DNA from: Nitrosovibrio sp. Nv4
GTDB lineage: Bacteria; Pseudomonadota; Gammaproteobacteria; Burkholderiales; Nitrosomonadaceae
Direction of reading: 5' to 3'
Assembly (NCBI RefSeq): GCF_900215485.1
Contig: NZ_OCMZ01000001.1
Coordinates: 930,001 to 994,000 of the forward strand
DNA: 64,000 bases
A model generated the notes under the pieces. The model saw only the letters and a program-made list of their open reading frames with translations. It had not been told where the DNA came from and did no database searches. Both the position numbers and the translations under genes were made by a program. Shown piece after piece: positions 1 to 64,000 of the stretch. The first letter of the stretch is position 1. Every line of letters starts with the position of its first letter.

Positions 1-684
1 TCACTAACGACGTCATTTTGCCCATCGCCCGCATTAGCGGTCGTGCTGGAATTTACCCGAAGGAGGATTGATTTCCGAGTGCTGCGCAACACCCTATTTG
101 CAGTTGTGCCTTATGGAGAGGTTGGGCGCGGCACGCTGCCATGTGCCGCGGCAAGAAGTTTGCGACGCTCTTGCTTTTGTTGTCATTGTACACCCCCGAG
201 ACTGTATGCTGTTCTTCCGCAATGCATCTTCCGGAAGAGTGATTGAATGAATACATACCATGATAACGGACTCAGCCTGCCTCGACTTTATTGCAGGAGT
301 TCACTTGTTTTGTACCGGTTGTCGAATTAAGATTTTGCGTCGTTTTCCCCACCAGCCATTGTCGCGTTGACCCGCCATCCTGTTGGGCGTATATTCGAGT
401 TGAGAAGGTTCTTAAAGGTTGTCGTCGCGCGAAGGGGAACCCGATTCCGCAGCCCCCATAGGCGGAATATATCCGGGCCGGCCACCGTGCTTATGGCCCC
501 TTTTCTTTGACAGCTCAAGTGCTCCAGTATTATTTAGAGAAGCCGTTCCCTTCGCAAGCCCGTGTGACCCCATCGATGGATTTTAAGGAAGATCGCGTTT
601 AACCGGACGGATTGGAAAATCCGCAGGTTCACAGCCGCGTCAATGTACCGCAAGGATTCGTCATGAAACATTCGGTTTAATGGC
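1..684. other. No recognisable gene
   Basis: No reading frame here has convincing protein character or a ribosome binding site; the short open frames (60-77 codons) overlap each other in several frames. The only structure I see is a perfect 6-bp hairpin with a GGAA tetraloop at 608-623 (CGGATT/AATCCG), about 60 bases before the ThiF-like gene. It is not followed by a T-run, so I do not call it a terminator. The stretch may be decayed coding sequence, as elsewhere in this region, but I could not match it to anything. Confidence 0.4.
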
Positions 685-1545
685 ATGCAACCCTTTATAT
701 ATGATGAGGCCTTTTCTCGAAATATCGGCTGGCTGACCCGGCGGGAGCAGGACGAACTACGCGACAAACGGGTAGCGATTGCAGGTATGGGAGGCGTGGG
801 CGGAATTCATCTTCTGACCCTTTGCAGACTAGGTATAGGTAAATTTCATCTGGCTGATTTTGATACTTACGATCTGGCCAATTTCAATCGTCAGACTGGG
901 GCGGCCCTTAGTACGTTGGGCCAACATAAGCTGGACGTCATGATTCGGCAGGCGGAGGACATCAACCCCGAACTGGATATCAGGGGATTCCCCGAGGGGG
1001 TGACAGCCGACAATCTGGATGAATTTCTGGATGGAGTGGATATTTACATTGACGGGCTGGATTTCTTCGCTTTCCAGGCTCGACAGCAGGTATTTGCCGC
1101 TTGTGCCGCAAAAGGTGTGCCTGCAGTGACTGCGGCCCCACTGGGTATGGGTACGGCGGTGCTCAATTTTTTGCCGGGCGGTATGAGTTTTAAGGATTAT
1201 TTTCGTCTGGACGACGGTACAGAGGCAGAAAAACCCGTCCGTTTTCTCATGGGATTGGCGCCGGCCCGGTTGCAAATGAGCTACCTCGCCGATCCTTCCA
1301 CGGTCGATCTGGCAAGACGCAAGGGTCCCTCCACGATCATGGCCTGTCAGTTTTGCGCTGGCGCCGCAGCGACTGAAGCCATGAAAATTCTCCTTGGGCG
1401 CGGCCCTGTCCGGGTCGCACCCAAGGGCTACCATTTCGATGGATATCTCAACAAACTGGCACTTACCTGGCGACCGGGGGGAAACCGCAATCCCCTGAAT
1501 CGCCTTGCGATTGCCATCGCCTGTCATAAGCTCGGCCTGAGCTGA
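685..1545 (+). CDS. ThiF/MoeB/E1-like adenylyltransferase
   Basis: This is a 286-residue Rossmann-fold protein of the ThiF/MoeB/UBA superfamily, which activates a carboxylate by ATP-dependent adenylation. The nucleotide loop GMGGVGG is at residues 34-40, Asp58/Asp60 lie in the ADFD segment, the NFNRQ motif (Asn68, Arg69) is at 66-70, Lys82 is in the LGQHK segment, and a DGLD motif is at 123-126. These are the ATP/Mg-binding residues of the family. The two CxxC zinc pairs of MoeB are not seen: there is only one pair, Cys221/Cys224 (CQFC), and no obvious thioester cysteine. The start is the only ATG after an in-frame stop at 664, with a weak ribosome site. It lies beside PEP-CTERM, FeeM-like and nitroreductase-like genes, and a decayed second copy of its 3' end sits at 4725-4915. 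From memory, mycobacterial Rv1355c-type proteins fuse ThiF and nitroreductase domains, which would support a shared pathway. The substrate is unknown. Confidence 0.85.
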   Translation: MQPFIYDEAFSRNIGWLTRREQDELRDKRVAIAGMGGVGGIHLLTLCRLGIGKFHLADFDTYDLANFNRQTGAALSTLGQHKLDVMIRQAEDINPELDIRGFPEGVTADNLDEFLDGVDIYIDGLDFFAFQARQQVFAACAAKGVPAVTAAPLGMGTAVLNFLPGGMSFKDYFRLDDGTEAEKPVRFLMGLAPARLQMSYLADPSTVDLARRKGPSTIMACQFCAGAAATEAMKILLGRGPVRVAPKGYHFDGYLNKLALTWRPGGNRNPLNRLAIAIACHKLGLS

Positions 1546-2199
1546 CATGATACGCCGAGGGAGCAGCAGCCCGATTTCATCCTCTCAAGAACGTCATCTT
1601 GCCACCTGAGCTGATACCAGAGTCAAATTTCCGCTTGTCTGGCTAAAATCACCTTCTCTGCGCCTGCTAGCGCCGAGACTAAACTTCTCCTCCGGAGGAA
1701 ATACGAACGCTCGTGCTATTACCGGATGTCGAGAAATCTTACAGTTCTACCGGCCATTTCTTGACGTCTCCGTCAAAATTACACTCCCAGCTCAACACGG
1801 CCCAACTGGATACGTATGCCATGTAATCGGATTGGCGGTTTTCAGCCTATGGAAGAACTCTCAGCCCCAAAACAGTCATAGATGGACTTTAGCCGAGCCT
1901 CTCCGGTTGCCAACTACCCTTGGCAAAATATCGCGCTGTACGCAGGCAGGCTCTCCCCCTGCGTGGGGAAAGCCTCTCTGTCGAATTATTTTACATATCT
2001 TTACCTGTGAGCCAGCATGAATAGAAGCTCATGTTGTGATATCAATATTTATATCTTTATATACAAGTAATTAGGACGTGCTCCCTCCAGTTATGGCACG
2101 ACTTGTGCTTCAAATAAATCGACGGATGCCGATGCTTTGGGCTTCTTTCTGCAAAATTGTAAAAATACTAACGCGGTTTAATCTTTATAGGGATAGATC
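1546..2199. other. Intergenic region before PEP-CTERM gene
   Basis: No credible gene. The left part is unremarkable and may be decayed sequence. The last 150 bases are AT-rich and carry the sigma-54 promoter reported separately at 2094-2109 and the leader of the PEP-CTERM gene at 2200. The 62-codon frame at 1832-2020 has no family resemblance and no ribosome site. Confidence 0.5.
2094..2109 (+). promoter_or_regulatory. Sigma-54 (-24/-12) promoter of PEP-CTERM gene
   Basis: TGGCACGACTTGTGCT matches the RpoN consensus TGGCACGN4TTGC with the correct GG-to-GC spacing and one mismatch in the -12 block (GTGC instead of TTGC). It lies about 90 bases before the ATG at 2200. In Zoogloea and Aquincola, PEP-CTERM genes depend on RpoN and the PrsK/PrsR two-component system (established knowledge). 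The second PEP-CTERM gene of this window has an equivalent site. No PrsR-type activator is encoded in the window. Confidence 0.8.
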
Positions 2200-3123
2200 A
2201 TGGACACGAAACTGAAACCGATTGTTGCTGCGCTGGGGCTGGGGCTGGCCCTTCTCTCCGGGCCATCAGCCGCCGTCGTAACCCTTTATAGCCCCCTCAC
2301 CGGCTTCGAAGATGATAATATAGACTTTCTCCTGGACGCCAATAATACGCCAGACGTCTTTGATGTCGGTGACACCCTGCTCTCCGTTTTTGAGATTACC
2401 CAGACTTTTGATGTCACTGGCAGTGACAGCACTCTTATTTTTCCTCAAGAGCTGACTGGCGTCGCTGCGGTTACGCTCCTTCGCTTTGATGATCTGGATG
2501 GCGTGGGTGGCAACAATGATATGGTCTTTGGCGCCTATGCCCCCGGCTTGAACTCGCTTCTTCCCGGCAATGTTGTGACAGGAGGTGGAGCAGGCGGCGG
2601 CGCGGTAGCCGCTTTGTGGCTGGACGATACGCCGAATCTTAGTACCTTGGGTGCCACAGACTGTACCAGCCAGGCAGACTGCATTGCGAAGGCGACTGAC
2701 GGCAGTCTGTTCGAGGTTGATGGCTTTTCCGCAGCCGACGGCGATGAATTCTGGATTGCCTTGAATGCCCAGACCAGTGTCCCTATCGTCGCCGGGGGGT
2801 CATCTAGCGCCGATTTTGCGGCAGTCAATTTTGGCCTCAGTATCCTAGATGGCGGACCGAACACATATGGATTGCAGGACTGCTCCGGCCTCTCTCCTTT
2901 TTGCGCCAACGCAGCGCTTGATCCCGACAACGGTCCTCTGGATAACATGATCGGCGTCCTTGGTTCCGGCTCTGTTTTGGGTGGTGACGGCTTGACAAAT
3001 GGCGCCTTTGCTCATAGCGATTTTGACTTCCAGAAAGCTCCTGGTGAAATCCCCGAACCGGCAACGCTCGCTCTGCTGGGTCTGGGCCTGCTGGGTATGG
3101 GCGCCGTGCGTAGAAGGGTGTGA
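2200..3123 (+). CDS. PEP-CTERM sorting-domain protein
   Basis: This is a 307-residue exported protein. An N-terminal signal peptide (MDTKLKPIVAALGLGLALLS, residues 1-20, cleavage near 26) is followed by an Asp/Gly-rich extracellular region with no recognisable catalytic domain. The C-terminus is a tripartite PEP-CTERM signal: IPEP motif, hydrophobic helix LALLGLGLLGMG, and basic tail RRRV. Exosortase is expected to process this tail and hand the protein to the surface or matrix. Four Cys in two short pairs (around residues 152-161) and two more near residue 230 may form disulfides. The ribosome site is AGGGATA, six bases before the ATG. A sigma-54 promoter lies upstream and a strong terminator downstream. 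The family's proteins are typically linked to biofilm or floc matrix; this one's specific role is unknown. Confidence 0.9.
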   Translation: MDTKLKPIVAALGLGLALLSGPSAAVVTLYSPLTGFEDDNIDFLLDANNTPDVFDVGDTLLSVFEITQTFDVTGSDSTLIFPQELTGVAAVTLLRFDDLDGVGGNNDMVFGAYAPGLNSLLPGNVVTGGGAGGGAVAALWLDDTPNLSTLGATDCTSQADCIAKATDGSLFEVDGFSAADGDEFWIALNAQTSVPIVAGGSSSADFAAVNFGLSILDGGPNTYGLQDCSGLSPFCANAALDPDNGPLDNMIGVLGSGSVLGGDGLTNGAFAHSDFDFQKAPGEIPEPATLALLGLGLLGMGAVRRRV

Positions 3124-3154
3124 GAATATGCTGAGACATGCGGGTCAACTGTAT

Positions 3155-3182
3155 AAAAAGCCCCCTCATGAGGGGGCTTTTT
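3155..3182. terminator. Bidirectional Rho-independent terminator
   Basis: A near-perfect palindrome, AAAAAGCCCCC-TCATGA-GGGGGCTTTTT, forms an 11-bp stem with A-run and T-run flanks. It can stop transcription in both directions between the PEP-CTERM gene (plus) and the convergent FeeM-like gene (minus). Confidence 0.95.
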
Positions 3183-3392
3183 ATGGATTGCTCCGGATGA
3201 ATTCTGACAAAGAAGTTACGCAGGACAACGGCTCAGGTTGAAAGCCATGTGTACTTATTTTTATTTCCAGGCCGGTTTCTTTCCGATACGTTCTCCGGAA
3301 ATCATTCCACCTCAACAGTCAAAATTAAGTGAGTCAACTGACAAGCAATCAGGCTGTGATCAGTTTACATCGGCCGAGAGCCAGTCACTCAG

Positions 3393-4190
3393 CTAATGCG
3401 TTGCCAGAGAGTGGCGCATGAGGTTATTGGCTACCCTATGTTCCTCCGTCTTAGTGAGAAAATAGGCGTAGAGGGATCTTTGCCTGGGGTCAGGGGAGCC
3501 CGCCAGGGACAAAATCTGGGTATCCACATAATCAAGCTCCAGATGCAACAGCACAGCTGGTGCATTGACGCGCTGACAGGTGCGTGTTTCACCAATCTGC
3601 CGAAATCCCAATATGCGTTTATAATATCCCTTGTGGCGCGGGTTAATTTCGATAACGAAATCTGTGGCCTTGCGAACGATACGCCCATAGATATAAGCGA
3701 GATTGAATAGAGAAGCAAGTAGCTCTTTTGAGCTGTGAACAGGATCTATTGCAAGCTTTGACAACTCACAGACTTTTCGGTCTTTTGCGCGGAGGGTTTT
3801 GAGCTCCTGTTCGTAAAGCGTATCAACCAGCAGCCCTTCCTTCGAATCGACACCTATCGTAAGCGTGCCGGCGAGATCCTGTCCGATGGATGCCTCAAGC
3901 GTTAGCTGGTTCGGATTATGTGAAGAAATGGCTGAACCCTCGGTATGATATCCACGCCAGGAGTACATGCTCTTGACCAGCTTGTTCACGAGGCTGCATT
4001 GCCGGGGTGAGTTCGCCAGACAGATACTGTAGTTACCTTGTCTCAAAATGCATTTGGTGTCGGAAATTCCAGCGAGACTTCCTTCATTCTTAAGGGGCAG
4101 CGGGCGTGAAGTGGAATGGATAGCTTCTTTGACGGAGGAGGGGAAATGAGGTCTTGCAAAGCGAATATTTTCGTCGTTGTATAAGTGCAT
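3393..4190 (-). CDS. FeeM-like N-acyl amino acid synthase (copy 1)
   Basis: This is a 265-residue GNAT-fold protein of the autoinducer-synthase/FeeM type. These enzymes transfer a long acyl chain from acyl-ACP to an amino acid. After a variable N-terminus (1-50) come IRL-like strand residues (ICLANSP), the SWRGYH segment, TLEASIGQDLAGTLTIG (the core beta strands), CELSKLAIDP near residue 142, and EINPRHKGYYKRILGF near 182. The last two are hallmarks of the family. It is clearly paralogous to the protein at 7335-8105, sharing the ELSKLA-DP, LAYIYGR and INPRH/VNPRH blocks. The ribosome site AGGGA lies nine bases before the ATG. It is convergent with a PEP-CTERM gene; FeeM-type synthases have been linked to PEP-CTERM/exosortase loci in Gram-negative bacteria (Craig, Cherry and Brady, J Bacteriol 2011). 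The amino acid and acyl specificity cannot be read from the sequence. Confidence 0.85.
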   Translation of the reverse strand: MHLYNDENIRFARPHFPSSVKEAIHSTSRPLPLKNEGSLAGISDTKCILRQGNYSICLANSPRQCSLVNKLVKSMYSWRGYHTEGSAISSHNPNQLTLEASIGQDLAGTLTIGVDSKEGLLVDTLYEQELKTLRAKDRKVCELSKLAIDPVHSSKELLASLFNLAYIYGRIVRKATDFVIEINPRHKGYYKRILGFRQIGETRTCQRVNAPAVLLHLELDYVDTQILSLAGSPDPRQRSLYAYFLTKTEEHRVANNLMRHSLATH

Positions 4191-4724
4191 GATTTATGTC
4201 CCTGAGGTTTAGTTGGATTGATTCAAACTCTGAATGCAATACCCCTGGCGGATATGGGGATATAGGCGCGCCCTCCGCGATGGAATGACTTTCGCTAAAC
4301 GTAGTATGAAAACTGGTCAAATGGGACGAATGGTAGGCCCATATTTGCTTGAGATTGAGTCACTTGTTGGGAGAAACTGCTGCGTTTAGCAAGATAATTT
4401 ATTGGGCGAACTTGCGCTTGTCTTAGCCCAAAGCACAAAGCATGCCAGTGCTTTTTTATCCGCATAATCATGCGTTCGCGGCAATACGGACCTCCCAGAG
4501 TGTCGCCAAACCAGCCAAGTTTCTCCCCCTGTTTCCTTAACTACTTGTTTTTTAAAAGAGTTAATGTGTTGCCAAAAAGAGACAAAAATCAAGATAGCAG
4601 CTGGGGTTCGTTGATGAAGGATTGCAAATTGAGATGAGTCGAAAGCATGACAACGTCAATTGGAGAGGTATGAATGCGGGGGGAAACATATGGCTACTTC
4701 CGCTATAGACAGCGAGAGCGCGAG
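4191..4724. other. Intergenic, largely featureless
   Basis: No supported gene. An 8-bp inverted repeat (GCTAAACG near 4293 and CGTTTAGC near 4382) and a hairpin with a T-run (AAAGCAC/GTGCTTT, 4430-4457) are present, but neither fits the direction of nearby genes. The right end probably continues into the decayed ThiF-like copy that is clear from about 4725. Confidence 0.4.
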
Positions 4725-4915
4725 CCCGAAAATGGGGTGTCAAGTTTGGGCGCTCGACGCGTGAAGTCTCCCATCTCGCATGACTACAGGTAGCCGATCT
4801 ACTGGCGGACGCCGCGATAGATTATCTGCTTTGGGCGTATCTTAACAAACTGACGGTTTAGCTGATAACCGGATAACGGGCAATCGTATCGCTATTCGCC
4901 ATTTGGAATTTTGGG
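4725..4915 (+). pseudogene. Decayed second copy of ThiF-like gene (3' part)
   Basis: This stretch is collinear with the 3' part of the ThiF-like gene at 685-1545. ATGGGGTGTCAAGTTTG at 4732 matches ATGGCCTGTCAGTTTTG at 1339 (MACQFC in the intact protein, MGCQVW here). TATCTTAACAAACTG at 4838 matches TATCTCAACAAACTG at 1444 (YLNKL), and CAATCGTATCGC follows where the intact gene has CAATCCCCTGAATCGC. The spacing between the first two blocks is 106 bases here against 105 in the intact gene. In-frame stops and indels show it is dead, and the 5' part is missing, probably lost toward 4190. It ends 75 bases from the convergent nitroreductase-like gene, so an ancestral ThiF-nitroreductase pair is likely. 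Confidence 0.75.
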
Positions 4916-4989
4916 TCAGGCAAAATGGAAGCACAGAGAACGGCGTTCTAGTGGAAGTACCTCAGTGATGTTCATCCAAGGCTGAGCGG

Positions 4990-6048
4990 CTAGATGGAGG
5001 TGGCATCCATGAATACGGATTCGAGCGGCAATCTTCTCGACCGTACCGGCTCGGTTTTCGGGTAGCCGACGCGCATGATCATGTGTAGCATTTCATCGGA
5101 CTGTAATGCCAGCAGCTCACGTATTTCCTCTTCTACTTCGGAAATCTTTGTTTCAAAACCCGGGGCTGCCGTTCCTTCCCGGAAGCGGTTGATCTGGTCG
5201 GACACGACATAGTAGGGATGTACAGCAATGCCTTGTTCGTTGAGATCCACCCAGAGGCGTGTCATAAGGCGCCCGCCATCGATAATGCTCCGCGGATCAC
5301 TGCGGCGGCCAATTATGCAGAGCAACGCCGGCGCCTCGGCAAGCAGGGAAACTTCCGAGCGCGCCAGCAGTTTGTATAAACCCAGACCATTTAGCGCTGA
5401 CATTCTTTTCCAGTCCGAGATAAATTTAAAAAAAAACTTCCCGCCGGGCGGCAGGGCTAAGCTTTCGATATCAAGTCCGTCGCCCCGTGCAATGTCTTCC
5501 GGCGTGAAACGCAGGCTGTTGATCAGCCATTCGTGCAGTTTTGGGTTGCAAAAGCGTGCTTCCGAGCAAATTCGAACAAGCCGAATCAGCCGGGATTTTT
5601 CTGCGAGATCGATCAGGCAGGATGCCCGATTATCGTTTTCCCTGTAATTTCCAAGTTCGCGAAAAAGATTGGCAGGCAAGGCGTCAGCGCGAAAAGCAAA
5701 CCTGTTTGTGTGGCGTAATGAGAGAGCCTGGGGAGATGCGAAGTTCGTGGAAGTGCCGCTGAGTGCGACCGAAGCGTAGGGTTGTCCAAGAGCCGGATTG
5801 GAAGGCCACTGCCATTGGAAGGAGACCGGGTTGGCATTCAACGCAACTTGTATGTATTCAACTACCGCCCCTACTGCCAGTAAGGTCGCGTGGCTCTCCG
5901 CCGCAAACAGGTTATGTGTTTTATCGCGTAGCGCATACCTGATGGCTAATTCTGTTCCGTTCCAGCCCAACGTCCAAGGTTGGGAATTGTCAGCCGAGGG
6001 GGCCCGTGCAGCGGCAGCAGCCAGTTTCTTTATCCAATCAATGTCCAT
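4990..6048 (-). CDS. Nitroreductase-like FMN oxidoreductase
   Basis: This is a 352-residue protein of the nitroreductase superfamily, closest in style to the Acg/Rv3131 type and to the nitroreductase half of Rv1355c-like proteins. The N-terminal RAPSADNSQPW block (Arg15, Ser18, Gln23) is the FMN-phosphate-binding start of the fold. A second family block, LSLRHTNRFAF, lies near residue 109. The middle segment with EAPALLCIIGRRSD, then GRLMTRLWVDLNEQGIAVHP (a conserved helix), and a C-terminal MIMRVGYP strand complete the fold. No strong ribosome site is visible. It stands alone on the minus strand, downstream of a PEP-CTERM gene but separated from it by a terminator, and next to a decayed ThiF-like copy. 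In azole-forming peptide pathways, an E1-like protein and an FMN dehydrogenase cooperate. Whether that applies here is inference. Confidence 0.75.
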   Translation of the reverse strand: MDIDWIKKLAAAAARAPSADNSQPWTLGWNGTELAIRYALRDKTHNLFAAESHATLLAVGAVVEYIQVALNANPVSFQWQWPSNPALGQPYASVALSGTSTNFASPQALSLRHTNRFAFRADALPANLFRELGNYRENDNRASCLIDLAEKSRLIRLVRICSEARFCNPKLHEWLINSLRFTPEDIARGDGLDIESLALPPGGKFFFKFISDWKRMSALNGLGLYKLLARSEVSLLAEAPALLCIIGRRSDPRSIIDGGRLMTRLWVDLNEQGIAVHPYYVVSDQINRFREGTAAPGFETKISEVEEEIRELLALQSDEMLHMIMRVGYPKTEPVRSRRLPLESVFMDATSI

Positions 6049-6187
6049 AAACGACGGATGGCCAGCAGCAATTCAAAATAGCAAACAGGTAGTTCTTGAA
6101 TATAACACGAGAGGGTTTCAGTTATGGATGGAAGTTCGGTCTTCCAAAAAACTCATCTCTTTCGTTGATCCTCCCTACTGTTGTTTC

Positions 6188-6220
6188 AAAAAAAAAGCCC
6201 ACCCCCATCGGGAGGTGGAC
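6188..6220 (-). terminator. Rho-independent terminator
   Basis: Read on the minus strand, a stem CCACCtCCC-gat-GGGGGTGG is followed by GC and nine T residues. It sits 28 bases after the stop of the PEP-CTERM gene at 6248-7069 and separates it from the nitroreductase-like gene. Confidence 0.9.
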
Positions 6221-6247
6221 CTTCTGTTGGATCGGATCGTCAGAAAT

Positions 6248-7069
6248 CTAAGAACGGCGCCGGCGGCTAGCGCCCATGGCCAGCAAGCCAAGACCGATCA
6301 GAACAAGCGACGCGGGTTCTGGCACCTGGTTAAAGTCGACTCCGCCGGTAGCCTGATTTATTGATGTAAGGTCACCGTTTTTCGTAATACCCTGGCCTGT
6401 ATTATTGAATTCGGTGAATGCTATATCAAAGAACGGAACCGGATCAACGAAAAACGAGCTCCCCTCCGCTGTCAGGGTTAAGCTATTGATCGAGTTCAGG
6501 AACGCTCCGCCAAATTGGTTGAAACCAGACTGCCCGCTACCGGGATTCAATAAGCTTCCGCCGCCGAGAATAATATCGTTACCACCAACATCGACATACG
6601 TCGCATTCGTGGCCGTAAGCGCATTTGCTGCCGTAAAAGAGTTGCCCGCGTCTGGATCAAAAAACATCGTGTAATCCAGTTGGGTAAGGGTATTGGTGCT
6701 GTTGGGCGCATCAAGAGTGCCGGACGCAAGCACATCGGCCAGCTGGAAGGTTACGAAGAGGCCATAAGTATTCCCCAGCCCAGACGTTATGCCAAATATG
6801 GGGTTTGACCCAAGGCTGAAGCTGGTAAACTGCAGCCATCCCGATCCGGTGTGACCACCCACTCCGACTCCGCCTGCGGTCGACGTCAAGAGTTCCGACG
6901 AGACGCCGGCAATAAAGTCTGCCTGGAAGGGTCCCTGCGGCTCGCCAAGCCCACTCGGGTTAACGGTAAATACCGGTACCGCCCAGGCGTTTGAGGCGAT
7001 CCCAACGGCAAGCACGGCCCCACTGGCGGTTGCCAAAAGGGATTTGCGTAAGTTTGATATATTCATCAT
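6248..7069 (-). CDS. PEP-CTERM protein resembling floc protein PepA
   Basis: This is a 273-residue exported protein. The signal peptide covers residues 1-30 (cleavage after SNAWA), and the body starts VPVFTVNPSGLGEPQGPF. The body contains a TSGLGNTYGLFVTFQ block, a FDPDAGNSFTAANALTATNA stretch, and a GGAFLNSINSLTLTAEGS-FFVDPVPFFDIAFTEFNNTGQ block. These resemble the flocculation-associated PEP-CTERM protein PepA of Zoogloea. The C-terminus is NQVPEPASLVL, a hydrophobic helix and ASRRRRS, a canonical PEP-CTERM signal for exosortase processing. A sigma-54 promoter about 75 bases upstream and a strong terminator downstream make it a single-gene unit. Expected location is the outer surface or matrix. 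The PepA identification is from memory of family blocks, not a search. Confidence 0.88.
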   Translation of the reverse strand: MMNISNLRKSLLATASGAVLAVGIASNAWAVPVFTVNPSGLGEPQGPFQADFIAGVSSELLTSTAGGVGVGGHTGSGWLQFTSFSLGSNPIFGITSGLGNTYGLFVTFQLADVLASGTLDAPNSTNTLTQLDYTMFFDPDAGNSFTAANALTATNATYVDVGGNDIILGGGSLLNPGSGQSGFNQFGGAFLNSINSLTLTAEGSSFFVDPVPFFDIAFTEFNNTGQGITKNGDLTSINQATGGVDFNQVPEPASLVLIGLGLLAMGASRRRRS

Positions 7070-7142
7070 GAATTTCCTTAGTTTTATAAGTTTTTCGTAT
7101 CTGCGGCAATTCCGAAAAGAATATTTGCCTCAACATAGTATA

Positions 7143-7158
7143 AGCAGAAACCGTGCCA
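7143..7158 (-). promoter_or_regulatory. Sigma-54 (-24/-12) promoter of pepA-like gene
   Basis: On the minus strand the bases read TGGCACGGTTTCTGCT, matching the RpoN consensus TGGCACGN4TTGC with exact spacing and one mismatch (CTGC). The -12 element is about 75 bases from the ATG at 7069. It pairs with the similar element at 2094-2109; both precede PEP-CTERM genes. Confidence 0.82.
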
Positions 7159-7334
7159 GCTATATTAAGCTCGAAATATCAGGTAGATAGACGGTTATCT
7201 TTTCCCCAGTGTAAAATTATTCGACGGAGCTTGCACGATTACGATTGAAGTGGCGTCGGAATACCGTAGGACGGAACGGCCGGTTGCCTGAATCAATAGC
7301 CTTCGAGAGGTGACGAGGCTAAAGGAGTTTTTGT

Positions 7335-8105
7335 CTAATTAATATGCCCACGAAGCGTATCGGCCAGTCCTTCTTCCTCATGTTGAGGAAGAAAGTAGCG
7401 ATAGAGGGACTTTTCCTTAGATTTGCAAGAATTTGCTAAGGAAGCGATTTTAGCATCCACATATTCCAGCTCCAAATGCATCAGTACTGCTGGTGCGTAA
7501 ACCCGGCGACAGATACGTTCTTCGCCGATCTGGCAGAGTCCGAGCATACGCTGATAGAATCCCGCATGACGCGGGTTCACCTCGATAAACAAGTCTGTAG
7601 CATTGTGGATGTTACGTCCATAGATATAGGCCAGGTGAAAAAGGGACCCTAATATCTCTTTAGAACTGTACCGGGGATCTACAGCCAATTTTGAGAGCTC
7701 GCACACGCTCCTGTTTTTCGTTCTGAAAATACTGATCTCCTCTTTGTACAGTTCGTCAGCAAGCAAGCCGTCATTTGAATCAAGTCCCAATGTCACTGTA
7801 CCGGCCAGGCGCTCCCCGATGGTGGCTTCCAGTGTCAACCTGCGAGGATCATGCGGGGCTATAACTGCAACATCATTTTCCACATGATAGCCACGGCACG
7901 AATACATGCGTTTGATAAGCATGCTTGCCTGACTGCGTTGTATGGGTGAGTCTGCCAGGCGGATGCTGTAATCACTACGTCTCAGTACGTAGTTTGTACG
8001 GGTTTCATATAGAGATTGGTCAATTGAGTTCGTGAGCCGCAGGTCGTAGTCGGGACTTTTCCCGGCGGGGAAAAGAGACTGGTTTTTATTGGAGTAGCTA
8101 TTCAT
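7335..8105 (-). CDS. FeeM-like N-acyl amino acid synthase (copy 2)
   Basis: This is a 256-residue paralogue of the protein at 3393-4190 and has the same block order. YSIRLADSPIQRSQASMLIK near residue 46 is followed by SCRGYH, TLEATIGERLAGTVTLGLDS, CELSKLAVDPRYSSKEILGS and EVNPRHAGFYQRMLGLCQIG. It conserves the GNAT core and the Glu/Asn/Pro/Arg/His signature typical of FeeM and autoinducer-synthase folds. The N-terminal 40 residues differ strongly between the copies, as do the C-terminal tails, so the substrates may differ. The start has no clear ribosome site. It lies upstream of, and in the same direction as, the pepA-like gene, but that gene has its own sigma-54 promoter. Expected reaction: acyl-ACP plus amino acid gives N-acyl amino acid (family knowledge). 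Confidence 0.85.
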   Translation of the reverse strand: MNSYSNKNQSLFPAGKSPDYDLRLTNSIDQSLYETRTNYVLRRSDYSIRLADSPIQRSQASMLIKRMYSCRGYHVENDVAVIAPHDPRRLTLEATIGERLAGTVTLGLDSNDGLLADELYKEEISIFRTKNRSVCELSKLAVDPRYSSKEILGSLFHLAYIYGRNIHNATDLFIEVNPRHAGFYQRMLGLCQIGEERICRRVYAPAVLMHLELEYVDAKIASLANSCKSKEKSLYRYFLPQHEEEGLADTLRGHIN

Positions 8106-8840
8106 CGTCAGGCGATTGCATGGGACTAATATCCGTCATTCAGTCATTAATCGGATTTATCAAATCTGAGCTGTAGCACTTGGTGTCATGGAATGATGAC
8201 GTTTCAGTCACACAGCTCAGCGGATGATCTGTAAAAAAAGCTGCGTGAAATGGGATCAAGTGGGGCGCTAAAGAACGATAAAGGCGGTATCACATGTTGT
8301 GGTAGTTGCGCGTGGCAAGCGATTTCGGCATATTGCTCGTAACGGACCAGTACGATAAGCAGAATTCATGCCAGACTATTTCATGCATAGAATCAGCGTT
8401 TAATGCTTCTCTAAGCTCAGCCGTTGTCGCCAGAATCCGCCCATGATTCACTATTAATAGGTAAAGCGCTGTTTGCGCGTATTTTTCCCTGTCTCCAAAA
8501 AGCGACAATAAAGCTCAGCCGTCGAAAAATCGTGCCGACGCAAATGAGAGGATAAGAAGCGGAAGTATAAACCCGCCGATCCCCTCAGCACCGAGGAAGT
8601 ACGGATCGCTAAAAATGTAGAACTGTCCCCTTCTGTTGAGTTATACGGGCAGGGCCGAGCGATATCCGTGTTTCAGGGCCTGTTGCAGCTGCGTATGGAC
8701 AGAAAGCTGGACGAGCAGGCATGCGCTAAAAAATTCCTCAGGACCATGCGTGGCGCGTAGTCTGCCGAGGCTAATCCACTCTTGGAGCTGACCACCTGAA
8801 CGGGCAAGGCGGAAATTGGTGGGGACACTAAGTGATGTGA
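8106..8840. other. Long intergenic stretch, possibly decayed genes
   Basis: No gene with start, ribosome site and family resemblance. A plus-strand frame open from 8548 to the TAG at 8758-8760 (70 codons) has plausible protein composition (ends KKFLRTMRGA) but no upstream start codon. A 72-codon minus-strand frame at 8290-8508 (starts MSLFGDREKY) is also unrecognised. Either could be a remnant of a lost gene. Confidence 0.4.
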
Positions 8841-9623
8841 TTATCGATGCGCACGCACCCAGTCACGCCACTGATTAAACAGGCCCAGATCAAGCGCCGC
8901 GATGGCCGAGCGTTGCCAGAGCGGCTCAGCCCAGAAATCATCCTGGTCGAGACCACACATGTGCCCTCCGGCCTCTTCCAGAATAAGGCTGCCGGCGGCG
9001 TAATCCCACAGTTTTTGGCCGCCGTGCAGGTACAGGTCAAACCGCCCAGCCGCGGTGTAGCACCATTCCAGCGAACAAGAGCCGTAATTCCGCTGAGAAG
9101 AAAATGGCCGCGCCGAACAGATTCCCTCTGCGAGACCGCTGCTAAGGCGTTTCAAATCAATGTTTGCCATCGCGCTTCGCAACGCCGGCACATGTTCCTT
9201 GATTGGTAGTTTTTCACCGTTAAGATAGGCCCCTCTGCCCTGCTCGGCGTAGAACATTTCATCAGCAACCGGATTATAAACCGCGCCGAGCACACTCCTG
9301 CCCTGCCGCATCAGGGCCACCGAAACTGCAAAATAGGGCAAGCCGTTGACAAAATTGGAAGTGCCGTCGATCGGGTCCATGCACCATAGCCCGGCATCCC
9401 CTGCACGCCAATGCGAAACCTGCTCGTGCTCCGTCATTTCCTCTCCGACGATGGGACCGGGATAAATCTTTTGTAATTCGCGCGATAGCGTTTCCTGCGT
9501 GACAATATCCGCTTCGGTGAACAGGCTGCCATCCACCTTGCGCTGTCTTGCTACTTTCAGATAGCGCGGCAGTATTTCCTGCTGTGCGACGGCTTTGACC
9601 GCACTAATGACTGCGTCAAGCAC
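8841..9623 (-). CDS. Inositol monophosphatase family phosphatase
   Basis: This is a 260-residue Mg-dependent sugar/nucleotide phosphatase of the IMPase/FIG superfamily. The metal-site motifs are clear: GEE at about residues 60-62, DPIDGTSNF near 83-91 (the signature WxDPxDGT motif, with Cys-Met in place of the usual Trp context), and WDYAAGSLILEEAGG near 208, which supplies the last metal Asp. The length is normal. It starts with GTG, with a GGAG ribosome site six bases upstream that lies inside the last codons of the redoxin gene; the stop of that gene is three bases before the start, so the two are cotranscribed. It could be SuhB-like, histidinol-phosphatase-like or CysQ-like; the sequence alone does not settle the substrate. 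Confidence 0.88.
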   Translation of the reverse strand: MLDAVISAVKAVAQQEILPRYLKVARQRKVDGSLFTEADIVTQETLSRELQKIYPGPIVGEEMTEHEQVSHWRAGDAGLWCMDPIDGTSNFVNGLPYFAVSVALMRQGRSVLGAVYNPVADEMFYAEQGRGAYLNGEKLPIKEHVPALRSAMANIDLKRLSSGLAEGICSARPFSSQRNYGSCSLEWCYTAAGRFDLYLHGGQKLWDYAAGSLILEEAGGHMCGLDQDDFWAEPLWQRSAIAALDLGLFNQWRDWVRAHR

Positions 9624-9626
9624 CTG

Positions 9627-10184
9627 TTACTCCACCCGCCATTTAATCGAACAGCCGATGCTCGAAATCTGTTCGTCAGGCCCGCGGCCAGTCTCTGCGA
9701 CCTGGCGCATCGCCTCGAAAAGATCGCGTCGCGCATCGGCGGGTGCGGCTTCCTTCCGAGATGCATCCAGACGGCCGCGGTACTGTAATTCAAGCTGGTC
9801 ATTGAAGCCGAAGAAATCGGGCGTGCACACAGCCCCATAAGCTTTCGCGACCTGCTGGGTTTCGTCCCATACGTAGGGGAAAGAGAAGTCAAATTCCCTT
9901 GCTACCCGCACCATGTTGTCAAAAGAGTCTTCCGGATAATCCAGAGGATCGTTCGACATGATTGCAACCGCGCCTATACCGTACTCTCGCAATTCCGTCA
10001 CGTCGCGCACGATGCGGTCTCGAACCGCTTTTACATAAGGGCAGTGGTTGCAGATAAACATGACGAGCAGCCCGTTCTTGCCCCGTGCCGAGGCAATGTT
10101 GTAGCGCCTCCCATCTACTCCTGGTAAATCGAAATCCACCGCCTTCCAGCCGAAATCACAAACAGGGGTTTCCAGGCTTGCCAT
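9627..10184 (-). CDS. Thioredoxin-fold (AhpC/TSA-like) protein
   Basis: This is a 185-residue redoxin-type protein. The DLPGVDGRRYNIASARG strand-loop start is typical of the AhpC/TlpA clan. The active motif FICNHCPYVKA near residues 45-55 provides a CxxC pair (CNHC), as in thioredoxin-like proteins rather than one-Cys peroxiredoxins. The conserved cis-Pro segment is AVCTPDFFGF. I chose the ATG at 10184 because AGGAGAG lies seven bases before it; the upstream in-frame ATG at 10208 lacks a site and gives an unusual leader. There is no signal peptide, so it is probably cytoplasmic. It is the first gene of a two-gene operon with the phosphatase. The redox partner is unknown. Confidence 0.85.
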   Translation of the reverse strand: MASLETPVCDFGWKAVDFDLPGVDGRRYNIASARGKNGLLVMFICNHCPYVKAVRDRIVRDVTELREYGIGAVAIMSNDPLDYPEDSFDNMVRVAREFDFSFPYVWDETQQVAKAYGAVCTPDFFGFNDQLELQYRGRLDASRKEAAPADARRDLFEAMRQVAETGRGPDEQISSIGCSIKWRVE

Positions 10185-10383
10185 GTTTCTCTCCTGAATG
10201 AATGACAAATGACTTATACGCTATTCAACTCAATACCTGAACGAAGCTCGCGCAAAAAAATTGCGAGTACCGGATATAATTGATAACCAATTTGTTGACG
10301 GTGCTATTCAAGACGAATTTGAAATTGGTCGAGGCGTTAATATTATCATGAGAGAAGCCCATTAATTCTCGTTCCTGAAATCA

Positions 10384-11142
10384 ATGACACTGTCCCGTTT
10401 TTATTGCCCCGGCGAAATTTTCACTGGCCGGGCCATCGAGCTACCCGCAGGTGCCGCGCATCATGCATTTCGGGTATTGAGGCTCGAACAGGGCGCGAAT
10501 GTGATATTGTTTAATGGCAATGGGGGGGAGTTCCTCTCGGTCATTGTGCGGATCGGTAGAAACGGCGCCACGGTCGTACCTGAAAAGCATCTGGATATCG
10601 AACGCGAGTCACAACTGGCCATTACCCTGGCTCAGGCGGTCTGCGCCAGCGAGAAAATGGACTGGATCATTCAAAAAGCGGTGGAGTTGGGCGTAAACCG
10701 CATCCAGCCCCTGGCGACGAAGCTGAGCATGATAAGGCTGTCGGGCGAGAGAGCGGAGAGACGTATGAGCCATTGGCAACAAGTTGCTATTTCTGCATGC
10801 GAACAGTGCGGTAGAAATCATATTCCTCAAGTGCTGCCGCTGGAGCCGCTTCACAACTGGCTTGGCACCCAAGCCAGTGATCGTAAAAATAGCGTTTCGC
10901 CTGATTCGCGTTTTATGCTCTCGCCTGTCGCAAAGAATGCCTTGCGCGATTTCCCCCGATCTTCCGCTGACGCTGCCATAACGCTGCTCATCGGTCCGGA
11001 GGGCGGCTTTACACCGGATGAGGAGGCCGCCGCCAAGGTGGCAGGATTTGTTCCACTGCAATTGGGGGGGAGGATACTTCGCACTGAAACGGCCGCATTG
11101 GCGACAGTCGCGGCAATGCAGACGCTATGGGGCGATTATTGA
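10384..11142 (+). CDS. rsmE: 16S rRNA m3U1498 methyltransferase
   Basis: This 252-residue protein has the full RsmE architecture. An N-terminal PUA-like domain begins SRFYCPGEI and contains HHAFRVLRLEQG. The C-terminal SPOUT/trefoil-knot domain has ASEKMDWIIQKAVELGVNRI, LLIGPEGGFTPDEE near residue 202 and LGGRILRTETA near 226, which bind S-adenosylmethionine. RsmE methylates N3 of U1498 in the decoding centre of 16S rRNA. The length is typical. It is a single gene divergent from the redoxin operon, with no clear terminator downstream. Confidence 0.95.
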   Translation: MTLSRFYCPGEIFTGRAIELPAGAAHHAFRVLRLEQGANVILFNGNGGEFLSVIVRIGRNGATVVPEKHLDIERESQLAITLAQAVCASEKMDWIIQKAVELGVNRIQPLATKLSMIRLSGERAERRMSHWQQVAISACEQCGRNHIPQVLPLEPLHNWLGTQASDRKNSVSPDSRFMLSPVAKNALRDFPRSSADAAITLLIGPEGGFTPDEEAAAKVAGFVPLQLGGRILRTETAALATVAAMQTLWGDY

Positions 11143-11281
11143 TTTGGTAAATTCAGACCGTAGCGACACCTGGTTTTGAAGTTTGAATTTTGGCTGTAAA
11201 CTGTAGAGCTTCTTCCTGAATTTAATTTCATCCGGCTTGGTAGGTAAATATCATGCAGCTTTCAATGCATTGGCCTGAACC

Positions 11282-12622
11282 GTGAGGGTCGACACCGACT
11301 TTGTAGCCTGGTTCCGCTCGGTCGCGCCCTATGTCAATGCATTCCGCCATAAAGTCTTTGTGGTCGCTTTCGGGGGCGAAGTGGTGGCCGACGGTAAATT
11401 TATTGAGCTTGTCCATGACCTCAACCTGCTGGCAAGTCTGGGCGTACGCCTGGTACTGGTCCACGGGGCCCGGCCGCAGATCGAATCCCGACTGAACGAA
11501 CACAATCTGGAAACCGTATATGTAAGAGGGATGCGCGTCACTGACGCTGCGGCACTGCAGTGCGTAAAGGAGTCAATAGGGCGCGTCCGTGTTGAGATTG
11601 AGGCACTATTGTCGATGGGATTGCCTAATTCACCGATGGCTAACGCCGCCATTCGCGTTGCCAGTGGAAACTTCGTGACCGCGCGGCCCGTCGGCGTGAT
11701 AGAGGGCGTTGATCTGATGCATACGGGCGAGGTACGCAGGGTGGATACCGCAGCCATCCGTTCGCGGCTGGACCAGGGAGAGCTGGCGCTGCTCTCGCCC
11801 CTCGGTTATTCGCCCACCGGCGAGATTTTTAATCTGACGTTGGAAAATGTTGCGGCTGAAGCAGCGATTGCACTCAAAGCCGAAAAGCTTATTTTTCTGA
11901 TGGACGCCGGGGGCATAGAAGAGGAGCGTCCGGGGTGCTGGGAACCGGTACTGTCGCGTGAACTGACGGTGGCCGAAGGTAGGGCGCTGATGAATAAATT
12001 TGCCAACGACATCGTCAAACTTTCCGACGATGCCCAGCTGTATCTGCCCTTTGCAATGCGGGCCTGCGAAGGTGGCGTATCTCGTGTTCATCTCATCAGC
12101 CGGCATGTGGACGGTGCAATATTACAGGAGCTATTCACTCACAGCGGCATCGGGAGCATGATCTCCCAAGGCCCGTTGCAGAACTTGAGGGACGCGAAGA
12201 TAGAAGATGTCGGCGCTATCCTGCAATTGATCGGGCCGCTGGAAGCTGACGGGACGCTCGTGCGGCGCAATCGCGAGTTGCTGGAAATCGAAATCGACCG
12301 TTTTGTGGTGATCGAACACGACCGTATGATAGTTGGCTGCGCTGCGCTCTATCCATTTCCTCATGATAAAGCAGGCGAGCTTGCATGTCTTACCGTGCAC
12401 CCTGATTATCGCAGTGGAGGATACGGTGACGCGTTGCTCAAGCATATAGAAACCAGAGCCATATCTCAGGGAAGCAGAAAATTATTTGTGCTTACCACCC
12501 GAACCGCTCATTGGTTTGTAGAGCGAGGTTTTCTCGAGGCTGACGTACGCGAACTACCAAAAGCCAAGCAAGGACTATACAACTATCAGCGGCGCTCCAA
12601 GGTATTCGTAAAACAGATATAG
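11282..12622 (+). CDS. argA: N-acetylglutamate synthase
   Basis: This 446-residue amino-acid N-acetyltransferase performs the first step of arginine biosynthesis (acetyl-CoA plus glutamate). It has the classical bifunctional-looking layout. An amino-acid kinase fold covers residues 1-290 (FVVAFGGEVVADGKF, LVLVHGARPQIESRL, KFANDIVKLSDDAQL). A C-terminal GNAT domain follows (AALYPFPHDKAGELACLTVH, then YRSGGYGDALLKHIE, the acetyl-CoA pyrophosphate loop). The start is a GTG at 11282 that begins the family-typical RVDTDFVAWFRSVAPYVNAF. It is likely feedback-inhibited by arginine through the kinase-fold domain (family knowledge). It appears monocistronic. Confidence 0.95.
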   Translation: MRVDTDFVAWFRSVAPYVNAFRHKVFVVAFGGEVVADGKFIELVHDLNLLASLGVRLVLVHGARPQIESRLNEHNLETVYVRGMRVTDAAALQCVKESIGRVRVEIEALLSMGLPNSPMANAAIRVASGNFVTARPVGVIEGVDLMHTGEVRRVDTAAIRSRLDQGELALLSPLGYSPTGEIFNLTLENVAAEAAIALKAEKLIFLMDAGGIEEERPGCWEPVLSRELTVAEGRALMNKFANDIVKLSDDAQLYLPFAMRACEGGVSRVHLISRHVDGAILQELFTHSGIGSMISQGPLQNLRDAKIEDVGAILQLIGPLEADGTLVRRNRELLEIEIDRFVVIEHDRMIVGCAALYPFPHDKAGELACLTVHPDYRSGGYGDALLKHIETRAISQGSRKLFVLTTRTAHWFVERGFLEADVRELPKAKQGLYNYQRRSKVFVKQI

Positions 12623-12899
12623 AAAAGAGCAGATAACTGCCGGGCTATTTATCTGGCGGGAAAACACGAGGACTTCTCCCGTACCTGATCCAGAGTCAGT
12701 CCAAGCCAGCAGCGGGACTTTGTCTGCCACTGGTAGGAGGCAGCCCGGTATGACATTTGTGCCTTTTCTCGCTCGGTGCTAAAGTCAAGCCGCGCGGTTG
12801 TGATAGAAGTCGTATTGCCGCGTGGATTGTTACATGAACATCAATCTGCTGACGAAGCTGCGAGGCTCGTAGATTATCTGCGCATTTGGAGAGGATAAA

Positions 12900-13172
12900 A
12901 TGGCAAGAGTTGTTAAGTGCGTCAAACTCGGGCGCGAAATGGAAGGGCTGGATTTCTCACCTTATCCCGGTGAGTTAGGAAAGCGTATTTTCGATAACGT
13001 ATCGAAAGAGGCGTGGACTGGCTGGATCCGGCATCAGACCATGCTGGTCAATGAGTACCGCCTGAATCTTTCGGATATCAAGGCACGCAAGTACCTGGCT
13101 GAACAGCTTGAGGCGTATTTCTTTGGAAGCGGGGCCGAGCAGCCTATGGGCTATGTGCCCCCGACGAAGTAA
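12900..13172 (+). CDS. yggX: Probable Fe(2+)-trafficking protein
   Basis: This is a 90-residue YggX family protein. Cys7 in the conserved [11 protein letters not shown] start is the residue linked to protection of iron-sulfur clusters from oxidative damage. The family blocks [34 protein letters not shown] and [15 protein letters not shown] are intact. Ribosome site AGAGGA lies before the ATG. Its usual partner mutY is not adjacent; ppk1 follows 84 bases downstream on the same strand. A cytoplasmic role in iron handling is inferred from the family. Confidence 0.95.
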
Positions 13173-13256
13173 ATATGGCGAAGAAGCGGAAATATACTTC
13201 GTGCAAGTTCGATTCTCCATTTCCACACGGCTTAATAAGGCAGATACTGCTTATCC

Positions 13257-15338
13257 ATGACAAATTCCCAACCCGGTAGCCGATTTCTCAACCGTGAGGT
13301 TGGGCAGCTCGAGTTCAATAGGCGAGTTCTTGCGCAAGCTGAAAACAAGGATATCCCGCTTCTGGAGCGCTTGAAGTTCCTGTGTATCGTCAGTAGTAAC
13401 CTGGATGAGTTTTTTGAGGTTCGCGTTGCCGGATTGAAGGAGCAGATTAATCTCGATACGCCCGGCTTCGGGCCGGACGGGATGTTGCCGCATGAGGTAT
13501 TCAAACTGGTTTCCGAGCAGACGCATGCGCTTGTGGCGCGGCAGTACCAGTTATTGAATCAGGAAATTCTGCCCGGTCTCGCAAACGAGGGCGTTCGTTT
13601 CCTGCGCCGTGTCGCGTGGAATGATGCACAGCGGGAATGGATCAAGGCTTATTTCTTTCGGGAGCTGATGCCGGTGCTCACCCCCATTGGGCTGGACATT
13701 TCGCATCCGTTTCCGCGCGTGCTTAATAAGAGTTTGAATTTTGCGGTTGAACTGGAAGGCAAGGATGCTTTCGGTCGCAGTTCCGGAACGGCTATCGTGC
13801 AAGCGCCCCGCGTGTTGCCGCGCGTAATTCTGCTCCCGGCCGAAATCAGCAGCAGCGAATATAACTTTGTATTCCTGTCCTCTATTTTGCACGCTCATGT
13901 GGGCGAACTATTTTCCGGCATGAGCGTGCTGGGTTGCTACCAGTTCCGCGCAACTCGCAATAGTGATCTGTTTGTAGACGAGGAAGAAGTCAAAAACCTG
14001 CGAATCGCGCTGCAAGGCGAGTTGCCCCAGCGGCATTTCGGCAACGCGGTACGCCTGGAAGTGGCCGACAGTTGTCCTAAACACATGTCGGATTTCTTGC
14101 TGGAACAGCTCGGACTTTCCCGCGATGATTTTTATCAAGTGGAAGGACCGGTGAATCTGGTGCGACTGATGCAGGTGCCGGATCGCATTGAGCGTCCAAA
14201 CCTGAAATACCCGCCGTTCATTCCCGGTCTGCCGCTAACGCTGCAAAAGAAAAAAGCCCCGGATATTTTTCAGATGATACGCAAGAACGATATCCTCCTG
14301 CACCATCCATATCAGTCGTTTCAACCCGTGATCCATTTCCTGCAGCAGGCGGCAGTGGACCCTGACGTTGTCTCGATCAAACAGACTGTTTATCGTACCG
14401 GAACCGATTCCCTGATCATGGCTGCCCTGATTGCTGCCGCTGGTAGGGGCAAGGAAGTAACGGTAGTGGTGGAATTGCTGGCGCGTTTCGATGAGGAGGC
14501 CAACATCAACTGGGCGAGCCGATTGGAGGAAGTCGGTGCGCATGTGGTATATGGTGTGGTTGGCCACAAAACGCATGCCAAAATGGCAATGATAGTGCGA
14601 CGCGAAGAAGGAAAACTGCGGCGTTACGTGCACCTGGGTACGGGCAATTATCATGCCGGCACTGCCCGGCTCTATACGGATTTCGGCCTATTTACCTGCA
14701 ACGAAGAGGTGTGTGCCGACGTAAACGAAGTATTCATGCAACTGACCGGTCTCGGCAAGGCGGGAAAACTGAAATACCTGTGGCAATCTCCGTTCAGTTT
14801 CCACAGCCAGATGCTGGCGGCTATCGATAATGAAGTGCAGAACGCCAAAGCGGGAAAGCCCGCTCGTATTATCGCAAAAATGAACGCGTTGCTTGAGCCG
14901 GAAATTATCAAGGCCCTCTACAACGCTTCCGGCGCCGGGGTAAAAATCGATCTGATTGTCCGGGGCGTGTGCGCGTTGCGCCCCGGCATAAAGGGATTAT
15001 CGGAAAACATCCGGGTGCGTTCGATCATCGGACGTTTTCTGGAGCATACCCGGATTTTTTATTTTCGTTGTGGCGGCGCCAACGCAATCTATCTTTCCAG
15101 TGCGGACTGGATGGACCGGAACTTTTTTCGCCGTATTGAAATATGCTTTCCGGTACTGGAGGCGAAATTGAAGAAGCGGGTGCTTACTGAAGGTCTGAAC
15201 ATGTACCTCAGGGACAACAGGCAGGCATGGGAAATGGATGGCAACGGCCATTATCATCTCAAAACCAGACGCAGGGGAAAGACGCTCTGTGCCCAGGAGA
15301 TGCTGCTTACGGAATTGGCGGCAGCGAAACAGGGCTGA
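13257..15338 (+). CDS. ppk1: Polyphosphate kinase 1
   Basis: This is a 693-residue PPK1, the enzyme that builds inorganic polyphosphate from ATP. The N-terminal domain starts FLNREVGQLEFNRRVLAQA and has LKFLCIVSSNLDEFFEVRVA, both signatures of the family. The two phospholipase-D-like catalytic domains are complete: GHKTHAKMAMI near residue 438 carries the autophosphorylated histidine, and YVHLGTGNYHAGTARLYTDF follows. The second half contains IDLIVRGVCALRPG and the SADWMDRN-F-RRIE block with the second catalytic His region upstream (FLEHTRIFYF). The length is normal. The CYTH-CHAD gene follows 28 bases downstream, a sensible partner because CHAD domains bind polyphosphate. Degrading enzyme ppx lies elsewhere in the window (53722-55221). 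Confidence 0.96.
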   Translation: MTNSQPGSRFLNREVGQLEFNRRVLAQAENKDIPLLERLKFLCIVSSNLDEFFEVRVAGLKEQINLDTPGFGPDGMLPHEVFKLVSEQTHALVARQYQLLNQEILPGLANEGVRFLRRVAWNDAQREWIKAYFFRELMPVLTPIGLDISHPFPRVLNKSLNFAVELEGKDAFGRSSGTAIVQAPRVLPRVILLPAEISSSEYNFVFLSSILHAHVGELFSGMSVLGCYQFRATRNSDLFVDEEEVKNLRIALQGELPQRHFGNAVRLEVADSCPKHMSDFLLEQLGLSRDDFYQVEGPVNLVRLMQVPDRIERPNLKYPPFIPGLPLTLQKKKAPDIFQMIRKNDILLHHPYQSFQPVIHFLQQAAVDPDVVSIKQTVYRTGTDSLIMAALIAAAGRGKEVTVVVELLARFDEEANINWASRLEEVGAHVVYGVVGHKTHAKMAMIVRREEGKLRRYVHLGTGNYHAGTARLYTDFGLFTCNEEVCADVNEVFMQLTGLGKAGKLKYLWQSPFSFHSQMLAAIDNEVQNAKAGKPARIIAKMNALLEPEIIKALYNASGAGVKIDLIVRGVCALRPGIKGLSENIRVRSIIGRFLEHTRIFYFRCGGANAIYLSSADWMDRNFFRRIEICFPVLEAKLKKRVLTEGLNMYLRDNRQAWEMDGNGHYHLKTRRRGKTLCAQEMLLTELAAAKQG

Positions 15339-15366
15339 GGTACCGATATTAAGGAAAATGCCTATC

Positions 15367-16917
15367 ATGGCTACCGAAATCGAACTCAAATTGCGACTGC
15401 CGCCGGGTAGCGTTGCACGATTGAGGCACAATCGATTAGTAAGATCCTTAAGTGTTTCCCGCTCCGTCACACGAAAACTGTACACCATTTATTACGATAC
15501 ACCTGATTTTGATCTCAGGCGTCACGATATTGCCTTCCGGTTGCGCCGGACCGGCAAAAGCTGGATACAGTCCATTAAAGGTGGAGGCGGTGCCACAGCG
15601 GGATTGCATCAGCGGTATGAATGGGAGACCCTGTTGCGGACAGCGCAGCCTGATTTCACCGGGATTTCAGATCCTTCCCTCATCGAATTTTTCAAAAATG
15701 CCGATATTCGCGAGCAATTGCGTCCGGTATTTACTACTGAGTTCAAGCGCAGCATCCGTACGCTATGTCTTCCCGGTGGCAGCGAGGCCGAGTTCTGTCT
15801 GGACCAGGGGGTAGTCAGCACCGTCGATGCCAGCGTTCCGTTTTGTGAAGTTGAACTGGAATTGAAATCGGGCGGCCCGCTGTCGTTATTCCAGCTTGCA
15901 TTGGATCTGCTGCACACTGTCCCCCTCAGGCTGGAAAATGTAAGCAAGGCTGAGCGTGGTTATGCACTTGCTTCCGGCAATAAATCTCCGCCTCTCAAAG
16001 CCGTGCCGGTTCAGCTTTTTGCTGAAATGAACGTAAGTGAAGCGTTCAAAGCGATCGCCTGGAATTGCCTCAATCATTTGCATAGCAACGAGACGGGCAT
16101 GCTGGAATGCCGGGATGTTGAATATCTGCACCAGATGCGAGTTGCTTTGCGCAGAGAACGTTCGACCTTCAGTATTTTTTCGAAAGCATTTTCCAAATCC
16201 GCGTTTTCTCCCCTGGTGCAGGAACTGAAATGGCTTTCCCGGCAGCTTCGGCCAGCCCGGGACTGGGATGTATTTGTAACGGGAACATTAGCCGATGTTT
16301 GCGCCCATTTCCCGGAGCTTCCGGAGATGCTGGCACTACGGGAACAGTGTGAGGCAATATGGCGCGGTCACAACGAGAATGCGCGCAACGCAGTCGAATC
16401 CCGGCACTATACGGAAATGATGTTGAAGTTCGGTGCATGGTTAAGCGCAGAATCCTGGCTTGCCCAATCCGACCCGACGGCCTTGAATGCCGCCGCCGAT
16501 ACCGCATCCAGGGCGCCGGTGAAAGAATTCGCCGAAACATTGCTGGCGCATCGTCACAGGCAAATAAAAAAATACGGCAGGAAACTCGCGAACCTGGATG
16601 TCCCGGAATTACACGCGCTACGTATTATCGTAAAGAAACAACGTTATGCCGCTGAGTTTTTTGCCCGATTGTACTCCGGTAAAAAAGCGAAGCGCTACAT
16701 TAAGTCTTTGGCGGCATTCCAGGATATTCTGGGCAGGATGAACGACACGGCCGTTATCGAACGACTGCTAAGCGAACTGCCTGTCGGTCAGGATAAGAAT
16801 GGCATGCATGAAGCAATCGGCATCGTCCGGGGTTGGGCGGCAAGCCTGGTGCTGATGAAAAAGCCGGAATTGAATAAAACCTGGATGCATTTCAAGAGAA
16901 ATGATCCATTCTGGTAA
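15367..16917 (+). CDS. CYTH-CHAD domain protein (polyphosphate-linked)
   Basis: This is a 516-residue two-domain protein. The N-terminal CYTH/triphosphate tunnel metalloenzyme domain (1-200) opens with the ExExK motif EIELKL (Glu4, Glu6, Lys8) and has YYDTPDFDLRRHDIAFRLRR and EVELELKSG metal-binding acidic strands. A C-terminal CHAD domain (about 230-510) has MRVALRRERSTFSIF and the basic LRIIVKKQRYAAEFF helices that bind polyphosphate. The start is chosen at 15367 (MATEIELKL) because AAGGA is 11 bases upstream. An in-frame ATG at 15358 is too close to that site, and a longer frame would run into ppk1. It likely hydrolyses triphosphate or short polyphosphate, or targets polyphosphate granules. 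Cotranscription with ppk1 supports that (inference). Confidence 0.9.
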   Translation: MATEIELKLRLPPGSVARLRHNRLVRSLSVSRSVTRKLYTIYYDTPDFDLRRHDIAFRLRRTGKSWIQSIKGGGGATAGLHQRYEWETLLRTAQPDFTGISDPSLIEFFKNADIREQLRPVFTTEFKRSIRTLCLPGGSEAEFCLDQGVVSTVDASVPFCEVELELKSGGPLSLFQLALDLLHTVPLRLENVSKAERGYALASGNKSPPLKAVPVQLFAEMNVSEAFKAIAWNCLNHLHSNETGMLECRDVEYLHQMRVALRRERSTFSIFSKAFSKSAFSPLVQELKWLSRQLRPARDWDVFVTGTLADVCAHFPELPEMLALREQCEAIWRGHNENARNAVESRHYTEMMLKFGAWLSAESWLAQSDPTALNAAADTASRAPVKEFAETLLAHRHRQIKKYGRKLANLDVPELHALRIIVKKQRYAAEFFARLYSGKKAKRYIKSLAAFQDILGRMNDTAVIERLLSELPVGQDKNGMHEAIGIVRGWAASLVLMKKPELNKTWMHFKRNDPFW

Positions 16918-16993
16918 AGCTTCTTCGATACGTCCTGAGTCGAGCAGATAAAGGCAAGCCGTCTGTTTATGACGGATCGGTCTTCCGATAGAC

Positions 16994-17022
16994 AAAAGGC
17001 GATCCGGTGTTGATCGCCTTTT
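16994..17022. terminator. Bidirectional Rho-independent terminator
   Basis: AAAAGGCGATC-cggtgtt-GATCGCCTTTT forms an 11-bp stem with A and T flanks between the convergent CYTH-CHAD gene and fba. It can end both transcripts. Confidence 0.92.
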
Positions 17023-17096
17023 ATCCGTCCTGTCAGTCCCGGTTCAACTTGCGGTGGTCAAAATGAAGTGACGCGCAACGGGACCGATAGGCGTTT

Positions 17097-18161
17097 TTAC
17101 TTGATGACGGCTTTCAACTCGCCTTTGGCATATTTACCCGCCATATTGTCCAGCATGACAGGCTTGATTTTGGCGGCCTGACCGGCGCAGCCGAATGCCT
17201 CGAAGCGCGCCTTGCAAATATCTTTTGCCGCTGCGGTCGCATCCTTGAGGAATTTGCGCGGGTCGAACTCGCTCTTGTTTTTAGCAAGATGGCGCCGGAT
17301 TGCACCCGTCATTGCCAGACGAATGTCGGTATCGATATTGATCTTGCGCACCCCATGCTTGATGCCTTCCTGGATTTCTTCCACCGGGACGCCGTAAGTT
17401 TCTTTCATATCCCCGCCGTATTCACGGATGATATCGAGCCAATCCTGCGGTACGGAGCTGGAGCCGTGCATGACAAGATGTGTATTGGGAATGCGCTGGT
17501 GAATTTCCTTGACACGCTCAATAGCGAGAATATCGCCAGTTGGCTTGCGCGTAAACTTGTACGCGCCATGGGAGGTCCCGATGGCAATTGCCAGGGCATC
17601 CACGCCTGTCTGCTTGACGAAGTCCGCAGCCTGCTCCGGATCGGTCAATAGTTGGTCATGGGAGAGCTTGCCTTCCGCTCCGTGACCGTCTTCCGCCTCC
17701 CCCATGCCTGATTCGAGCGAGCCCAGACAACCCAGCTCTCCCTCGACAGAAACCCCTACCGCGTGCGCCATTTCCACCACCTTGCCGGTGACCTCGACAT
17801 TGTATTCATAAGATGACGGCGTCTTGGCGTCTGCCTCCAGCGAGCCATCCATCATGACGCTGGAAAACCCGCTACGGATGGCATTTATGCATACGGAAGG
17901 AGATGCGCCATGATCCTGATGCATGACGATGGGAATGTGGGGATACGCCTCTACCGCGGCCGCGATAAGATGGCGCAAAAAAGGTTCGCCGGCGTATTTG
18001 CGCGCCCCGGCAGAACCTTGCATGATCACCGGACTATCGCATTCATCTGCCGCCTGCATGATGGCCTGAATCTGTTCCAGATTGTTTACGTTGAAAGCGG
18101 GCAGGCCATAGCCGTTTTCCGCTGCGTGATCCAAAAGTTGACGCAATGATACGAGTGCCAT
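17097..18161 (-). CDS. fba: Class II fructose-bisphosphate aldolase (Calvin type)
   Basis: This is a 354-residue zinc-dependent aldolase serving glycolysis/gluconeogenesis and the Calvin cycle (FBP and sedoheptulose bisphosphate). Zinc and substrate motifs are intact: [11 protein letters not shown] (HxDH), [29 protein letters not shown] and [11 protein letters not shown]. The start [10 protein letters not shown] at 18161 follows GGAGGAGG by six bases; the earlier in-frame TTG at 18176 contains that ribosome site and is not used. It is the last gene of tkt-gap-pgk-pyk-fba and is followed by the bidirectional terminator at 16994-17022. Confidence 0.95.
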
Positions 18162-18258
18162 TTGAGCCTCCTCCAAGTTAGAATTAGTTATCGTGAACCG
18201 TAAGTGATAAATTGTTAGCTATAAGGCATGAAAAACGGAAAACAAGATCTCGTGGGGT

Positions 18259-19713
18259 TTATGATTCCGGCTTCCGATCATGCCTTCTGTGTTCTCCTAC
18301 CTTCACAATCTTCATGGTGTTGGTGCCGCCAGCCTTGCCTACCGGCTCGCCGATAGTCATGATAATCAGATCGCCGTTGCGCACCGCGCCACGTTTGAGC
18401 AGTTCGTTTTCGGCATGATTCAGGATGATCTCCGGATCGTTCGAGCCGCCGCCGAACTTCACCGGGTAGACACCACGGAATAAAGTCATTTTACGACGGG
18501 TGTCCTCTTGGGGGCTTAGCGCAAAAATAGGGACGTTGGAACTTCTGCGCGACATCAGCAGCACCGTCCTGCCGCTTTGCGTGAGCGCGGCGATGGCCCG
18601 GATTTTCAGGCCACCTGCGGTGAACATGGTCGCGCGTGCAATCGCTTCCTCTATCGTGTCGGGAAGGCCGCCCTGGAGCCGGCGGAGTTCGCTGGCTACC
18701 AAATATTCCTTTTCTGCCTCGAGACAAACCCTGGCCATGGCCGCGACTGCTTCGACTGGATATTGTCCTGTAGCGGATTCTGCCGATAGCATTACCGCAT
18801 CGGTGCCATCCAGTACCGCATTGGCTACATCGGATACCTCTGCACGGGTCGGGATCGGGCTGGTGACCATGGATTCCATCATTTGCGTAGCGGTCACCAC
18901 CAATTTGTTGTTGGCGCGAGCGGTGCGGATCATTCGCTTCTGCAATGCCGGCACCACCGCGTCGCCCACTTCTACCGCAAGGTCGCCACGCGCCACCATG
19001 ATGGCATCGGAGGCTTCCAAAATATCGTCCAGCGCTAGAATGGCCTCGGATCGCTCGATCTTTGCCATCAGCAAACTCTTTCCGCCGGCCTCGCGCATCA
19101 CGTTACGCGCCCACCGCATATCGTCCCCAGAGCGCGGGAAAGATACGGCGAGGTAGTCCGCCTTAAGCGCTGCCGCAGTTCTGATGTCTTCCACGTCTTT
19201 GCTGGTCAGCGCGGGTGCGCTAAGTCCACCACCCTTGCGGTTTATACCTTTGTTGTTGGAAAGTATTCCGCCCTGCTCAACCACACAATATACCTTGCGC
19301 CCCTTGACCTCCGAAACGCCAAGTACGATGCGGCCATCGTCAAGGATAAGCGTCGCACCGGTTTCCACATCATTCGGCAGTTCCTTGTAATCCAGGCCCA
19401 CGCGCTCCTGATCGCCCAGATCACATTCGGCGTCCAGCACGAATCGGTCGCCGGTTTTGAGCAGAATATTCCCCTTCTCAAATTTGCCAATGCGAATTTT
19501 TGGCCCCTGCAAGTCCGCCAGAACGCCTACGGCATGACCCGCAGAACGCGCCAGCGAGCGAGTCAATTCAGCGGCTGCGATATGCTCTTCCCTTGTACCA
19601 TGGGAAAAGTTGATGCGTACGACGTCCACTCCGGCATTTATCATCCGCTCCAGTACCTTGGGGTCTCTGGATGCAGGGCCTAGCGTTACTACAATTTTCG
19701 TTCTTCGGATCAT
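18259..19713 (-). CDS. pyk: Pyruvate kinase
   Basis: This is a 484-residue pyruvate kinase, converting phosphoenolpyruvate and ADP to pyruvate and ATP. The N-terminal RTKIVVTLGPASRDP, VVRINFSHGT, the phosphate/metal-site MAKIERSEAI, VARGDLAVEVG and DGTDAVMLSAESATGQYP blocks are all present. The C-terminal domain is complete and the length is typical. It lies between pgk and fba in the carbon operon, with 57 bases to pgk. In an autotroph it links Calvin-cycle triose phosphate to pyruvate for biosynthesis. No ribosome site is obvious before the ATG. Confidence 0.95.
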   Translation of the reverse strand: MIRRTKIVVTLGPASRDPKVLERMINAGVDVVRINFSHGTREEHIAAAELTRSLARSAGHAVGVLADLQGPKIRIGKFEKGNILLKTGDRFVLDAECDLGDQERVGLDYKELPNDVETGATLILDDGRIVLGVSEVKGRKVYCVVEQGGILSNNKGINRKGGGLSAPALTSKDVEDIRTAAALKADYLAVSFPRSGDDMRWARNVMREAGGKSLLMAKIERSEAILALDDILEASDAIMVARGDLAVEVGDAVVPALQKRMIRTARANNKLVVTATQMMESMVTSPIPTRAEVSDVANAVLDGTDAVMLSAESATGQYPVEAVAAMARVCLEAEKEYLVASELRRLQGGLPDTIEEAIARATMFTAGGLKIRAIAALTQSGRTVLLMSRRSSNVPIFALSPQEDTRRKMTLFRGVYPVKFGGGSNDPEIILNHAENELLKRGAVRNGDLIIMTIGEPVGKAGGTNTMKIVKVGEHRRHDRKPES

Positions 19714-19770
19714 TTTGGGGGTGGGCAGTGGTCGTACAAAGATAGCGTACTGAGTACGTTAACCCATAAA

Positions 19771-20949
19771 TCAGCGCGCTCGCTGTTCAAGTATTTCCAC
19801 GGCGGGTAGTTTCTTGCCTTCCAGAAACTCAAGAAAAGCACCTCCAGCGGTGGAAATGTAGGACACCTTTTCATAAATATCATATTTCTGGATCGCCGCG
19901 ATCGTGTCTCCGCCACCTGCCAGGGTAAAGGCTTTGGTATTGGCGATGGCCATGGCGATGGTTTTGGTGCCGGCGCCAAATTGATCAAACTCGAATACAC
20001 CAACTGGCCCGTTCCACACGACAGTACCCGCTTTCATGATGATGTTCGCCAACTCTTGCGCGCTCTTCGGACCAATATCAAAAATCATCTCGTCATCGGC
20101 AACCGAATCGGCATCTTTCGATACCGCCGGCTCGTTTGCGTCGAACTTTTTTCCAACCACGACATCTACCGCAATAGGGATAGAGGCACGGCGTTTCGCC
20201 ATTTTATCCATCAGCATTTTCGCGGTAGGAACCAGATCGTCTTCACATAACGATTTTCCGATGTTCTTCCCGGCGGCTTTCAGGAAAGTATTGGCAATGC
20301 CGCCACCGACCACCAGCTGGTCTACTTTCTCTGACAGGGACTCCAGCACGGTAAGCTTTGTGGAGACCTTGGAGCCGCCCACTATCGCCACCATGGGACG
20401 GGCCGGATCCAGCAGCGCTTTGGTAAGTGCGTCCAGTTCTTCCGTCAGCAGAATGCCTGCACAGGCTACCGGTGCATATTTGGCGATACCATGAGTTGAA
20501 GCTTGGGCACGATGCGCCGTGCCGAAAGCGTCCATCACAAACACATCGCATAGCCTGGCATATTTTTGCGCCGTCTCATCGAGATTTTTCTTCTCTCCCT
20601 TATTGATGCGGCAATTTTCCAGAACGACCAGTTCGCCTTCGGCAACCTCGAAGCTGTCCTCCACCCAATCCTTGACCAGTCGCACCGGCTTTCCCAGACG
20701 TGCAGCAATATTGTCGGCAACCGGCTTCAGCGAGTTCTCTTCGGACCATACACCTTCTTCGGGACGGCCGAGATGTGAGGTCACCATCACTTTCGCTCCT
20801 TGTTTCAGGCAATGATTGATGGTGGCCATTGAAGCGGTTATTCGCGCATCGGATGTAACCTTCCCATCTTTTACAGGCACATTTAGATCAGCACGAATAA
20901 ATACACGCTTAGCTTTAAGGTCAAGATCGGTGACTTTAATGACAGACAC
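19771..20949 (-). CDS. pgk: Phosphoglycerate kinase
   Basis: This 392-residue enzyme phosphorylates 3-phosphoglycerate in the Calvin cycle and works in reverse in glycolysis. Substrate motifs [24 protein letters not shown] and [14 protein letters not shown], and the nucleotide motifs [17 protein letters not shown] and [10 protein letters not shown], are all intact. I start it at the GTG at 20949 ([11 protein letters not shown], a family-typical beginning), which has GGAG seven bases upstream; a longer frame reaching 21003 adds residues with no family counterpart. It lies 133 bases after gap. Confidence 0.95.
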
Positions 20950-21082
20950 TGGAAACTCCAAAGTTGTACGGCATAAGGTGGCTTGTGCTGTGCTTATGAC
21001 CAATCAAAAGGGAAGGGAAGCGGAATGTGGAGGAAAAGAGCCTGGAAATTTCAGACTATTCATCCCGCCCCCAAGCTATGCG

Positions 21083-22087
<1,005 letters not shown>

Positions 22088-22164
22088 TTAATACTCCTTG
22101 GATTAAAAAAAGATCCCCAGGCGAGGGAATAAGTCCCGCCGCATTGTGCGCACACTGATCGGGA

Positions 22165-24180
22165 TTAGATAACGCTATTCACCGCCTTTACCACATTCTC
22201 TACGGTGAAGCCGAAGTGCTTGAACAGCTCGCCGGCAGGCGCTGACTCGCCAAATGTATCGATGCCGATTACGGCGCCCTCAAGCCCTACATATTTGCGC
22301 CAGAAATCGGTAACGCCCGCTTCCACTGCCACGCGCGCTATACCCTTCGGCAATACGCTGTCCTTATAATCCGGATTCTGGCGATCAAACACATTCGTGC
22401 AGGGCATGGAAACCACCCGCACGTGAACATCCGTTTCGGCCAGGGCCTTTTGAGCCATCATCGCCAGCCCAACTTCCGAGCCGGTAGCAATAATGATGGC
22501 CCGCGGCTTGCCGTCAGGCGCGTCGGACAGAATATATCCGCCTTTGTCGATCCGCTTGATGGTCTCGGGGTCACGCTTCTGGAAGGGCAGATTCTGGCGG
22601 CTGAAAATCAGTGTTGACGGTCCGTTCTTACGTTCGATCGCCCGCGCCCAGGCAACGGTTGACTCGACCGTATCGCATGGACGCCACACGTCCATGTTGG
22701 GGATATAACGCAGCGTTGCAGTCTGTTCTACCGGTTGGTGTGTAGGACCGTCTTCACCCAACCCGATCGAATCGTGAGTGAATACAAACAGGTTGCGAAT
22801 TTTCATAAGCGCTGCCATGCGCAAGGCATTGCGGGCGTATTCCGAAAACATGAGGAAAGTGGCGCCATAGGGGATGATGCCGCCATGCAACGATAGTCCG
22901 TTCATCATCGCGCTCATGCCGAATTCACGTACCCCGTAATAAACATAGTTGCCCCCGCTTTCGGCGGTGACGGCTTTTGAGCCCGACCAGAGGGTAAGAT
23001 TGGACCCTGCCAGATCCGCGGAACCGCCGACCAGTTCCGGTAATTTTGGCGCCAGACCTTCAATGGCGTTCTGCGAGGCCTTGCGGCTGGCAATCGATTC
23101 TTCCTTCGCATGCACACGAGCGATCAATCCATCCACGTGTTCGTGCCAGTCATCCGGCAGATCGCCGGACATACGCCGGGTGAACTCAGCGGCTTCGGCC
23201 GGATATTTCTCCGCGTATTCCGCAAACTTGCGATCCCATGCGTCCTCCAATCTTTTGCCTTTCGCGCGGGCATCCCACATTGCATAGACGTCCTCGGGGA
23301 TTTCAAAGGGCAGATGATCCCAACCGATATGGGGGCGGGCAGCGGCTATCTCCAGGTCGCCCAATGCGGCGCCATGGACTTCATGAGTGTCGGCCTTGTT
23401 GGGGGAACCCATACCGATTACGGTTTTGCAGCAGATCATCGAGGGCTTGTCCCCCGCTTGCTTGGCCGCCTCGATCGCTGCTTCAATAGCCACCGGGTCA
23501 TGGCCGTTGACGTTGGGCACCACATGCCAGCCATAGGCTTCAAAACGCTTGGGCGTGTCATCGGTGAACCAGCCTTCGACATGGCCGTCTATGGAAATGC
23601 CATTGTCGTCGTAAAAACAGATCAGCTTGCCTAATCCCAGTGTTCCCGCCAGCGCACAAGACTCATGGGAGATTCCCTCCATCAGGCAGCCATCGCCGAG
23701 AAACACGTAAGTGTAATGATTGACAATATCAAAGCCGGGACGGTTGAAATCTGCGGCAAGTATTTTTTCCGCCAGCGCCATGCCGACACCATTGGTGATA
23801 CCTTGCCCCAGGGGACCGGTTGTGGTTTCCACGCCAGGTGTATAACCATATTCGGGATGGCCGGGAGTCTTGGAGTGAAGCTGGCGGAAGCGCTTTATTT
23901 CCTCCATTGGCAAGTCGTAGCCGGTGAGGTGCAGCAAGGCATAAATCAGCATCGAGCCGTGCCCATTGGACAGTACGAACCGGTCCCGGTCGGCCCACGC
24001 CGGATTCGCGGGGTTGTGGCGCAAATGGTGAATCCATAACACCTCAGCTATCTCCGCCATGCCCATGGGCATACCCGGGTGACCCGAATTGGCTTTCTGA
24101 ACAGCATCCATAGCCAGCGCACGGATGGCGCTTGTCAGGTTTTTGAACACCGGCGCTTCAAAATCTCTAAATGTTCCCAT
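22165..24180 (-). CDS. tkt: Transketolase
   Basis: This is a thiamine-diphosphate enzyme of 671 residues that interconverts sugar phosphates in the Calvin and pentose phosphate pathways. The family TPP motif is present as [12 protein letters not shown]...DDNGIS around residues 155-190. The pyrimidine domain has the catalytic Glu context [13 protein letters not shown], and [19 protein letters not shown] carries the active His residues. The start is ambiguous between 24186 and 24180; I prefer 24180 ([10 protein letters not shown]) because AAGGGAG is then about nine bases away. It heads the tkt-gap-pgk-pyk-fba operon. A terminator-like hairpin ends 41 bases upstream (24222-24265), so attenuation or a promoter inside that interval is possible. 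Confidence 0.95.
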
Positions 24181-24221
24181 GAACATGGACTCCCTTACTC
24201 AACGGAAATATATTTGGCACA

Positions 24222-24265
24222 TAAAAACACCGCTCTCCCAACACGGGAAGCGCCGGGCAGCGGTG
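24222..24265 (-). terminator. Terminator-like hairpin before tkt
   Basis: Read on the minus strand, CACCGCT pairs with AGCGGTG (7 bp) around an inner CTTCCC/GGGAG hairpin and is followed directly by TTTTTA. It may end read-through from ntrX, which stops 267 bases upstream, or act as an attenuator in the tkt leader. The bases between it and ntrX (24266-24532) hold no gene. Confidence 0.6.
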
Positions 24266-24532
24266 CGGATCGGCAAAATCGTTATTATCGCTTAAGATAC
24301 GATGTCAGACAACATGACAAATCGCAAGGTAAGCAATCGAAGCCCGTGCTCCCATAATCGGAGCAAGCGGCGCGGACCTTATTGCCGTGGCGATTTTGCC
24401 GTTTTACCGATCCAGCGACGAAAGCGACAAAACGTCATCGCTTATTTAGTATTGGAATACTGAACAAATCTTTCCTCATCTTCCCTTATCTTCCCTCGTA
24501 GTCCCGCCCGCAAATCCGGAAATAGTCCAGGC

Positions 24533-25783
24533 TCAAGTATTCCGCAATCTGATGCCCAGCAGTTTAAGCTTGCGGTAAAGATGGGTGCGTTCCAGTCCGG
24601 CTCGCTCGGCCACCCGGGTCATATTGCCATTTTCCTGATCGATAAGCTGTTCAAAATATACTTTTTCGAACATATCACGCGCTTCACGCAAAGGCATGTT
24701 AAGCGGGACACCCGCGACCGCCGGCACAGGCGATGAAGATGCCAGTATCTGCTTCACATCGTCCACAGATATTTCATCGCCTGCGCAGGTTAACGCGAGA
24801 GAATGCACTGCCCCGGTGAGTTGTGCAAGATTTCCGGGCCAGTCGTGGTTTCGTAAACAATTGAGTGCAGCGGTACTGAATTGCCGCAGAGGTACTTCAC
24901 CTGCTTCAATATAGCGCGAGAGTATCTGGGCCGCGAGTTCAGGAATATCTTCCCGATGTTCCCGCAATGCGGGAACATTTATGCAAAGGCCGCTCAGAAG
25001 TTCATAGAGTCGGGGATCATACACGCCTTGTGCTGCCAGTCCTGCAAGGGGTGTCGAGGTAACGCATACAAGCCGAACGCTGTATTTTTCGAGTTTACCC
25101 AGCAGCAACAGCAACCCCTTCTGCGCCAATCTGTTGAGATCCCCGATCTCCTTGAGAAACAGCAACCCGCCTTTTGCCTGTTCAAGTAAATCAAACGGGG
25201 CGTTCGCCAGGGCGGCAAGCGTATCCGGCTCTACCCACGGTGTATTCGGGCGATGCAAAAAACGTGCGCAGAGATCCACTCCGGTTCCTGGCTCACTGGT
25301 GAGCAGCAGCGGCGTTCTCAGATTAACCACCTGTTCCAGCCGTTTTTTAAGATCGGCGATCAACGGTCCCCTACCCAGGCTGGAAAGCGGGAGCGTCATG
25401 CGCGGTTTGATCTGTCCTCCCCGCAAAGCGCGTCCCACAGTGCTCAACAGCTTTTGCAGCGGCACCGGTTTCTCGAGATACCCCGCTGCGCCCATACGTG
25501 TTGCTTCTACTGCGGTATCGATGGTGCCATGCCCTGACATCATCACTACCGGCATGGTGAGCAGTCCGCCGCTCGCCCATTCTTTCAGCAGGGTGATCCC
25601 GTCGGTATCCGGCATCCAGATATCCAGCAGTACCAGATCCGGTCTCGCCTGCTTGCGCCAGCTGCGCGCCTGTCCCGCATTTTCCGCAAGGGCCACATGA
25701 TAACCTTCATCACGCAGTATTTCGGACAATAGCTCGCGTATGCCGATTTCGTCATCAACAACAAGTATTGTGTTGTTACTCAT
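24533..25783 (-). CDS. ntrX: NtrX-like response regulator with degenerate AAA+ domain
   Basis: This is a 416-residue regulator. The receiver domain (1-125) is intact, with ILVVDDE, the phospho-Asp in LLDIWMPDTDG and the Lys in YLEKPVP. The central AAA+ domain (about 140-320) is degenerate. The Walker A site reads SEPGTGVD, with Val where the ATP-binding Lys should be. The GAFTGA sigma-54 loop is absent by deletion. The Walker B site reads GGLLFLKEI, with Lys replacing the Asp of the usual LFLDEI. A Fis-type helix-turn-helix ends the protein (NMTRVAERAGLERTHLYRKLKLLGI). It therefore cannot be a conventional RpoN activator and probably acts as a DNA-binding repressor or sigma-70 regulator. It is downstream of ntrY on the same strand. 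NtrY/NtrX are linked to nitrogen and redox control in proteobacteria (family knowledge). Confidence 0.88.
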   Translation of the reverse strand: MSNNTILVVDDEIGIRELLSEILRDEGYHVALAENAGQARSWRKQARPDLVLLDIWMPDTDGITLLKEWASGGLLTMPVVMMSGHGTIDTAVEATRMGAAGYLEKPVPLQKLLSTVGRALRGGQIKPRMTLPLSSLGRGPLIADLKKRLEQVVNLRTPLLLTSEPGTGVDLCARFLHRPNTPWVEPDTLAALANAPFDLLEQAKGGLLFLKEIGDLNRLAQKGLLLLLGKLEKYSVRLVCVTSTPLAGLAAQGVYDPRLYELLSGLCINVPALREHREDIPELAAQILSRYIEAGEVPLRQFSTAALNCLRNHDWPGNLAQLTGAVHSLALTCAGDEISVDDVKQILASSSPVPAVAGVPLNMPLREARDMFEKVYFEQLIDQENGNMTRVAERAGLERTHLYRKLKLLGIRLRNT

Positions 25784-25884
25784 AATTCAGGATCAATTGC
25801 TCACAATGTGGTGGAATTACTCTCCAGTTTCCCATTACGAATTATCTCTGGATGCTCAGGAGCAAGTTCGCGATGACTGATTCA

Positions 25885-28056
25885 TTACGTCGCCTTGGGG
25901 TAGGCTGCCAAACCGGCTTTCTTTGCCGCCGGTAGAGTAATTGAAATGCGCGCGCCGCAAGGCCGAATATTTTCGACCTGTATGGTGCCCCGATGTTCTT
26001 CGATTATTTTTTTGACGATGGGCAGTCCCAGCCCCGTGCCTTTCGATTTGGTGGTAACGTAAGGTTCGAACACCCGGGCTCGGACTTGCTCGGGAAAACC
26101 GCCGCCGTTATCACTTACGCTGAACCGTATTCCGCCGGGCGCGAGTTCGGTCCGCACCATGATTGCCGGTTCTGCAACCCCTATCAGTGTATCCTGGGCA
26201 TTCTGCAGGAGATTATGAATCACCTGGCGTAGCCGGGCGGAATCCCCTTTCACGGTCGGCAGGCCGGGAGCCAGCGCAAGATAAATTCGTGGCTGGGGAC
26301 TTCCCGGCGCCGCTGCGCTTGCGGCCTCATACAATGCAAGGATTTCCCGAATCAGACCGTTGAAGTCAAGCAGATGAAACTCGAGCTCGGGCGCGCGCGC
26401 ATATTCGCTGAATTCATTAACCATTTTTTTAAGCGCTTCCACCTGGTTGACGATGGTCTCAGTAGACCGCCGCAGGATTTGCGCATCATCCTGGCCGAGC
26501 TTCCCTGCAAGCTTGTGTTGCACACGCTCAGCGGAAAGCTGTATCGGTGTGAGCGGATTCTTGATTTCATGGGCCAGACGCCGTGCCACCTCTCCCCATG
26601 CGGCCGTGCGCTGAGCCTGCAACAAGTTGGTAATGTCATCAAAGACCACCACACCCCCGCCGCCTGATACATCCGGCAGACGTGTCCCGCGCAGCAGCAA
26701 GACCTGATTGGCCCCATCTCTTGAGCGCTCCAACTGACACTGCCATTCGCCTTCTTTCCCCGAGTGAAATCCTTCGAGAATCTCCGCTTTGAAAGAGTCC
26801 AGTTGAGGTTCACGTGCTGCACATTCTTCAATAGTCAGGCCTTCGAGACCGGACAGCGGAACCTTCAGAATTTGTTCAGCGCTCAGATTTGCAGTACGCA
26901 CGCGTAAGCCTTCATCGAATACGAGAACGCCGGAGGAAAGATTGGCCAGTACGTTTTCCAGGTAGGCTCTGGCGCTTTCCACTTCCTGCTGATGGTGCTG
27001 GGCCGTTGTACGCGCTTCCTCCAACTGCTGAGTCATGAGATTGAATGATTCCGTCAGCACGCCCAATTCATCACGACTCTGCACCGGATGGCGTCTGCTG
27101 AAGTCACCTTGTGCCACCGCGCGGGTCCCTTCCGCCAGCATGCCCAGAGGAGCGCTCAACCGCTCACTGATAAGAAAGGCCGCAGCCAGAGCGGAAAAAA
27201 GCGACAGCAGCAGCGCGAGTGTAAGCGTAACGCCGTAAAGGCTTTTCAACCCCTCGCGCGATAGCAGCAATTCCTGATAGTCTCGATAGGCCGCCTGCAC
27301 TATTTCTGCATCTTCGGCCAGTTGTCTCGGTACAGGCTGCAATAGTTGCAAGACCTGGATATCTCCTTCCGCGTCTGGTACTTCGACTAGTTCCAGTACC
27401 TTTAAATACAAGCCTTTGCCCGGTATGGATTCTACTGCGCTGTACGATCTGTCCGTGGTTACCTGGTGCATCACCGCCGTAGTTAGCGGTTCCGGGATAA
27501 GCTCCGTGCCACCCGCACGCGAAAAAACGGTTACGCCGCCGACGTGATTGAACAGCGTGGCTTCCTGTATTTGTGTTTGCTCCAGGAGACGGTTTAGTGT
27601 CGGTAGCGGCGGTTCCGATTGCTCGGATAGTGAAAGCGCGGCAATCCGGGCCTTGTTGCGAAGATCATCCAGGAGATTGTCGAGAATATTGCGCCCAAGA
27701 TTCAAGCCGCCTTCGAGCGCGCGGTCCACTTTGACATCAAACCAGGATTCGATGCTTTTTCCCAGGAATTGCACCGACACACCATAAACCAGCGCCCCCG
27801 GCAGAACCGCCATTAGCGAGAAAATCAGCAACAGGCGCAATGCGAGCCTGGAACCGAATACCCCGGCGTTAAGCCTGCGCCTGAGTCTCCAGAGCAGATA
27901 TCCAACCACCGCCATCAGAAACAACACGAAGCCGACATTAAGCCGGATCAGAAGGCGGTATTTCCGGTCAAAAAGTCCGGTGTCGGCGCCCGCCGTCGCA
28001 AGCAGGAACAGCATGACCGCACCTAATCCAGCACTGATGATAATTACGTACTTCAC
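25885..28056 (-). CDS. ntrY: NtrY-like membrane sensor histidine kinase
   Basis: This is a 723-residue membrane kinase. Transmembrane segments lie near residues 4-24, 37-58 and 72-95; a periplasmic sensor region runs to about 275, with another membrane segment at about 280-300. HAMP (SERLSAPLGMLAEGTRAVAQ), PAS (VLANLSSGVLVFDEG) and HisKA domains follow. RLAHEIKNPLTPIQLSAERV carries the phospho-His, and the ATPase has N-box NLLQNAQD, G1 DNGGGF and G2 GTGLGLPIVKK. The start is a GTG at 28056 that overlaps the stop of the DUF4390 gene (GTGA), so translation is coupled. The signal sensed is unknown. Confidence 0.93.
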   Translation of the reverse strand: MKYVIIISAGLGAVMLFLLATAGADTGLFDRKYRLLIRLNVGFVLFLMAVVGYLLWRLRRRLNAGVFGSRLALRLLLIFSLMAVLPGALVYGVSVQFLGKSIESWFDVKVDRALEGGLNLGRNILDNLLDDLRNKARIAALSLSEQSEPPLPTLNRLLEQTQIQEATLFNHVGGVTVFSRAGGTELIPEPLTTAVMHQVTTDRSYSAVESIPGKGLYLKVLELVEVPDAEGDIQVLQLLQPVPRQLAEDAEIVQAAYRDYQELLLSREGLKSLYGVTLTLALLLSLFSALAAAFLISERLSAPLGMLAEGTRAVAQGDFSRRHPVQSRDELGVLTESFNLMTQQLEEARTTAQHHQQEVESARAYLENVLANLSSGVLVFDEGLRVRTANLSAEQILKVPLSGLEGLTIEECAAREPQLDSFKAEILEGFHSGKEGEWQCQLERSRDGANQVLLLRGTRLPDVSGGGGVVVFDDITNLLQAQRTAAWGEVARRLAHEIKNPLTPIQLSAERVQHKLAGKLGQDDAQILRRSTETIVNQVEALKKMVNEFSEYARAPELEFHLLDFNGLIREILALYEAASAAAPGSPQPRIYLALAPGLPTVKGDSARLRQVIHNLLQNAQDTLIGVAEPAIMVRTELAPGGIRFSVSDNGGGFPEQVRARVFEPYVTTKSKGTGLGLPIVKKIIEEHRGTIQVENIRPCGARISITLPAAKKAGLAAYPKAT

Positions 28057-28646
28057 GGCCTGTGGTTATCCGCATGCTTTTGCGGCGGCAATATTGTGCT
28101 CCATCGCAGTATGCCGGAACTGAGATCCCATTCCTTTGATCCCCCGAGCGTCTCTACCTGAAATGGCTTCGGCAATGCGGATATGTCAAGGCGCATGCGT
28201 AATTCCACCGTATATTCGGTGTCCTGCTTCAGTTCCGAGCTGACGCTGATGGGACGATTACGCACACGGCTCAGCGCCTGCAATGCCTCCTTTAGGGTCG
28301 CGAAGTTCTGAGACAGCGTGCCGCGGCTCAAACGGTATTGACGAGTCAGTGCGAAATAGCTCAGCCCTTCCCGAACCCTGCTATGGCCGACTCGCTCATC
28401 GAGCCAATACCAGCGGGAATTCATGAGGTTGAGTTCGGTTACGAAGTAAAGGACGATACCTTTCTCAAGCACATATTCGAGTTTATGATTGAGCGCAATC
28501 TCGAAATCAGCATCAAACTGATAACCTTCCTCAGCCGTTTCCAGCTTTACCGACGTTATCTGTATGCTGCCCTCCGCATAGGCAGTGGCGGCCGGCAACA
28601 GCGCCATGATCAGCAGCGTCGTTACGGCCGCCCACAACAGCCGCAT
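28053..28646 (-). CDS. DUF4390 exported protein
   Basis: This protein of about 197 residues belongs to the DUF4390 family, regularly found between rsmB and ntrY in betaproteobacteria. A signal peptide (MRLLWAAVTTLLIMALLPAA, cleavage after TAYA) leads into a beta-rich domain. That domain has LNHKLEYVLEKGIVLYFVTE and RWYWLDERVGHSRVREGLSYF, then VRNRPISVSSELKQDTEY and FQVETLGGSKEWDLSSGILRW. I start it at 28646 because the signal peptide begins there, eight bases after the rsmB stop; upstream in-frame starts overlap rsmB and have no ribosome site. It ends overlapping the ntrY start. The location is probably periplasmic, and its cotranscription with a membrane kinase suggests a role in envelope sensing (inference). 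Confidence 0.82.
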   Translation of the reverse strand: MRLLWAAVTTLLIMALLPAATAYAEGSIQITSVKLETAEEGYQFDADFEIALNHKLEYVLEKGIVLYFVTELNLMNSRWYWLDERVGHSRVREGLSYFALTRQYRLSRGTLSQNFATLKEALQALSRVRNRPISVSSELKQDTEYTVELRMRLDISALPKPFQVETLGGSKEWDLSSGILRWSTILPPQKHADNHRP

Positions 28647-28653
28647 GAAGAAA

Positions 28654-29997
28654 TCAGGCTTTATGAAGCAGGGCATAAAAGAAACCGTCATGGTGGGAGT
28701 TCGGCAGTAGTTGCCCGTCAATTATCCCAGACCGGGAAAGCGGTAGCAGACGGGCGTCGGCGTGATGGCGCAAGAAATCTTTCACCTGAAGTCCGTTTTC
28801 CTCTGAAAATACCGAACAGGTGACGTAGAGCAACTTGCCACCTCTGGCCAGGATCTGCCAAAGGGCATCGAGAATTTCCCGCTGTTTCGCGCAAAATTGG
28901 AGTAGATCGCTTTCACGCCTCAGCCATTTAATGTCCGGATGACGGCGCGTCACTCCCGAAGCAGAGCAGGGAACATCAGCCAGGATGCGGTCGAATTGCT
29001 TGCCATCCCACCACTTTATCGGCTGCGATGCATCCCCATGAACGATGCGATGGGCTTTAAGGCCCAATCGAGTAAAATTCTGGGTTATGCGAGCCACCCG
29101 CGCGGCGTCATTATCGACTGCGGTTAATTCTACGCTCGCCAGTTCCAGCAAATGAGCGCTTTTGCCACCGGGGGCGGCACACGCGTCCAAAACGCGCATG
29201 CCGTCCCGTGCGTCCAATAGTGGCGCCGCCATTTGCGCGGCAGCATCCTGGACCGATACCCAACCTTCCGCAAATCCCGGCAGTCTTTCCACCGGCAACG
29301 GTTGTCTCAGCTCAAGCGCGTCATTTAGCGCATCATCTTCCAGTGGCACTGCCTCCATGCCATTTTGAATGAGAAGCTCCTGATATTCCGTAACATTGAG
29401 CTTACGTCGGTTGACTCTCAGCGTCATGGGCGGTCGCTTGTTACCTGCCTCCAGAATTGCCTCGTAACGTTGCGGATATTGCACATGAAGTTTATCTATC
29501 CACCATTGTGGATGAGAATACCTTCCTACGTCGCTTTCGGCTACTCGCTCAAGCAGGGCTGCACGTTTCCGCATGAAGTTGCGCAATACCGCATTGACCA
29601 GCCCCGCTGCCCCCTGTTTACCTTTGCCACCCTTGCCACCCTTGCGACCGCTGAGACCGCTGAGACCGCTGAGACCCCCAAGGCCGCGAGAAGCTGACAC
29701 AGCGTTATGCACAACCGCGTATGGAGCGGTTTTGCTGTATTCCAGTTGATATAAGCCCACCAATAATAAACAGCGCAGATTCTGGTCCTTCAGCGGCTTG
29801 TCCAGCAGCAAACCAAGCAATACATCGAACTGGCCATAAAAACGCAGTACGCCGTAGCTTAAATCCTGAATGGCGCCGCGCTGCTGATCAGAGAGATCGG
29901 AATAGGTGTGCCAGGTGTCCCGCAACACCGCGGTCAGGCTCGCGCCAGCCAACACTTTTTCCACAGTGGCGGCAGCCAAACGCTGAGTTCTGATCAT
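28654..29997 (-). CDS. rsmB: 16S rRNA m5C967 methyltransferase
   Basis: This is a 447-residue RsmB. An N-terminal NusB-like RNA-binding domain (1-150) joins a Rossmann methyltransferase domain. The SAM loop is DACAAPGGKSAHLLEL; the catalytic pair is DVPCSASGV and VTCSVFSEEN. It methylates C967 of 16S rRNA. An unusual Gly-rich insert of about 25 residues (GLGGLSGLSGLSGRKGG and on) interrupts the NusB domain between NAVSASR and GAAGLVNAVLRNFMRKR. It is encoded by 9-bp tandem repeats at 29621-29683. The start at 29997 overlaps the fmt stop by four bases (ATGA); an ATG nine bases earlier is also possible. Confidence 0.95.
   Translation of the reverse strand: MIRTQRLAAATVEKVLAGASLTAVLRDTWHTYSDLSDQQRGAIQDLSYGVLRFYGQFDVLLGLLLDKPLKDQNLRCLLLVGLYQLEYSKTAPYAVVHNAVSASRGLGGLSGLSGLSGRKGGKGGKGKQGAAGLVNAVLRNFMRKRAALLERVAESDVGRYSHPQWWIDKLHVQYPQRYEAILEAGNKRPPMTLRVNRRKLNVTEYQELLIQNGMEAVPLEDDALNDALELRQPLPVERLPGFAEGWVSVQDAAAQMAAPLLDARDGMRVLDACAAPGGKSAHLLELASVELTAVDNDAARVARITQNFTRLGLKAHRIVHGDASQPIKWWDGKQFDRILADVPCSASGVTRRHPDIKWLRRESDLLQFCAKQREILDALWQILARGGKLLYVTCSVFSEENGLQVKDFLRHHADARLLPLSRSGIIDGQLLPNSHHDGFFYALLHKA
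29621..29683. repeat. In-frame 9-bp minisatellite in rsmB
   Basis: On the plus strand two TTGCCACCC units and a degenerate TTGCGACC are followed by three GCTGAGACC units and CCCAAGG. In the rsmB reading frame (minus) these encode GLS and GGK triplets. Multiples of nine keep the frame, so copy number could vary without breaking the gene. A comparable Gly-rich 9-bp array lies in dprA at 32745-32783. Confidence 0.9.
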
Positions 29998-30929
29998 TCC
30001 CGGCATTCAAAGCGATCACCTGGCCGCAATGAATGCCCTGAGAGAAATTCAGCTGCACTCAATTTTATTCCACCAGATTTTTGCACGACTTCCAGTACGA
30101 GTGAGCCCGTGCCACATGCAACAACAATGCCGTCGCGTCTTATTGCAACAATTTCCCCAGGTTTGCCGGCGATATCCCCAGCTGTGCTTGCCTGCCATAT
30201 TTTCATGAAGGCTCCGCCTATCCGGGAATAAGCGCCGGGACGAGGATTAAAAGCCCGCACCGCGCGGCTGATATTTTCAGCACTCAACCGCCAGTCGATT
30301 TCAGCTTCGTCTTTTTCGAGTTTGGACGCGTATGTCGCCGTAATTTCATTCTGGGGAATTGCAAAAATTTTTCCCTGCTGCAAAAGCGCCAGCGCTTCCA
30401 CAATGCAATATGCTCCCAGCGCGGCAAGCTTGTCGTGCAGAGTTTGCGCGGTGTCATCCTGTGCGATCGCGATACTTCGCTGCAATAGAATAGCGCCCGT
30501 ATCCAAACCTCGATCCATTTGCATGACCGTAATTCCGGTTTCTCTGTCGCCCGCCAATATTGCGCGCTGGATAGGGGCGGCGCCTCGCCATCGCGGCAGC
30601 AATGAAGCATGTATATTGAGGCAACCGAGCTTTGGAATGCTTAAAATGGAGGAGGGCAGGATCAGTCCGTAAGCCGCGACAACCATGACATCCGCCCCGA
30701 TGGCGTCCAGTTGCGCATGCAACTCGGGCTGTTTAAGCGCATGCGGCTGTAATAACGCAAACCCGTATCGTTGTGCCAGCAACTTGATTACGCTTGCGGT
30801 GGATTTCATTCCCCGCCCGGCACGACGGTCAGGCTGGGTCAACACCAATGCGATTTCATGTCCGGCATGTGCCAGGGCTTCAAGAGCAGGAGCGGCAAAT
30901 GGCGGCGTGCCGGCAAAAATAATTCTCAT
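29994..30929 (-). CDS. fmt: Methionyl-tRNA formyltransferase
   Basis: This 311-residue enzyme formylates initiator Met-tRNA using 10-formyl-tetrahydrofolate. MRIIFAGTPPFAAPALEAL opens the Rossmann domain. The catalytic LNIHASLLPRWRGAAPIQRAI block carries the formyl-transfer Asn/His, and GITVMQMDRGLDTGAIL follows. The C-terminal OB-like domain ends ATGDRFECRE-like (GDRFECRE). The start is set at 30929 because the family begins MRIIFAGTP; a longer frame to 30965 has no support. It lies 100 bases after def and is coupled to rsmB. Confidence 0.95.
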   Translation of the reverse strand: MRIIFAGTPPFAAPALEALAHAGHEIALVLTQPDRRAGRGMKSTASVIKLLAQRYGFALLQPHALKQPELHAQLDAIGADVMVVAAYGLILPSSILSIPKLGCLNIHASLLPRWRGAAPIQRAILAGDRETGITVMQMDRGLDTGAILLQRSIAIAQDDTAQTLHDKLAALGAYCIVEALALLQQGKIFAIPQNEITATYASKLEKDEAEIDWRLSAENISRAVRAFNPRPGAYSRIGGAFMKIWQASTAGDIAGKPGEIVAIRRDGIVVACGTGSLVLEVVQKSGGIKLSAAEFLSGHSLRPGDRFECRE

Positions 30930-31029
30930 GGAAAGCATGCGAAGGTATTCGAAGAGATGCCGCAACCACTTCGCTTATTAATCCATAAACTCTTAATGAT
31001 CGCACGTTCGCCAGTAAAAGAAATCGATG

Positions 31030-31533
31030 TCACATTACCTTTCGCCGCTGCTTTTTAAATTTTGCCTGAATACGCGACTGCTTCATCCGTGACCAGTACT
31101 CGACGAATACCTTCCCCAGTAAATGGTCCATTTCATGTTGAATACACACAGCCAGCAAACCGTCGGCATCAAGCTTGTATGGTTTTCCGTCTTGATCCAG
31201 CGCCTCGATCATGACCCGTTCCGAACGCGGTACCTTTCCAAATATTCCGGGTACCGATAGGCATCCTTCTTCATAGTCAGACTCACCGCTGCGCGTGATG
31301 ATTTCGGGGTTGATCAACACATGCAACTGGTCATGCGTATCGGAAATATCGATTACGATCACGCGCCGGTGGACATCAACCTGGGTCGCCGCAAGGCCGA
31401 CGCCAGGGGCGGCATACATTGTTTCCGCCATATTCTGCACCAGAGTGCGAATTTCGCTATTAACTTCCGATACTCGGCTCGCTACAGTGTGCAGTCGTTC
31501 ATCCGGATACTGCAATATTTTTAGAAGCGCCAT
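31030..31533 (-). CDS. def: Peptide deformylase
   Basis: This 167-residue metalloenzyme removes the N-formyl group from nascent proteins. All three motifs are present: [10 protein letters not shown] (GxGxAAxQ), EEGCLSVPG (EGCLS, metal Cys) and [10 protein letters not shown] (HExDH, metal His pair and catalytic Glu). The start is the ATG at 31533 ([14 protein letters not shown]), typical for the family; an upstream in-frame ATG at 31590 adds residues with no counterpart. It heads the def-fmt-rsmB-DUF4390-ntrY-ntrX run. Confidence 0.95.
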
Positions 31534-31877
31534 ACGATTCGTGAGCGATGCGCGGCCTCGGGCATCAAACAATCCAACTGCAAAGTTCAACCCGTGCTGT
31601 TACCATATTCACACTGCATTCTATAGTTGACATCGTATTTTTCAGGAATTTGGTGCAGAGCCCATTATATCCTGATTTCGCCAGGAAGCTCATTCTGCAG
31701 CCCTGGGCCCGCCCGCCTTGCCCATAAGAGAGCAGTTAGAGAGCAGTTGATAACGCATCATCACTTCAGGCGAAAAGCGGGAGATCTCGATTCAAAAATC
31801 ATTGGCTCTGCGAACATCCAGGGAATACAATCGGCTCGGGTAAAGGAGGATGGGGAAACGGTGCCAGGCAATATTAA
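31534..31877. other. Divergent intergenic region between def and dprA
   Basis: No gene supported. It must hold the promoters for def (minus) and dprA (plus). An exact 11-bp tandem repeat (AGAGAGCAGTT twice) lies at 31727-31748. In many relatives a LysM-domain gene sits between def and dprA (family knowledge); I do not see one here. Confidence 0.5.
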
Positions 31878-33002
31878 ATGAAGTCCATTCGGGATATTGA
31901 ATCCTGGCTCTCCCTTGGCATGATTGACGGTCTCGGTGATGAATCGATACGACGATTGCTGGTGGCTTTCGGAAGTCCCGCGGAAATTCTTTCCGCTAAT
32001 ATCGCCTCGCTAGAGCGCGTGGTGAAAAAGAAGGTAGCGTATAACATTGTCCATGGCGCGGACGAAAAAAAAATTGCTGCTACACTTGAGTGGCTGAAAG
32101 ATCCGGTAAATTCGATCGTTACGCTGGCTGATTCCCATTATCCCGCGCTGCTGCTGAACATTCCGGATCCTCCCCCTCTTCTTTATCTGAAAGGGAAGCC
32201 TGAACTGCTGAATTCGCCGACACTTGCCATTGTCGGCAGCCGCAATGCCACACCTCAAGGTATTGCCAATGCTGAGGCCTTTGCCGAAGCCGCAAGCAAT
32301 GCGGGGCTGTGTATAGCGAGTGGCATGGCATCCGGCGTAGATGCCGCGGCTCATCGTGGCGGCTTACGGGGTAGCGCAGCCAGCATTGCAGTAGTGGGAA
32401 CTGGTTTGGATATCGTCTATCCCGCAAGCAACCGCAAACTGGCGCACGAGCTGGCGGAAAAGGGCATGCTTATTTCCGAGTTTCCATTAGGCACGCCTGC
32501 CATCGCCAGCAATTTTCCGCGTCGAAATCGCATCATCAGCGGGATGAGCCACGGTTGTCTTGTGGTGGAGGCCGCGCTACGGAGCGGCTCGCTCATTACT
32601 GCCAGGCAGGCATTGGAACAGGGTCGCGAGGTGTTCGCCATCCCCGGGTCCATACATTCGCCTTTATCCAAAGGCTGCCATGCACTCATCAAGGAAGGGG
32701 CGAAACTGGTCGAAAGCGCCGACGATATTCTGGATGAGCTGGCGGGAGGATCAGGAAGATCAGGAGGATTGGGAGGATCAGGACAGGGGCGAGCCGCGGG
32801 TGGCGCCGCCCATGATGTGGATGAGCTACAGGGCAGCGAGCCGTTGCTGCTGCGACATCTCGGCCATGACATCACCGATATCGATACGCTGTGCGTTCGC
32901 AGCGGCTTGACGATAGAAACGGTATCGGCGATGCTGTTGGCGTTCGAACTGGATGGCGTGGTTGCGAGCCTGCCCGGCGGGCGCTACCAGCGGCTTCGGT
33001 AG
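31878..33002 (+). CDS. dprA: DNA processing protein DprA (Smf)
   Basis: This 374-residue protein loads RecA on incoming single-stranded DNA during natural transformation. A SAM-like N-terminal region (1-70) is followed by the Rossmann DprA domain with YPALLLNIPDPPPLLYLKG, LAIVGSRNATPQG, IASGMASGVDAAAHRG, GTGLDIVYPASNR, SEFPLGTPAIASNFPRRNRI and REVFAIPGSIHSPLSKGCH. A C-terminal winged-helix domain (about 320-374) ends the protein. Between them a Gly/Ser-rich linker is encoded by a 9-bp minisatellite (32745-32783). No clear ribosome site precedes the ATG. The usual smg gene does not follow; topB comes next. Confidence 0.94.
   Translation: MKSIRDIESWLSLGMIDGLGDESIRRLLVAFGSPAEILSANIASLERVVKKKVAYNIVHGADEKKIAATLEWLKDPVNSIVTLADSHYPALLLNIPDPPPLLYLKGKPELLNSPTLAIVGSRNATPQGIANAEAFAEAASNAGLCIASGMASGVDAAAHRGGLRGSAASIAVVGTGLDIVYPASNRKLAHELAEKGMLISEFPLGTPAIASNFPRRNRIISGMSHGCLVVEAALRSGSLITARQALEQGREVFAIPGSIHSPLSKGCHALIKEGAKLVESADDILDELAGGSGRSGGLGGSGQGRAAGGAAHDVDELQGSEPLLLRHLGHDITDIDTLCVRSGLTIETVSAMLLAFELDGVVASLPGGRYQRLR
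32745..32783. repeat. In-frame 9-bp minisatellite in dprA
   Basis: About four units of GGAGGATCA (GGAGGATCA, GGAAGATCA, GGAGGATTG, GGAGGATCA, then GGA) encode a GGSGRSGGLGGSG linker between the Rossmann and winged-helix domains of DprA. The unit length keeps the frame. It is similar in design, though not in sequence, to the array in rsmB. Confidence 0.9.
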
Positions 33003-33254
33003 AGCGTCACGTCAGTAGCCAAGCAGTTATCTATAATAAAATCAATTGAATCGTAGTGGGATGTTTAGCGTTGGTAATTGCAACGCTAGCCAAAAGTGTG
33101 CTGGCACTGATGGCGGCAAGGTGTATTATTTGCCGCGCAACTTGACCCTGTCTTGTAAGTTTCCATTATCATGCGCCTGCATCGGGGCGGTTCGGAGTCA
33201 AGTTCTTCTCCTGTACACTAGCTACCGGGAAATTGCGAACTTCACTGGAGTTTC

Positions 33255-35798
33255 ATGGGTAAGACATTAATCATCGCTGAAAAACCTTCTGTCGCCACCG
33301 ACATTGCGCGTGTGCTGGGCGGGTTTGTCAAACACGCAGATTACTTTGAAAGCGATAAATACGTACTATCGTCAGCGGTGGGGCATTTGCTTGAGCTGGC
33401 AGTGCCTGAACAATATGAGGTCAAACGCGGAAAATGGAGTTTTGCCAATCTGCCCGTAATTCCACCCCACTTTGATCTCAATCCCATCGAGAAAACCGAG
33501 TCGCGGCTGAAGCTATTAACCAAACTCATCAAACGCAAGGATGTGGACGCTCTTATCAACGCTTGTGATGCGGGGCGCGAAGGAGAATTGATCTTTCGGT
33601 ACATTACACGCCATGTGGGAACCAAAAAACCGGTCAAACGACTTTGGCTGCAATCGATGACGCCAGCTTCAATTCGAGATGGTTTTACTAAATTACTTGA
33701 CGATGAGGCTGTGCAGCCGCTGGGGGAAGCAGCGGTAAGCCGTTCCGAAGCCGACTGGCTGGTGGGCATAAACGGCACCCGCGCCATGACTGCATTCAAT
33801 TCGCAGGAAGGCGGTTTTCACAAGACCACCGTCGGCCGGGTACAAACACCCACCTTGGCAATTCTGATTGAGCGGGAAGATATCATCAAGAAATTTGTTG
33901 CCCGCAGCTACTGGGAGGTGCATGGTACGTTTGCCGCCAATGCGGGGAAGTATAACGGCCGCTGGTTCGACGAGAAGTTTTCCAAAGATAAAAAGGATGC
34001 CGAACAAAAAGCCGAGCGGCTATGGGATCAGGCGAGTGCCGAAGCTATTCGAACCAAATGTCAGGATAAACCCGGTGTCGTCAGCGAAGAAAGCAAGCCT
34101 GCCTCGGAAATCTGCCCGCTACTGTATGATCTTACCAGCTTGCAGCGAGACGCCAACGGGCGCTTTGGTTTTTCCGCCAAAACAACGCTTGGGCTGGCTC
34201 AGGCGTTATACGAAAAACATAAGGTGCTGACTTATCCGCGGACCGACTCGCGTGCATTGCCGGAAGACTATATCGCAACGGTTAAAGACACCATGGGTTC
34301 GCTGGAGAGTACCCGTTACGGTGTTTTTGCCAAGCAGATCCTTAAAGCAGGCTGGGTTAAGCCCAACAAGCGTATATTCAACAACGCAAAAATTTCCGAT
34401 CATTTTGCAATTATTCCGACTTCTCTTGAGCCTAAAGCACTAAACGAGGCTGAAGCAAAACTCTACGACCTCGTCGCCAAGCGTTTTCTGGCCATTTTTT
34501 ATCCTTCCGCTGAATTTCTTGTTACTACCCGCATTACTCGCGTCGAGGATGAGCCATTCAAAACTGAAGGCAAGGTGATGATAAATCCTGGCTGGCAGGC
34601 CGTTTACGGCAAGGAGGTGCGTGCCGGCGGCGCAGAAGATGAATCGACTTTAGTCCATGTAAAGCCAGGAGAGATCGTTCTTGGGGAGGAACTCAAGGTC
34701 ATCGCCAACCAGACCCGGCCACCGGCCCGATTCAATGAGGCCACGCTGCTGTCCGCCATGGAGGGCGCAGGTAAACTTGTGGAAGACGAGGACCTGCGAG
34801 AAGCCATGAGTGCAAAGGGACTGGGTACCCCCGCAACCCGCGCCTCGATCATAGAAGGGTTGGTGTCGGAAAATTACGTTCAGCGTGTGGGTCGGGAATT
34901 GCATCCTACCGCGAAGGCTTTCTCGCTAATTACGCTGTTGCGCGGACTGAAGGTGCCTGAACTCACTTCGCCAGAGCTGACGGGCGACTGGGAATTCAAA
35001 CTGCGCCAGATCGAGCAGGGAAAACTCGAACGCAACAAATTCATGGCAGAAATCGCTGGCATGACCAGCCATATCGTCGAGCAGGCGAAAAGTCATCGTG
35101 GTGAAACCATCAGCGGTGATTTTTCAACGCTCAAGTCTCCCTGCCCGAAATGCGGCGGTGTGGTGCAGGAAACTTACAAGAAATTCCAATGCCAGAAATG
35201 CGATTTTGCATTATGGAAAATCCTTGCAGGGCGGCAATTTGAAACGGTGGAAATGGAACAACTGATCACCCAGCGCGAGGTGGGCCCGCTGCAGGGGTTT
35301 CGCAGCAAGATGGGGCGCCTGTTCAATGCCAACGTCAAACTCACCGATGAGTTTGAAATGAAATTCGATTTTGGTAGCGGTAGCGAAGAAGATGCGGAAG
35401 AAATTGATTTTTCCGGTCAGGAATCGCTGGGAAAATGCCCCCGTTGCGGGAGCAGGGTATTCGATCACGGGATGAGCTACGCATGCGAGAAAGCTGTGGG
35501 CTCGTTGCGCACGTGCAGCTTCAAGATAGGGAAAATAATTCTCGCGCGTCCCATTGAACGTGAACAAGTTGTCAAGCTGTTGCACGCTGGCAAAACCGAT
35601 CTGCTGCCAAAGTTTATTTCCAAGAAGGGCAGGCCATTTTCGGCTTACCTGGTCGCAGGCCCGGACGGAAAAGTGGGATTCGAGTTTGAACCAAGAAATA
35701 CAAAGTCCAAAACAACGGCAGCTACAAATGAAACAAAGGTTACAAAACCAAAAACCAGGACTTTGTCATCAAAGAAAGTCCTGTCTGGAAAAATATAG
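33255..35798 (+). CDS. topB: DNA topoisomerase III-like type IA enzyme
   Basis: This is an 847-residue type IA topoisomerase that passes single strands through a transient break. The TOPRIM domain has LIIAEKPSVA and the acidic NACDAGREGELIFRY. The active-site Tyr lies in LTYPRTDSRALPEDY near residue 330. GLGTPATRASIIEGL and HPTAKAF complete the core. The C-terminus carries two zinc-ribbon-like repeats (CPKCGG...CQKC near 635 and CPRCG...C near 730), then a basic Lys/Thr-rich tail. The architecture is closer to TopB than to TopA. It stands alone between dprA and a convergent lipid operon. Confidence 0.93.
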   Translation: MGKTLIIAEKPSVATDIARVLGGFVKHADYFESDKYVLSSAVGHLLELAVPEQYEVKRGKWSFANLPVIPPHFDLNPIEKTESRLKLLTKLIKRKDVDALINACDAGREGELIFRYITRHVGTKKPVKRLWLQSMTPASIRDGFTKLLDDEAVQPLGEAAVSRSEADWLVGINGTRAMTAFNSQEGGFHKTTVGRVQTPTLAILIEREDIIKKFVARSYWEVHGTFAANAGKYNGRWFDEKFSKDKKDAEQKAERLWDQASAEAIRTKCQDKPGVVSEESKPASEICPLLYDLTSLQRDANGRFGFSAKTTLGLAQALYEKHKVLTYPRTDSRALPEDYIATVKDTMGSLESTRYGVFAKQILKAGWVKPNKRIFNNAKISDHFAIIPTSLEPKALNEAEAKLYDLVAKRFLAIFYPSAEFLVTTRITRVEDEPFKTEGKVMINPGWQAVYGKEVRAGGAEDESTLVHVKPGEIVLGEELKVIANQTRPPARFNEATLLSAMEGAGKLVEDEDLREAMSAKGLGTPATRASIIEGLVSENYVQRVGRELHPTAKAFSLITLLRGLKVPELTSPELTGDWEFKLRQIEQGKLERNKFMAEIAGMTSHIVEQAKSHRGETISGDFSTLKSPCPKCGGVVQETYKKFQCQKCDFALWKILAGRQFETVEMEQLITQREVGPLQGFRSKMGRLFNANVKLTDEFEMKFDFGSGSEEDAEEIDFSGQESLGKCPRCGSRVFDHGMSYACEKAVGSLRTCSFKIGKIILARPIEREQVVKLLHAGKTDLLPKFISKKGRPFSAYLVAGPDGKVGFEFEPRNTKSKTTAATNETKVTKPKTRTLSSKKVLSGKI

Positions 35799-35814
35799 CG
35801 CGACCGGTGGTGGC

Positions 35815-35834
35815 GCAACGGAAGGGTTGCTTTT
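35815..35834 (+). terminator. Rho-independent terminator of topB
   Basis: GCAAC-GGAAGG-GTTGC followed by TTTT lies 17 bases after the topB stop. The stem is only five base pairs, so it may be weak. Confidence 0.55.
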
Positions 35835-35889
35835 ACAATTGAATTCCATTCATTTGATGAACGGATACACGCCTTGAGCGCCTCATCCT

Positions 35890-36144
35890 TTACGATGACG
35901 CCTGTGCCTGGTGATTTTCAATATAGGAGATAATATCGCCGACGCTGGTAAACCCCTTGGCTTCTTCACTGTCAAAATTAATGCCGAAAGCATCTTCAGC
36001 GTCAAACAAAAGCTGAATCGTGTCCATCGAGTCAAGCCCCAGTTCTTCAAACTTTGAAGATCTGTTTATTGTAGATGTATCCAGATTTTCAACCTTTGTA
36101 GCGATAAACTGTATCACCTTCGTTTCAATCTCTGCTGTGTCCAT
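35890..36144 (-). CDS. Acyl carrier protein
   Basis: This is an 84-residue ACP with the phosphopantetheine serine in ELGLDSMDTIQLLFDAEDAF (Ser of GLDSMD near residue 38). A four-helix pattern is intact. It is not the housekeeping AcpP by context: it sits two bases after a ketoacyl synthase gene rather than in a fab cluster, and the sequence is less acidic than AcpP. A dedicated ACP beside envelope-lipid genes would parallel the dedicated ACP used in Caulobacter sphingolipid synthesis (inference). The start ATG follows the synthase stop directly. Confidence 0.9.
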   Translation of the reverse strand: MDTAEIETKVIQFIATKVENLDTSTINRSSKFEELGLDSMDTIQLLFDAEDAFGINFDSEEAKGFTSVGDIISYIENHQAQASS

Positions 36145-36146
36145 AT

Positions 36147-37379
36147 CTAATCTCTTCCTTCATTCAAGGTTGTGAAAAGGATACTCGCATTGTTGCCCCC
36201 AAATCCGAAAGCATTACATAAGCCGGTACGTGGGTGCTTCTGCTGTGCGTGATTAGCTGTGTAATCGAGATCACACTCCGGATCAGCCTCTTCAAGATTG
36301 ATGGTTGGATGTATGGTGCCGGTATGAAGCGCCATGATAGTGGCGATGCTGCCGATGGCAGCCGATGCACCGACTGAATGTCCAATCATTGACTTGGTGG
36401 CGTTGACGGCAATATGGCGCGCACGGTCTCCAAACAGATTTTTGATGGCCCGGGTTTCCACGATATCTCCAAGCGGCGTGGAGGTTGCGTGCGCATTGAT
36501 ATGATCGATGGAATCTGGATCCATGCCAGCGTCATCGAGCGCCCCCCGCATTGCCGCCACCTGGCCCTCCATGTCCGGCATCACGATATGTGACGCGTCA
36601 CATGCTTGTCCATAGCCCGCAAGTTGAGCGTATATTTTTGCGCCTCGACGCGTTGCCTGTTCTTCCCTCTCCAGGATGAGGATGCCTGCGCCTTCCCCCA
36701 TAACGAAACCATCCCGGCCTTTGGCGAAGGGCCTGGATGCCCGGGCCGGATCACCATTGGAGCTGGTAGTCAAAGCATGCAATATCTCGAAACCATTCAT
36801 GGTCAGCGGTAATACGCATGCTTCCGCACCCCCGGCTATCACTGCATCCGCTCTTCCTGAGCGCAAGAGATCAAGAGCCATGCCAATGGCGTTGGCGCCG
36901 GAAGAGCATGCCGTACTGCAGGTCAGATTTACACCTTTGAGTCGATGTTTGATTGCGATCCAGGCAGCTGCGGAATTTGCCATTGTTCGAGGTACCGTAA
37001 AGGGAGGCACTGGTTGATTCCGAAACTTGCGTAGTGCAGAAGACTCGAACGTAGCAAAGCCGCCCATTCCCGAGCCTATGCTTATGGCCACTCGTTGCGG
37101 TGCATACGCACCAAGTCCTCCGGCGTCCTCGAGAGCGAGATCAGCGGCCAGCAGCGCCAGTTGTGTGAATCTGTCTGTTTGCTCGATGTACTTGGGCGAC
37201 AGAAAGCTTGCGGGATTAAATTCGTTAACTTCTCCTGCTATCTGTGAGCGTAGATGTGATGCGTCGAAGCTGGTAATTTTTTTGATTCCACTAATACCAT
37301 TGACAGCCGCTGACCAGAATTGGTCAGTGCCTATACCGATGGGGGATACAACCCCCATTCCCGTAACAATTACACGCAT
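36147..37379 (-). CDS. Beta-ketoacyl-ACP synthase II-type enzyme
   Basis: This 410-residue thiolase-fold condensing enzyme extends acyl-ACP. The triad is complete: Cys in TCSTACSSGANAIG near residue 165, His in HINAHATSTPLGD near 300, and His in SMIGHSVGASAAIG near 337. C-terminal FGFGGNNAS is typical. I place the start at the ATG at 37379 (MRVIVTGMGVVSP); the TTG two codons upstream has no support. It is paired with the ACP gene that follows. It resembles FabF but is outside a fab cluster, so it may serve a special acyl chain for the nearby lipid locus (inference). Confidence 0.92.
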   Translation of the reverse strand: MRVIVTGMGVVSPIGIGTDQFWSAAVNGISGIKKITSFDASHLRSQIAGEVNEFNPASFLSPKYIEQTDRFTQLALLAADLALEDAGGLGAYAPQRVAISIGSGMGGFATFESSALRKFRNQPVPPFTVPRTMANSAAAWIAIKHRLKGVNLTCSTACSSGANAIGMALDLLRSGRADAVIAGGAEACVLPLTMNGFEILHALTTSSNGDPARASRPFAKGRDGFVMGEGAGILILEREEQATRRGAKIYAQLAGYGQACDASHIVMPDMEGQVAAMRGALDDAGMDPDSIDHINAHATSTPLGDIVETRAIKNLFGDRARHIAVNATKSMIGHSVGASAAIGSIATIMALHTGTIHPTINLEEADPECDLDYTANHAQQKHPRTGLCNAFGFGGNNASILFTTLNEGRD

Positions 37380-37680
37380 ACGCAACCGGAATCAGTCATA
37401 AACGATCTGTGGAATATCATAAATTTTAATGGGGTGGCGAAGTGGAGTTTGCCAACCGGCGCATTTACGCCGCAGGGCAGCTTGATAAGAAATACAAGGC
37501 GGACTTTCATACGTCTGAAGCCGAACCATTTTGTGGGTTGAATCATAGTTGAATTCAGGAAAACCACCCGGCCTTCTTCAGTCCTTAACATCGATCCTGT
37601 CAAAAATGGCGAACAGGCTATGGCTAGCGCCTCTTCTCCGCTCATCCTGTTGTTTTTCAGTCTGAGCATGAATCCGCGCC

Positions 37681-37935
37681 CTACTGTGCATTAAACATCA
37701 TTGGGAACAGGTATCTCAATATGCCTCCCATGATCCAGATTACAAGTATTAAACTCGAGATCACGGCCATTCCTTCGATAACCGCTGAAAGGAGCGTCGT
37801 GGCCAGGCTATCGAATTCCTGTTGTCCGGCTTCGTTACGCCTGCCCAGGCGGCGTTTCTTCACCCATATCTGCAGCCCGACGACAACCGGAATAAGCGCC
37901 AGAGATATCAGGAGATTATATTCAGATGTTTCCAT
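37681..37935 (-). CDS. Small two-helix membrane protein
   Basis: This is an 84-residue unrecognised protein. Two hydrophobic segments (about 8-24, LLISLALIPVVVGLQIWV, and 54-78) flank a basic loop (KKRRLGRRN). AAAGG lies 11 bases before the ATG. The composition and site support a real gene. It precedes the ketoacyl synthase/ACP pair on the same strand, with a 300-base gap (37380-37680) that holds only an unconvincing 99-codon frame. Confidence 0.6.
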   Translation of the reverse strand: METSEYNLLISLALIPVVVGLQIWVKKRRLGRRNEAGQQEFDSLATTLLSAVIEGMAVISSLILVIWIMGGILRYLFPMMFNAQ

Positions 37936-38453
37936 TACTAATCAACCTTTCCGTAAATTATTGCGATAGGAAATTTCCATATTGCCATGTTATGTGGCTT
38001 CCTTTTTATGCAGAAGGCACTTAGGCCACTTATGCATTTGCTTCTCAAGGGGCCGCCTGGTTCTTCAGAGACTGGTTATCAGACGTTGCACCGCACGTCG
38101 CAAATTTTTAAAACCGTCTATCTGACTGATCCATATGGCCCAATTAAACGACCACGGCAATTCATGCCTGATGCCCCCTCCTTAATTGCGGGCAATTTGC
38201 TGAAATCTGCGCCTCAGACTGTAAACCACCAATTATAATATCACGTCGTCCACATGTCATCGAGTTAACATACTTCACCCATCCGGAATTGTAAGAAGGC
38301 CTTGCTATGGCTCGGCAGGCGGTCTAAAAGCACGGTTAGCCAGCCTTGAAGAATATTCCCATATTCCCGTCAGGACGCACCAGCATCAGTCCGCCTTTTA
38401 AACCGGGTGCCACCTTTACAATAGTTGATTAACCGCACACACCATTATTCTTC
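37936..38453. other. Divergent intergenic region
   Basis: No intact gene. It should hold promoters for the minus-strand membrane protein/ketoacyl synthase genes and for the plus-strand GNAT-lipid operon. A possible gene fragment at 38336-38428 is listed separately. Confidence 0.5.
38336..38428 (-). pseudogene. Possible C-terminal fragment of flavin monooxygenase
   Basis: A 30-codon minus-strand frame bounded by stops reads STIVKVAPGLKGG then LMLVRPDGNMGIFFKAG. The block LMLVRPDG resembles the C-terminal end of aromatic-ring (PHBH/TfdB-type) FAD monooxygenases, which often read LLVRPDGYVAWR. It has no start codon and no preceding domains, so at most it is a remnant. Confidence 0.25.
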
Positions 38454-39614
38454 ATGAATGAAAAAGCCGCCCAACCAATATCCTCGGGGGTTACCGTACG
38501 TCCGGTCACAAATCGCCGCGAGATGGGGGTGTTTATCGATGTCCCATGGCGCATCTACGCTGACGACCCGATGTGGGTGCCGCCGCTACGTTTGGAGCGT
38601 CGCCTTCATTTTTCAAGGTTTAACCCCTTTTTCAAGCATGGAGAATGGCAGGCGTGGACCGCATACCGGAATAATCAGCCGGCAGGAAGGATCAGTGCTC
38701 AGATTGATCAGCTCCATCGGCAACGCTACGGTGCCGACACCGGGCATTTTGGCTCGTTTGAATGCATTGATGATATTGAGGTATCCGCAGCGCTGATACA
38801 TACCGCCGAGGAATGGCTGGCTGCCCGGGATACCAGATGTGTAACGGGACCGTTTAACTTATCGATCAATCAGGAGTGCGGCATCCTGGTAGACGGTTTC
38901 GATACACCCCCGGTGGTAATGATGCCGCACTCACGTGAATGGTATGGCAGGTTGCTTGAAGAGCAAGGCTACGAACCGGTAAAGGATCTGCTTGCCTATT
39001 GGGTGGAGGTCGATTTCAAGGCGCCCCGCTTGATGAGCGCGCTTATCGGGAAATTTTCCGACCAGGTTAATTTGCGTACCCTCCGCCGCGACAAGTTCAA
39101 CCAGGAGATGGAAGTGCTGCGTGATATATTCAACGACGCATGGTCCGAGAATTGGGGCTTTGTTCCTTTTACCAAGGCTGAGTTTGACGAGCTCGGCACG
39201 AGTCTTCGCTTGCTCGTCCCCAATGATTGCATTCAAATTGCCGAGGTTGATGGTGTTCCGGCGGCGTTCATGGTGGCACTGCCGAACCTCAATGAAATTT
39301 TTGCCGAGCTTGACGGAAGCCTGTTCCCATTTGGCTGGACCAGGCTGGTCAGGCTCAAGTCCCGGGGTGGGGTTCGTACCGGGCGGATACCGTTAATGGG
39401 AGTACGCAAGCAATTTCATAATACTCCGCTCGGCATGGCGCTGGCCTTTATGGTAATTGATGCGCCCAGGAAACTGGGTCGGGCCATGGGAGTTCAGGCG
39501 GTTGAATTATCCTGGATACTTGAGGATAACAAGGCCATGCGCGCAATCCTCGCTAGTTTAGGCTGCAGGGAATACAAGCGCTACCGGATTTACGGCAAGA
39601 CGCTGACCGGTTAA
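38454..39614 (+). CDS. GNAT-fold acyltransferase, bacterial ceramide synthase-like
   Basis: This 386-residue protein is much longer than ordinary GNAT acetyltransferases. The N-terminal half has FIDVPWRIYADDPMWVPPLR, FNPFFKHGEWQAW and GRISAQIDQLHRQRYG, then GPFNLSINQECGILVDGF. The C-terminal half has the GNAT-like VEVDGVPAAFMVALPNLNE, RIPLMGVRKQFHNTPLGMAL and VELSWILEDNKAMRAILASLGC. This layout matches the family that includes Caulobacter bCerS (CCNA_01212), which N-acylates 3-ketosphinganine or a similar base, from memory of that family. No ribosome site is obvious. It is the first gene of a plus-strand run with a nucleotidyltransferase, LptF/LptG, a lipid kinase and a Tam41-like protein, all consistent with an unusual membrane lipid. 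Serine palmitoyltransferase and ceramide reductase are not in the window. Confidence 0.72.
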   Translation: MNEKAAQPISSGVTVRPVTNRREMGVFIDVPWRIYADDPMWVPPLRLERRLHFSRFNPFFKHGEWQAWTAYRNNQPAGRISAQIDQLHRQRYGADTGHFGSFECIDDIEVSAALIHTAEEWLAARDTRCVTGPFNLSINQECGILVDGFDTPPVVMMPHSREWYGRLLEEQGYEPVKDLLAYWVEVDFKAPRLMSALIGKFSDQVNLRTLRRDKFNQEMEVLRDIFNDAWSENWGFVPFTKAEFDELGTSLRLLVPNDCIQIAEVDGVPAAFMVALPNLNEIFAELDGSLFPFGWTRLVRLKSRGGVRTGRIPLMGVRKQFHNTPLGMALAFMVIDAPRKLGRAMGVQAVELSWILEDNKAMRAILASLGCREYKRYRIYGKTLTG

Positions 39615-39632
39615 CTGACTGACCGATGGAAA

Positions 39633-40490
39633 ATGGAGCAAACGTTTACAATGAATAAAACGGATCAGTTTGTCGCCGTAGTGCTGGCGGCGGATCGTAC
39701 TGCTAACGATCCGATTGCTGTTGCAACCGGCGCAGCCTGCAAGGCGATTGCCCCGATTTGCGGAAAGCCGATGATCATACGCGTACTGGATGCGCTGGAA
39801 GCCAGCGGCATGGTGCGGATGATTATTGTGTGCGGGCCGCCGGCGTCCGTGCTTCCCGAGTGTCCGGAGCTGGAGGAGCGGATCAAATGCGGACGTATTA
39901 CATGGCTGCCGAACCTGGATTCGCCCAGTCGCAGCGCAAATAGCGGTCTCGCGCAAATTGATCAAGGGGCTCCCGTATTATTGACCACTGCGGATCATGC
40001 CCTATTGACACCTTCCATTGTGCGATATTTTTTAAGCAAATCTCAGGAGGCGGACAGCGATGCAACGGTGGGTGTGGTTAAACATGAAGATGTCGCCACC
40101 GCGTTTCCGGGAGTAAAGCGCACTGTGATACGACTGCGGGATGGAGGCGTCTGCGGCTGCAATCTCTATGCCTTTCTCAATCAAAATGGCCGCGGCCTTG
40201 TTTCGGTCTGGCAGCGGGCGGAAGACCTGCGCAAACAGCCCTGGCGATTGATCGGGCAAACCTTTGGTGTTACGACCGTTCTTTTCTATCTCCTGGGATT
40301 ATTGACAATTGACAAGGGATTGAAGGCCGTCAGGGCCAAAACCGGCATAAGGGTGCAGCCGGTGTTTTTGCCTTATCCACAGGCCGGCGTCGACGTTGAC
40401 AAGGTCGAGGATATGCTGCTTGTCGAATCGGTCCTGGCGGGAGAAGCACACGTTGCTCAAGAGCAGGCAGATCCGCAAAATATCTCGTAG
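39633..40490 (+). CDS. MobA-like nucleotidyltransferase
   Basis: This 285-residue protein has a GT-A/MobA-like NTP-transferase fold. An N-terminal VVLAADR loop is followed by AIAPICGKPMIIRVLDALEA (the Gly-Lys-Pro typical of sugar-nucleotide transferases) and PVLLTTADHALLTP with the metal-binding Asp. The nucleotide loop is not the textbook LAGGxGxRMG, so the donor is uncertain. An ATG at 39651 (MNKTDQF) is an alternative start. It lies between the ceramide-synthase-like gene and lptF. A role in head-group activation of the lipid is inferred from its neighbours. Confidence 0.7.
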   Translation: MEQTFTMNKTDQFVAVVLAADRTANDPIAVATGAACKAIAPICGKPMIIRVLDALEASGMVRMIIVCGPPASVLPECPELEERIKCGRITWLPNLDSPSRSANSGLAQIDQGAPVLLTTADHALLTPSIVRYFLSKSQEADSDATVGVVKHEDVATAFPGVKRTVIRLRDGGVCGCNLYAFLNQNGRGLVSVWQRAEDLRKQPWRLIGQTFGVTTVLFYLLGLLTIDKGLKAVRAKTGIRVQPVFLPYPQAGVDVDKVEDMLLVESVLAGEAHVAQEQADPQNIS

Positions 40491-40532
40491 ACGGCTCCAG
40501 AGACCGTTCATCCATCGCGGCAGAGAATACTC

Positions 40533-41615
40533 GTGAAAATAATAGAGCGATATATCACGCGTGAACTATTGATACCGTTTACGGTGGTGGCCACTATCCT
40601 GGCGATACTGTTCGCGAGTTTCAGCAGCGCCCGGTTTCTGGCTGGGGCAGTGACAGAGTCGCTCGGTCTTGCGGCAATGTTGAAGCTCGTGCTGCTGAAA
40701 ACCTTGATTGCGCTGGAAGTGCTGATGCCGATCTCCCTGTATGTTGCTGTAGTCATGGGACTCGGCCGATTGCACAGAGATCAGGAAATCGCTGTCTTAC
40801 GTTCTGCCGGTGTCAGCGAGAGCCGCATAATATATGCCATTCTAATAGTCGCGATTCCGGTGGGGATTGCCAGTGGCGTCCTTTCCATCTTCGTTCGGCC
40901 ATGGGCATATGAAGAAAGCTATATGCTGAATGCCCAGGCGGAGGCTGAATTGAATATGGAGCGATTCCAGGCCGGGCGCTTCTACGGGACCGAGGGCAAG
41001 GGCAGAGGCCGGGTGGTTTATATTCAAACCAAGGATGATGCCGGTAATCAGGTGAAAGATGTATTTCATTATATCAATGAGAGCGGTAGCAGCGAGCTCA
41101 TCCTGGCGAAAGCGGCACATCAGCCTGAACTCGAACCTGGCCAGCGCCCGCAAATCCATCTGCTGGACGGTTATATTTACCGGCTCATGCATTCTGGAAC
41201 AGAAGATACTGTTGTCCAGTTCGATAAACTGATTTATTTCACCGACAGCGGTAATGTACTGGATTACAAACGCAAGGCTGCCCCAACCGCGGCATTGATG
41301 AAATCCGATCAGCCACGTGATATTGCCGAATTCCAATGGCGACTTTCACGTCCTGTTGCAACCATTCTGCTGGCGCTTATTGCGGTGCCATTCAGCCGGG
41401 CTTCCCCTCGCCAGGAAAAAGGCGAACGGACATATTATGCCGCCGCCCTGGTTTTCGCGATCTATTATATCTTGAACGGATTAGCCCAGACATGGGTGGA
41501 GCAGGGCACTATCGGCAGCGTACCCGGTGTCTGGTGGCTCTACGCCGTGATGCTCCTGATCGTGCTCAGTCTGCTGTCACCGCGTTTCTGGCAGAACCTA
41601 TTTCTGCGCAGATGA
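40533..41615 (+). CDS. lptF: LptF-family permease
   Basis: This 360-residue inner-membrane protein of the LptF/LptG (YjgP/YjgQ) family lifts lipids from the inner membrane to the periplasmic bridge, powered by LptB. Transmembrane segments lie near 15-35, 55-75, 98-122, 285-300, 312-330 and 335-352. A periplasmic beta-jellyroll region lies between (about 130-270). EFQWRLSRPVATILLALIAV is the family block before the last helices. It starts with GTG and overlaps lptG by four bases (ATGA). The setting among lipid-synthesis genes, not beside pepA as for the canonical pair, suggests a paralogue for a different lipid (inference). Confidence 0.9.
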   Translation: MKIIERYITRELLIPFTVVATILAILFASFSSARFLAGAVTESLGLAAMLKLVLLKTLIALEVLMPISLYVAVVMGLGRLHRDQEIAVLRSAGVSESRIIYAILIVAIPVGIASGVLSIFVRPWAYEESYMLNAQAEAELNMERFQAGRFYGTEGKGRGRVVYIQTKDDAGNQVKDVFHYINESGSSELILAKAAHQPELEPGQRPQIHLLDGYIYRLMHSGTEDTVVQFDKLIYFTDSGNVLDYKRKAAPTAALMKSDQPRDIAEFQWRLSRPVATILLALIAVPFSRASPRQEKGERTYYAAALVFAIYYILNGLAQTWVEQGTIGSVPGVWWLYAVMLLIVLSLLSPRFWQNLFLRR

Positions 41616-42676
41616 CTATAATCAACCGCTACCTGGCGTTGCAGATTGTCATGGGGCTGGGAATCGCTACCGCGGTGCTCTTGCCATTATTCGGTTTTCT
41701 CGACTTGCTGGATCAGCTCGATGACGTCGGGAAGGGTACTTATCGCGTCAAGGATGCATTCCTGCATACAGCCTTGCTGCTGCCCCGCCGATTTATCCAG
41801 CTTGCGCCTTTCATTGCGTTGCTAGGCAATGTGGTCGCGTTGGGACGGCTGGCTGTTGGGTCGGAGTTGACCGCGATGCGGGCAGCGGGCGTGTCTCCCG
41901 CTCGTATCAGCCTCGCTTCACTTTCCGTTGGGCTGATACTTTTATCACTCATTACTGTACTGGATCAATTCGTCGCTCCGCAATTCCAGCAGAAAGCCAT
42001 CTCTTCCCGAGCCGTCGCGCTTGAGAAGAGCGCCGCACTTGGCAAGCATCTGGGTATCTGGACCCGCGACGAACGAAATATATTACGTATTGGCGAAATG
42101 CTGCACGCGGGAAAAGCAGCAGATATCGAACTGATGCATTTCGATGATAATGGCTTCCTGCTGACCTATACCTATGCCGGATATGCGGATTTCATAGATG
42201 GGGATCTATGGGAATTGCGCGATGTCACCACCAAGACTTTTACCGGCAACGGGATAGAGTCCGTGAGCACGGCGTCGATGCAATGGAAATCATTTCTGAA
42301 TCCGGACGATATTTCGACGCTGACCAAGTCGCCGGAAAGTCTTTCCCCGATCGAGTTATTCTTTCATGTGCGTTTTTTACGTTCCACCGGACAGGAGGTA
42401 GATGCCTATGCACTTGCTTTATGGCGAAAAGGCGGCGGCATATTGACAACTGTCGCGATGCTATTGCTTTCGATACCTTTTGTTTTCGGATCGGTTCGGG
42501 CGGGCCTCGGCAACAGACTCGTACTTGCTTCCATGCTCGGTATCAGCGTCTATTTGTTTGACCAGATTGTGGCGAACGCGGGGCTGTTGCTGCACTTGAA
42601 CCCGGCATTAACCGCGCTTCTGCCGGGGTTGGTGCTAATTGCGCTTGCCGGTTTGTGGCTGCGGCGGATTTTCTAG
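41612..42676 (+). CDS. lptG: LptG-family permease
   Basis: This 354-residue partner of the preceding permease shares the fold: MTIINRYLALQIVMGLGIAT begins the first membrane helix, and LLPRRFIQLAPFIALLGNVV and ELTAMRAAGVSPARISLASL are the family coupling segments. A periplasmic jellyroll (about 125-255) precedes the last three helices, with LWRKGGGILTTVAMLLLSIP. The start at 41612 overlaps the lptF stop; a longer frame starting inside lptF is an artefact of the overlap. LptF/LptG form a heterodimer with LptB2. The lptB and lptC genes are not in the window. Confidence 0.9.
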   Translation: MTIINRYLALQIVMGLGIATAVLLPLFGFLDLLDQLDDVGKGTYRVKDAFLHTALLLPRRFIQLAPFIALLGNVVALGRLAVGSELTAMRAAGVSPARISLASLSVGLILLSLITVLDQFVAPQFQQKAISSRAVALEKSAALGKHLGIWTRDERNILRIGEMLHAGKAADIELMHFDDNGFLLTYTYAGYADFIDGDLWELRDVTTKTFTGNGIESVSTASMQWKSFLNPDDISTLTKSPESLSPIELFFHVRFLRSTGQEVDAYALALWRKGGGILTTVAMLLLSIPFVFGSVRAGLGNRLVLASMLGISVYLFDQIVANAGLLLHLNPALTALLPGLVLIALAGLWLRRIF

Positions 42677-42840
42677 TCTCCGCTCATTATTTCCTATCTG
42701 AATAAAAGAGTTTGTAGTCGCTGCGGACAGATGTTGCTGTGGCATGAATGGAACATATGTTGTAATCTGCGCGGCTTGCCTTGACAAACCTCAGAATAAA
42801 TCCCTTTAAGTCCCCTTGCGGGGCCAGTATCAAAGATTGA

Positions 42841-43854
42841 ATGATAGAACAATTCAGGATCGATAGACTTAGAACAGGTTCCGCAACCGTCGGATTCCTG
42901 TTCAATCCACTGAGCGGGCGTATTCGCAAGCGCAGGGATGCAATAAGACGTGAAATGGGCGGGATCCATGATGCCGTCTGCCGGGACGCGACGAGCGGTC
43001 CTGAGATTCGCGCATCGGTTGATGCTTTTGTCGAAGCTGATACTGATCTGCTGGTCATCGTTGGCGGGGACGGTACGGTACAGGCCGTATTGAATCATCT
43101 GTTCACAATACAGCCACCGGCCAAATGGCCGATTTTGAGCGTAATCCCCGGCGGGACGACCAATATGACGGCACTGGATCTGGGTATTCACGGCAGACCG
43201 GAAGATAACCTGCGGAAGTTAAGCAAGTGTTTGCTGAACCGGAACCTGCCTCCGTTGCTACAGCGTCACGTTTTATGTATTGAACAGGCAGGGACCGCCA
43301 AGGTCTATGGCATGTTCTTTGGTATCGGCCTTATTGCCCGTGCTGTCATATTTTCCCAGGGCCGGATCAAGCAGCTCGGCGTAACAGGGGAAATTTATTC
43401 GGCTATCATAATGCTGGGCTATCTCGCCGGCGCGCTCATCGGACGTCGTCAGGGCCCCTGGGCGCCGGTTCAGCTAGCAGTTATCGAGCAAAATATCGAA
43501 CTGCATCGCGGAACTTATACGTTTCTTTTCGCCAGTACCCTTGATCGCCTGCTGTTCGGCATGCGCCCATACTGGGGTCAGGAACAGGAACCGCTGCATG
43601 TCACGTTTGTGCGACAGCAGCGAAAGCGCCCGCTGCGCTCGTTGTTGCAGTTGCTTTCAGGTCACGGGAGCGCTCTCAAGGAGCAAAACGGCTATTTCAG
43701 TTCCAATACCAGCGTATTGGAATTGATGATAGACGACGATTATATCGTTGATGGCGAATCCTATCGCGCAGCAAGTCAAGGTGGGCCATTGCGTATCTCG
43801 GCAGCCGGTCCTATCAGTTTTCTGGTAGCAAATAGCGCCAACGCAAACTTATAA
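42841..43854 (+). CDS. Diacylglycerol/ceramide kinase-like lipid kinase
   Basis: This 337-residue member of the DAGK catalytic family has VGFLFNPLSGRIRKRRDAI at the start and the ATP-binding LVIVGGDGTVQAVLNHLF near residue 76. ILSVIPGGTTNMTALDLGI follows and GVTGEIYSAI lies in the lipid domain. The family phosphorylates lipid alcohols. In Caulobacter the ceramide kinase CpgB is a DAGK-family enzyme encoded near the ceramide synthase gene (established knowledge), so a ceramide-like substrate is plausible here. The start ATG has a weak ribosome site. Its stop is immediately followed by the ATG of the next gene. Confidence 0.85.
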   Translation: MIEQFRIDRLRTGSATVGFLFNPLSGRIRKRRDAIRREMGGIHDAVCRDATSGPEIRASVDAFVEADTDLLVIVGGDGTVQAVLNHLFTIQPPAKWPILSVIPGGTTNMTALDLGIHGRPEDNLRKLSKCLLNRNLPPLLQRHVLCIEQAGTAKVYGMFFGIGLIARAVIFSQGRIKQLGVTGEIYSAIIMLGYLAGALIGRRQGPWAPVQLAVIEQNIELHRGTYTFLFASTLDRLLFGMRPYWGQEQEPLHVTFVRQQRKRPLRSLLQLLSGHGSALKEQNGYFSSNTSVLELMIDDDYIVDGESYRAASQGGPLRISAAGPISFLVANSANANL

Positions 43855-44826
43855 ATGTCGAACCGCACGCCAGTATTCGATCAACAGCCCCCGGACGAAC
43901 TGGTATCGGAGATGGCGTCACTGAGTTCAGAGGCTGTATCGGCGGATTTTTTTGTCCTGGTTGAAGCACTGAAATTACGGTTCGGCTCCTCGCTTGAGGC
44001 TGTTCTTCTTTATGGATCCTGCCTGCGCTCCCACGACATTGGTGACGGAGTCGTGGATTTCTACGCTGTGGTGAACAATTACGGTAGTGCTTACCCTGAG
44101 CGCTATCTGCGTCATCTAAACGCATGGTTGCCTCCAAATGTATTTTATCTGGAGGTATCCCAGCAGGAAAAAAAATTTCGCGCCAAGTATGCGGTGGTCT
44201 CGATGGCGGATTTTGAGCAAGGAACCCGGCACTGGTTTCACCCATATTTGTGGGCGCGCTTTGCTCAACCAACAAGGTTGTTGTACGCGAGTGACGAAGG
44301 TATTCGCAGGAGAATTCACCACGCGCTGGCACATGCGGTGATAACGTTTCTGAAGTCCACCCTCCCAACGCTGACTGCTTCCATTGTGGATGTCGAGACG
44401 ATCTGGACTAATGGATTGATGCAGACCTATGCTGCAGAACTGCGGCCTGAGCGGGCAGGGCGGGCACGTCAGCTGGCGCAGTTCAATCTGGATGAGTATG
44501 CCGCGTTGACCGCATATGCGATACCGGCATTGGCGGGAAAGCTGGAGGCGTTGGCAGATGGAAATTATCGGTGCCTGACCGATGCAGCGAGTCATCGACA
44601 GTCGCTGTGGCGCTGGCGGCTGCGCCGCTGGCAGGGAAAAGTCCTGTCTGTACTGCGGTTGGCAAAGGCGGCTTTTACCTTCCAGGACAGCATCAGCTAT
44701 GCTGCGTGGAAGATTGAGCGCCATACGGGGGTTCGTGTCGAAGTCACCCCCATGTTGAGGCGGCATCCCCTGCTTTGGGGTTTCAAAGTTTCGTGGCAGT
44801 TGTTGCGGCGTGGCGTGATGCGCTGA
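43855..44826 (+). CDS. Tam41-like nucleotidyltransferase
   Basis: This 323-residue protein resembles Tam41, the mitochondrial CDP-diacylglycerol synthase. LEAVLLYGSCLRSHDIGDGV followed by VDFYAVV is the nucleotidyltransferase motif (GS then Asp). AWLPPNVFYLEV, RAKYAVVSMADFEQGTRHW and FHPYLWARFAQPTRLLY correspond in order to Tam41 blocks. Tam41-type proteins make CDP-lipids for head-group exchange. It abuts the lipid kinase with no gap, so the kinase product (a phosphorylated lipid) may be activated by this enzyme (inference). The C-terminal 100 residues are basic and unusual for the family. Confidence 0.7.
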   Translation: MSNRTPVFDQQPPDELVSEMASLSSEAVSADFFVLVEALKLRFGSSLEAVLLYGSCLRSHDIGDGVVDFYAVVNNYGSAYPERYLRHLNAWLPPNVFYLEVSQQEKKFRAKYAVVSMADFEQGTRHWFHPYLWARFAQPTRLLYASDEGIRRRIHHALAHAVITFLKSTLPTLTASIVDVETIWTNGLMQTYAAELRPERAGRARQLAQFNLDEYAALTAYAIPALAGKLEALADGNYRCLTDAASHRQSLWRWRLRRWQGKVLSVLRLAKAAFTFQDSISYAAWKIERHTGVRVEVTPMLRRHPLLWGFKVSWQLLRRGVMR

Positions 44827-44890
44827 TACCGGTTTACATCAGCAAATATTCAGCGATCGAATTGCTGGTTACTGATACAGGTGGCCCCGC

Positions 44891-45532
44891 TCAGCGGATC
44901 AATGGGTGCAGATCGGGTAATATGTTCACATGCGACGGAAAAGGGTTCTTATCCCCGGGGCGCACCCGTCCCAGGAATGAAACATTGTTAACCTGCGCGC
45001 TTTGATAATCTATCAGGGCGTCACCTATCATCAGTACACGCTCCGGCAATAGGGCATGAGCCGATAAAATATCTGCGATAAGCTTCTGTTTGGGTGTCGG
45101 GGAACCGCGTACTGCGGTGAAATAGGAGGCTAGGCCACGGCGACCAACAATGGTATTGAGTTCTGCTTCCGGTGTGCCTGATGCGACAAATAGCGGGATT
45201 CTTTTTGCCTCTTTACGAATCAGTTCGGCCGCGCCCGGTACTGCATCGCTCGCAATCACAGCCTCTACCACCAGTTCGGAAAAGCGTCGATCCAGCTGCT
45301 GCTCTTCGTCCGGCGTCAGGGGAGGTTTCTCCAGAAGCGTTTCCTGAAAATAACGAAATTTCTGATAGCGCGACATGCCGCCATTCGAGCTGTGATACTG
45401 CGCTACCGCGGTCATTATCGTCTCGCCATAGTCACGATAGAGATTGACAAAGGCTTGCGTTTTTATTTCACCGGATTCAACTACCACTCCGTCAAAATCG
45501 AAAATGATGGCTTGCCAGGTTGTAATCTTCAT
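44891..45532 (-). CDS. HAD-superfamily phosphatase
   Basis: This 213-residue HAD hydrolase has the nucleophile motif IIFDFDGVVVES at 9-20, the motif II/III segment FVASGTPEAELN and SPTPKQKLI (Lys), and the motif IV acidic VLMIGDALIDYQSA. The C1 cap region is helical. It is the last gene of a five-gene minus-strand operon and overlaps the SDR gene by four bases. In ulosonic-acid pathways a HAD phosphatase (KdsC-like) removes a phosphate before CMP activation; a similar role is inferred from the KdsB-like first gene of the operon. Confidence 0.87.
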   Translation of the reverse strand: MKITTWQAIIFDFDGVVVESGEIKTQAFVNLYRDYGETIMTAVAQYHSSNGGMSRYQKFRYFQETLLEKPPLTPDEEQQLDRRFSELVVEAVIASDAVPGAAELIRKEAKRIPLFVASGTPEAELNTIVGRRGLASYFTAVRGSPTPKQKLIADILSAHALLPERVLMIGDALIDYQSAQVNNVSFLGRVRPGDKNPFPSHVNILPDLHPLIR

Positions 45533-46458
45533 GCTCGGTTGTCCGACGCCAGCGGCGTCGCCTCATCATCTTCACCGGAGTGACGCATGGTCTTGTGAAT
45601 ATCCCGAAGACAATCCAGCAATCCTTGCCCCAGATCGACATGCTCATTCAGCACCAGTTTGCGGCCAATGCGCGGCTGGAATGCGTAAGGGGTTACCTCA
45701 TAGTGATGTCCCGCGCGCGCCTGGTCGAAATGCAGATCAATTTTCCAGGGCATGATTTCAGAGATCATTGTCATGACGTCCCTGATACGTAACCGCTCCT
45801 GGCCGGTCAGGATCAGGTGGCGGTTGGCAAATTCCGGTGCAAGCACCTGTACGCTCATTCGCGCAGCGTCCTCCACATGGATGTACTCGCGAATCGCCTC
45901 GCCGCTGCCGTGATATGTAATCGAATGCCGCTCGACCGCTTCATGCAGCATGCGGTAGATACCGTTACGCGCGTCGGCGCGCCGGCCATACAATGATCCG
46001 TAACGCAAAATGCTGTAGTCCAGGCCGTAGCGTTCGTGATACGTTTCAATAAAGCGTTCAGCCGCCTGCTTGCTGGCACGGTAAAAAGAACCAGACTCGG
46101 AGTAGACATAAATAGTACTGGCGAAGACAAAGCGGCGCGCTCCAGCAAGGCGGGCGGCTTCCAGTGCGTGCATATTGCCCAGCACATTGACCGTGGCGGT
46201 AGCCAGCGGTTTATCGTGGGCCTCATCAATATCCGCAATAGCGGCAAAATTATAAACCACGTCGGCGCCCTTGGCTGCTTCCGTCACCTGACCAAGATCC
46301 ATGATGTCGCCAATGATCATTTCCTGGTCTTGGCGCTGATAGCGGGATGGGGAGCGATCGAACAAGCGTACCCGATAGCCGACAGTGGACAGTGCGTCGG
46401 CCACATGACTGCCAAGAAAGCCACTGGCGCCATATACTATCGCGATTTCGTTGGACAT
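45529..46458 (-). CDS. NAD-dependent sugar epimerase/dehydratase
   Basis: This 309-residue extended SDR has the NAD loop VYGASGFLGSHV near residue 8, the catalytic SFYRASKQAAE (Tyr and Lys of YxxxK) and RYGSLYGRRADAR, with a GEAIREYIHVEDAA block typical of nucleotide-sugar enzymes. It acts on a nucleotide sugar such as a UDP-hexose or a related keto sugar. It lies between the 2-hydroxyacid dehydrogenase and HAD genes in the same operon (8 bases and a 4-base overlap). The exact substrate cannot be read from the sequence. Confidence 0.88.
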   Translation of the reverse strand: MSNEIAIVYGASGFLGSHVADALSTVGYRVRLFDRSPSRYQRQDQEMIIGDIMDLGQVTEAAKGADVVYNFAAIADIDEAHDKPLATATVNVLGNMHALEAARLAGARRFVFASTIYVYSESGSFYRASKQAAERFIETYHERYGLDYSILRYGSLYGRRADARNGIYRMLHEAVERHSITYHGSGEAIREYIHVEDAARMSVQVLAPEFANRHLILTGQERLRIRDVMTMISEIMPWKIDLHFDQARAGHHYEVTPYAFQPRIGRKLVLNEHVDLGQGLLDCLRDIHKTMRHSGEDDEATPLASDNRA

Positions 46459-46465
46459 TCCCTGT

Positions 46466-47404
46466 TTATCCGTTTTCCATTACGCCTGCTTCAATCAGTC
46501 CCTGCAGCAGATTTTCTGCGGCTTCAATCTCCATGCGTTGGCGCGATTCCCTGGCAAGTGAGCCGACATGCGAAGTGAGAATTGCATTTTCGCATTTTAG
46601 CAGGGGACCGTGGTACGGTTCCTGCTCGAAAACATCAAGCGCCGCCGCACCCAACTGCCCGGAATTCAAAGCATCTGCCAGAGCGGTTTCATCGATGAGG
46701 CCGCCGCGAGCGGTATTTATCACTATGGCGCCGCGTTTCATACGCGTAAAAGCCCCCTCGTTCAGCAGATGGTGAGTATCAGCATCATACGTGACATGGA
46801 GGGTGATGATGTCCGCCTCCGCCAGAAGCTTCTCCAAGGGTATCAATTCTACCCCGTCAGGCGAGTTCGTCACATATGAATCATGCGCCACCACGTCGGC
46901 GCCAAACGCCTGACACACGCGCGCAACGCGCCGGCCGACTCTTCCCAGGCCAATGATACCCACGCGCTGGGCGGCCAGTAGCCGTCCCTGTGTTCGTGGC
47001 CACTGGCCGGCACGGACCAATTTATCAGTTTCGCATATCCGTCTCAAAATGGTCAATATCAGGGCCAAGGTAAGCTCGGCCACTGCCTGGGCAGGCGCCT
47101 CCGGTGTATTGAGAACAGTAATACCGTGGCGCTTCGCTGCCGCAAGATCGACACTATCCAGACCGCTCCCGCAGCGCGATATCACTTTCAAGTTTCTGGC
47201 GGATGCGAAAACACGCTCCGTCAGGGGTTCTATCCCGGCGATCATTCCTACAGCATCGTTGCCCAGCAATGCGATGGCTTCATCTTCCGTGATTTTGCGC
47301 CCATAGCTATTGGCGGCAACCTGCATGCCCTTTCTTAGTAAATGCTGGATATGGGGATTATTGTCCATATCAAACGACGAGGTGGAAATGACAAGTTTGC
47401 TCAT
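46466..47404 (-). CDS. D-isomer 2-hydroxyacid dehydrogenase
   Basis: This 312-residue NAD-dependent dehydrogenase of the phosphoglycerate/D-lactate type has the NAD loop GIIGLGRVGRRVARV, catalytic Arg in NTARGGLID, the catalytic Glu in the DVFEQEP block and His in LTSHVGSLARES. The start is set at 47404 (MSKLVISTSSF): AGGGAAGG lies three to eight bases upstream and the ATG overlaps the aldolase stop (ATGA). In this operon it probably oxidises or reduces a 2-keto/2-hydroxy acid linked to the aldolase product (inference). It is not the serine-pathway SerA form because the ACT domain is absent. Confidence 0.88.
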   Translation of the reverse strand: MSKLVISTSSFDMDNNPHIQHLLRKGMQVAANSYGRKITEDEAIALLGNDAVGMIAGIEPLTERVFASARNLKVISRCGSGLDSVDLAAAKRHGITVLNTPEAPAQAVAELTLALILTILRRICETDKLVRAGQWPRTQGRLLAAQRVGIIGLGRVGRRVARVCQAFGADVVAHDSYVTNSPDGVELIPLEKLLAEADIITLHVTYDADTHHLLNEGAFTRMKRGAIVINTARGGLIDETALADALNSGQLGAAALDVFEQEPYHGPLLKCENAILTSHVGSLARESRQRMEIEAAENLLQGLIEAGVMENG

Positions 47405-48162
47405 AGACCTTCCCTTATTTTTTGCATATGGCTTCGGCAAAGCGTGTCGAGGATGCGAATGTCCAAACCGTAGCCAAGAAAGCTGAAGCCGGCCTGGATG
47501 TTGCGGAGCAACTGCTCGGGATCGGGTTCGACTACATGAATGCCTCCGGGCTTGCCGAGGCGGCGCCCAGCTTCCAGCACCCGTGTTATCGCTGCCTGAA
47601 CCTCCGGATAATCGAGTTCGCCTGGATGTCCCATCGACCCGGACAGATCGTAGGGACCAATGATATAAGCGTCAATTCCAGGTACGGAAAGAATGGAATC
47701 GATGGCATCGACGGAGTCGATATGCTCAATCATGACTACTACGACGGCGTTGTCTTCCAGCCAGCGCCGATACTGCTGAAATGTCGCGCCGTACCCCTGT
47801 GCGCGCGCCAGACCGACTCCACGATGGCCGCGAGGCGGGTAGTAGACGGCCTGGACCGCAGCCTCGGCATCTGCCGCGGTTTTGACCATCGGCACCATTA
47901 CGCCCGTTGCACCGGCGTCCATGACACGCTTGATCTGATCGGGGTGATTCGAGGTCAGCCGAACGATAGCCGGGCATCCCCGCCCGTCGAGCGCCTGAAT
48001 CAGTATTTGAACTTCGCTCAACTCCAGAACACTGTGCTCGGTATCCAGCACGAGCCAATCAAATCCGGCTGCAGCCATGATTTCGGCGATCGCCGGATGT
48101 CCCAGGGTAATCCACGAGCCGATGGTTAACGCATTCCGGGCAAGTTTCGATTTTAATTGCAT
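47401..48162 (-). CDS. HpcH/HpaI-family class II pyruvate aldolase
   Basis: This 253-residue TIM-barrel aldolase uses a divalent metal. Key blocks are GSWITLGHPAIAEIMAAAGFD, LDTEHS, AIVRLTSNHPDQIKRVMDAGA and VMVPMVKTAADAEAAVQAVYYPPRGHRG. VVVVMIEHIDSVDAIDSIL carries the metal Glu, and DAYIIGPYDLSGSMG the metal Asp. The family makes or splits 2-keto-3-deoxy acids from pyruvate and an aldehyde. It sits between a KdsB-like cytidylyltransferase and a 2-hydroxyacid dehydrogenase; forming the carbon skeleton of an acidic sugar is the simplest reading (inference). Confidence 0.88.
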   Translation of the reverse strand: MQLKSKLARNALTIGSWITLGHPAIAEIMAAAGFDWLVLDTEHSVLELSEVQILIQALDGRGCPAIVRLTSNHPDQIKRVMDAGATGVMVPMVKTAADAEAAVQAVYYPPRGHRGVGLARAQGYGATFQQYRRWLEDNAVVVVMIEHIDSVDAIDSILSVPGIDAYIIGPYDLSGSMGHPGELDYPEVQAAITRVLEAGRRLGKPGGIHVVEPDPEQLLRNIQAGFSFLGYGLDIRILDTLCRSHMQKIREGL

Positions 48163-48228
48163 GAATAATCCAATAAATCCAATAAAACCTTTACACAGCT
48201 ATCTCGATTTGGGCGGAGGGATGCTGAC

Positions 48229-48987
48229 TCAGTATGAGGCCAGCAGCGGGTCTTCTTCCATCAACTTTGCCACGCGCTCCAGATCGGCCTGAGTATCCAC
48301 CGCCTGGGTATTGAACTCCGTTCTTACCATCTTCACTCGATAGCCATGCTCCAGCAATCGTAGCATGTCCACCGACTCCAGTTTTTCCAGCGGTGTTTGT
48401 GGTAATCCCGCGAAATCAAGCAAGGTACTGCGCCGAAACGGAATGATACAGACTTGCTTATAAGCGAAGGTGGGCTGGAAATTCAATTGTGAGGAACCCG
48501 GCGAGGTTGGTATCGGCTGCCGCGACATAAACAGGGCATTGCCCCGTTGATCCATCACCACCTTAATTGTGTTAAAGTCGTAAAAGTCAGTTTTGTTGTC
48601 AATACTTCGCACCAGATTAACGCAGCCCAATTGCGGATCGTGCCGAAACGGCTCTACCGCCTCATCGATCATCTCCGGACGGGTCATCGGTTCGTCACCT
48701 TGTACCATGACAATGAGTTCAGCATCAATTCCGGCTGCTGCCTCGGCAACTCGATCGCTGGCTCTTTCATGGGTGTCAGCCGTCATTATTACCGGGGCGC
48801 CAAAATCCTGCGCCGCCCGGCGGATTTCCTCATCGCAAGTGGCGATGTAGGTGGCATCGAGTGCGCGGCTCAGCGCAACACGCTTGTAGACATGTTCCAG
48901 CATCGTGCGGCCCAGCAGTTTCGCAACCGGTTTACCGGGAAACCGGGACGAACCCATACGTGCCGGTATTACAGCGATTGTTTTCAT
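48229..48987 (-). CDS. KdsB-like CMP-sugar cytidylyltransferase
   Basis: This 252-residue member of the CMP-Kdo synthetase family has the nucleotide loop IPARMGSSRFPGKPV at the start, then YIATCDEEI. VMVQGDEPMT supplies the metal-binding Asp, and the PLEKLESVDMLRLLEHGY C-terminal block is KdsB-like. It activates a 3-deoxy-ulosonic or related acid as a CMP-sugar. The start is 48987 (MKTIAVIPARMG); a 26-residue extension to 49062 has no support. It is followed on the same strand by the aldolase (66 bases) and lies divergent from two glycosyltransferases. It may be a second copy beside a housekeeping kdsB elsewhere (inference). Confidence 0.85.
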   Translation of the reverse strand: MKTIAVIPARMGSSRFPGKPVAKLLGRTMLEHVYKRVALSRALDATYIATCDEEIRRAAQDFGAPVIMTADTHERASDRVAEAAAGIDAELIVMVQGDEPMTRPEMIDEAVEPFRHDPQLGCVNLVRSIDNKTDFYDFNTIKVVMDQRGNALFMSRQPIPTSPGSSQLNFQPTFAYKQVCIIPFRRSTLLDFAGLPQTPLEKLESVDMLRLLEHGYRVKMVRTEFNTQAVDTQADLERVAKLMEEDPLLASY

Positions 48988-49251
48988 TAATAGTTTCACA
49001 TTCCTTGGATTTATCGGTCGGGGTGCTTTAGTTGTTGATTGCCGATTATCAGCTATTCGCAAGTATCAGGAGCGAATCCGAAACAGGTTATTCTAACAGA
49101 CTGCTACGGACTAAAACGACGGCCGTGCTAGTAAACGAATATTCGCCAGTGTACAATTACGCGCTTTTCGCCACCAGAAACATATCGGAATCCTCAATTA
49201 AATGATGGGTATACTGCTTGTTACCAACATGCAAAGGATGAGAATGCGGGG

Positions 49252-50574
49252 ATGAAAGCGCTTTTTTTCCTCCGTCATTATAACGACATAGACCATATTA
49301 CACCGGTAATCTCCAAGTGGATCGATTCGGGGCATACCTGCGATATTGTTCTGATAGGGAACTCGCGGTTTCGCGGTGATTACCGGATCAAGTTCCTGCA
49401 GGGGCTCAACGGCGTGCGCATGGCCTACATCGCCGATGTGTTGCCGCCTATCGAATTTATCAGGTGGTTTTTCCAGACGCTGATACTGATCCGCAGTTTG
49501 CGTCGCCCGTTCATCGGTCCGATCATGAATGCCCTGGCATCATTTTATGACGCCAGGCGGCGTGAACCGATCTGGCGAAGTACCGCTAAGCGCTTGTTGA
49601 CGCGTAGTTTTGGCGACAATGACGAGGGCGTAGTGGTATTCGACTGGATAGAAAGAAATTCGTCCATTTGCGTGGAATGGGTCAAGGTGGTGCTGTCGAC
49701 AGCGCGTGATATGGGCCTGGGCACGGTATCGCTGCCGCATGGCGATAGTCCCCATGCCAGCCAGTTGATTCGGCGCCGGGAATTGCGCCTGGAACCGGAT
49801 ACCACGTTTGCCAACGCGGGCATTTTTGAAAGAGTTGTGGTGCCCAACGAGTTATGCTCGGTGCGTTTTCGCCCCTTTATGGATAATCAGAAGCTTGCCG
49901 TACTAGGTTCGCCACGCTACTGCGACGAATGGCTCGCCAAATTGGCCGAATTGATGCCCCCTTCGCCACTGACCCGCTCCGACAGCAAGCTCAAGGTGGT
50001 AATGTTTTTGAGAAAGAGCAATTTTTCCACATTCTGGGAGGAAGTGGGCGAGGTCGTACGTATCGTTGCCGGCTTTCCAGGGGTGGAGCTGGTGATCAAG
50101 CCCCATACCCGCGGAGGCTGGCAACAATCCTTGACAAAGGATGTTTCCCTGCGGCGTTTGTCAAACGTCAGCGTAGCCGGTGGTGATGTTCATTCCATTT
50201 ATCTCATGAATTGGGCGGATGTCATCATTGATCTTGCCACTTCGGTTGTATTTGAAGCAGTCAAGACAAAGAAGCCGGTACTGGCGGCTGACTATCTGCA
50301 TGCGGGACGGTCCGCGCTGGCTGAATTCATGCCTGAGACAGAGCTGCGTTGCCGGGATGATGTGTATAAAAATATCGAAAGGTTTCTTTCCCATGGCTGC
50401 GATTCTTTTTATATAGAAGAACACCGCCAACGCTTTCTGAGGGAAATGATTGATGTAGGGGGTCCCGACGTACTATCCCGTTATGTGGCATTGCTGGAGG
50501 GACAGGTGCGGCCAGAGGCCAGCCAGTATCGAGCTCATCCGCACGATAACGCCGCTAAACTGGCTTTCGCATGA
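49252..50574 (+). CDS. GT-B glycosyl/glycerophospho-transferase
   Basis: This 440-residue GT-B-fold protein starts LFFLRHYNDIDHITPVI. The donor-site half has VVMFLRKSNFSTFW, GVELVIKPHTRGGWQ and VDIIDLATSVVFEAVKTKKP-like WADVIIDLATSVVFEAV. These resemble capsule polymerases and CDP-glycerol glycerophosphotransferases (KPH and the Ser/Thr-Ser-Val block). It is the first of two plus-strand glycosyltransferase genes that diverge from the acidic-sugar operon. A role in assembling a surface glycan is likely; acceptor and donor are unknown. The ATG has a weak purine-rich ribosome site. Confidence 0.7.
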   Translation: MKALFFLRHYNDIDHITPVISKWIDSGHTCDIVLIGNSRFRGDYRIKFLQGLNGVRMAYIADVLPPIEFIRWFFQTLILIRSLRRPFIGPIMNALASFYDARRREPIWRSTAKRLLTRSFGDNDEGVVVFDWIERNSSICVEWVKVVLSTARDMGLGTVSLPHGDSPHASQLIRRRELRLEPDTTFANAGIFERVVVPNELCSVRFRPFMDNQKLAVLGSPRYCDEWLAKLAELMPPSPLTRSDSKLKVVMFLRKSNFSTFWEEVGEVVRIVAGFPGVELVIKPHTRGGWQQSLTKDVSLRRLSNVSVAGGDVHSIYLMNWADVIIDLATSVVFEAVKTKKPVLAADYLHAGRSALAEFMPETELRCRDDVYKNIERFLSHGCDSFYIEEHRQRFLREMIDVGGPDVLSRYVALLEGQVRPEASQYRAHPHDNAAKLAFA

Positions 50575-50619
50575 TTAGCGGGTTTTCCGCCTAGTTTTTC
50601 AAGGAGATTGCTGAGCCGT

Positions 50620-51666
50620 ATGCCGGTAATGCCATCCATCGATGTGATAATCCCGGTCTACAACGCGCCAGTACTGACGCGGCGCTGCATCGATTCCGTC
50701 ATTACGTTCCTCGGCGAATCCGTCAGATATATTCATGTACAGGATGACGCGTCCGGCACCGAGACACGCCAGATGCTCGAGCAATTGCCGCATGAATGCG
50801 TTCGCGTTCATCACGCCCGGACTAATCGCGGCTTTGGCGCGTCTGTAAATGCGGCAGTCGATCGCTCCGACGCATCTTATGTCCTGATCCTCAATTCGGA
50901 TACCGAGGCAAGCGAGGATTTCCTGCCGCTGCTCTGTGCGGCACTGGCGACTGATCCGCAGCTAGCGGTCATCATTCCCGGGGGCAATGACTATGCCAGG
51001 CACGATCTGGACCAATATCTGCGTCGACCCGGCGGTTACATTGCTACCTACCGCCTTCAGGGGCACGCGTTTCTGGTTCGTCGCAAGGTTTTCCAGGAGG
51101 CCGGTGGCTTTGACCCGGCATTCGGTCGGGGTTATTACGAAGATGTAGATCTTGGCCGCCGGCTCGACCTGCGAGGTTGGCGGCTCGGTGTGCATCCCGA
51201 CGCTTGTATACAGCACAAGGGCGGTGGATCATTCGGGCGCGGCCGGTCTTTCAGGGCACTGGTGAGGCACAACCGCAACCTTTATTTCTCGCGCTATCCG
51301 AACGCCCGGCGTAACATTCTGCTTCTCTCGGGAAATTATCCGCTGACGCGTTTTCCCTCAATACTTCTTGATGCGCTCGAGAACGTGTTTCACCAGGGCG
51401 GCTATGTTCATTGGCTTTCGCCGGAACCGGCGCGACAACTTCTCTGCTTGCAGATGCGCAGCCATTCCATAGGCGCGGGGGCCGTGATGAGACTTCTGCT
51501 GCGTAGCTGGCGAGAGGACAAGCGTATCTCGGAAATATGGATGCTACCCGATGTTTCACGCCTGTCGCGTGCCTTGATCATTCCCTGGGCACGTATATGG
51601 GGCATCAAGGTATTGATGTGGGAAAGGTCTGCGGCAGCACACGGCTGCAGCCTCAGGTTGCTTTGA
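50620..51666 (+). CDS. Family 2 glycosyltransferase
   Basis: This 348-residue GT-A enzyme of the GT2 (rhamnosyltransferase-like) group has IDVIIPVYNAPVLTRRCIDS at the start, the metal motif YVLILNSDTEASEDF, and GGFDPAFGRGYYEDVDLGR for the acceptor and catalytic acid. I start it at the ATG at 50620; AGGAGA at 50601-50606 lies about 13 bases before. A TTG at 50608 is too close and an ATG at 50629 is also possible. The last 90 residues are poorly conserved. It follows the GT-B gene by 45 bases and probably works on the same glycan. Confidence 0.85.
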   Translation: MPVMPSIDVIIPVYNAPVLTRRCIDSVITFLGESVRYIHVQDDASGTETRQMLEQLPHECVRVHHARTNRGFGASVNAAVDRSDASYVLILNSDTEASEDFLPLLCAALATDPQLAVIIPGGNDYARHDLDQYLRRPGGYIATYRLQGHAFLVRRKVFQEAGGFDPAFGRGYYEDVDLGRRLDLRGWRLGVHPDACIQHKGGGSFGRGRSFRALVRHNRNLYFSRYPNARRNILLLSGNYPLTRFPSILLDALENVFHQGGYVHWLSPEPARQLLCLQMRSHSIGAGAVMRLLLRSWREDKRISEIWMLPDVSRLSRALIIPWARIWGIKVLMWERSAAAHGCSLRLL

Positions 51667-51797
51667 GGAGCCTCCGGGATATTCAGGGGAGCGTGGATTT
51701 TTCAGTTCTAAGTCGTTCTTTTTGCGTCTTTCATCGCCCCAAGGGCGACAGCCATTTCTGATAGCATTTCTTCACTGCATTCACTGATGGAAATAAA

Positions 51798-52562
51798 ATG
51801 CGCGTAACCGTACTTGGATGCACCGGTGGGGTGGCGGCGAACTTGAGAACCACGTGCCTGATGCTGGACGACGACGTTCTGATTGACGTGGGTACCGGGG
51901 CCGGAGATTTGACGCTCGCCGAAATGTTATGTATCAATACGGTATTTCTTACCCACTCGCATCTCGACCATGCGGGACTGCTCCCAATGGTAGCGGACAT
52001 GGTGGGGCCGCGCCGCAACAGGCCGCTGACGGTTTATGCACTACCTGAAACGATTGCCACACTGAAGCAGGATATGTTCAATTTTCGTCTTTGGCCGGAT
52101 TACACTCGGCTACCTATGCCCGACAACCCCTATATCGTGTTCCAACCTGTTGCGGTAGGGGAGACTGTGGAGTTATCAGGAAGGAAAGTGACTCCGTTAC
52201 CGGTGCGGCATGCTGTTCCCGGCGTGGGCTATCAACTGGATAGCGGCAAGGCGAGCTTTGTATTCAGCGGCGATACCACTTACCATGAGCCGTTCTGGAC
52301 TGCGTTGAACGCGATCAGCAATTTGCGCTATCTGATGATTGAGACAACCTTTCTCAATTACAACACGGCAGGCGCCGAGGCCTCCGGCCATATGCGGCCG
52401 GAACTGCTGGGGCAGGGATTAAAGCAGCTCAACAAACCAGTTCGCCTTTTAGTCACTCACATGGAACCCGGCAATGAGGATGCCACGATGGCGGAGATCC
52501 AGGTAGCAGCAGGGGAATTCAAACCGGAGAGATTGAAGCGCGGGCAAGTTTTCGAATTTTAA
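51798..52562 (+). CDS. Metallo-beta-lactamase-fold hydrolase
   Basis: This 254-residue MBL-fold protein has the metal motif FLTHSHLDHAGLLP near residue 53, a downstream FVFSGDTTYHEPFW with the bridging Asp, and LLVTHMEPGNED with the final His. LGCTGGVAANLRTTCLML starts the fold. It is closest to class II-type 3',5'-cyclic nucleotide phosphodiesterases in style, but an RNase Z-like or general phosphodiesterase role is not excluded. It is convergent with corA, 21 bases apart. Confidence 0.85.
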   Translation: MRVTVLGCTGGVAANLRTTCLMLDDDVLIDVGTGAGDLTLAEMLCINTVFLTHSHLDHAGLLPMVADMVGPRRNRPLTVYALPETIATLKQDMFNFRLWPDYTRLPMPDNPYIVFQPVAVGETVELSGRKVTPLPVRHAVPGVGYQLDSGKASFVFSGDTTYHEPFWTALNAISNLRYLMIETTFLNYNTAGAEASGHMRPELLGQGLKQLNKPVRLLVTHMEPGNEDATMAEIQVAAGEFKPERLKRGQVFEF

Positions 52563-52583
52563 GACGGCCTTGCTATCCTCCTT

Positions 52584-53654
52584 TCATAACCATTTTTTCC
52601 ATCGAAATAGCAGCAACATGCCCACGCTGATTACTGCCATCGCGCCCAACACCACAAAAAACCCCCAGTCCCATTCAAGCCCTGGCAGATATTTGAAGTT
52701 CATGCCGTAAATACCGGCGATCAGGCTAAGCGGCATGAATATGGTGGTAATGACCGTGAGGACCTTCATTACCGTGCTGATGCGAAAGCTTACACTCGAC
52801 ATATAGATATCGAGCATGCCCGCTGTCAAGTCTCGCAAGGACTCTATGGATTCGATGATGTGTATGGTGTGATCGTACACATCCCTCAGATAGAGCAGTG
52901 TGTTACGGGTGAACAGCGGAGAATCGCCGCGCTGCAAGGAGCTGATAACTTCGCGCAGCGGCCACAGCAATCTGAGCAGAAAAGCACCTTCGCGCTTTAG
53001 ATGGTGAATCGAATGCAGGGTATTCGGTCGTGGGCGGGCTATCAATTCCGCTTCCAGCGCTTCGGTTCTTTCATCAAGCTGTTCAAGAATGACGAAATAG
53101 CTATCCACAATGGCATCAATCAGGCTATACATCAGAAAATCGGCACCTGACTTTCCGATCTGGCCCTTACCTGAACGCAAGCGATCAAGCACCGACCGGA
53201 ACTGAACGCCATCCGCTTCAAGGAACGATAGCACGAAATCTTTTCCCAGTACGAGACTGATCTGTTCCGAATATATTTTCTCTTCTCTGCCTCTGGTTTC
53301 GTAGCCGAAGGTTTTCAATACCACATAAAGATAATCGCCGTAATCCTCCAGCTTCGAGCGTTGCTCCGTATTGAATATGTCCTCCAGAACCAGCGGGTGA
53401 AGGTTAAAACAGGCGCCGATCTGCTCCATCACGCCGATATCGCCCAATCCGTGAAGGTTGACCCATTTAATACCTCGCGCGGACTTGATTTTGTCAGCCA
53501 ATCCTCCGATAGCCACCTCGGATTCGCGTACGCCATTCGCATCATAATCAAACAGGGTAATGCGGGAAGCAACACCTTTCCTTGCACCGATATGCACCAG
53601 CGTGCCCGGGGGCAGCCCCGCTTTTAAAGATCTCTTTTTGGAGTGTGATGCCAT
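52584..53654 (-). CDS. corA: CorA magnesium/cobalt transporter
   Basis: This 356-residue CorA has a large cytoplasmic N-terminal domain followed by two transmembrane helices near the C-terminus. The signature GMN motif is present as IYGMNFKYLP near residue 316, preceded by helix VMKVLTVITTIFMPLSLIAG and followed by FFVVLGAMAVISVGMLLLF. The KVEDYG-like SKLEDYGDYLYVVLKTF block is typical. It imports Mg2+ (and Co2+) as a pentamer in the inner membrane. Confidence 0.95.
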   Translation of the reverse strand: MASHSKKRSLKAGLPPGTLVHIGARKGVASRITLFDYDANGVRESEVAIGGLADKIKSARGIKWVNLHGLGDIGVMEQIGACFNLHPLVLEDIFNTEQRSKLEDYGDYLYVVLKTFGYETRGREEKIYSEQISLVLGKDFVLSFLEADGVQFRSVLDRLRSGKGQIGKSGADFLMYSLIDAIVDSYFVILEQLDERTEALEAELIARPRPNTLHSIHHLKREGAFLLRLLWPLREVISSLQRGDSPLFTRNTLLYLRDVYDHTIHIIESIESLRDLTAGMLDIYMSSVSFRISTVMKVLTVITTIFMPLSLIAGIYGMNFKYLPGLEWDWGFFVVLGAMAVISVGMLLLFRWKKWL

Positions 53655-53721
53655 GGCCTCGTTTGTTCAAGTATCCGCCGGTTGCGCACTTCCCCTGGTT
53701 ATCCGCCTTATATGCCTTGAT

Positions 53722-55221
53722 TCAGTCCGGTCTCGTTATCCGGAAATTAAAACCAAGAACACCCCATTGTTCCATTTCGGCAGAAAGTGCGGTATCGGTC
53801 AACGGATTTTTTTCTAACCAGCCTCGTTCGATGGAGAGTTCCAGCTCATTATCATCCAGGCTGACTTCCAATCGCGGTATCTTGATATCACCATGGCTGC
53901 GGTGAAACAATGTCGCCAGACGAAGTGCGCACAGCAGAGCAAAATCCAGCGGGGCCGCGATAAATTCTCTCGCTTTACCGAGCATACCCCTCTGGACGAG
54001 CACAAGCGCACTCAATCGCTCTTGTTCCCTTCTGGAGAAACCGGGCATATCGGCATTGCCGAGAATATATGCGGAGTGTTTGTGATAGCCGGAATGGGCT
54101 ATTGAAATGCCCACCTCATGCAATCGCGCAGCCCATGACAGGGTTTGCAGCAATGTTTCCGCTTCATCAGGAAAATCCTTCAGCAACTGTTTTCCCAGCA
54201 ATAGCGCCAGCGATTCCACCCGTCCTGCCTGAGCAGCATCCACCCGGTAACGTTGCATGAATCGTCTAACCGTTACTTCACGCATATCATGCTTATGAAA
54301 GCGCCCGAGCAAATCATAAAGCACACCCTGGCGCAATGCGCCCATTGCCTGCGACATGCGCTGGATCCCCAGTTCGGCAAATGCGGCAGACATGATGGCA
54401 AAACCTCCGGCGATTACTGGCGCGCGATCAGCGCGTAGTCCGGCAAGCTCCAGCTTTTCAATATCGCCAATCTTGAGCAAACGGTCCCGAAAATTTTCCA
54501 GCCCATCCGCGGTGATGTCCCCCTCGCTGCTTTCCGTGGCGAGCTTGTTCAGCTTGATGATGTCACCCAGTGCACGCGCTGTGCCGGATGATCCGAATGC
54601 ATCCCGCCAATGAGTGCTGGAAAACTGTGCGGCGATAGTCTGTATCTCGCTGCGCGCCGAGAGTTCGGCCCGTCTCATCGCACCCTTCGTAATCTTGCCG
54701 TCCGGAAAAAAGCGCAGGCTGTAACTGACGCAGCCCATATAAAGACTTTCCAGCTTGACCGGCTTCAGACGGCTGCCAATGATAAATTCCGTAGAGCCGC
54801 CGCCGATGTCCATAACCAGGCGAGGGCTGGTAGAGGCTGGGAGACTATGGGCGACACCCAGGTAGATAAGCCGCGCTTCCTCGTGCCCTGCGATCACTTC
54901 AATCGGAAACCCGAGAGCGGCCTCGGCTTTTTTGAGAAATACCGGCGCGTTTCTGGCTACTCTAAGGGTATTCGTTGCGACTGCACGTACCGTATGCGGT
55001 GGAAAACCTCTCAGACGTTCGCCGAAACGTTCCAGGCAACCCAGAGCGCGGGCTTGAGAATCCTCGTCCAGTCGCTGGTCCGCCGTAAGGCCGGCCGCAA
55101 GCCGCACCATTTCGCGTAAACTGTCCAGCGGATAAAGCTGTTTGCCTTCCACCCGTGCTACTTGTAGACGAAAGCTGTTGGAGCCGAGGTCTACCGCTGC
55201 GAGAGTGGAGTATTCGAGCAT
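53722..55221 (-). CDS. ppx: Exopolyphosphatase/GppA family
   Basis: This 499-residue ASKHA-fold enzyme has the phosphate loops AAVDLGSNSFRLQVARVEG and LVMDIGGGSTEFIIGS, the catalytic Glu block EVIAGHEEARLIYLG, and the C-terminal HD-like domain with AARLHEVGISIAHSGYHKHS. It removes terminal phosphate from polyphosphate, opposing ppk1 (13257-15338), or acts on pppGpp. The length matches Ppx more than the shorter GppA. The phoU gene ends 37 bases upstream on the same strand, suggesting joint phosphate control. Confidence 0.94.
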   Translation of the reverse strand: MLEYSTLAAVDLGSNSFRLQVARVEGKQLYPLDSLREMVRLAAGLTADQRLDEDSQARALGCLERFGERLRGFPPHTVRAVATNTLRVARNAPVFLKKAEAALGFPIEVIAGHEEARLIYLGVAHSLPASTSPRLVMDIGGGSTEFIIGSRLKPVKLESLYMGCVSYSLRFFPDGKITKGAMRRAELSARSEIQTIAAQFSSTHWRDAFGSSGTARALGDIIKLNKLATESSEGDITADGLENFRDRLLKIGDIEKLELAGLRADRAPVIAGGFAIMSAAFAELGIQRMSQAMGALRQGVLYDLLGRFHKHDMREVTVRRFMQRYRVDAAQAGRVESLALLLGKQLLKDFPDEAETLLQTLSWAARLHEVGISIAHSGYHKHSAYILGNADMPGFSRREQERLSALVLVQRGMLGKAREFIAAPLDFALLCALRLATLFHRSHGDIKIPRLEVSLDDNELELSIERGWLEKNPLTDTALSAEMEQWGVLGFNFRITRPD

Positions 55222-55257
55222 GGCGTTCCAGTTGAGTTCCGACAGCTGCTAATCGAC

Positions 55258-55965
55258 CTAATCTCTTATTTCACGCTCGATCTCTTCGGCAGTCACATGG
55301 CGCACGTCCTTGCCCTTGACCATGTACACCACATATTCGGACATATTTTTGGCATGATCGCCAATCCGCTCGATCGCTTTGGCGACAAACAGGATTTCGA
55401 GGGCCGTGGAAATTTTACGCGGGTCTTCCATCATGAAAGTGATGAGCTGACGCATGATGGAACGGAATTCCTCATCCACCTGTTCGTCCTCGCGCACGAC
55501 CTGAGCCGCTGCGGTCACGTCAAGACGGGCAAATGCATCCAGGGACTTGCGCAGCATTTCCAGGGCGACGTTGGCAACATGCCTGATCTCGACAAAACGC
55601 GGCATATGCATGCGGTCGGTTTCGTAGATCAGCTTGGCCATGCGAGCAATTTTTTCTGCTTCGTCGCCGATGCGCTCGAGGTCGGTGATGGTCTTGATGA
55701 CCGTCATGATCATGCGTAAATCCCCGGCGGCTGGTTGCCTGCGGGCGATAATCTGGCTGCATATTTCGTCTATCGATACCTCCATCGCATTGACGCGGTG
55801 ATCATCGGCGATAACATTTTCTATGAGGCTCTCGTTACCGGTGATCAGCGCCTCAATGGCTCTCTCGATCTGCTCTTCCACAAATCCGCCCATGTGCAAC
55901 ACGCGTGTGCGCACCGCTTCGAGATCGGCGTCAAATTGTTTGGATATATGTTCGCTGCTTGCCAT
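55258..55965 (-). CDS. phoU: Phosphate transport regulator PhoU
   Basis: This 235-residue protein has the duplicated three-helix PhoU fold with the E(x3)D metal patches (MKLIYETDRMHMP-like AKLIYETDRMHM, and IERIGDHAKNMSEYVVYM, typical repeats). The start is chosen at 55965 (MASSEHISKQFD) because AGGAG lies six bases upstream; the frame extends to 55983 without a site. PhoU restrains the PhoR kinase and the Pst transporter. Here pst genes are absent and ppx follows, linking it to polyphosphate turnover. Confidence 0.95.
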   Translation of the reverse strand: MASSEHISKQFDADLEAVRTRVLHMGGFVEEQIERAIEALITGNESLIENVIADDHRVNAMEVSIDEICSQIIARRQPAAGDLRMIMTVIKTITDLERIGDEAEKIARMAKLIYETDRMHMPRFVEIRHVANVALEMLRKSLDAFARLDVTAAAQVVREDEQVDEEFRSIMRQLITFMMEDPRKISTALEILFVAKAIERIGDHAKNMSEYVVYMVKGKDVRHVTAEEIEREIRD

Positions 55966-56036
55966 TGCGCTCCTGTTGTACAACCAAAATGAAAGAATGG
56001 TACTAACCGGTTATGGCGGTTTTATTACTGCTGGCA

Positions 56037-56696
56037 TCAAATAACTATTGTCCGGATACCATCGTCGCTGCTCAGCAGCAATACATCCGCTCCGCGCTTC
56101 GCAAACAAGCCGTTGGTCACGACGCCCGTGATCTGGTTGAGTGCGGTTTCCAGTTCAATCGGATTCAGGATCTGCAGCCCATGGACGTCCAGGATCACGT
56201 TGCCGTTGTCGGTGATAAATCCCTGGCGCAGCATGGGCTGCCCGCCCAGGCGCACTATCTCCCGTGCCACGTAGCTGCGCGCCATTGGAATAACCTCCAC
56301 AGGCAGTGGAAACCTGCCGAGCAGTTTGACAAGCTTGCTCTGGTCGGCAATACAGACGAATTTTTTCGCCACCGCAGCGACGATTTTTTCCCGGGTCAAT
56401 GCCCCCCCGCCGCCTTTTATCATATGCAGGTGTTCTGTGATCTCGTCTGTGCCATCCACGTATACCGGAAGTTCATCGACACTGTTTAAATCCATGACCT
56501 CGATGCCATGATCGCCGAGGCGGCGTGCAGTTGCCTCTGAGCTTGCCACCGCCCCCTCGATTTTGTGCTTGATCCTGGCCAGTCCGTCGATGAAGTAATT
56601 TGCAGTGGAACCGGTACCCACCCCGACTATGCAACCCGCGGGGACATGCTGGATAGCGGCCTCGGCGACCGCCTGTTTTTGCTCGTCTTGCGTCAT
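56037..56696 (-). CDS. rpiA: Ribose-5-phosphate isomerase A
   Basis: This 219-residue RpiA has the phosphate loop [17 protein letters not shown], the catalytic YVDGTDEI (Asp pair), [13 protein letters not shown] (catalytic Glu and phosphate-binding Lys) and [11 protein letters not shown], all intact. It interconverts ribose-5-phosphate and ribulose-5-phosphate, an essential regeneration step of the Calvin cycle in an autotroph. It is a single gene divergent from ilvA. Confidence 0.95.
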
Positions 56697-56836
56697 GATG
56701 TTATTTTTGTGAAAGAAAAAAACTGATTATTCGTGAGGATAATACTATCCGCCGATTTTAACAATGAAGCTGGGCATTCAGCGTTTCCTGGCATGCTAAA
56801 ATGTTGAATCGCTGACATCGCCAAGTATCGGTTTGG

Positions 56837-58348
56837 ATGAAAAATAACTATCTCGAAAGAATTCTCACTGCCCAGGTCTATGACGTAGCGGTGGAAACTC
56901 CGTTGGAGCTAGCGTCAAATTTATCTGCGCGCATACACAACCAGCTATTTCTCAAGCGCGAGGATATGCAGGAGGTTTTTTCATTCAAAGTGCGCGGGGC
57001 ATACAATAAAATGGTCAAGCTTTCTCCGGCCGTGCTCAAGCGCGGCGTGGTGACAGCGTCGGCAGGCAACCATGCACAGGGGGTGGCGCTTGCGGCACAA
57101 CGGCTGAATTGCCGCGCGACCATCGTGATGCCGGTTACCACGCCGCAAATCAAAACACAGGCCGTTGAGGCGCGGGGAGCGACCGTGATATCGCATGGAG
57201 ATTCTTATGACGACGCTTACGCCTACGCGCGCAAATATGCGGCAGAGGAGCATGCCACGTTCGTGCACCCCTACGATGATCCGGACATCATCGCGGGACA
57301 AGGCACAATCGGTATGGAAATCCTGCGCCAGCATACTGGCGCCATTCATGCCATATTTGCGCCGGTGGGCGGCGGCGGACTTATTTCCGGTGTCGCAGCG
57401 TATGTAAAGAGACTTTATCCTGATATCAAGATTATCGGAGTCGAGCCCGTTGACGCCGATTCCATGTATCAGTCATTGAAAAAAAACCGCCGTGTCAGGC
57501 TCGCGCAGGTGGGATCCTTTGCGGATGGCGTGGCGGTGAAGCAGGTGGGAGGAGAAACGTTCCGCTTGTGCCGTGAACTGGTGGATGAAATCATACTGGT
57601 TGATACTGACACGATTTGTGCTGCGATCAAGGATGTGTTTGAGGATACCCGCGCAATTCTGGAGCCATCCGGAGCGCTGTCTGTGGCAGGAGCAAAGGCT
57701 TATGCCAGACGGGAGGGAATTCGCGATAAAAATCTGATTGCAATCGCTTCCGGCGCCAACATGAATTTCGATCGTCTGCGCCATGTCTCCGAACGAGCGG
57801 AACTGGGTGAGCAGCGGGAAGCTGTGATGGCAGTAACGATTCCCGAAGAGCCTGGCAGTTTCAAAAAGTTTTGCGCCATGCTGGGAGCGAAAAGTATTAC
57901 GGAATTCAACTACCGCTATGCCGATCCGAGAGAAGCGCACGTGTTCGTTGCTGTCTCCGTCCGCAATCGCGACGAAGCGACAAAACTGATTAAAAATCTG
58001 GAAAGAAGCGGCTTGCGCACTGAAGATCTGAGCGACAATGAAATGGCGAAACTGCATATACGCCATCTTGTAGGGGGGCGTGCGCGTGAAATACAAAATG
58101 AACTGCTCTATCGCTTTGAATTTCCCGACCGGCCTGGTGCGCTCATGAAATTTCTGAACAGCATGAGCCATCACTGGAATATCAGCTTGTTCCACTACCG
58201 CAACCATGGCGCCGACTACGGTCGCGTGCTGGTGGGACTGGAGGTGCCGCCCGAAGAGAAGGCGGAGTTCAAGGCGTTTCTCGGCAAACTGGACAACCGT
58301 TACTGGGATGAAAGCGCGAACCCGGCCTATAAACTGTTTCTGGGATAG
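56837..58348 (+). CDS. ilvA: Threonine dehydratase (biosynthetic)
   Basis: This 503-residue PLP enzyme deaminates threonine to 2-ketobutyrate for isoleucine. The PLP lysine lies in SFKVRGAYNKMV, with the phosphate loop in PVGGGGLISGVA and TASAGNHAQGVALAA. Two C-terminal ACT-like domains (about 325-405 and 420-500) give feedback control by isoleucine. This length is that of the biosynthetic form. A decayed porin copy follows it, starting about 125 bases downstream. Confidence 0.95.
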   Translation: MKNNYLERILTAQVYDVAVETPLELASNLSARIHNQLFLKREDMQEVFSFKVRGAYNKMVKLSPAVLKRGVVTASAGNHAQGVALAAQRLNCRATIVMPVTTPQIKTQAVEARGATVISHGDSYDDAYAYARKYAAEEHATFVHPYDDPDIIAGQGTIGMEILRQHTGAIHAIFAPVGGGGLISGVAAYVKRLYPDIKIIGVEPVDADSMYQSLKKNRRVRLAQVGSFADGVAVKQVGGETFRLCRELVDEIILVDTDTICAAIKDVFEDTRAILEPSGALSVAGAKAYARREGIRDKNLIAIASGANMNFDRLRHVSERAELGEQREAVMAVTIPEEPGSFKKFCAMLGAKSITEFNYRYADPREAHVFVAVSVRNRDEATKLIKNLERSGLRTEDLSDNEMAKLHIRHLVGGRAREIQNELLYRFEFPDRPGALMKFLNSMSHHWNISLFHYRNHGADYGRVLVGLEVPPEEKAEFKAFLGKLDNRYWDESANPAYKLFLG

Positions 58349-58473
58349 GTGCGGTCTGAATATTCCATGCGGGTTTAACCCGGCTCCTAGTGAACGCAGG
58401 GTATGTCTCCCGGAAAAGAACTCGGGCGATTTGGGGAAGTCAGCATGCGGCTAACATCGCTGTACAGGTATCC
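58349..58473. other. Intergenic after ilvA
   Basis: No gene. It contains a short GC-rich inverted repeat (GCGGGTTTAACCCGGC near 58368) that may end ilvA, without a T-run. Its right end may extend the decayed porin copy that follows. Confidence 0.35.
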
Positions 58474-58668
58474 GCAAACGATTACGCAGTCACTCCGGGA
58501 TATGAACTGAACGTTTGCGAAAATACTGAAAAATCGATCACGAATCGATGTAAGAGCTGAATATTCGGTCGAACATTCGTTACGATGGGGTGGAGGATAT
58601 TGATGTGGCATTTTGGCCTTTTTTGACAGGAAGGATCAGCTCGTGTTCTCGCTGGAGGTCACGAATCT
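58474..58668 (+). pseudogene. Decayed third porin copy (3' end)
   Basis: The stretch matches the 3' end of the two porin genes downstream, in order. GATTACGCAGTCAC matches TATTACGCAGTCAC of the second porin; GAGCTGAATATTCGG then AACATTCGTTACGAT matches the LNIR-NIRYD codons. GACAGGAAGGATCAGCTC then GTGTTCTCGCTGGAG reads DRKDQLVFSLE, matching DNQKDQIVFSLD. The last block is shifted by two bases relative to the NIRYD block (53 bases apart, 51 in the intact gene), at a run of six T. A TGA breaks the first block. No 5' part is seen. Confidence 0.78.
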
Positions 58669-58740
58669 TGTTAAACCGAAACATCGATTGTTTCGAACGG
58701 CTTCAAATCCTTATGTCCGGGGAACTAAGGAAAAATAAAA

Positions 58741-60063
58741 ATGAAATGCATGCCAAAAGGCAAACGCCAGCTTCTATTTGCGGTAGGCAGCCTGTTATCG
58801 ATCATCATGAACTCGGGTATCCATGCTGCGGGCATAATAGATGTATTCAAGGATAGTGGTATAAGGGTTGGTGGCTGGATCAATGCCGGTGCAACTTTTA
58901 ACCCGGGCAATCCGGCCAACGGCTACAACGGACCCGTTACTTTCGCGGACCGTGCCAACCGGTTTCAATTAAATCAATTTAATGTGTTTATACAGCGCAC
59001 CGTGGTAACGGAAGGCAATGCGTTCGATCTAGGTGGCCGTTTCGATTTCATGTTTGGCACCGACTCTATTTATACCCAGGCTTTCGGTGTACCTCCATTT
59101 GACGTGAATTCCGGTCAGCCGCTTGACAGGGGAAACTGGGATCTCGATCTGTGCTGTTCCTCGACCCGCAGCTACGGTATTGCGCTTCCCCAGGCTTATG
59201 TTGAAGCCTATCTTCCGGTAGGCAACGGCCTCAACGTCAAAGTTGGCCATTTTTATTCTCCGACCGGCTATGAGACAGTGCCGGCTCCTGACAACTTTTT
59301 TTACACTCATGCCTATACGTTTAACAATGGCGAGCCGTTTACCCATACAGGCGTCGTGGGTAACTATACAGTCAATGGAAATTGGTCCGTCATGGGTGGC
59401 GCAATCACCGGTAGCGCCACCGGTGGATGGGACGGGGGTTTTGATAGGCAGTTAGGGAACTGGGGCGGCCTGGGTGGCATTACATGGACCAGCGATGATA
59501 AGAGAACGTCGGCCAATATCACGGGTACGTACAGCGAAACTTCCACGCGCAGCAATGAACCCTGGGGTATGTACAACATTGTGCTGCAACATAGAGTCAC
59601 CCCTAGAACGCATCTGGTTCTACACCACGTCCACGGCTATGCCGGGGGAGTCTTGTTGAATGGCGAGCACAGGAATGCCGAATGGTATGGTATCAACACG
59701 CATATGTACTATGATCTTCTGGAAGATCTGTCCATCGGGATTCGAGGGGAATGGTTTCGGGATAGAGACGGTTTTCGCGTCTTCTCGCCTTTTCGGGTAC
59801 TTGCGGCTACCGATAGCACAGGACGCAGTTTTGCCGGCGCCTTTGCGCCCACCAGTGCGCCAGCGGATTATTATGCGGTCACTATTGGCATGAACTGGAA
59901 AGCGGCCAAAAGGCTGAAGTTGGACTGGAAGTCCATGCAGAAGCTGAACATTCGCCCCAATATTCGTTACGATAGAGCGGACGGCATCAATCAATCGTAC
60001 AGGCCTTTCGATAACCAAAAAGATCAAATTGTTTTTTCTCTCGATGCGACTATCCCTTTCTGA
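58741..60063 (+). CDS. Outer membrane beta-barrel (BBP2-type porin), copy 1
   Basis: This is a 440-residue exported protein. A signal peptide (residues 1-28, KRQLLFAVGSLLSIIMNSGI, cleavage near HAAG) leads into GIRVGGWINAGATFNPGN and a series of amphipathic strands typical of the bbp2/OmpL-like barrel family. The C-terminal strand ends in Phe (SLDATIPF), the outer membrane assembly signal. The strands carry many aromatic residues. It is closely paralogous to the protein at 60608-61948 and to the decayed copy upstream. The function is probably passive solute uptake across the outer membrane (family inference). Confidence 0.88.
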   Translation: MKCMPKGKRQLLFAVGSLLSIIMNSGIHAAGIIDVFKDSGIRVGGWINAGATFNPGNPANGYNGPVTFADRANRFQLNQFNVFIQRTVVTEGNAFDLGGRFDFMFGTDSIYTQAFGVPPFDVNSGQPLDRGNWDLDLCCSSTRSYGIALPQAYVEAYLPVGNGLNVKVGHFYSPTGYETVPAPDNFFYTHAYTFNNGEPFTHTGVVGNYTVNGNWSVMGGAITGSATGGWDGGFDRQLGNWGGLGGITWTSDDKRTSANITGTYSETSTRSNEPWGMYNIVLQHRVTPRTHLVLHHVHGYAGGVLLNGEHRNAEWYGINTHMYYDLLEDLSIGIRGEWFRDRDGFRVFSPFRVLAATDSTGRSFAGAFAPTSAPADYYAVTIGMNWKAAKRLKLDWKSMQKLNIRPNIRYDRADGINQSYRPFDNQKDQIVFSLDATIPF

Positions 60064-60607
60064 TGTCATAGGCTCCGGGCGGGTAGCGCATAAGACGTAA
60101 ATCGAACTTAAACCCTTAGACCTAGAGATACCGGAAGTGAAATATCGCCAGCTTATCTTTGGGAATTGCCGGGCACGAGGATGGCTCCTTCAGTCAACTC
60201 CGCTTGTCTGTATTTAACGGCTTCCCTCACTCCTCGTTTTTTTAATAGCGGCATCGCACGGCGAGATTGCCCTGAGCCTGCTCCTGGTTCGGTATAACGC
60301 AAGGAATGCAGCGCTGCCGAGCGGCGAGGCGATCATTGAAGCCGAGAACTGCGTATTTCACACCATGGCAAAAAAAGATCTGAACCTCAATCTGAATCTG
60401 TCAGTTCGTTCCTCTTGATGGGCACCGTCCCATTCCGCGTTCTTTTTCACATCATTATCGATAAATGGAGGCTGAAAACCTTCACAAAAATCTGAGAACT
60501 TAACAAATTATTCACAATAAAATAACATTTTATTTATATATGGCATGTTACGTTGCCGGAAGAATAACAATTTCAGATGTAGTGTTTTTACCCAGGGGAA
60601 TCACTAT
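60064..60607. other. Intergenic between porin paralogues
   Basis: No gene recognised. The right 130 bases are AT-rich and probably hold the promoter of the second porin. A TGGCATG-like box at 60541 has spacing one base too long for sigma-54 and is not called. The middle part holds no matching porin remnant that I can see. Confidence 0.45.
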
Positions 60608-61948
60608 ATGTCGTGCATGCCCAAACGCAGAAGCCGGATGGCGTTTGTTTCTGCGGCCAGCCTGTTCGCAGCGGTTGCCGGATCAGCGGATGTTCATGCG
60701 AATGCGGCAGTCGAGTGGTTTAAAGATAGCGGGATACGGGTAGGCGGCTGGATCAATGGTGGAGCGACTTTCAACCCAGGCCAGGCGAGCGGGTTCAACG
60801 GCCCCGTGACTTTTGCGGATCGGTCAAATCGATTTCAACTGAATCAGTTCAATATATTTATACAACGCCCCGTCGTGGCCGAGGGCAGCTCGTGGGATTT
60901 TGGCGGGCGTTTCGATTTCATGTTTGGTACGGATGCTATTTTTACTCAGGCATACGGCGTTCCTGCATTCGATGTAAATACTGGCCAACCCCTGGACAGA
61001 AGTAACTGGGATCTCGATTTGTGCTGTGCGTCGACCCGATACTATGGCATTGCGCTTCCGCAGGCATATGCGGAAGCTTACGTACCGGTCGGGAATGGCT
61101 TGAATGTCAAGCTCGGCCATTTTTATACACCCATCGGTTACGAGTCGGTTCCAGCTCCAGACAATTTCTTTTACACCCATGCTTATACAATGCAATATGG
61201 TGAACCTTTCACCCACACCGGCGCATTGGGTAACTACAAGATCAGCGGGAACTGGTCGATTATCGGCGGGGTTACTACCGGGAGCGCCACTGGCGGATGG
61301 GATGGGGCATTCGATAAGCAGTTGGGTAACTGGGGAGGGATAGGGGGCATTACCTGGACCAGCGACGACATGGCGAGTTCGGCCAATATCAGCGGCACCT
61401 ATAGCGAGACCTCCACACGAAGCAACGAACCCTGGGGAATGTACAGCGTCGTGCTGAAGCACAAGATCACCACCAAGACACATTTTGTTTTCCAGCACGA
61501 TCATGGTTACGCCGGCGGGGTATTATTGAACGGTGTGAACAAGAATGCGGAATGGTACGGTATCAACACGCACCTGTACTATGATCTTACGCCTCAACTA
61601 TCAGTTGGCGTTCGTGGCGAATGGTTCCGCGATCGAGACGGTTTTCGCGTATTTTCACCCGGCCGTGTAGCGGCCGCTACAGACAACCGCGGATTGAGCT
61701 ATGCGCTGGGCCGTGGCCAGTTCGGCAATAGCACCAGCGTACCGGCCGATTATTACGCAGTCACAGTGGGGATGAACTGGAAAGCGGCCAAGACGCTGAA
61801 GCTGGAGTGGAAGCCGATTCAGCAGTTTAATGTTCGCCCGAATGTACGATATGACAACGTGGATGCGCTCCATGGCGCAACCTACCGGCCATTCGGAGGG
61901 AAAAAAGACCAGGTCGTATTATCGCTTGATTTTATGGTCCCTTTTTAA
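60608..61948 (+). CDS. Outer membrane beta-barrel (BBP2-type porin), copy 2
   Basis: This 446-residue paralogue of copy 1 is conserved along most of its length. Shared blocks include FKDSGIRVGGWIN, GPVTFADR-NRFQLNQFN, WDLDLCC-STR-YGIALPQAY, GSATGGWDG and AEWYGINTH-YYDL. A signal peptide (MSCMPKRRSRMAFVSAASLF, cleavage near HANA) precedes the barrel, and the last strand ends LDFMVPF with terminal Phe. I start it at 60608 (MSCMPKRR); a longer frame adds 21 residues before the signal peptide. Both copies have a CC pair in WDLDLCC. Different loops (about 385-395) suggest changed selectivity. Confidence 0.88.
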   Translation: MSCMPKRRSRMAFVSAASLFAAVAGSADVHANAAVEWFKDSGIRVGGWINGGATFNPGQASGFNGPVTFADRSNRFQLNQFNIFIQRPVVAEGSSWDFGGRFDFMFGTDAIFTQAYGVPAFDVNTGQPLDRSNWDLDLCCASTRYYGIALPQAYAEAYVPVGNGLNVKLGHFYTPIGYESVPAPDNFFYTHAYTMQYGEPFTHTGALGNYKISGNWSIIGGVTTGSATGGWDGAFDKQLGNWGGIGGITWTSDDMASSANISGTYSETSTRSNEPWGMYSVVLKHKITTKTHFVFQHDHGYAGGVLLNGVNKNAEWYGINTHLYYDLTPQLSVGVRGEWFRDRDGFRVFSPGRVAAATDNRGLSYALGRGQFGNSTSVPADYYAVTVGMNWKAAKTLKLEWKPIQQFNVRPNVRYDNVDALHGATYRPFGGKKDQVVLSLDFMVPF

Positions 61949-62047
61949 TCACATCTTTCGACGGTGCTTGTGTATGTAAAATATGCAGCTTTCGAAATCG
62001 ATAATGGCTGATCTCGGGGGAGTAAGTCGGGTATGGGGAGGTGAATG

Positions 62048-62068
62048 TTGCCCGTGATAGCCGGGCAA
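62048..62068. terminator. Hairpin between porin and GNAT gene
   Basis: TTGCCCG-tgatagc-CGGGCAA forms a perfect 7-bp stem with an AAAA tail on the plus strand. It lacks a T-run, so it is a weak candidate terminator or attenuator between convergent genes. Confidence 0.35.
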
Positions 62069-62103
62069 AATCTCAATCCGGATTTACTTGACTTGGCCGC
62101 GAG

Positions 62104-62529
62104 CTACAATCGCAGAACCATTTTCACATGCAGGATCCCAGCATCCAGGAACTTTTCCCCCGCTATCTGAAAGCCGAATTTGGCATAAAACCCGGCAGCA
62201 TATATCTGCGCATTCAAGGTGACCTGCTGAATCTGCCGATCTCCAGCTTCCTGCAGCAGCCATTGCAAGAGTGCGCCGCCCACACCTTTGCCTCTCCATT
62301 CCTTGAGCACCGCCATGCGTCCGATGGTTCCACCTGGTAAAAACCGGGCCGTGCCAATAGGATTTCCCGCTGCATCTGAGGCAAGGACATGAGTACAACC
62401 CGCGTCAAATTCGTCCCATTCCAGTTCGACAGGAACGCCTTGTTCGCGGACAAAAACTGTTTCCCGTATTGCACATAATGCGCGCCTATCACACTCCCAG
62501 CTTGCTTTGCGAATGTTGTAGCCGCTCAT
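62104..62529 (-). CDS. GNAT acetyltransferase, ElaA-like
   Basis: This is a 141-residue GNAT protein. REQGVPVELEWDEFDAGCTH, GTARFLPGG (beta strands), IGRMAVLKEWRGKGVGGALL (the R/Q-x-x-G-x-G/A acetyl-CoA loop) and LNAQIYAAGFYAKFGFQIAG are clear. The C-terminal LDAGILHVKMVL is typical of the ElaA/YjcF subgroup. The substrate is unknown. It is on the same strand as purA, whose stop lies 90 bases before its start. Confidence 0.88.
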   Translation of the reverse strand: MSGYNIRKASWECDRRALCAIRETVFVREQGVPVELEWDEFDAGCTHVLASDAAGNPIGTARFLPGGTIGRMAVLKEWRGKGVGGALLQWLLQEAGDRQIQQVTLNAQIYAAGFYAKFGFQIAGEKFLDAGILHVKMVLRL

Positions 62530-62619
62530 ACCTTTTGAGAGCTCAAATGTCCGATCAACGATGAGTCAGGAATGTTGCCGGGTTTTTGCAAGTGTCTCGA
62601 ACCGGAATATTAAAAAGGG

Positions 62620-63999
<1,380 letters not shown>

Positions 64000-64000
64000 T

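Follow-up and report, generated by a model that had tools for sequence, protein, structure and literature searches.

A probable acyl-oxazolone gene set among the PEP-CTERM genes of Nitrosovibrio sp. Nv4

Introduction

What do an E1-like enzyme, a flavoenzyme and two FeeM-type synthases make together, and what are their genes doing among genes for PEP-CTERM proteins? This question is raised by a 7.5-kb cassette (positions 685-8105) in a 64,000-nucleotide stretch of the Nitrosovibrio sp. Nv4 genome (contig NZ_OCMZ01000001.1, positions 930,001 to 994,000), hereafter the window. A preliminary description had placed six genes here and assigned their families, which open reading frames and profile matches bear out. 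It had also proposed that the synthases make N-acyl amino acids whose carboxylate is adenylated by the E1-like enzyme, with a flavoprotein oxidising the product, in what it took for an undescribed branch of the PEP-CTERM system. The analysis presented here indicates that the cassette is probably an acyl-oxazolone synthesis set of the Oxz/Tyz/Trz type, whose FeeM genes are probably switched by sigma-54 together with the PEP-CTERM genes. The earlier reading was right in kind and the chemistry itself is not new; what is new is how widely the PEP-CTERM link extends.

Contents of the cassette

The six genes are as follows.

685-1545, plus strand: E1/ThiF-like adenylating enzyme, 286 aa (PF00899 and NF006077), predicted N-acyl amino acid cyclase of the TyzB type
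2200-3123, plus strand: PEP-CTERM protein 1, 307 aa (PF07589, 29.8 bits; TIGR02595, 24.4 bits)
3393-4190, minus strand: FeeM1, N-acyl amino acid synthase, 265 aa (PF21926, 167.2 bits)
4990-6048, minus strand: Acg/FDO-type flavoenzyme, 352 aa (NF005901 and NF047509), predicted N-acyl amino acid or oxazolone desaturase of the TyzC type
6248-7069, minus strand: PepA-type flocculation-associated PEP-CTERM protein, 273 aa (NF033554, 195.4 bits, cut-off 80; PF07589, 30.4 bits)
7335-8105, minus strand: FeeM2, N-acyl amino acid synthase, 256 aa (PF21926, 171.9 bits; PDB 2G0B, FeeM, E = 4.8e-12)

Both synthases far exceed the PF21926 cut-off (27 bits), alignment to 2G0B being obtained for FeeM2 only, and both PEP-CTERM proteins exceed that of PF07589 (20.7 bits). 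Acyl-oxazolone cassettes are recognised by N-acyltransferase, ThiF and FDO genes that are adjacent or fused, and such a grouping is found here: FeeM1 and the flavoenzyme gene adjoin, and ThiF, on the opposite strand, is separated from FeeM1 by 1.8 kb that includes a PEP-CTERM gene. Across the genome (3.27 Mb) there are two FeeM matches and one Acg-type match, and NF006077 passes its cut-off once, with weaker ThiF-superfamily matches elsewhere. Since these sole matches all fall within 685-8105, the clustering is beyond chance. A tandem permease pair, one member of which (the sole one tested) is of the MacB/FtsX type, is divergent from ThiF and lies almost entirely outside the window (G000:C3:927557-930034).

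The ThiF-like protein scores 148.5 bits with PF00899 and 445.6 bits with NF006077 (cut-off 266). Its alignment contains all the adenylation residues, that is, the glycine-rich loop, Arg, Lys and Asp, and G34, G36, G37, G39, G40, R69, K82 and D126 are the same in all 19 members aligned. D126 aligns to D200 of a Rhodococcus Rv1355c-family protein and presumably corresponds to D217 of the published TrzS. The listed models for MoeB, ThiF or TcdA, which would have made it a sulfur-carrier or tRNA E1, stay far below their cut-offs, and NF006077 passes.

The flavoenzyme matches the nitroreductase family (PF00881, 33.5 bits, cut-off 23.5) and, below their whole-protein cut-offs, both the Rv1355c (TrzS) family NF005901 (130.6 bits, E = 5.7e-38) and the Acg family NF047509 (107.8 bits). 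A PDB search by sequence alone gave a single weak match (1nox, E = 4.8e-4). The AlphaFold model (mean pLDDT 91.6) is best matched by the Acg homologue 2YMV (TM 0.71 and 0.77), also named as the closest structure by the TrzS authors (PMC12856293). R165, kept in all 10 aligned proteins, aligns to Rhodococcus R530; its equivalence with TrzS R540, an arginine shown to matter (PMC12856293), can only be inferred because R530 is numbered ten below R540. The subtype of this flavoenzyme differs from those encoded beside most of the closest relatives of the window ThiF.

Known systems and the predicted pathway

Contrary to the idea that such a branch was undescribed, OxzAB, TyzACB and TrzAS had already been characterised, and a Stieleria cluster had been proposed to act likewise (PMC7293339). 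In the three characterised systems an aromatic amino acid is acylated, cyclised at the expense of ATP and desaturated in an O2-dependent reaction, which yields an acyl-oxazolone (PMC10404671; PMC12856293). OxzAB of Pseudoalteromonas rubra, an oxazolone synthetase (de Rond et al., 2021, via PMC10404671 and PMC12856293), likewise combines an N-acyltransferase, ThiF and a flavoenzyme, and cyclises and desaturates N-acyl Tyr/Phe. In OxzAB, likened here by description rather than by OxzB sequence, ThiF and flavoenzyme are fused, whereas they are separate in the window, whose set has FeeM proper as its acyltransferase and is flanked by PEP-CTERM genes. TyzACB of Mycobacterium tuberculosis shares separate genes for a FeeM-fold acyltransferase, a ThiF cyclase and a stand-alone FDO; it differs in being actinobacterial, with TyzA assayed with lauroyl-CoA, the comparison again being by description rather than sequence (PMC10404671). 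The words PEP-CTERM and exosortase do not occur in that paper. TrzAS and the Rv1355c family, whose model NF005901 is matched by the window flavoenzyme, have the same ThiF and FDO activities but are fused, actinobacterial and act on tryptophan (PMC12856293).

By homology with these systems and by co-occurrence, the order of reactions first proposed for the cassette is supported and can be refined. FeeM would couple a fatty acyl group, for which acyl-ACP is the probable donor, to a most likely aromatic amino acid. The E1-like enzyme would then adenylate the free carboxylate of the N-acyl amino acid, and the amide oxygen would close the ring to give the oxazolone, with no need for a sulfur carrier. 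The Acg-type flavoenzyme would introduce the alpha-beta double bond with O2, either ahead of ring closure or following it. The amino acid, chain length and product in this organism are all predictions, as is any function in the matrix or at the surface of the cell.

Gene fusions are in keeping with a single pathway. NF011425 (PRK14852), a 989-position NCBIfam model named 'hypothetical protein', has consecutive segments that align with the two FeeMs, with ThiF and with the flavoenzyme; unlike the window set, it holds FeeM, ThiF and nitroreductase in a single chain. It is found here in Nitratidesulfovibrio, within an XrtA/PEP-CTERM locus, where one protein comprising all three lies between XrtA and PEP-CTERM genes; the 974-aa N. 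vulgaris protein (2329.7 bits with NF011425) has FeeM at 43-198, ThiF at 316-565 and nitroreductase from 609. ThiF is fused to the flavoenzyme in 6 of 25 Burkholderiales neighbourhoods and in 14 of 80 named loci. Nitrosospira multiformis Nl12 (L077) keeps the order ThiF, PEP-CTERM, FeeM, flavoenzyme, PEP-CTERM, without the second FeeM.

Breadth of the PEP-CTERM link

The preliminary description had suggested looking for co-occurrence beyond Nitrosospira, and it is there, in both the Burkholderiales and the class samples. ThiF passes its cut-off in 25 of 120 Burkholderiales genomes. Comparing these with the 95 others, and with p values that take no account of shared ancestry, exosortase is present in 24/25 versus 25/95 (p = 1.1e-10), strong FeeM in 23/25 versus 4/95 (p = 1.8e-18) and PrsR in 21/25 versus 11/95 (p = 7.4e-12). 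In the class sample (185 genomes), exosortase accompanies ThiF in 18/19 and is found in 43/166 genomes lacking it. Two genomes (G013 and G217) have ThiF and no exosortase; another (G315) has the ThiF and flavoenzyme pair without strong FeeM.

Physical linkage to the exosortase/EPS locus, frequent but no defining trait of the system, is seen in fewer genomes. An exosortase gene lies within 30 kb of ThiF in 8/25 Burkholderiales and 5/19 class-sample genomes, and in the 10-kb flanks of only four of the 80 named loci. The Nv4 genome itself encodes exosortases at C3:250094 and C3:394368 and PrsR at C3:678204, both exosortase genes being more than 500 kb from the cassette. Many contigs of the named loci end early, and with that limit 30/80 have neither FeeM nor the TIGR03694 PEP-CTERM/exosortase system-associated acyltransferase, and 8/80 have no flavoenzyme. 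TIGR03694, a distant member of the FeeM-fold group (PF21926 29.7 bits for L079), occurs in the ThiF flanks of 26/80 loci; none is found in the 40 kb surrounding the window cassette.

Among 21 genomes of the window genus, ThiF and the flavoenzyme occur in an identical 13, and FeeM in 20. FeeM is not tied to the pair in this genus, and N-acyl amino acids may therefore be end products in many strains.

The PEP-CTERM setting has a partial precedent in the putative stieleriacine cluster of Stieleria maiorica, which lies near exopolysaccharide genes and, like the window set, combines N-acyl amino acid synthase (NAS) and PEP-CTERM genes with genes for an oxidoreductase and, in its case, a protein resembling TcdA, a tRNA threonylcarbamoyladenosine dehydratase; a cyclic intermediate was proposed for it (PMC7293339). 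Unlike Nv4, Stieleria is a planctomycete, its pathway is only proposed and the likeness is one of description, not sequences. Synthases of the window family have been cited for the same PEP-CTERM/exosortase link (PMC4897644; PMC7293339; PMC11072679), in these papers for the synthases alone. Because the pairing of the gene set with PEP-CTERM recurs in many bacteria, it suggests that the oxazolone lipid belongs to their slime-and-surface-protein system.

Possible sigma-54 control

Promoter elements suggest shared regulation of FeeM and PEP-CTERM genes.

1979-1995, plus strand: motif-1-like box TGTCGAATTATTTTACA of the PEP-CTERM 1 promoter, probable PrsR site, found by eye; it resembles boxes before other PEP-CTERM genes
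2094-2109, plus strand: sigma-54 -24/-12 site of PEP-CTERM gene 1 (pattern search)
4432-4447, minus strand: sigma-54 site before FeeM1, 242 bp from the start codon (pattern search)
4501-4510, minus strand: possible variant enhancer box TTTGGCGACA, 53 nt upstream of the sigma-54 site that precedes FeeM1
7143-7158, minus strand: sigma-54 site of the pepA-like gene (pattern search)
7210-7226, minus strand: motif-1-like box CGTCGAATAATTTTACA of the pepA-like gene, found by eye, spacer 51 nt
8358-8373, minus strand: sigma-54 site before FeeM2, 253 bp from the start codon (pattern search)
8425-8434, minus strand: possible variant enhancer box TCTGGCGACA, 51 nt upstream of the sigma-54 site that precedes FeeM2

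Each PEP-CTERM gene has both motifs (motif 1 by eye), and each FeeM gene has motif 2 and a variant box; a box resembling that of FeeM1 also occurs in L077. Motif 1 of PEP-CTERM promoters is 17 nt long and ends in TTTACA (Haft, 2006), and the promoter mapped for pepA of Aquincola contains TGGCAC and CTGCTT (PMC9850573). The 98-nt spacer of PEP-CTERM 1, from motif-1-like box to sigma-54 site, exceeds the published maximum of 92 (Haft, 2006). In the 64 kb, the sigma-54 pattern, which was picked after the sites had been seen, matches four times, once before each PEP-CTERM gene and each FeeM gene; the same search finds no such site before ThiF or the flavoenzyme gene. A fixed rule identified sites before 7/26 FeeM genes in a first set (p = 8e-5), but before only 4/30 in a second set sharing one contig with the first (p = 0.03), where TIGR03694 genes gave 3/28 (p = 0.09). 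ThiF genes gave 0/25 and 1/80, and flavoenzyme genes 0/12 and 0/58, in the first and second sets, respectively. FeeM is probably co-switched with PEP-CTERM genes by sigma-54 in this lineage.

Alternative readings

The strongest competitor, which has perhaps one chance in a few, is that the oxazolone is transient, lost to hydrolysis or to ring opening by a nucleophile, the end product being a stieleriacine-type N-acyl dehydroamino acid secreted as surfactant or signal. Stieleriacines derive from N-acyl tyrosine and carry an alpha-beta double bond; it was proposed that the TcdA-like protein and an oxidoreductase form them by way of a cyclic intermediate, in a cluster with NAS and PEP-CTERM genes (PMC7293339). 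Oxazolones readily undergo hydrolysis and alcoholysis (PMC12856293), and a MacB/FtsX-type permease pair in the ThiF flanks of 23/80 loci (by the stricter count) hints at export. However, mild extraction is reported to yield intact oxazolones from Mycobacterium and Rhodococcus cells, and profile searches find no recognisable hydrolase among the six cassette genes.

An improbable reading makes the cassette a matrix lipid-modification ligase rather than an oxazolone synthase: activation by the E1-like enzyme would serve to pass the acyl amino acid on to another molecule, be it a lipid, an amino sugar of a polysaccharide or an amine of a protein. As a matter of general chemistry, azlactones and acyl-adenylates are both acylating agents; the cassette also has links to PEP-CTERM genes and to XrtA polysaccharide genes. 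Against this, no carrier protein or transferase recurs, by eye, among the frequent neighbour clusters, and characterised homologues form rings (PMC10404671; PMC12856293).

Mere coincidence on one island, with FeeM reflecting the known NAS-exosortase link and ThiF and flavoenzyme a separate pathway, would fit the wider spread of FeeM in the window genus and its strand opposite to ThiF, but is hardly credible given the three-domain fusion, the Burkholderiales co-occurrence of ThiF with FeeM and the many genomes in which FeeM directly precedes ThiF and flavoenzyme on the same strand.

Concluding remarks

For the TrzAS authors, the physiological role of oxazolones is a major unresolved question (PMC12856293, Discussion). 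If the acyl-oxazolone and PEP-CTERM systems are one, (i) oxazolones would be candidate matrix, floc or surface lipids controlled with PEP-CTERM proteins, (ii) TIGR03694 acyltransferases would gain a predicted reaction and (iii) non-pathogenic activated-sludge and nitrifying bacteria would become test grounds, with the PepA-type flocculation protein of the same island offering a ready phenotype. It is a long shot that acyl-oxazolones are a widespread built-in part of the XrtA/PEP-CTERM system, made in the matrix programme, whose ring, a mild acylating agent, attaches lipid to polysaccharide or to the sorted PEP-CTERM proteins, or anchors these at the outer membrane. If the ring did lipidate the matrix or PEP-CTERM proteins, this would join the purpose of oxazolones with the attachment partner of exosortase-sorted proteins.

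A probable oxazolone-type cassette among PEP-CTERM genes

Profile matches place six genes within the opening 8.1 kb of the window, as follows.

685-1545, + strand: E1/ThiF-like gene (ThiF)
2200-3123, + strand: PEP-CTERM gene
3393-4190, - strand: N-acyl amino acid synthase gene FeeM1
4990-6048, - strand: Acg-type nitroreductase-superfamily gene (the flavoenzyme)
6248-7069, - strand: PepA-type PEP-CTERM gene
7335-8105, - strand: FeeM2

Beyond FeeM2 stand apparently unrelated genes, including an inositol-monophosphatase-like gene from 8841 (identified by eye). The whole genome holds only two FeeM matches, one match over cut-off to NF006077 (the ThiF family model) and one Acg-type match. With every one of them in the island, mere abundance of these families does not account for the clustering. 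The gene order is kept in a strain of Nitrosospira multiformis (locus L077), which has one FeeM versus two in the window. A chance neighbourhood can be rejected on three grounds, i.e., this gene order, a natural fusion of the enzymes and the exact co-presence of ThiF and flavoenzyme within the genus. A sulfur-carrier or tRNA E1 function for the window ThiF was also rejected, as the models listed for such functions score below cut-off. An Rfam scan of window 1-20000 gave no matches and a tRNA scan no genes. Elsewhere in the window, at 58741-60063 and 60545-61948, two very similar tandem genes have the appearance (by eye) of porin-like, outer-membrane beta-barrel proteins.

Enzyme chemistry

This set of enzymes has characterised homologues. 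In Mycobacterium tuberculosis, acylation of Tyr or Phe is the task of TyzA, which works best with lauroyl-CoA; TyzB (a ThiF protein) performs ATP-driven ring closure and TyzC (an Acg-like oxidase) an O2-driven desaturation, the final product being C12:0-tyrazolone (PMC10404671). TrzA together with TrzS, a ThiF-oxidase fusion also known as Rv1355c, leads to tryptazolones, with cyclisation preceding desaturation; their ring does not survive acid or methanol (PMC12856293). The likeness of the window trio to TyzACB and TrzAS lies in the same make-up of enzymes. The preliminary description had proposed that the FeeM product is adenylated by the E1-like enzyme and oxidised by the flavoprotein, in a branch of the PEP-CTERM system not yet described; the proposed chemistry is right in kind but not new, having already been established for homologues.

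The window flavoenzyme matches NF005901, the Rv1355c family model, with an E value of 5.7e-38. The PDB structure nearest to its predicted one (mean pLDDT 91.6) is that of the mycobacterial Acg homologue 2YMV, also named as closest by the authors of the TrzS study (PMC12856293). Adenylation residues are kept in the window ThiF, D126 being present in 19/19 aligned members (19 of 25 genomes; G111, G014, G095, G077, G107 and G118, whose genes are cut by stretch borders, were left out). For comparison with OxzB, TyzB and TyzC, a Rhodococcus Rv1355c-family protein served as stand-in reference; neither P. rubra nor M. tuberculosis is named among the best 80 of 540 loci from the contig scan. Window R165 aligns to Rhodococcus position 530 and H277 to 641, each ten positions short of its published counterpart (R540 and Q651), and D126 aligns to 200, the published residue being D217; we infer from these alignments that R165, H277 and D126 probably correspond to R540, Q651 and D217. 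Among the matches listed, the six closest ThiF relatives differ in their partner, which is a window-type flavoenzyme in L077 and of another subtype in genome G014 and loci L078, L080, L076 and L079, which suggests that one flavoenzyme was swapped for another and the pairing with ThiF retained.

Fused forms

The three enzyme domains also occur in a single protein. On NF011425 (PRK14852.1), an NCBIfam family model of 989 positions, the window FeeMs align at 85-238 and 99-206, ThiF at 312-585 and the flavoenzyme at 616-795. A plasmid protein of Nitratidesulfovibrio vulgaris, 974 residues long, matches this model with 2329.7 bits and comprises FeeM (43-198), ThiF (316-565) and nitroreductase (from 609) domains.

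L157:7062-9986: FeeM-ThiF-nitroreductase single protein, in an XrtA/PEP-CTERM locus of the Nitratidesulfovibrio plasmid

On one flank of this gene are a tetratricopeptide protein, a TIGR03013 XrtA/PEP-CTERM glycosyltransferase, a polysaccharide export protein and an XrtA chain-length determinant, and on the opposite flank three PEP-CTERM proteins, a sigma-54-dependent regulator and an ABC permease. Co-occurrence beyond Nitrosospira, which the preliminary description had asked for, is found inside an XrtA/PEP-CTERM locus, and since this fusion belongs to another phylum (Thermodesulfobacteriota), neither the enzyme set nor its PEP-CTERM setting is peculiar to Nitrosospira. Within N. multiformis, strains at loci L111 and L152 have FeeM followed by a fused ThiF-flavoenzyme; the window and L077 have the split form.

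Distribution across genomes

Among 120 genomes of the order, NF006077 is over cut-off in 25, strong FeeM (E < 1e-25, a line that we set on the observed matches) is found in 27 and exosortase in 49. Kinship being ignored, genomes with ThiF differ from the 95 without it in (i) strong FeeM (23/25 versus 4/95), (ii) exosortase (24/25 versus 25/95) and (iii) PrsR, the PEP-CTERM response regulator (21/25 versus 11/95). The class sample (n = 185, kinship again ignored) has ThiF in 19 genomes, exosortase in 61 and both in 18, and after removal of two genomes common to the order sample exosortase accompanies ThiF in 16/17 versus 43/166 without ThiF. Genomes G013 and G217 are the exceptions with ThiF and no exosortase. 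By eye, presence and absence alternate inside several families of the order sample. In exosortase-bearing genomes of the order, a long exosortase frame of 480 codons or more, which we take to be the length of XrtA, is seen in 24/24 with ThiF versus 16/25 without (p 0.001).

Within the genus (n = 21), where the comparison is cleanest, ThiF and the Acg-type flavoenzyme are found in the same 13 genomes, a perfect match with a chance of 1 in 203,490. FeeM is present in 20 of the 21, genome G315 having ThiF and flavoenzyme without it; the pair therefore behaves as a single optional unit next to a FeeM synthase that is retained more broadly. As to copy number and integrity, genome G316 has two ThiF copies (C10:1043753 and C11:424307), one with adjacent flavoenzyme and FeeM. 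At each of L018 (G092), L031 (G082) and L035 (G078), the ThiF match from the family search contains a single stop, which may be a sequencing error, a frame break or an end effect.

Gene neighbourhoods of ThiF

Of the 25 Burkholderiales neighbourhoods (up to ~20 kb per side, less at contig ends), 21 contain FeeM, 19 a flavoenzyme that BLASTP aligns to the one in the window and six a ThiF-flavoenzyme fusion; exosortase lies within 30 kb of ThiF in eight of the 25 genomes. Where FeeM is not local, a TIGR03694-like acyltransferase stands instead (G103 and, weakly, G049) or FeeM is elsewhere in the genome (G111 and G092). The best 80 of 540 relatives, from 592 stretches and with 10-kb flanks (many contigs ending within 10 kb), have a flavoenzyme in 72 loci, a PEP-CTERM gene, as called with our own regular expression, in 44, FeeM in 29, the fusion in 14 and exosortase in four. 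One of the 23 PEP-CTERM neighbours is divided by a stretch border and was left out of their alignment, which holds the other 22; of 22 scanned, seven have a PepA family match (E 1e-15 or better).

In these best 80 of 540 loci, TIGR03694, an exosortase-associated acyltransferase family (one member confirmed with 259.6 bits), occurs in the ThiF flanks of 26, and FeeM or TIGR03694 in 50. That 21 of the 26 have no FeeM found in those flanks suggests that TIGR03694-type acyltransferases are N-acyltransferases of the same pathway. A permease pair adjoins the island.

G000:C3:927557-930034 (the window's own contig): tandem permease genes, divergent from ThiF, their last 34 bases being window 1-34

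One of the two, translated in full, is a MacB/FtsX-type permease. The ThiF flanks of 23 of the best 80 of 540 loci (stricter count) hold relatives of the pair; 15 of these 23 also have TIGR03694, and in seven that acyltransferase is no more than 150 bp from the pair on the same strand. The pair is possibly an exporter of the predicted lipid.

Predicted sigma-54 sites

The pattern TGGCAYRNNNNBTGCW has four matches in the 64-kb window (expected 0.27), upstream of the two PEP-CTERM and the two FeeM genes. As the pattern was written after the sites were seen, these matches are a description rather than a test. Wider scans used the sigma-54 consensus under a fixed rule (10/12 matches, no more than 350 bp upstream of a gene). 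Its core, -24(GG)/-12(GC), is confirmed in PMC1569441.

Genes preceded by a predicted sigma-54 site under the fixed rule
Gene; 25 neighbourhoods; best 80 of 540 loci
PEP-CTERM; 19/23; 37/52
FeeM; 7/26; 4/30 (one on the G062 contig, already counted)
ThiF; 0/25; 1/80
Flavoenzyme; 0/12; 0/58
Other frames; 45/1130; 83/2177
TIGR03694; -; 3/28 (p 0.09)

FeeM sites occur in the window and at L077, L111 and L152 (Nitrosospira), in G107 (same family), and also in G062 (same contig as L086), G021 and G112, with a poor one in G056; from these counts and this spread, the predicted sites are persuasive chiefly within Nitrosospira and the family to which it belongs. The idea that sigma-54 controls the whole cassette is weakened, as sites are not in excess ahead of ThiF or flavoenzyme genes in either set. 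In G062, a motif-1 box and a sigma-54 site lie ahead of FeeM and ThiF-flavoenzyme. A two-part PEP-CTERM promoter was described by Haft et al. (PMC1569441), and the Aquincola pepA promoter, of this type, is RpoN1-dependent (PMC9850573). The window also encodes, at 24533-28056, a sigma-54-type response regulator and a histidine kinase, NtrX/NtrY-like by eye.

What is known and what is new

As regards its setting, the cassette has a partial precedent in the proposed stieleriacine cluster of Stieleria, which includes a PEP-CTERM gene (PMC7293339), and where 'oxazolone' appears in PMC8776678 it refers to methanobactin. For the window cassette, an oxazolone-type product, its regulation and its role are predictions. 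The Stieleria proposal set aside, we did not find in the open-access literature searched the consistent tie that the genomes point to, that is, between oxazolone-type cassettes with FeeM or TIGR03694 and the PEP-CTERM/exosortase system. As predicted from gene content, the reach of this tie is across Gammaproteobacteria (in the GTDB sense), plus one fused case in Thermodesulfobacteriota.
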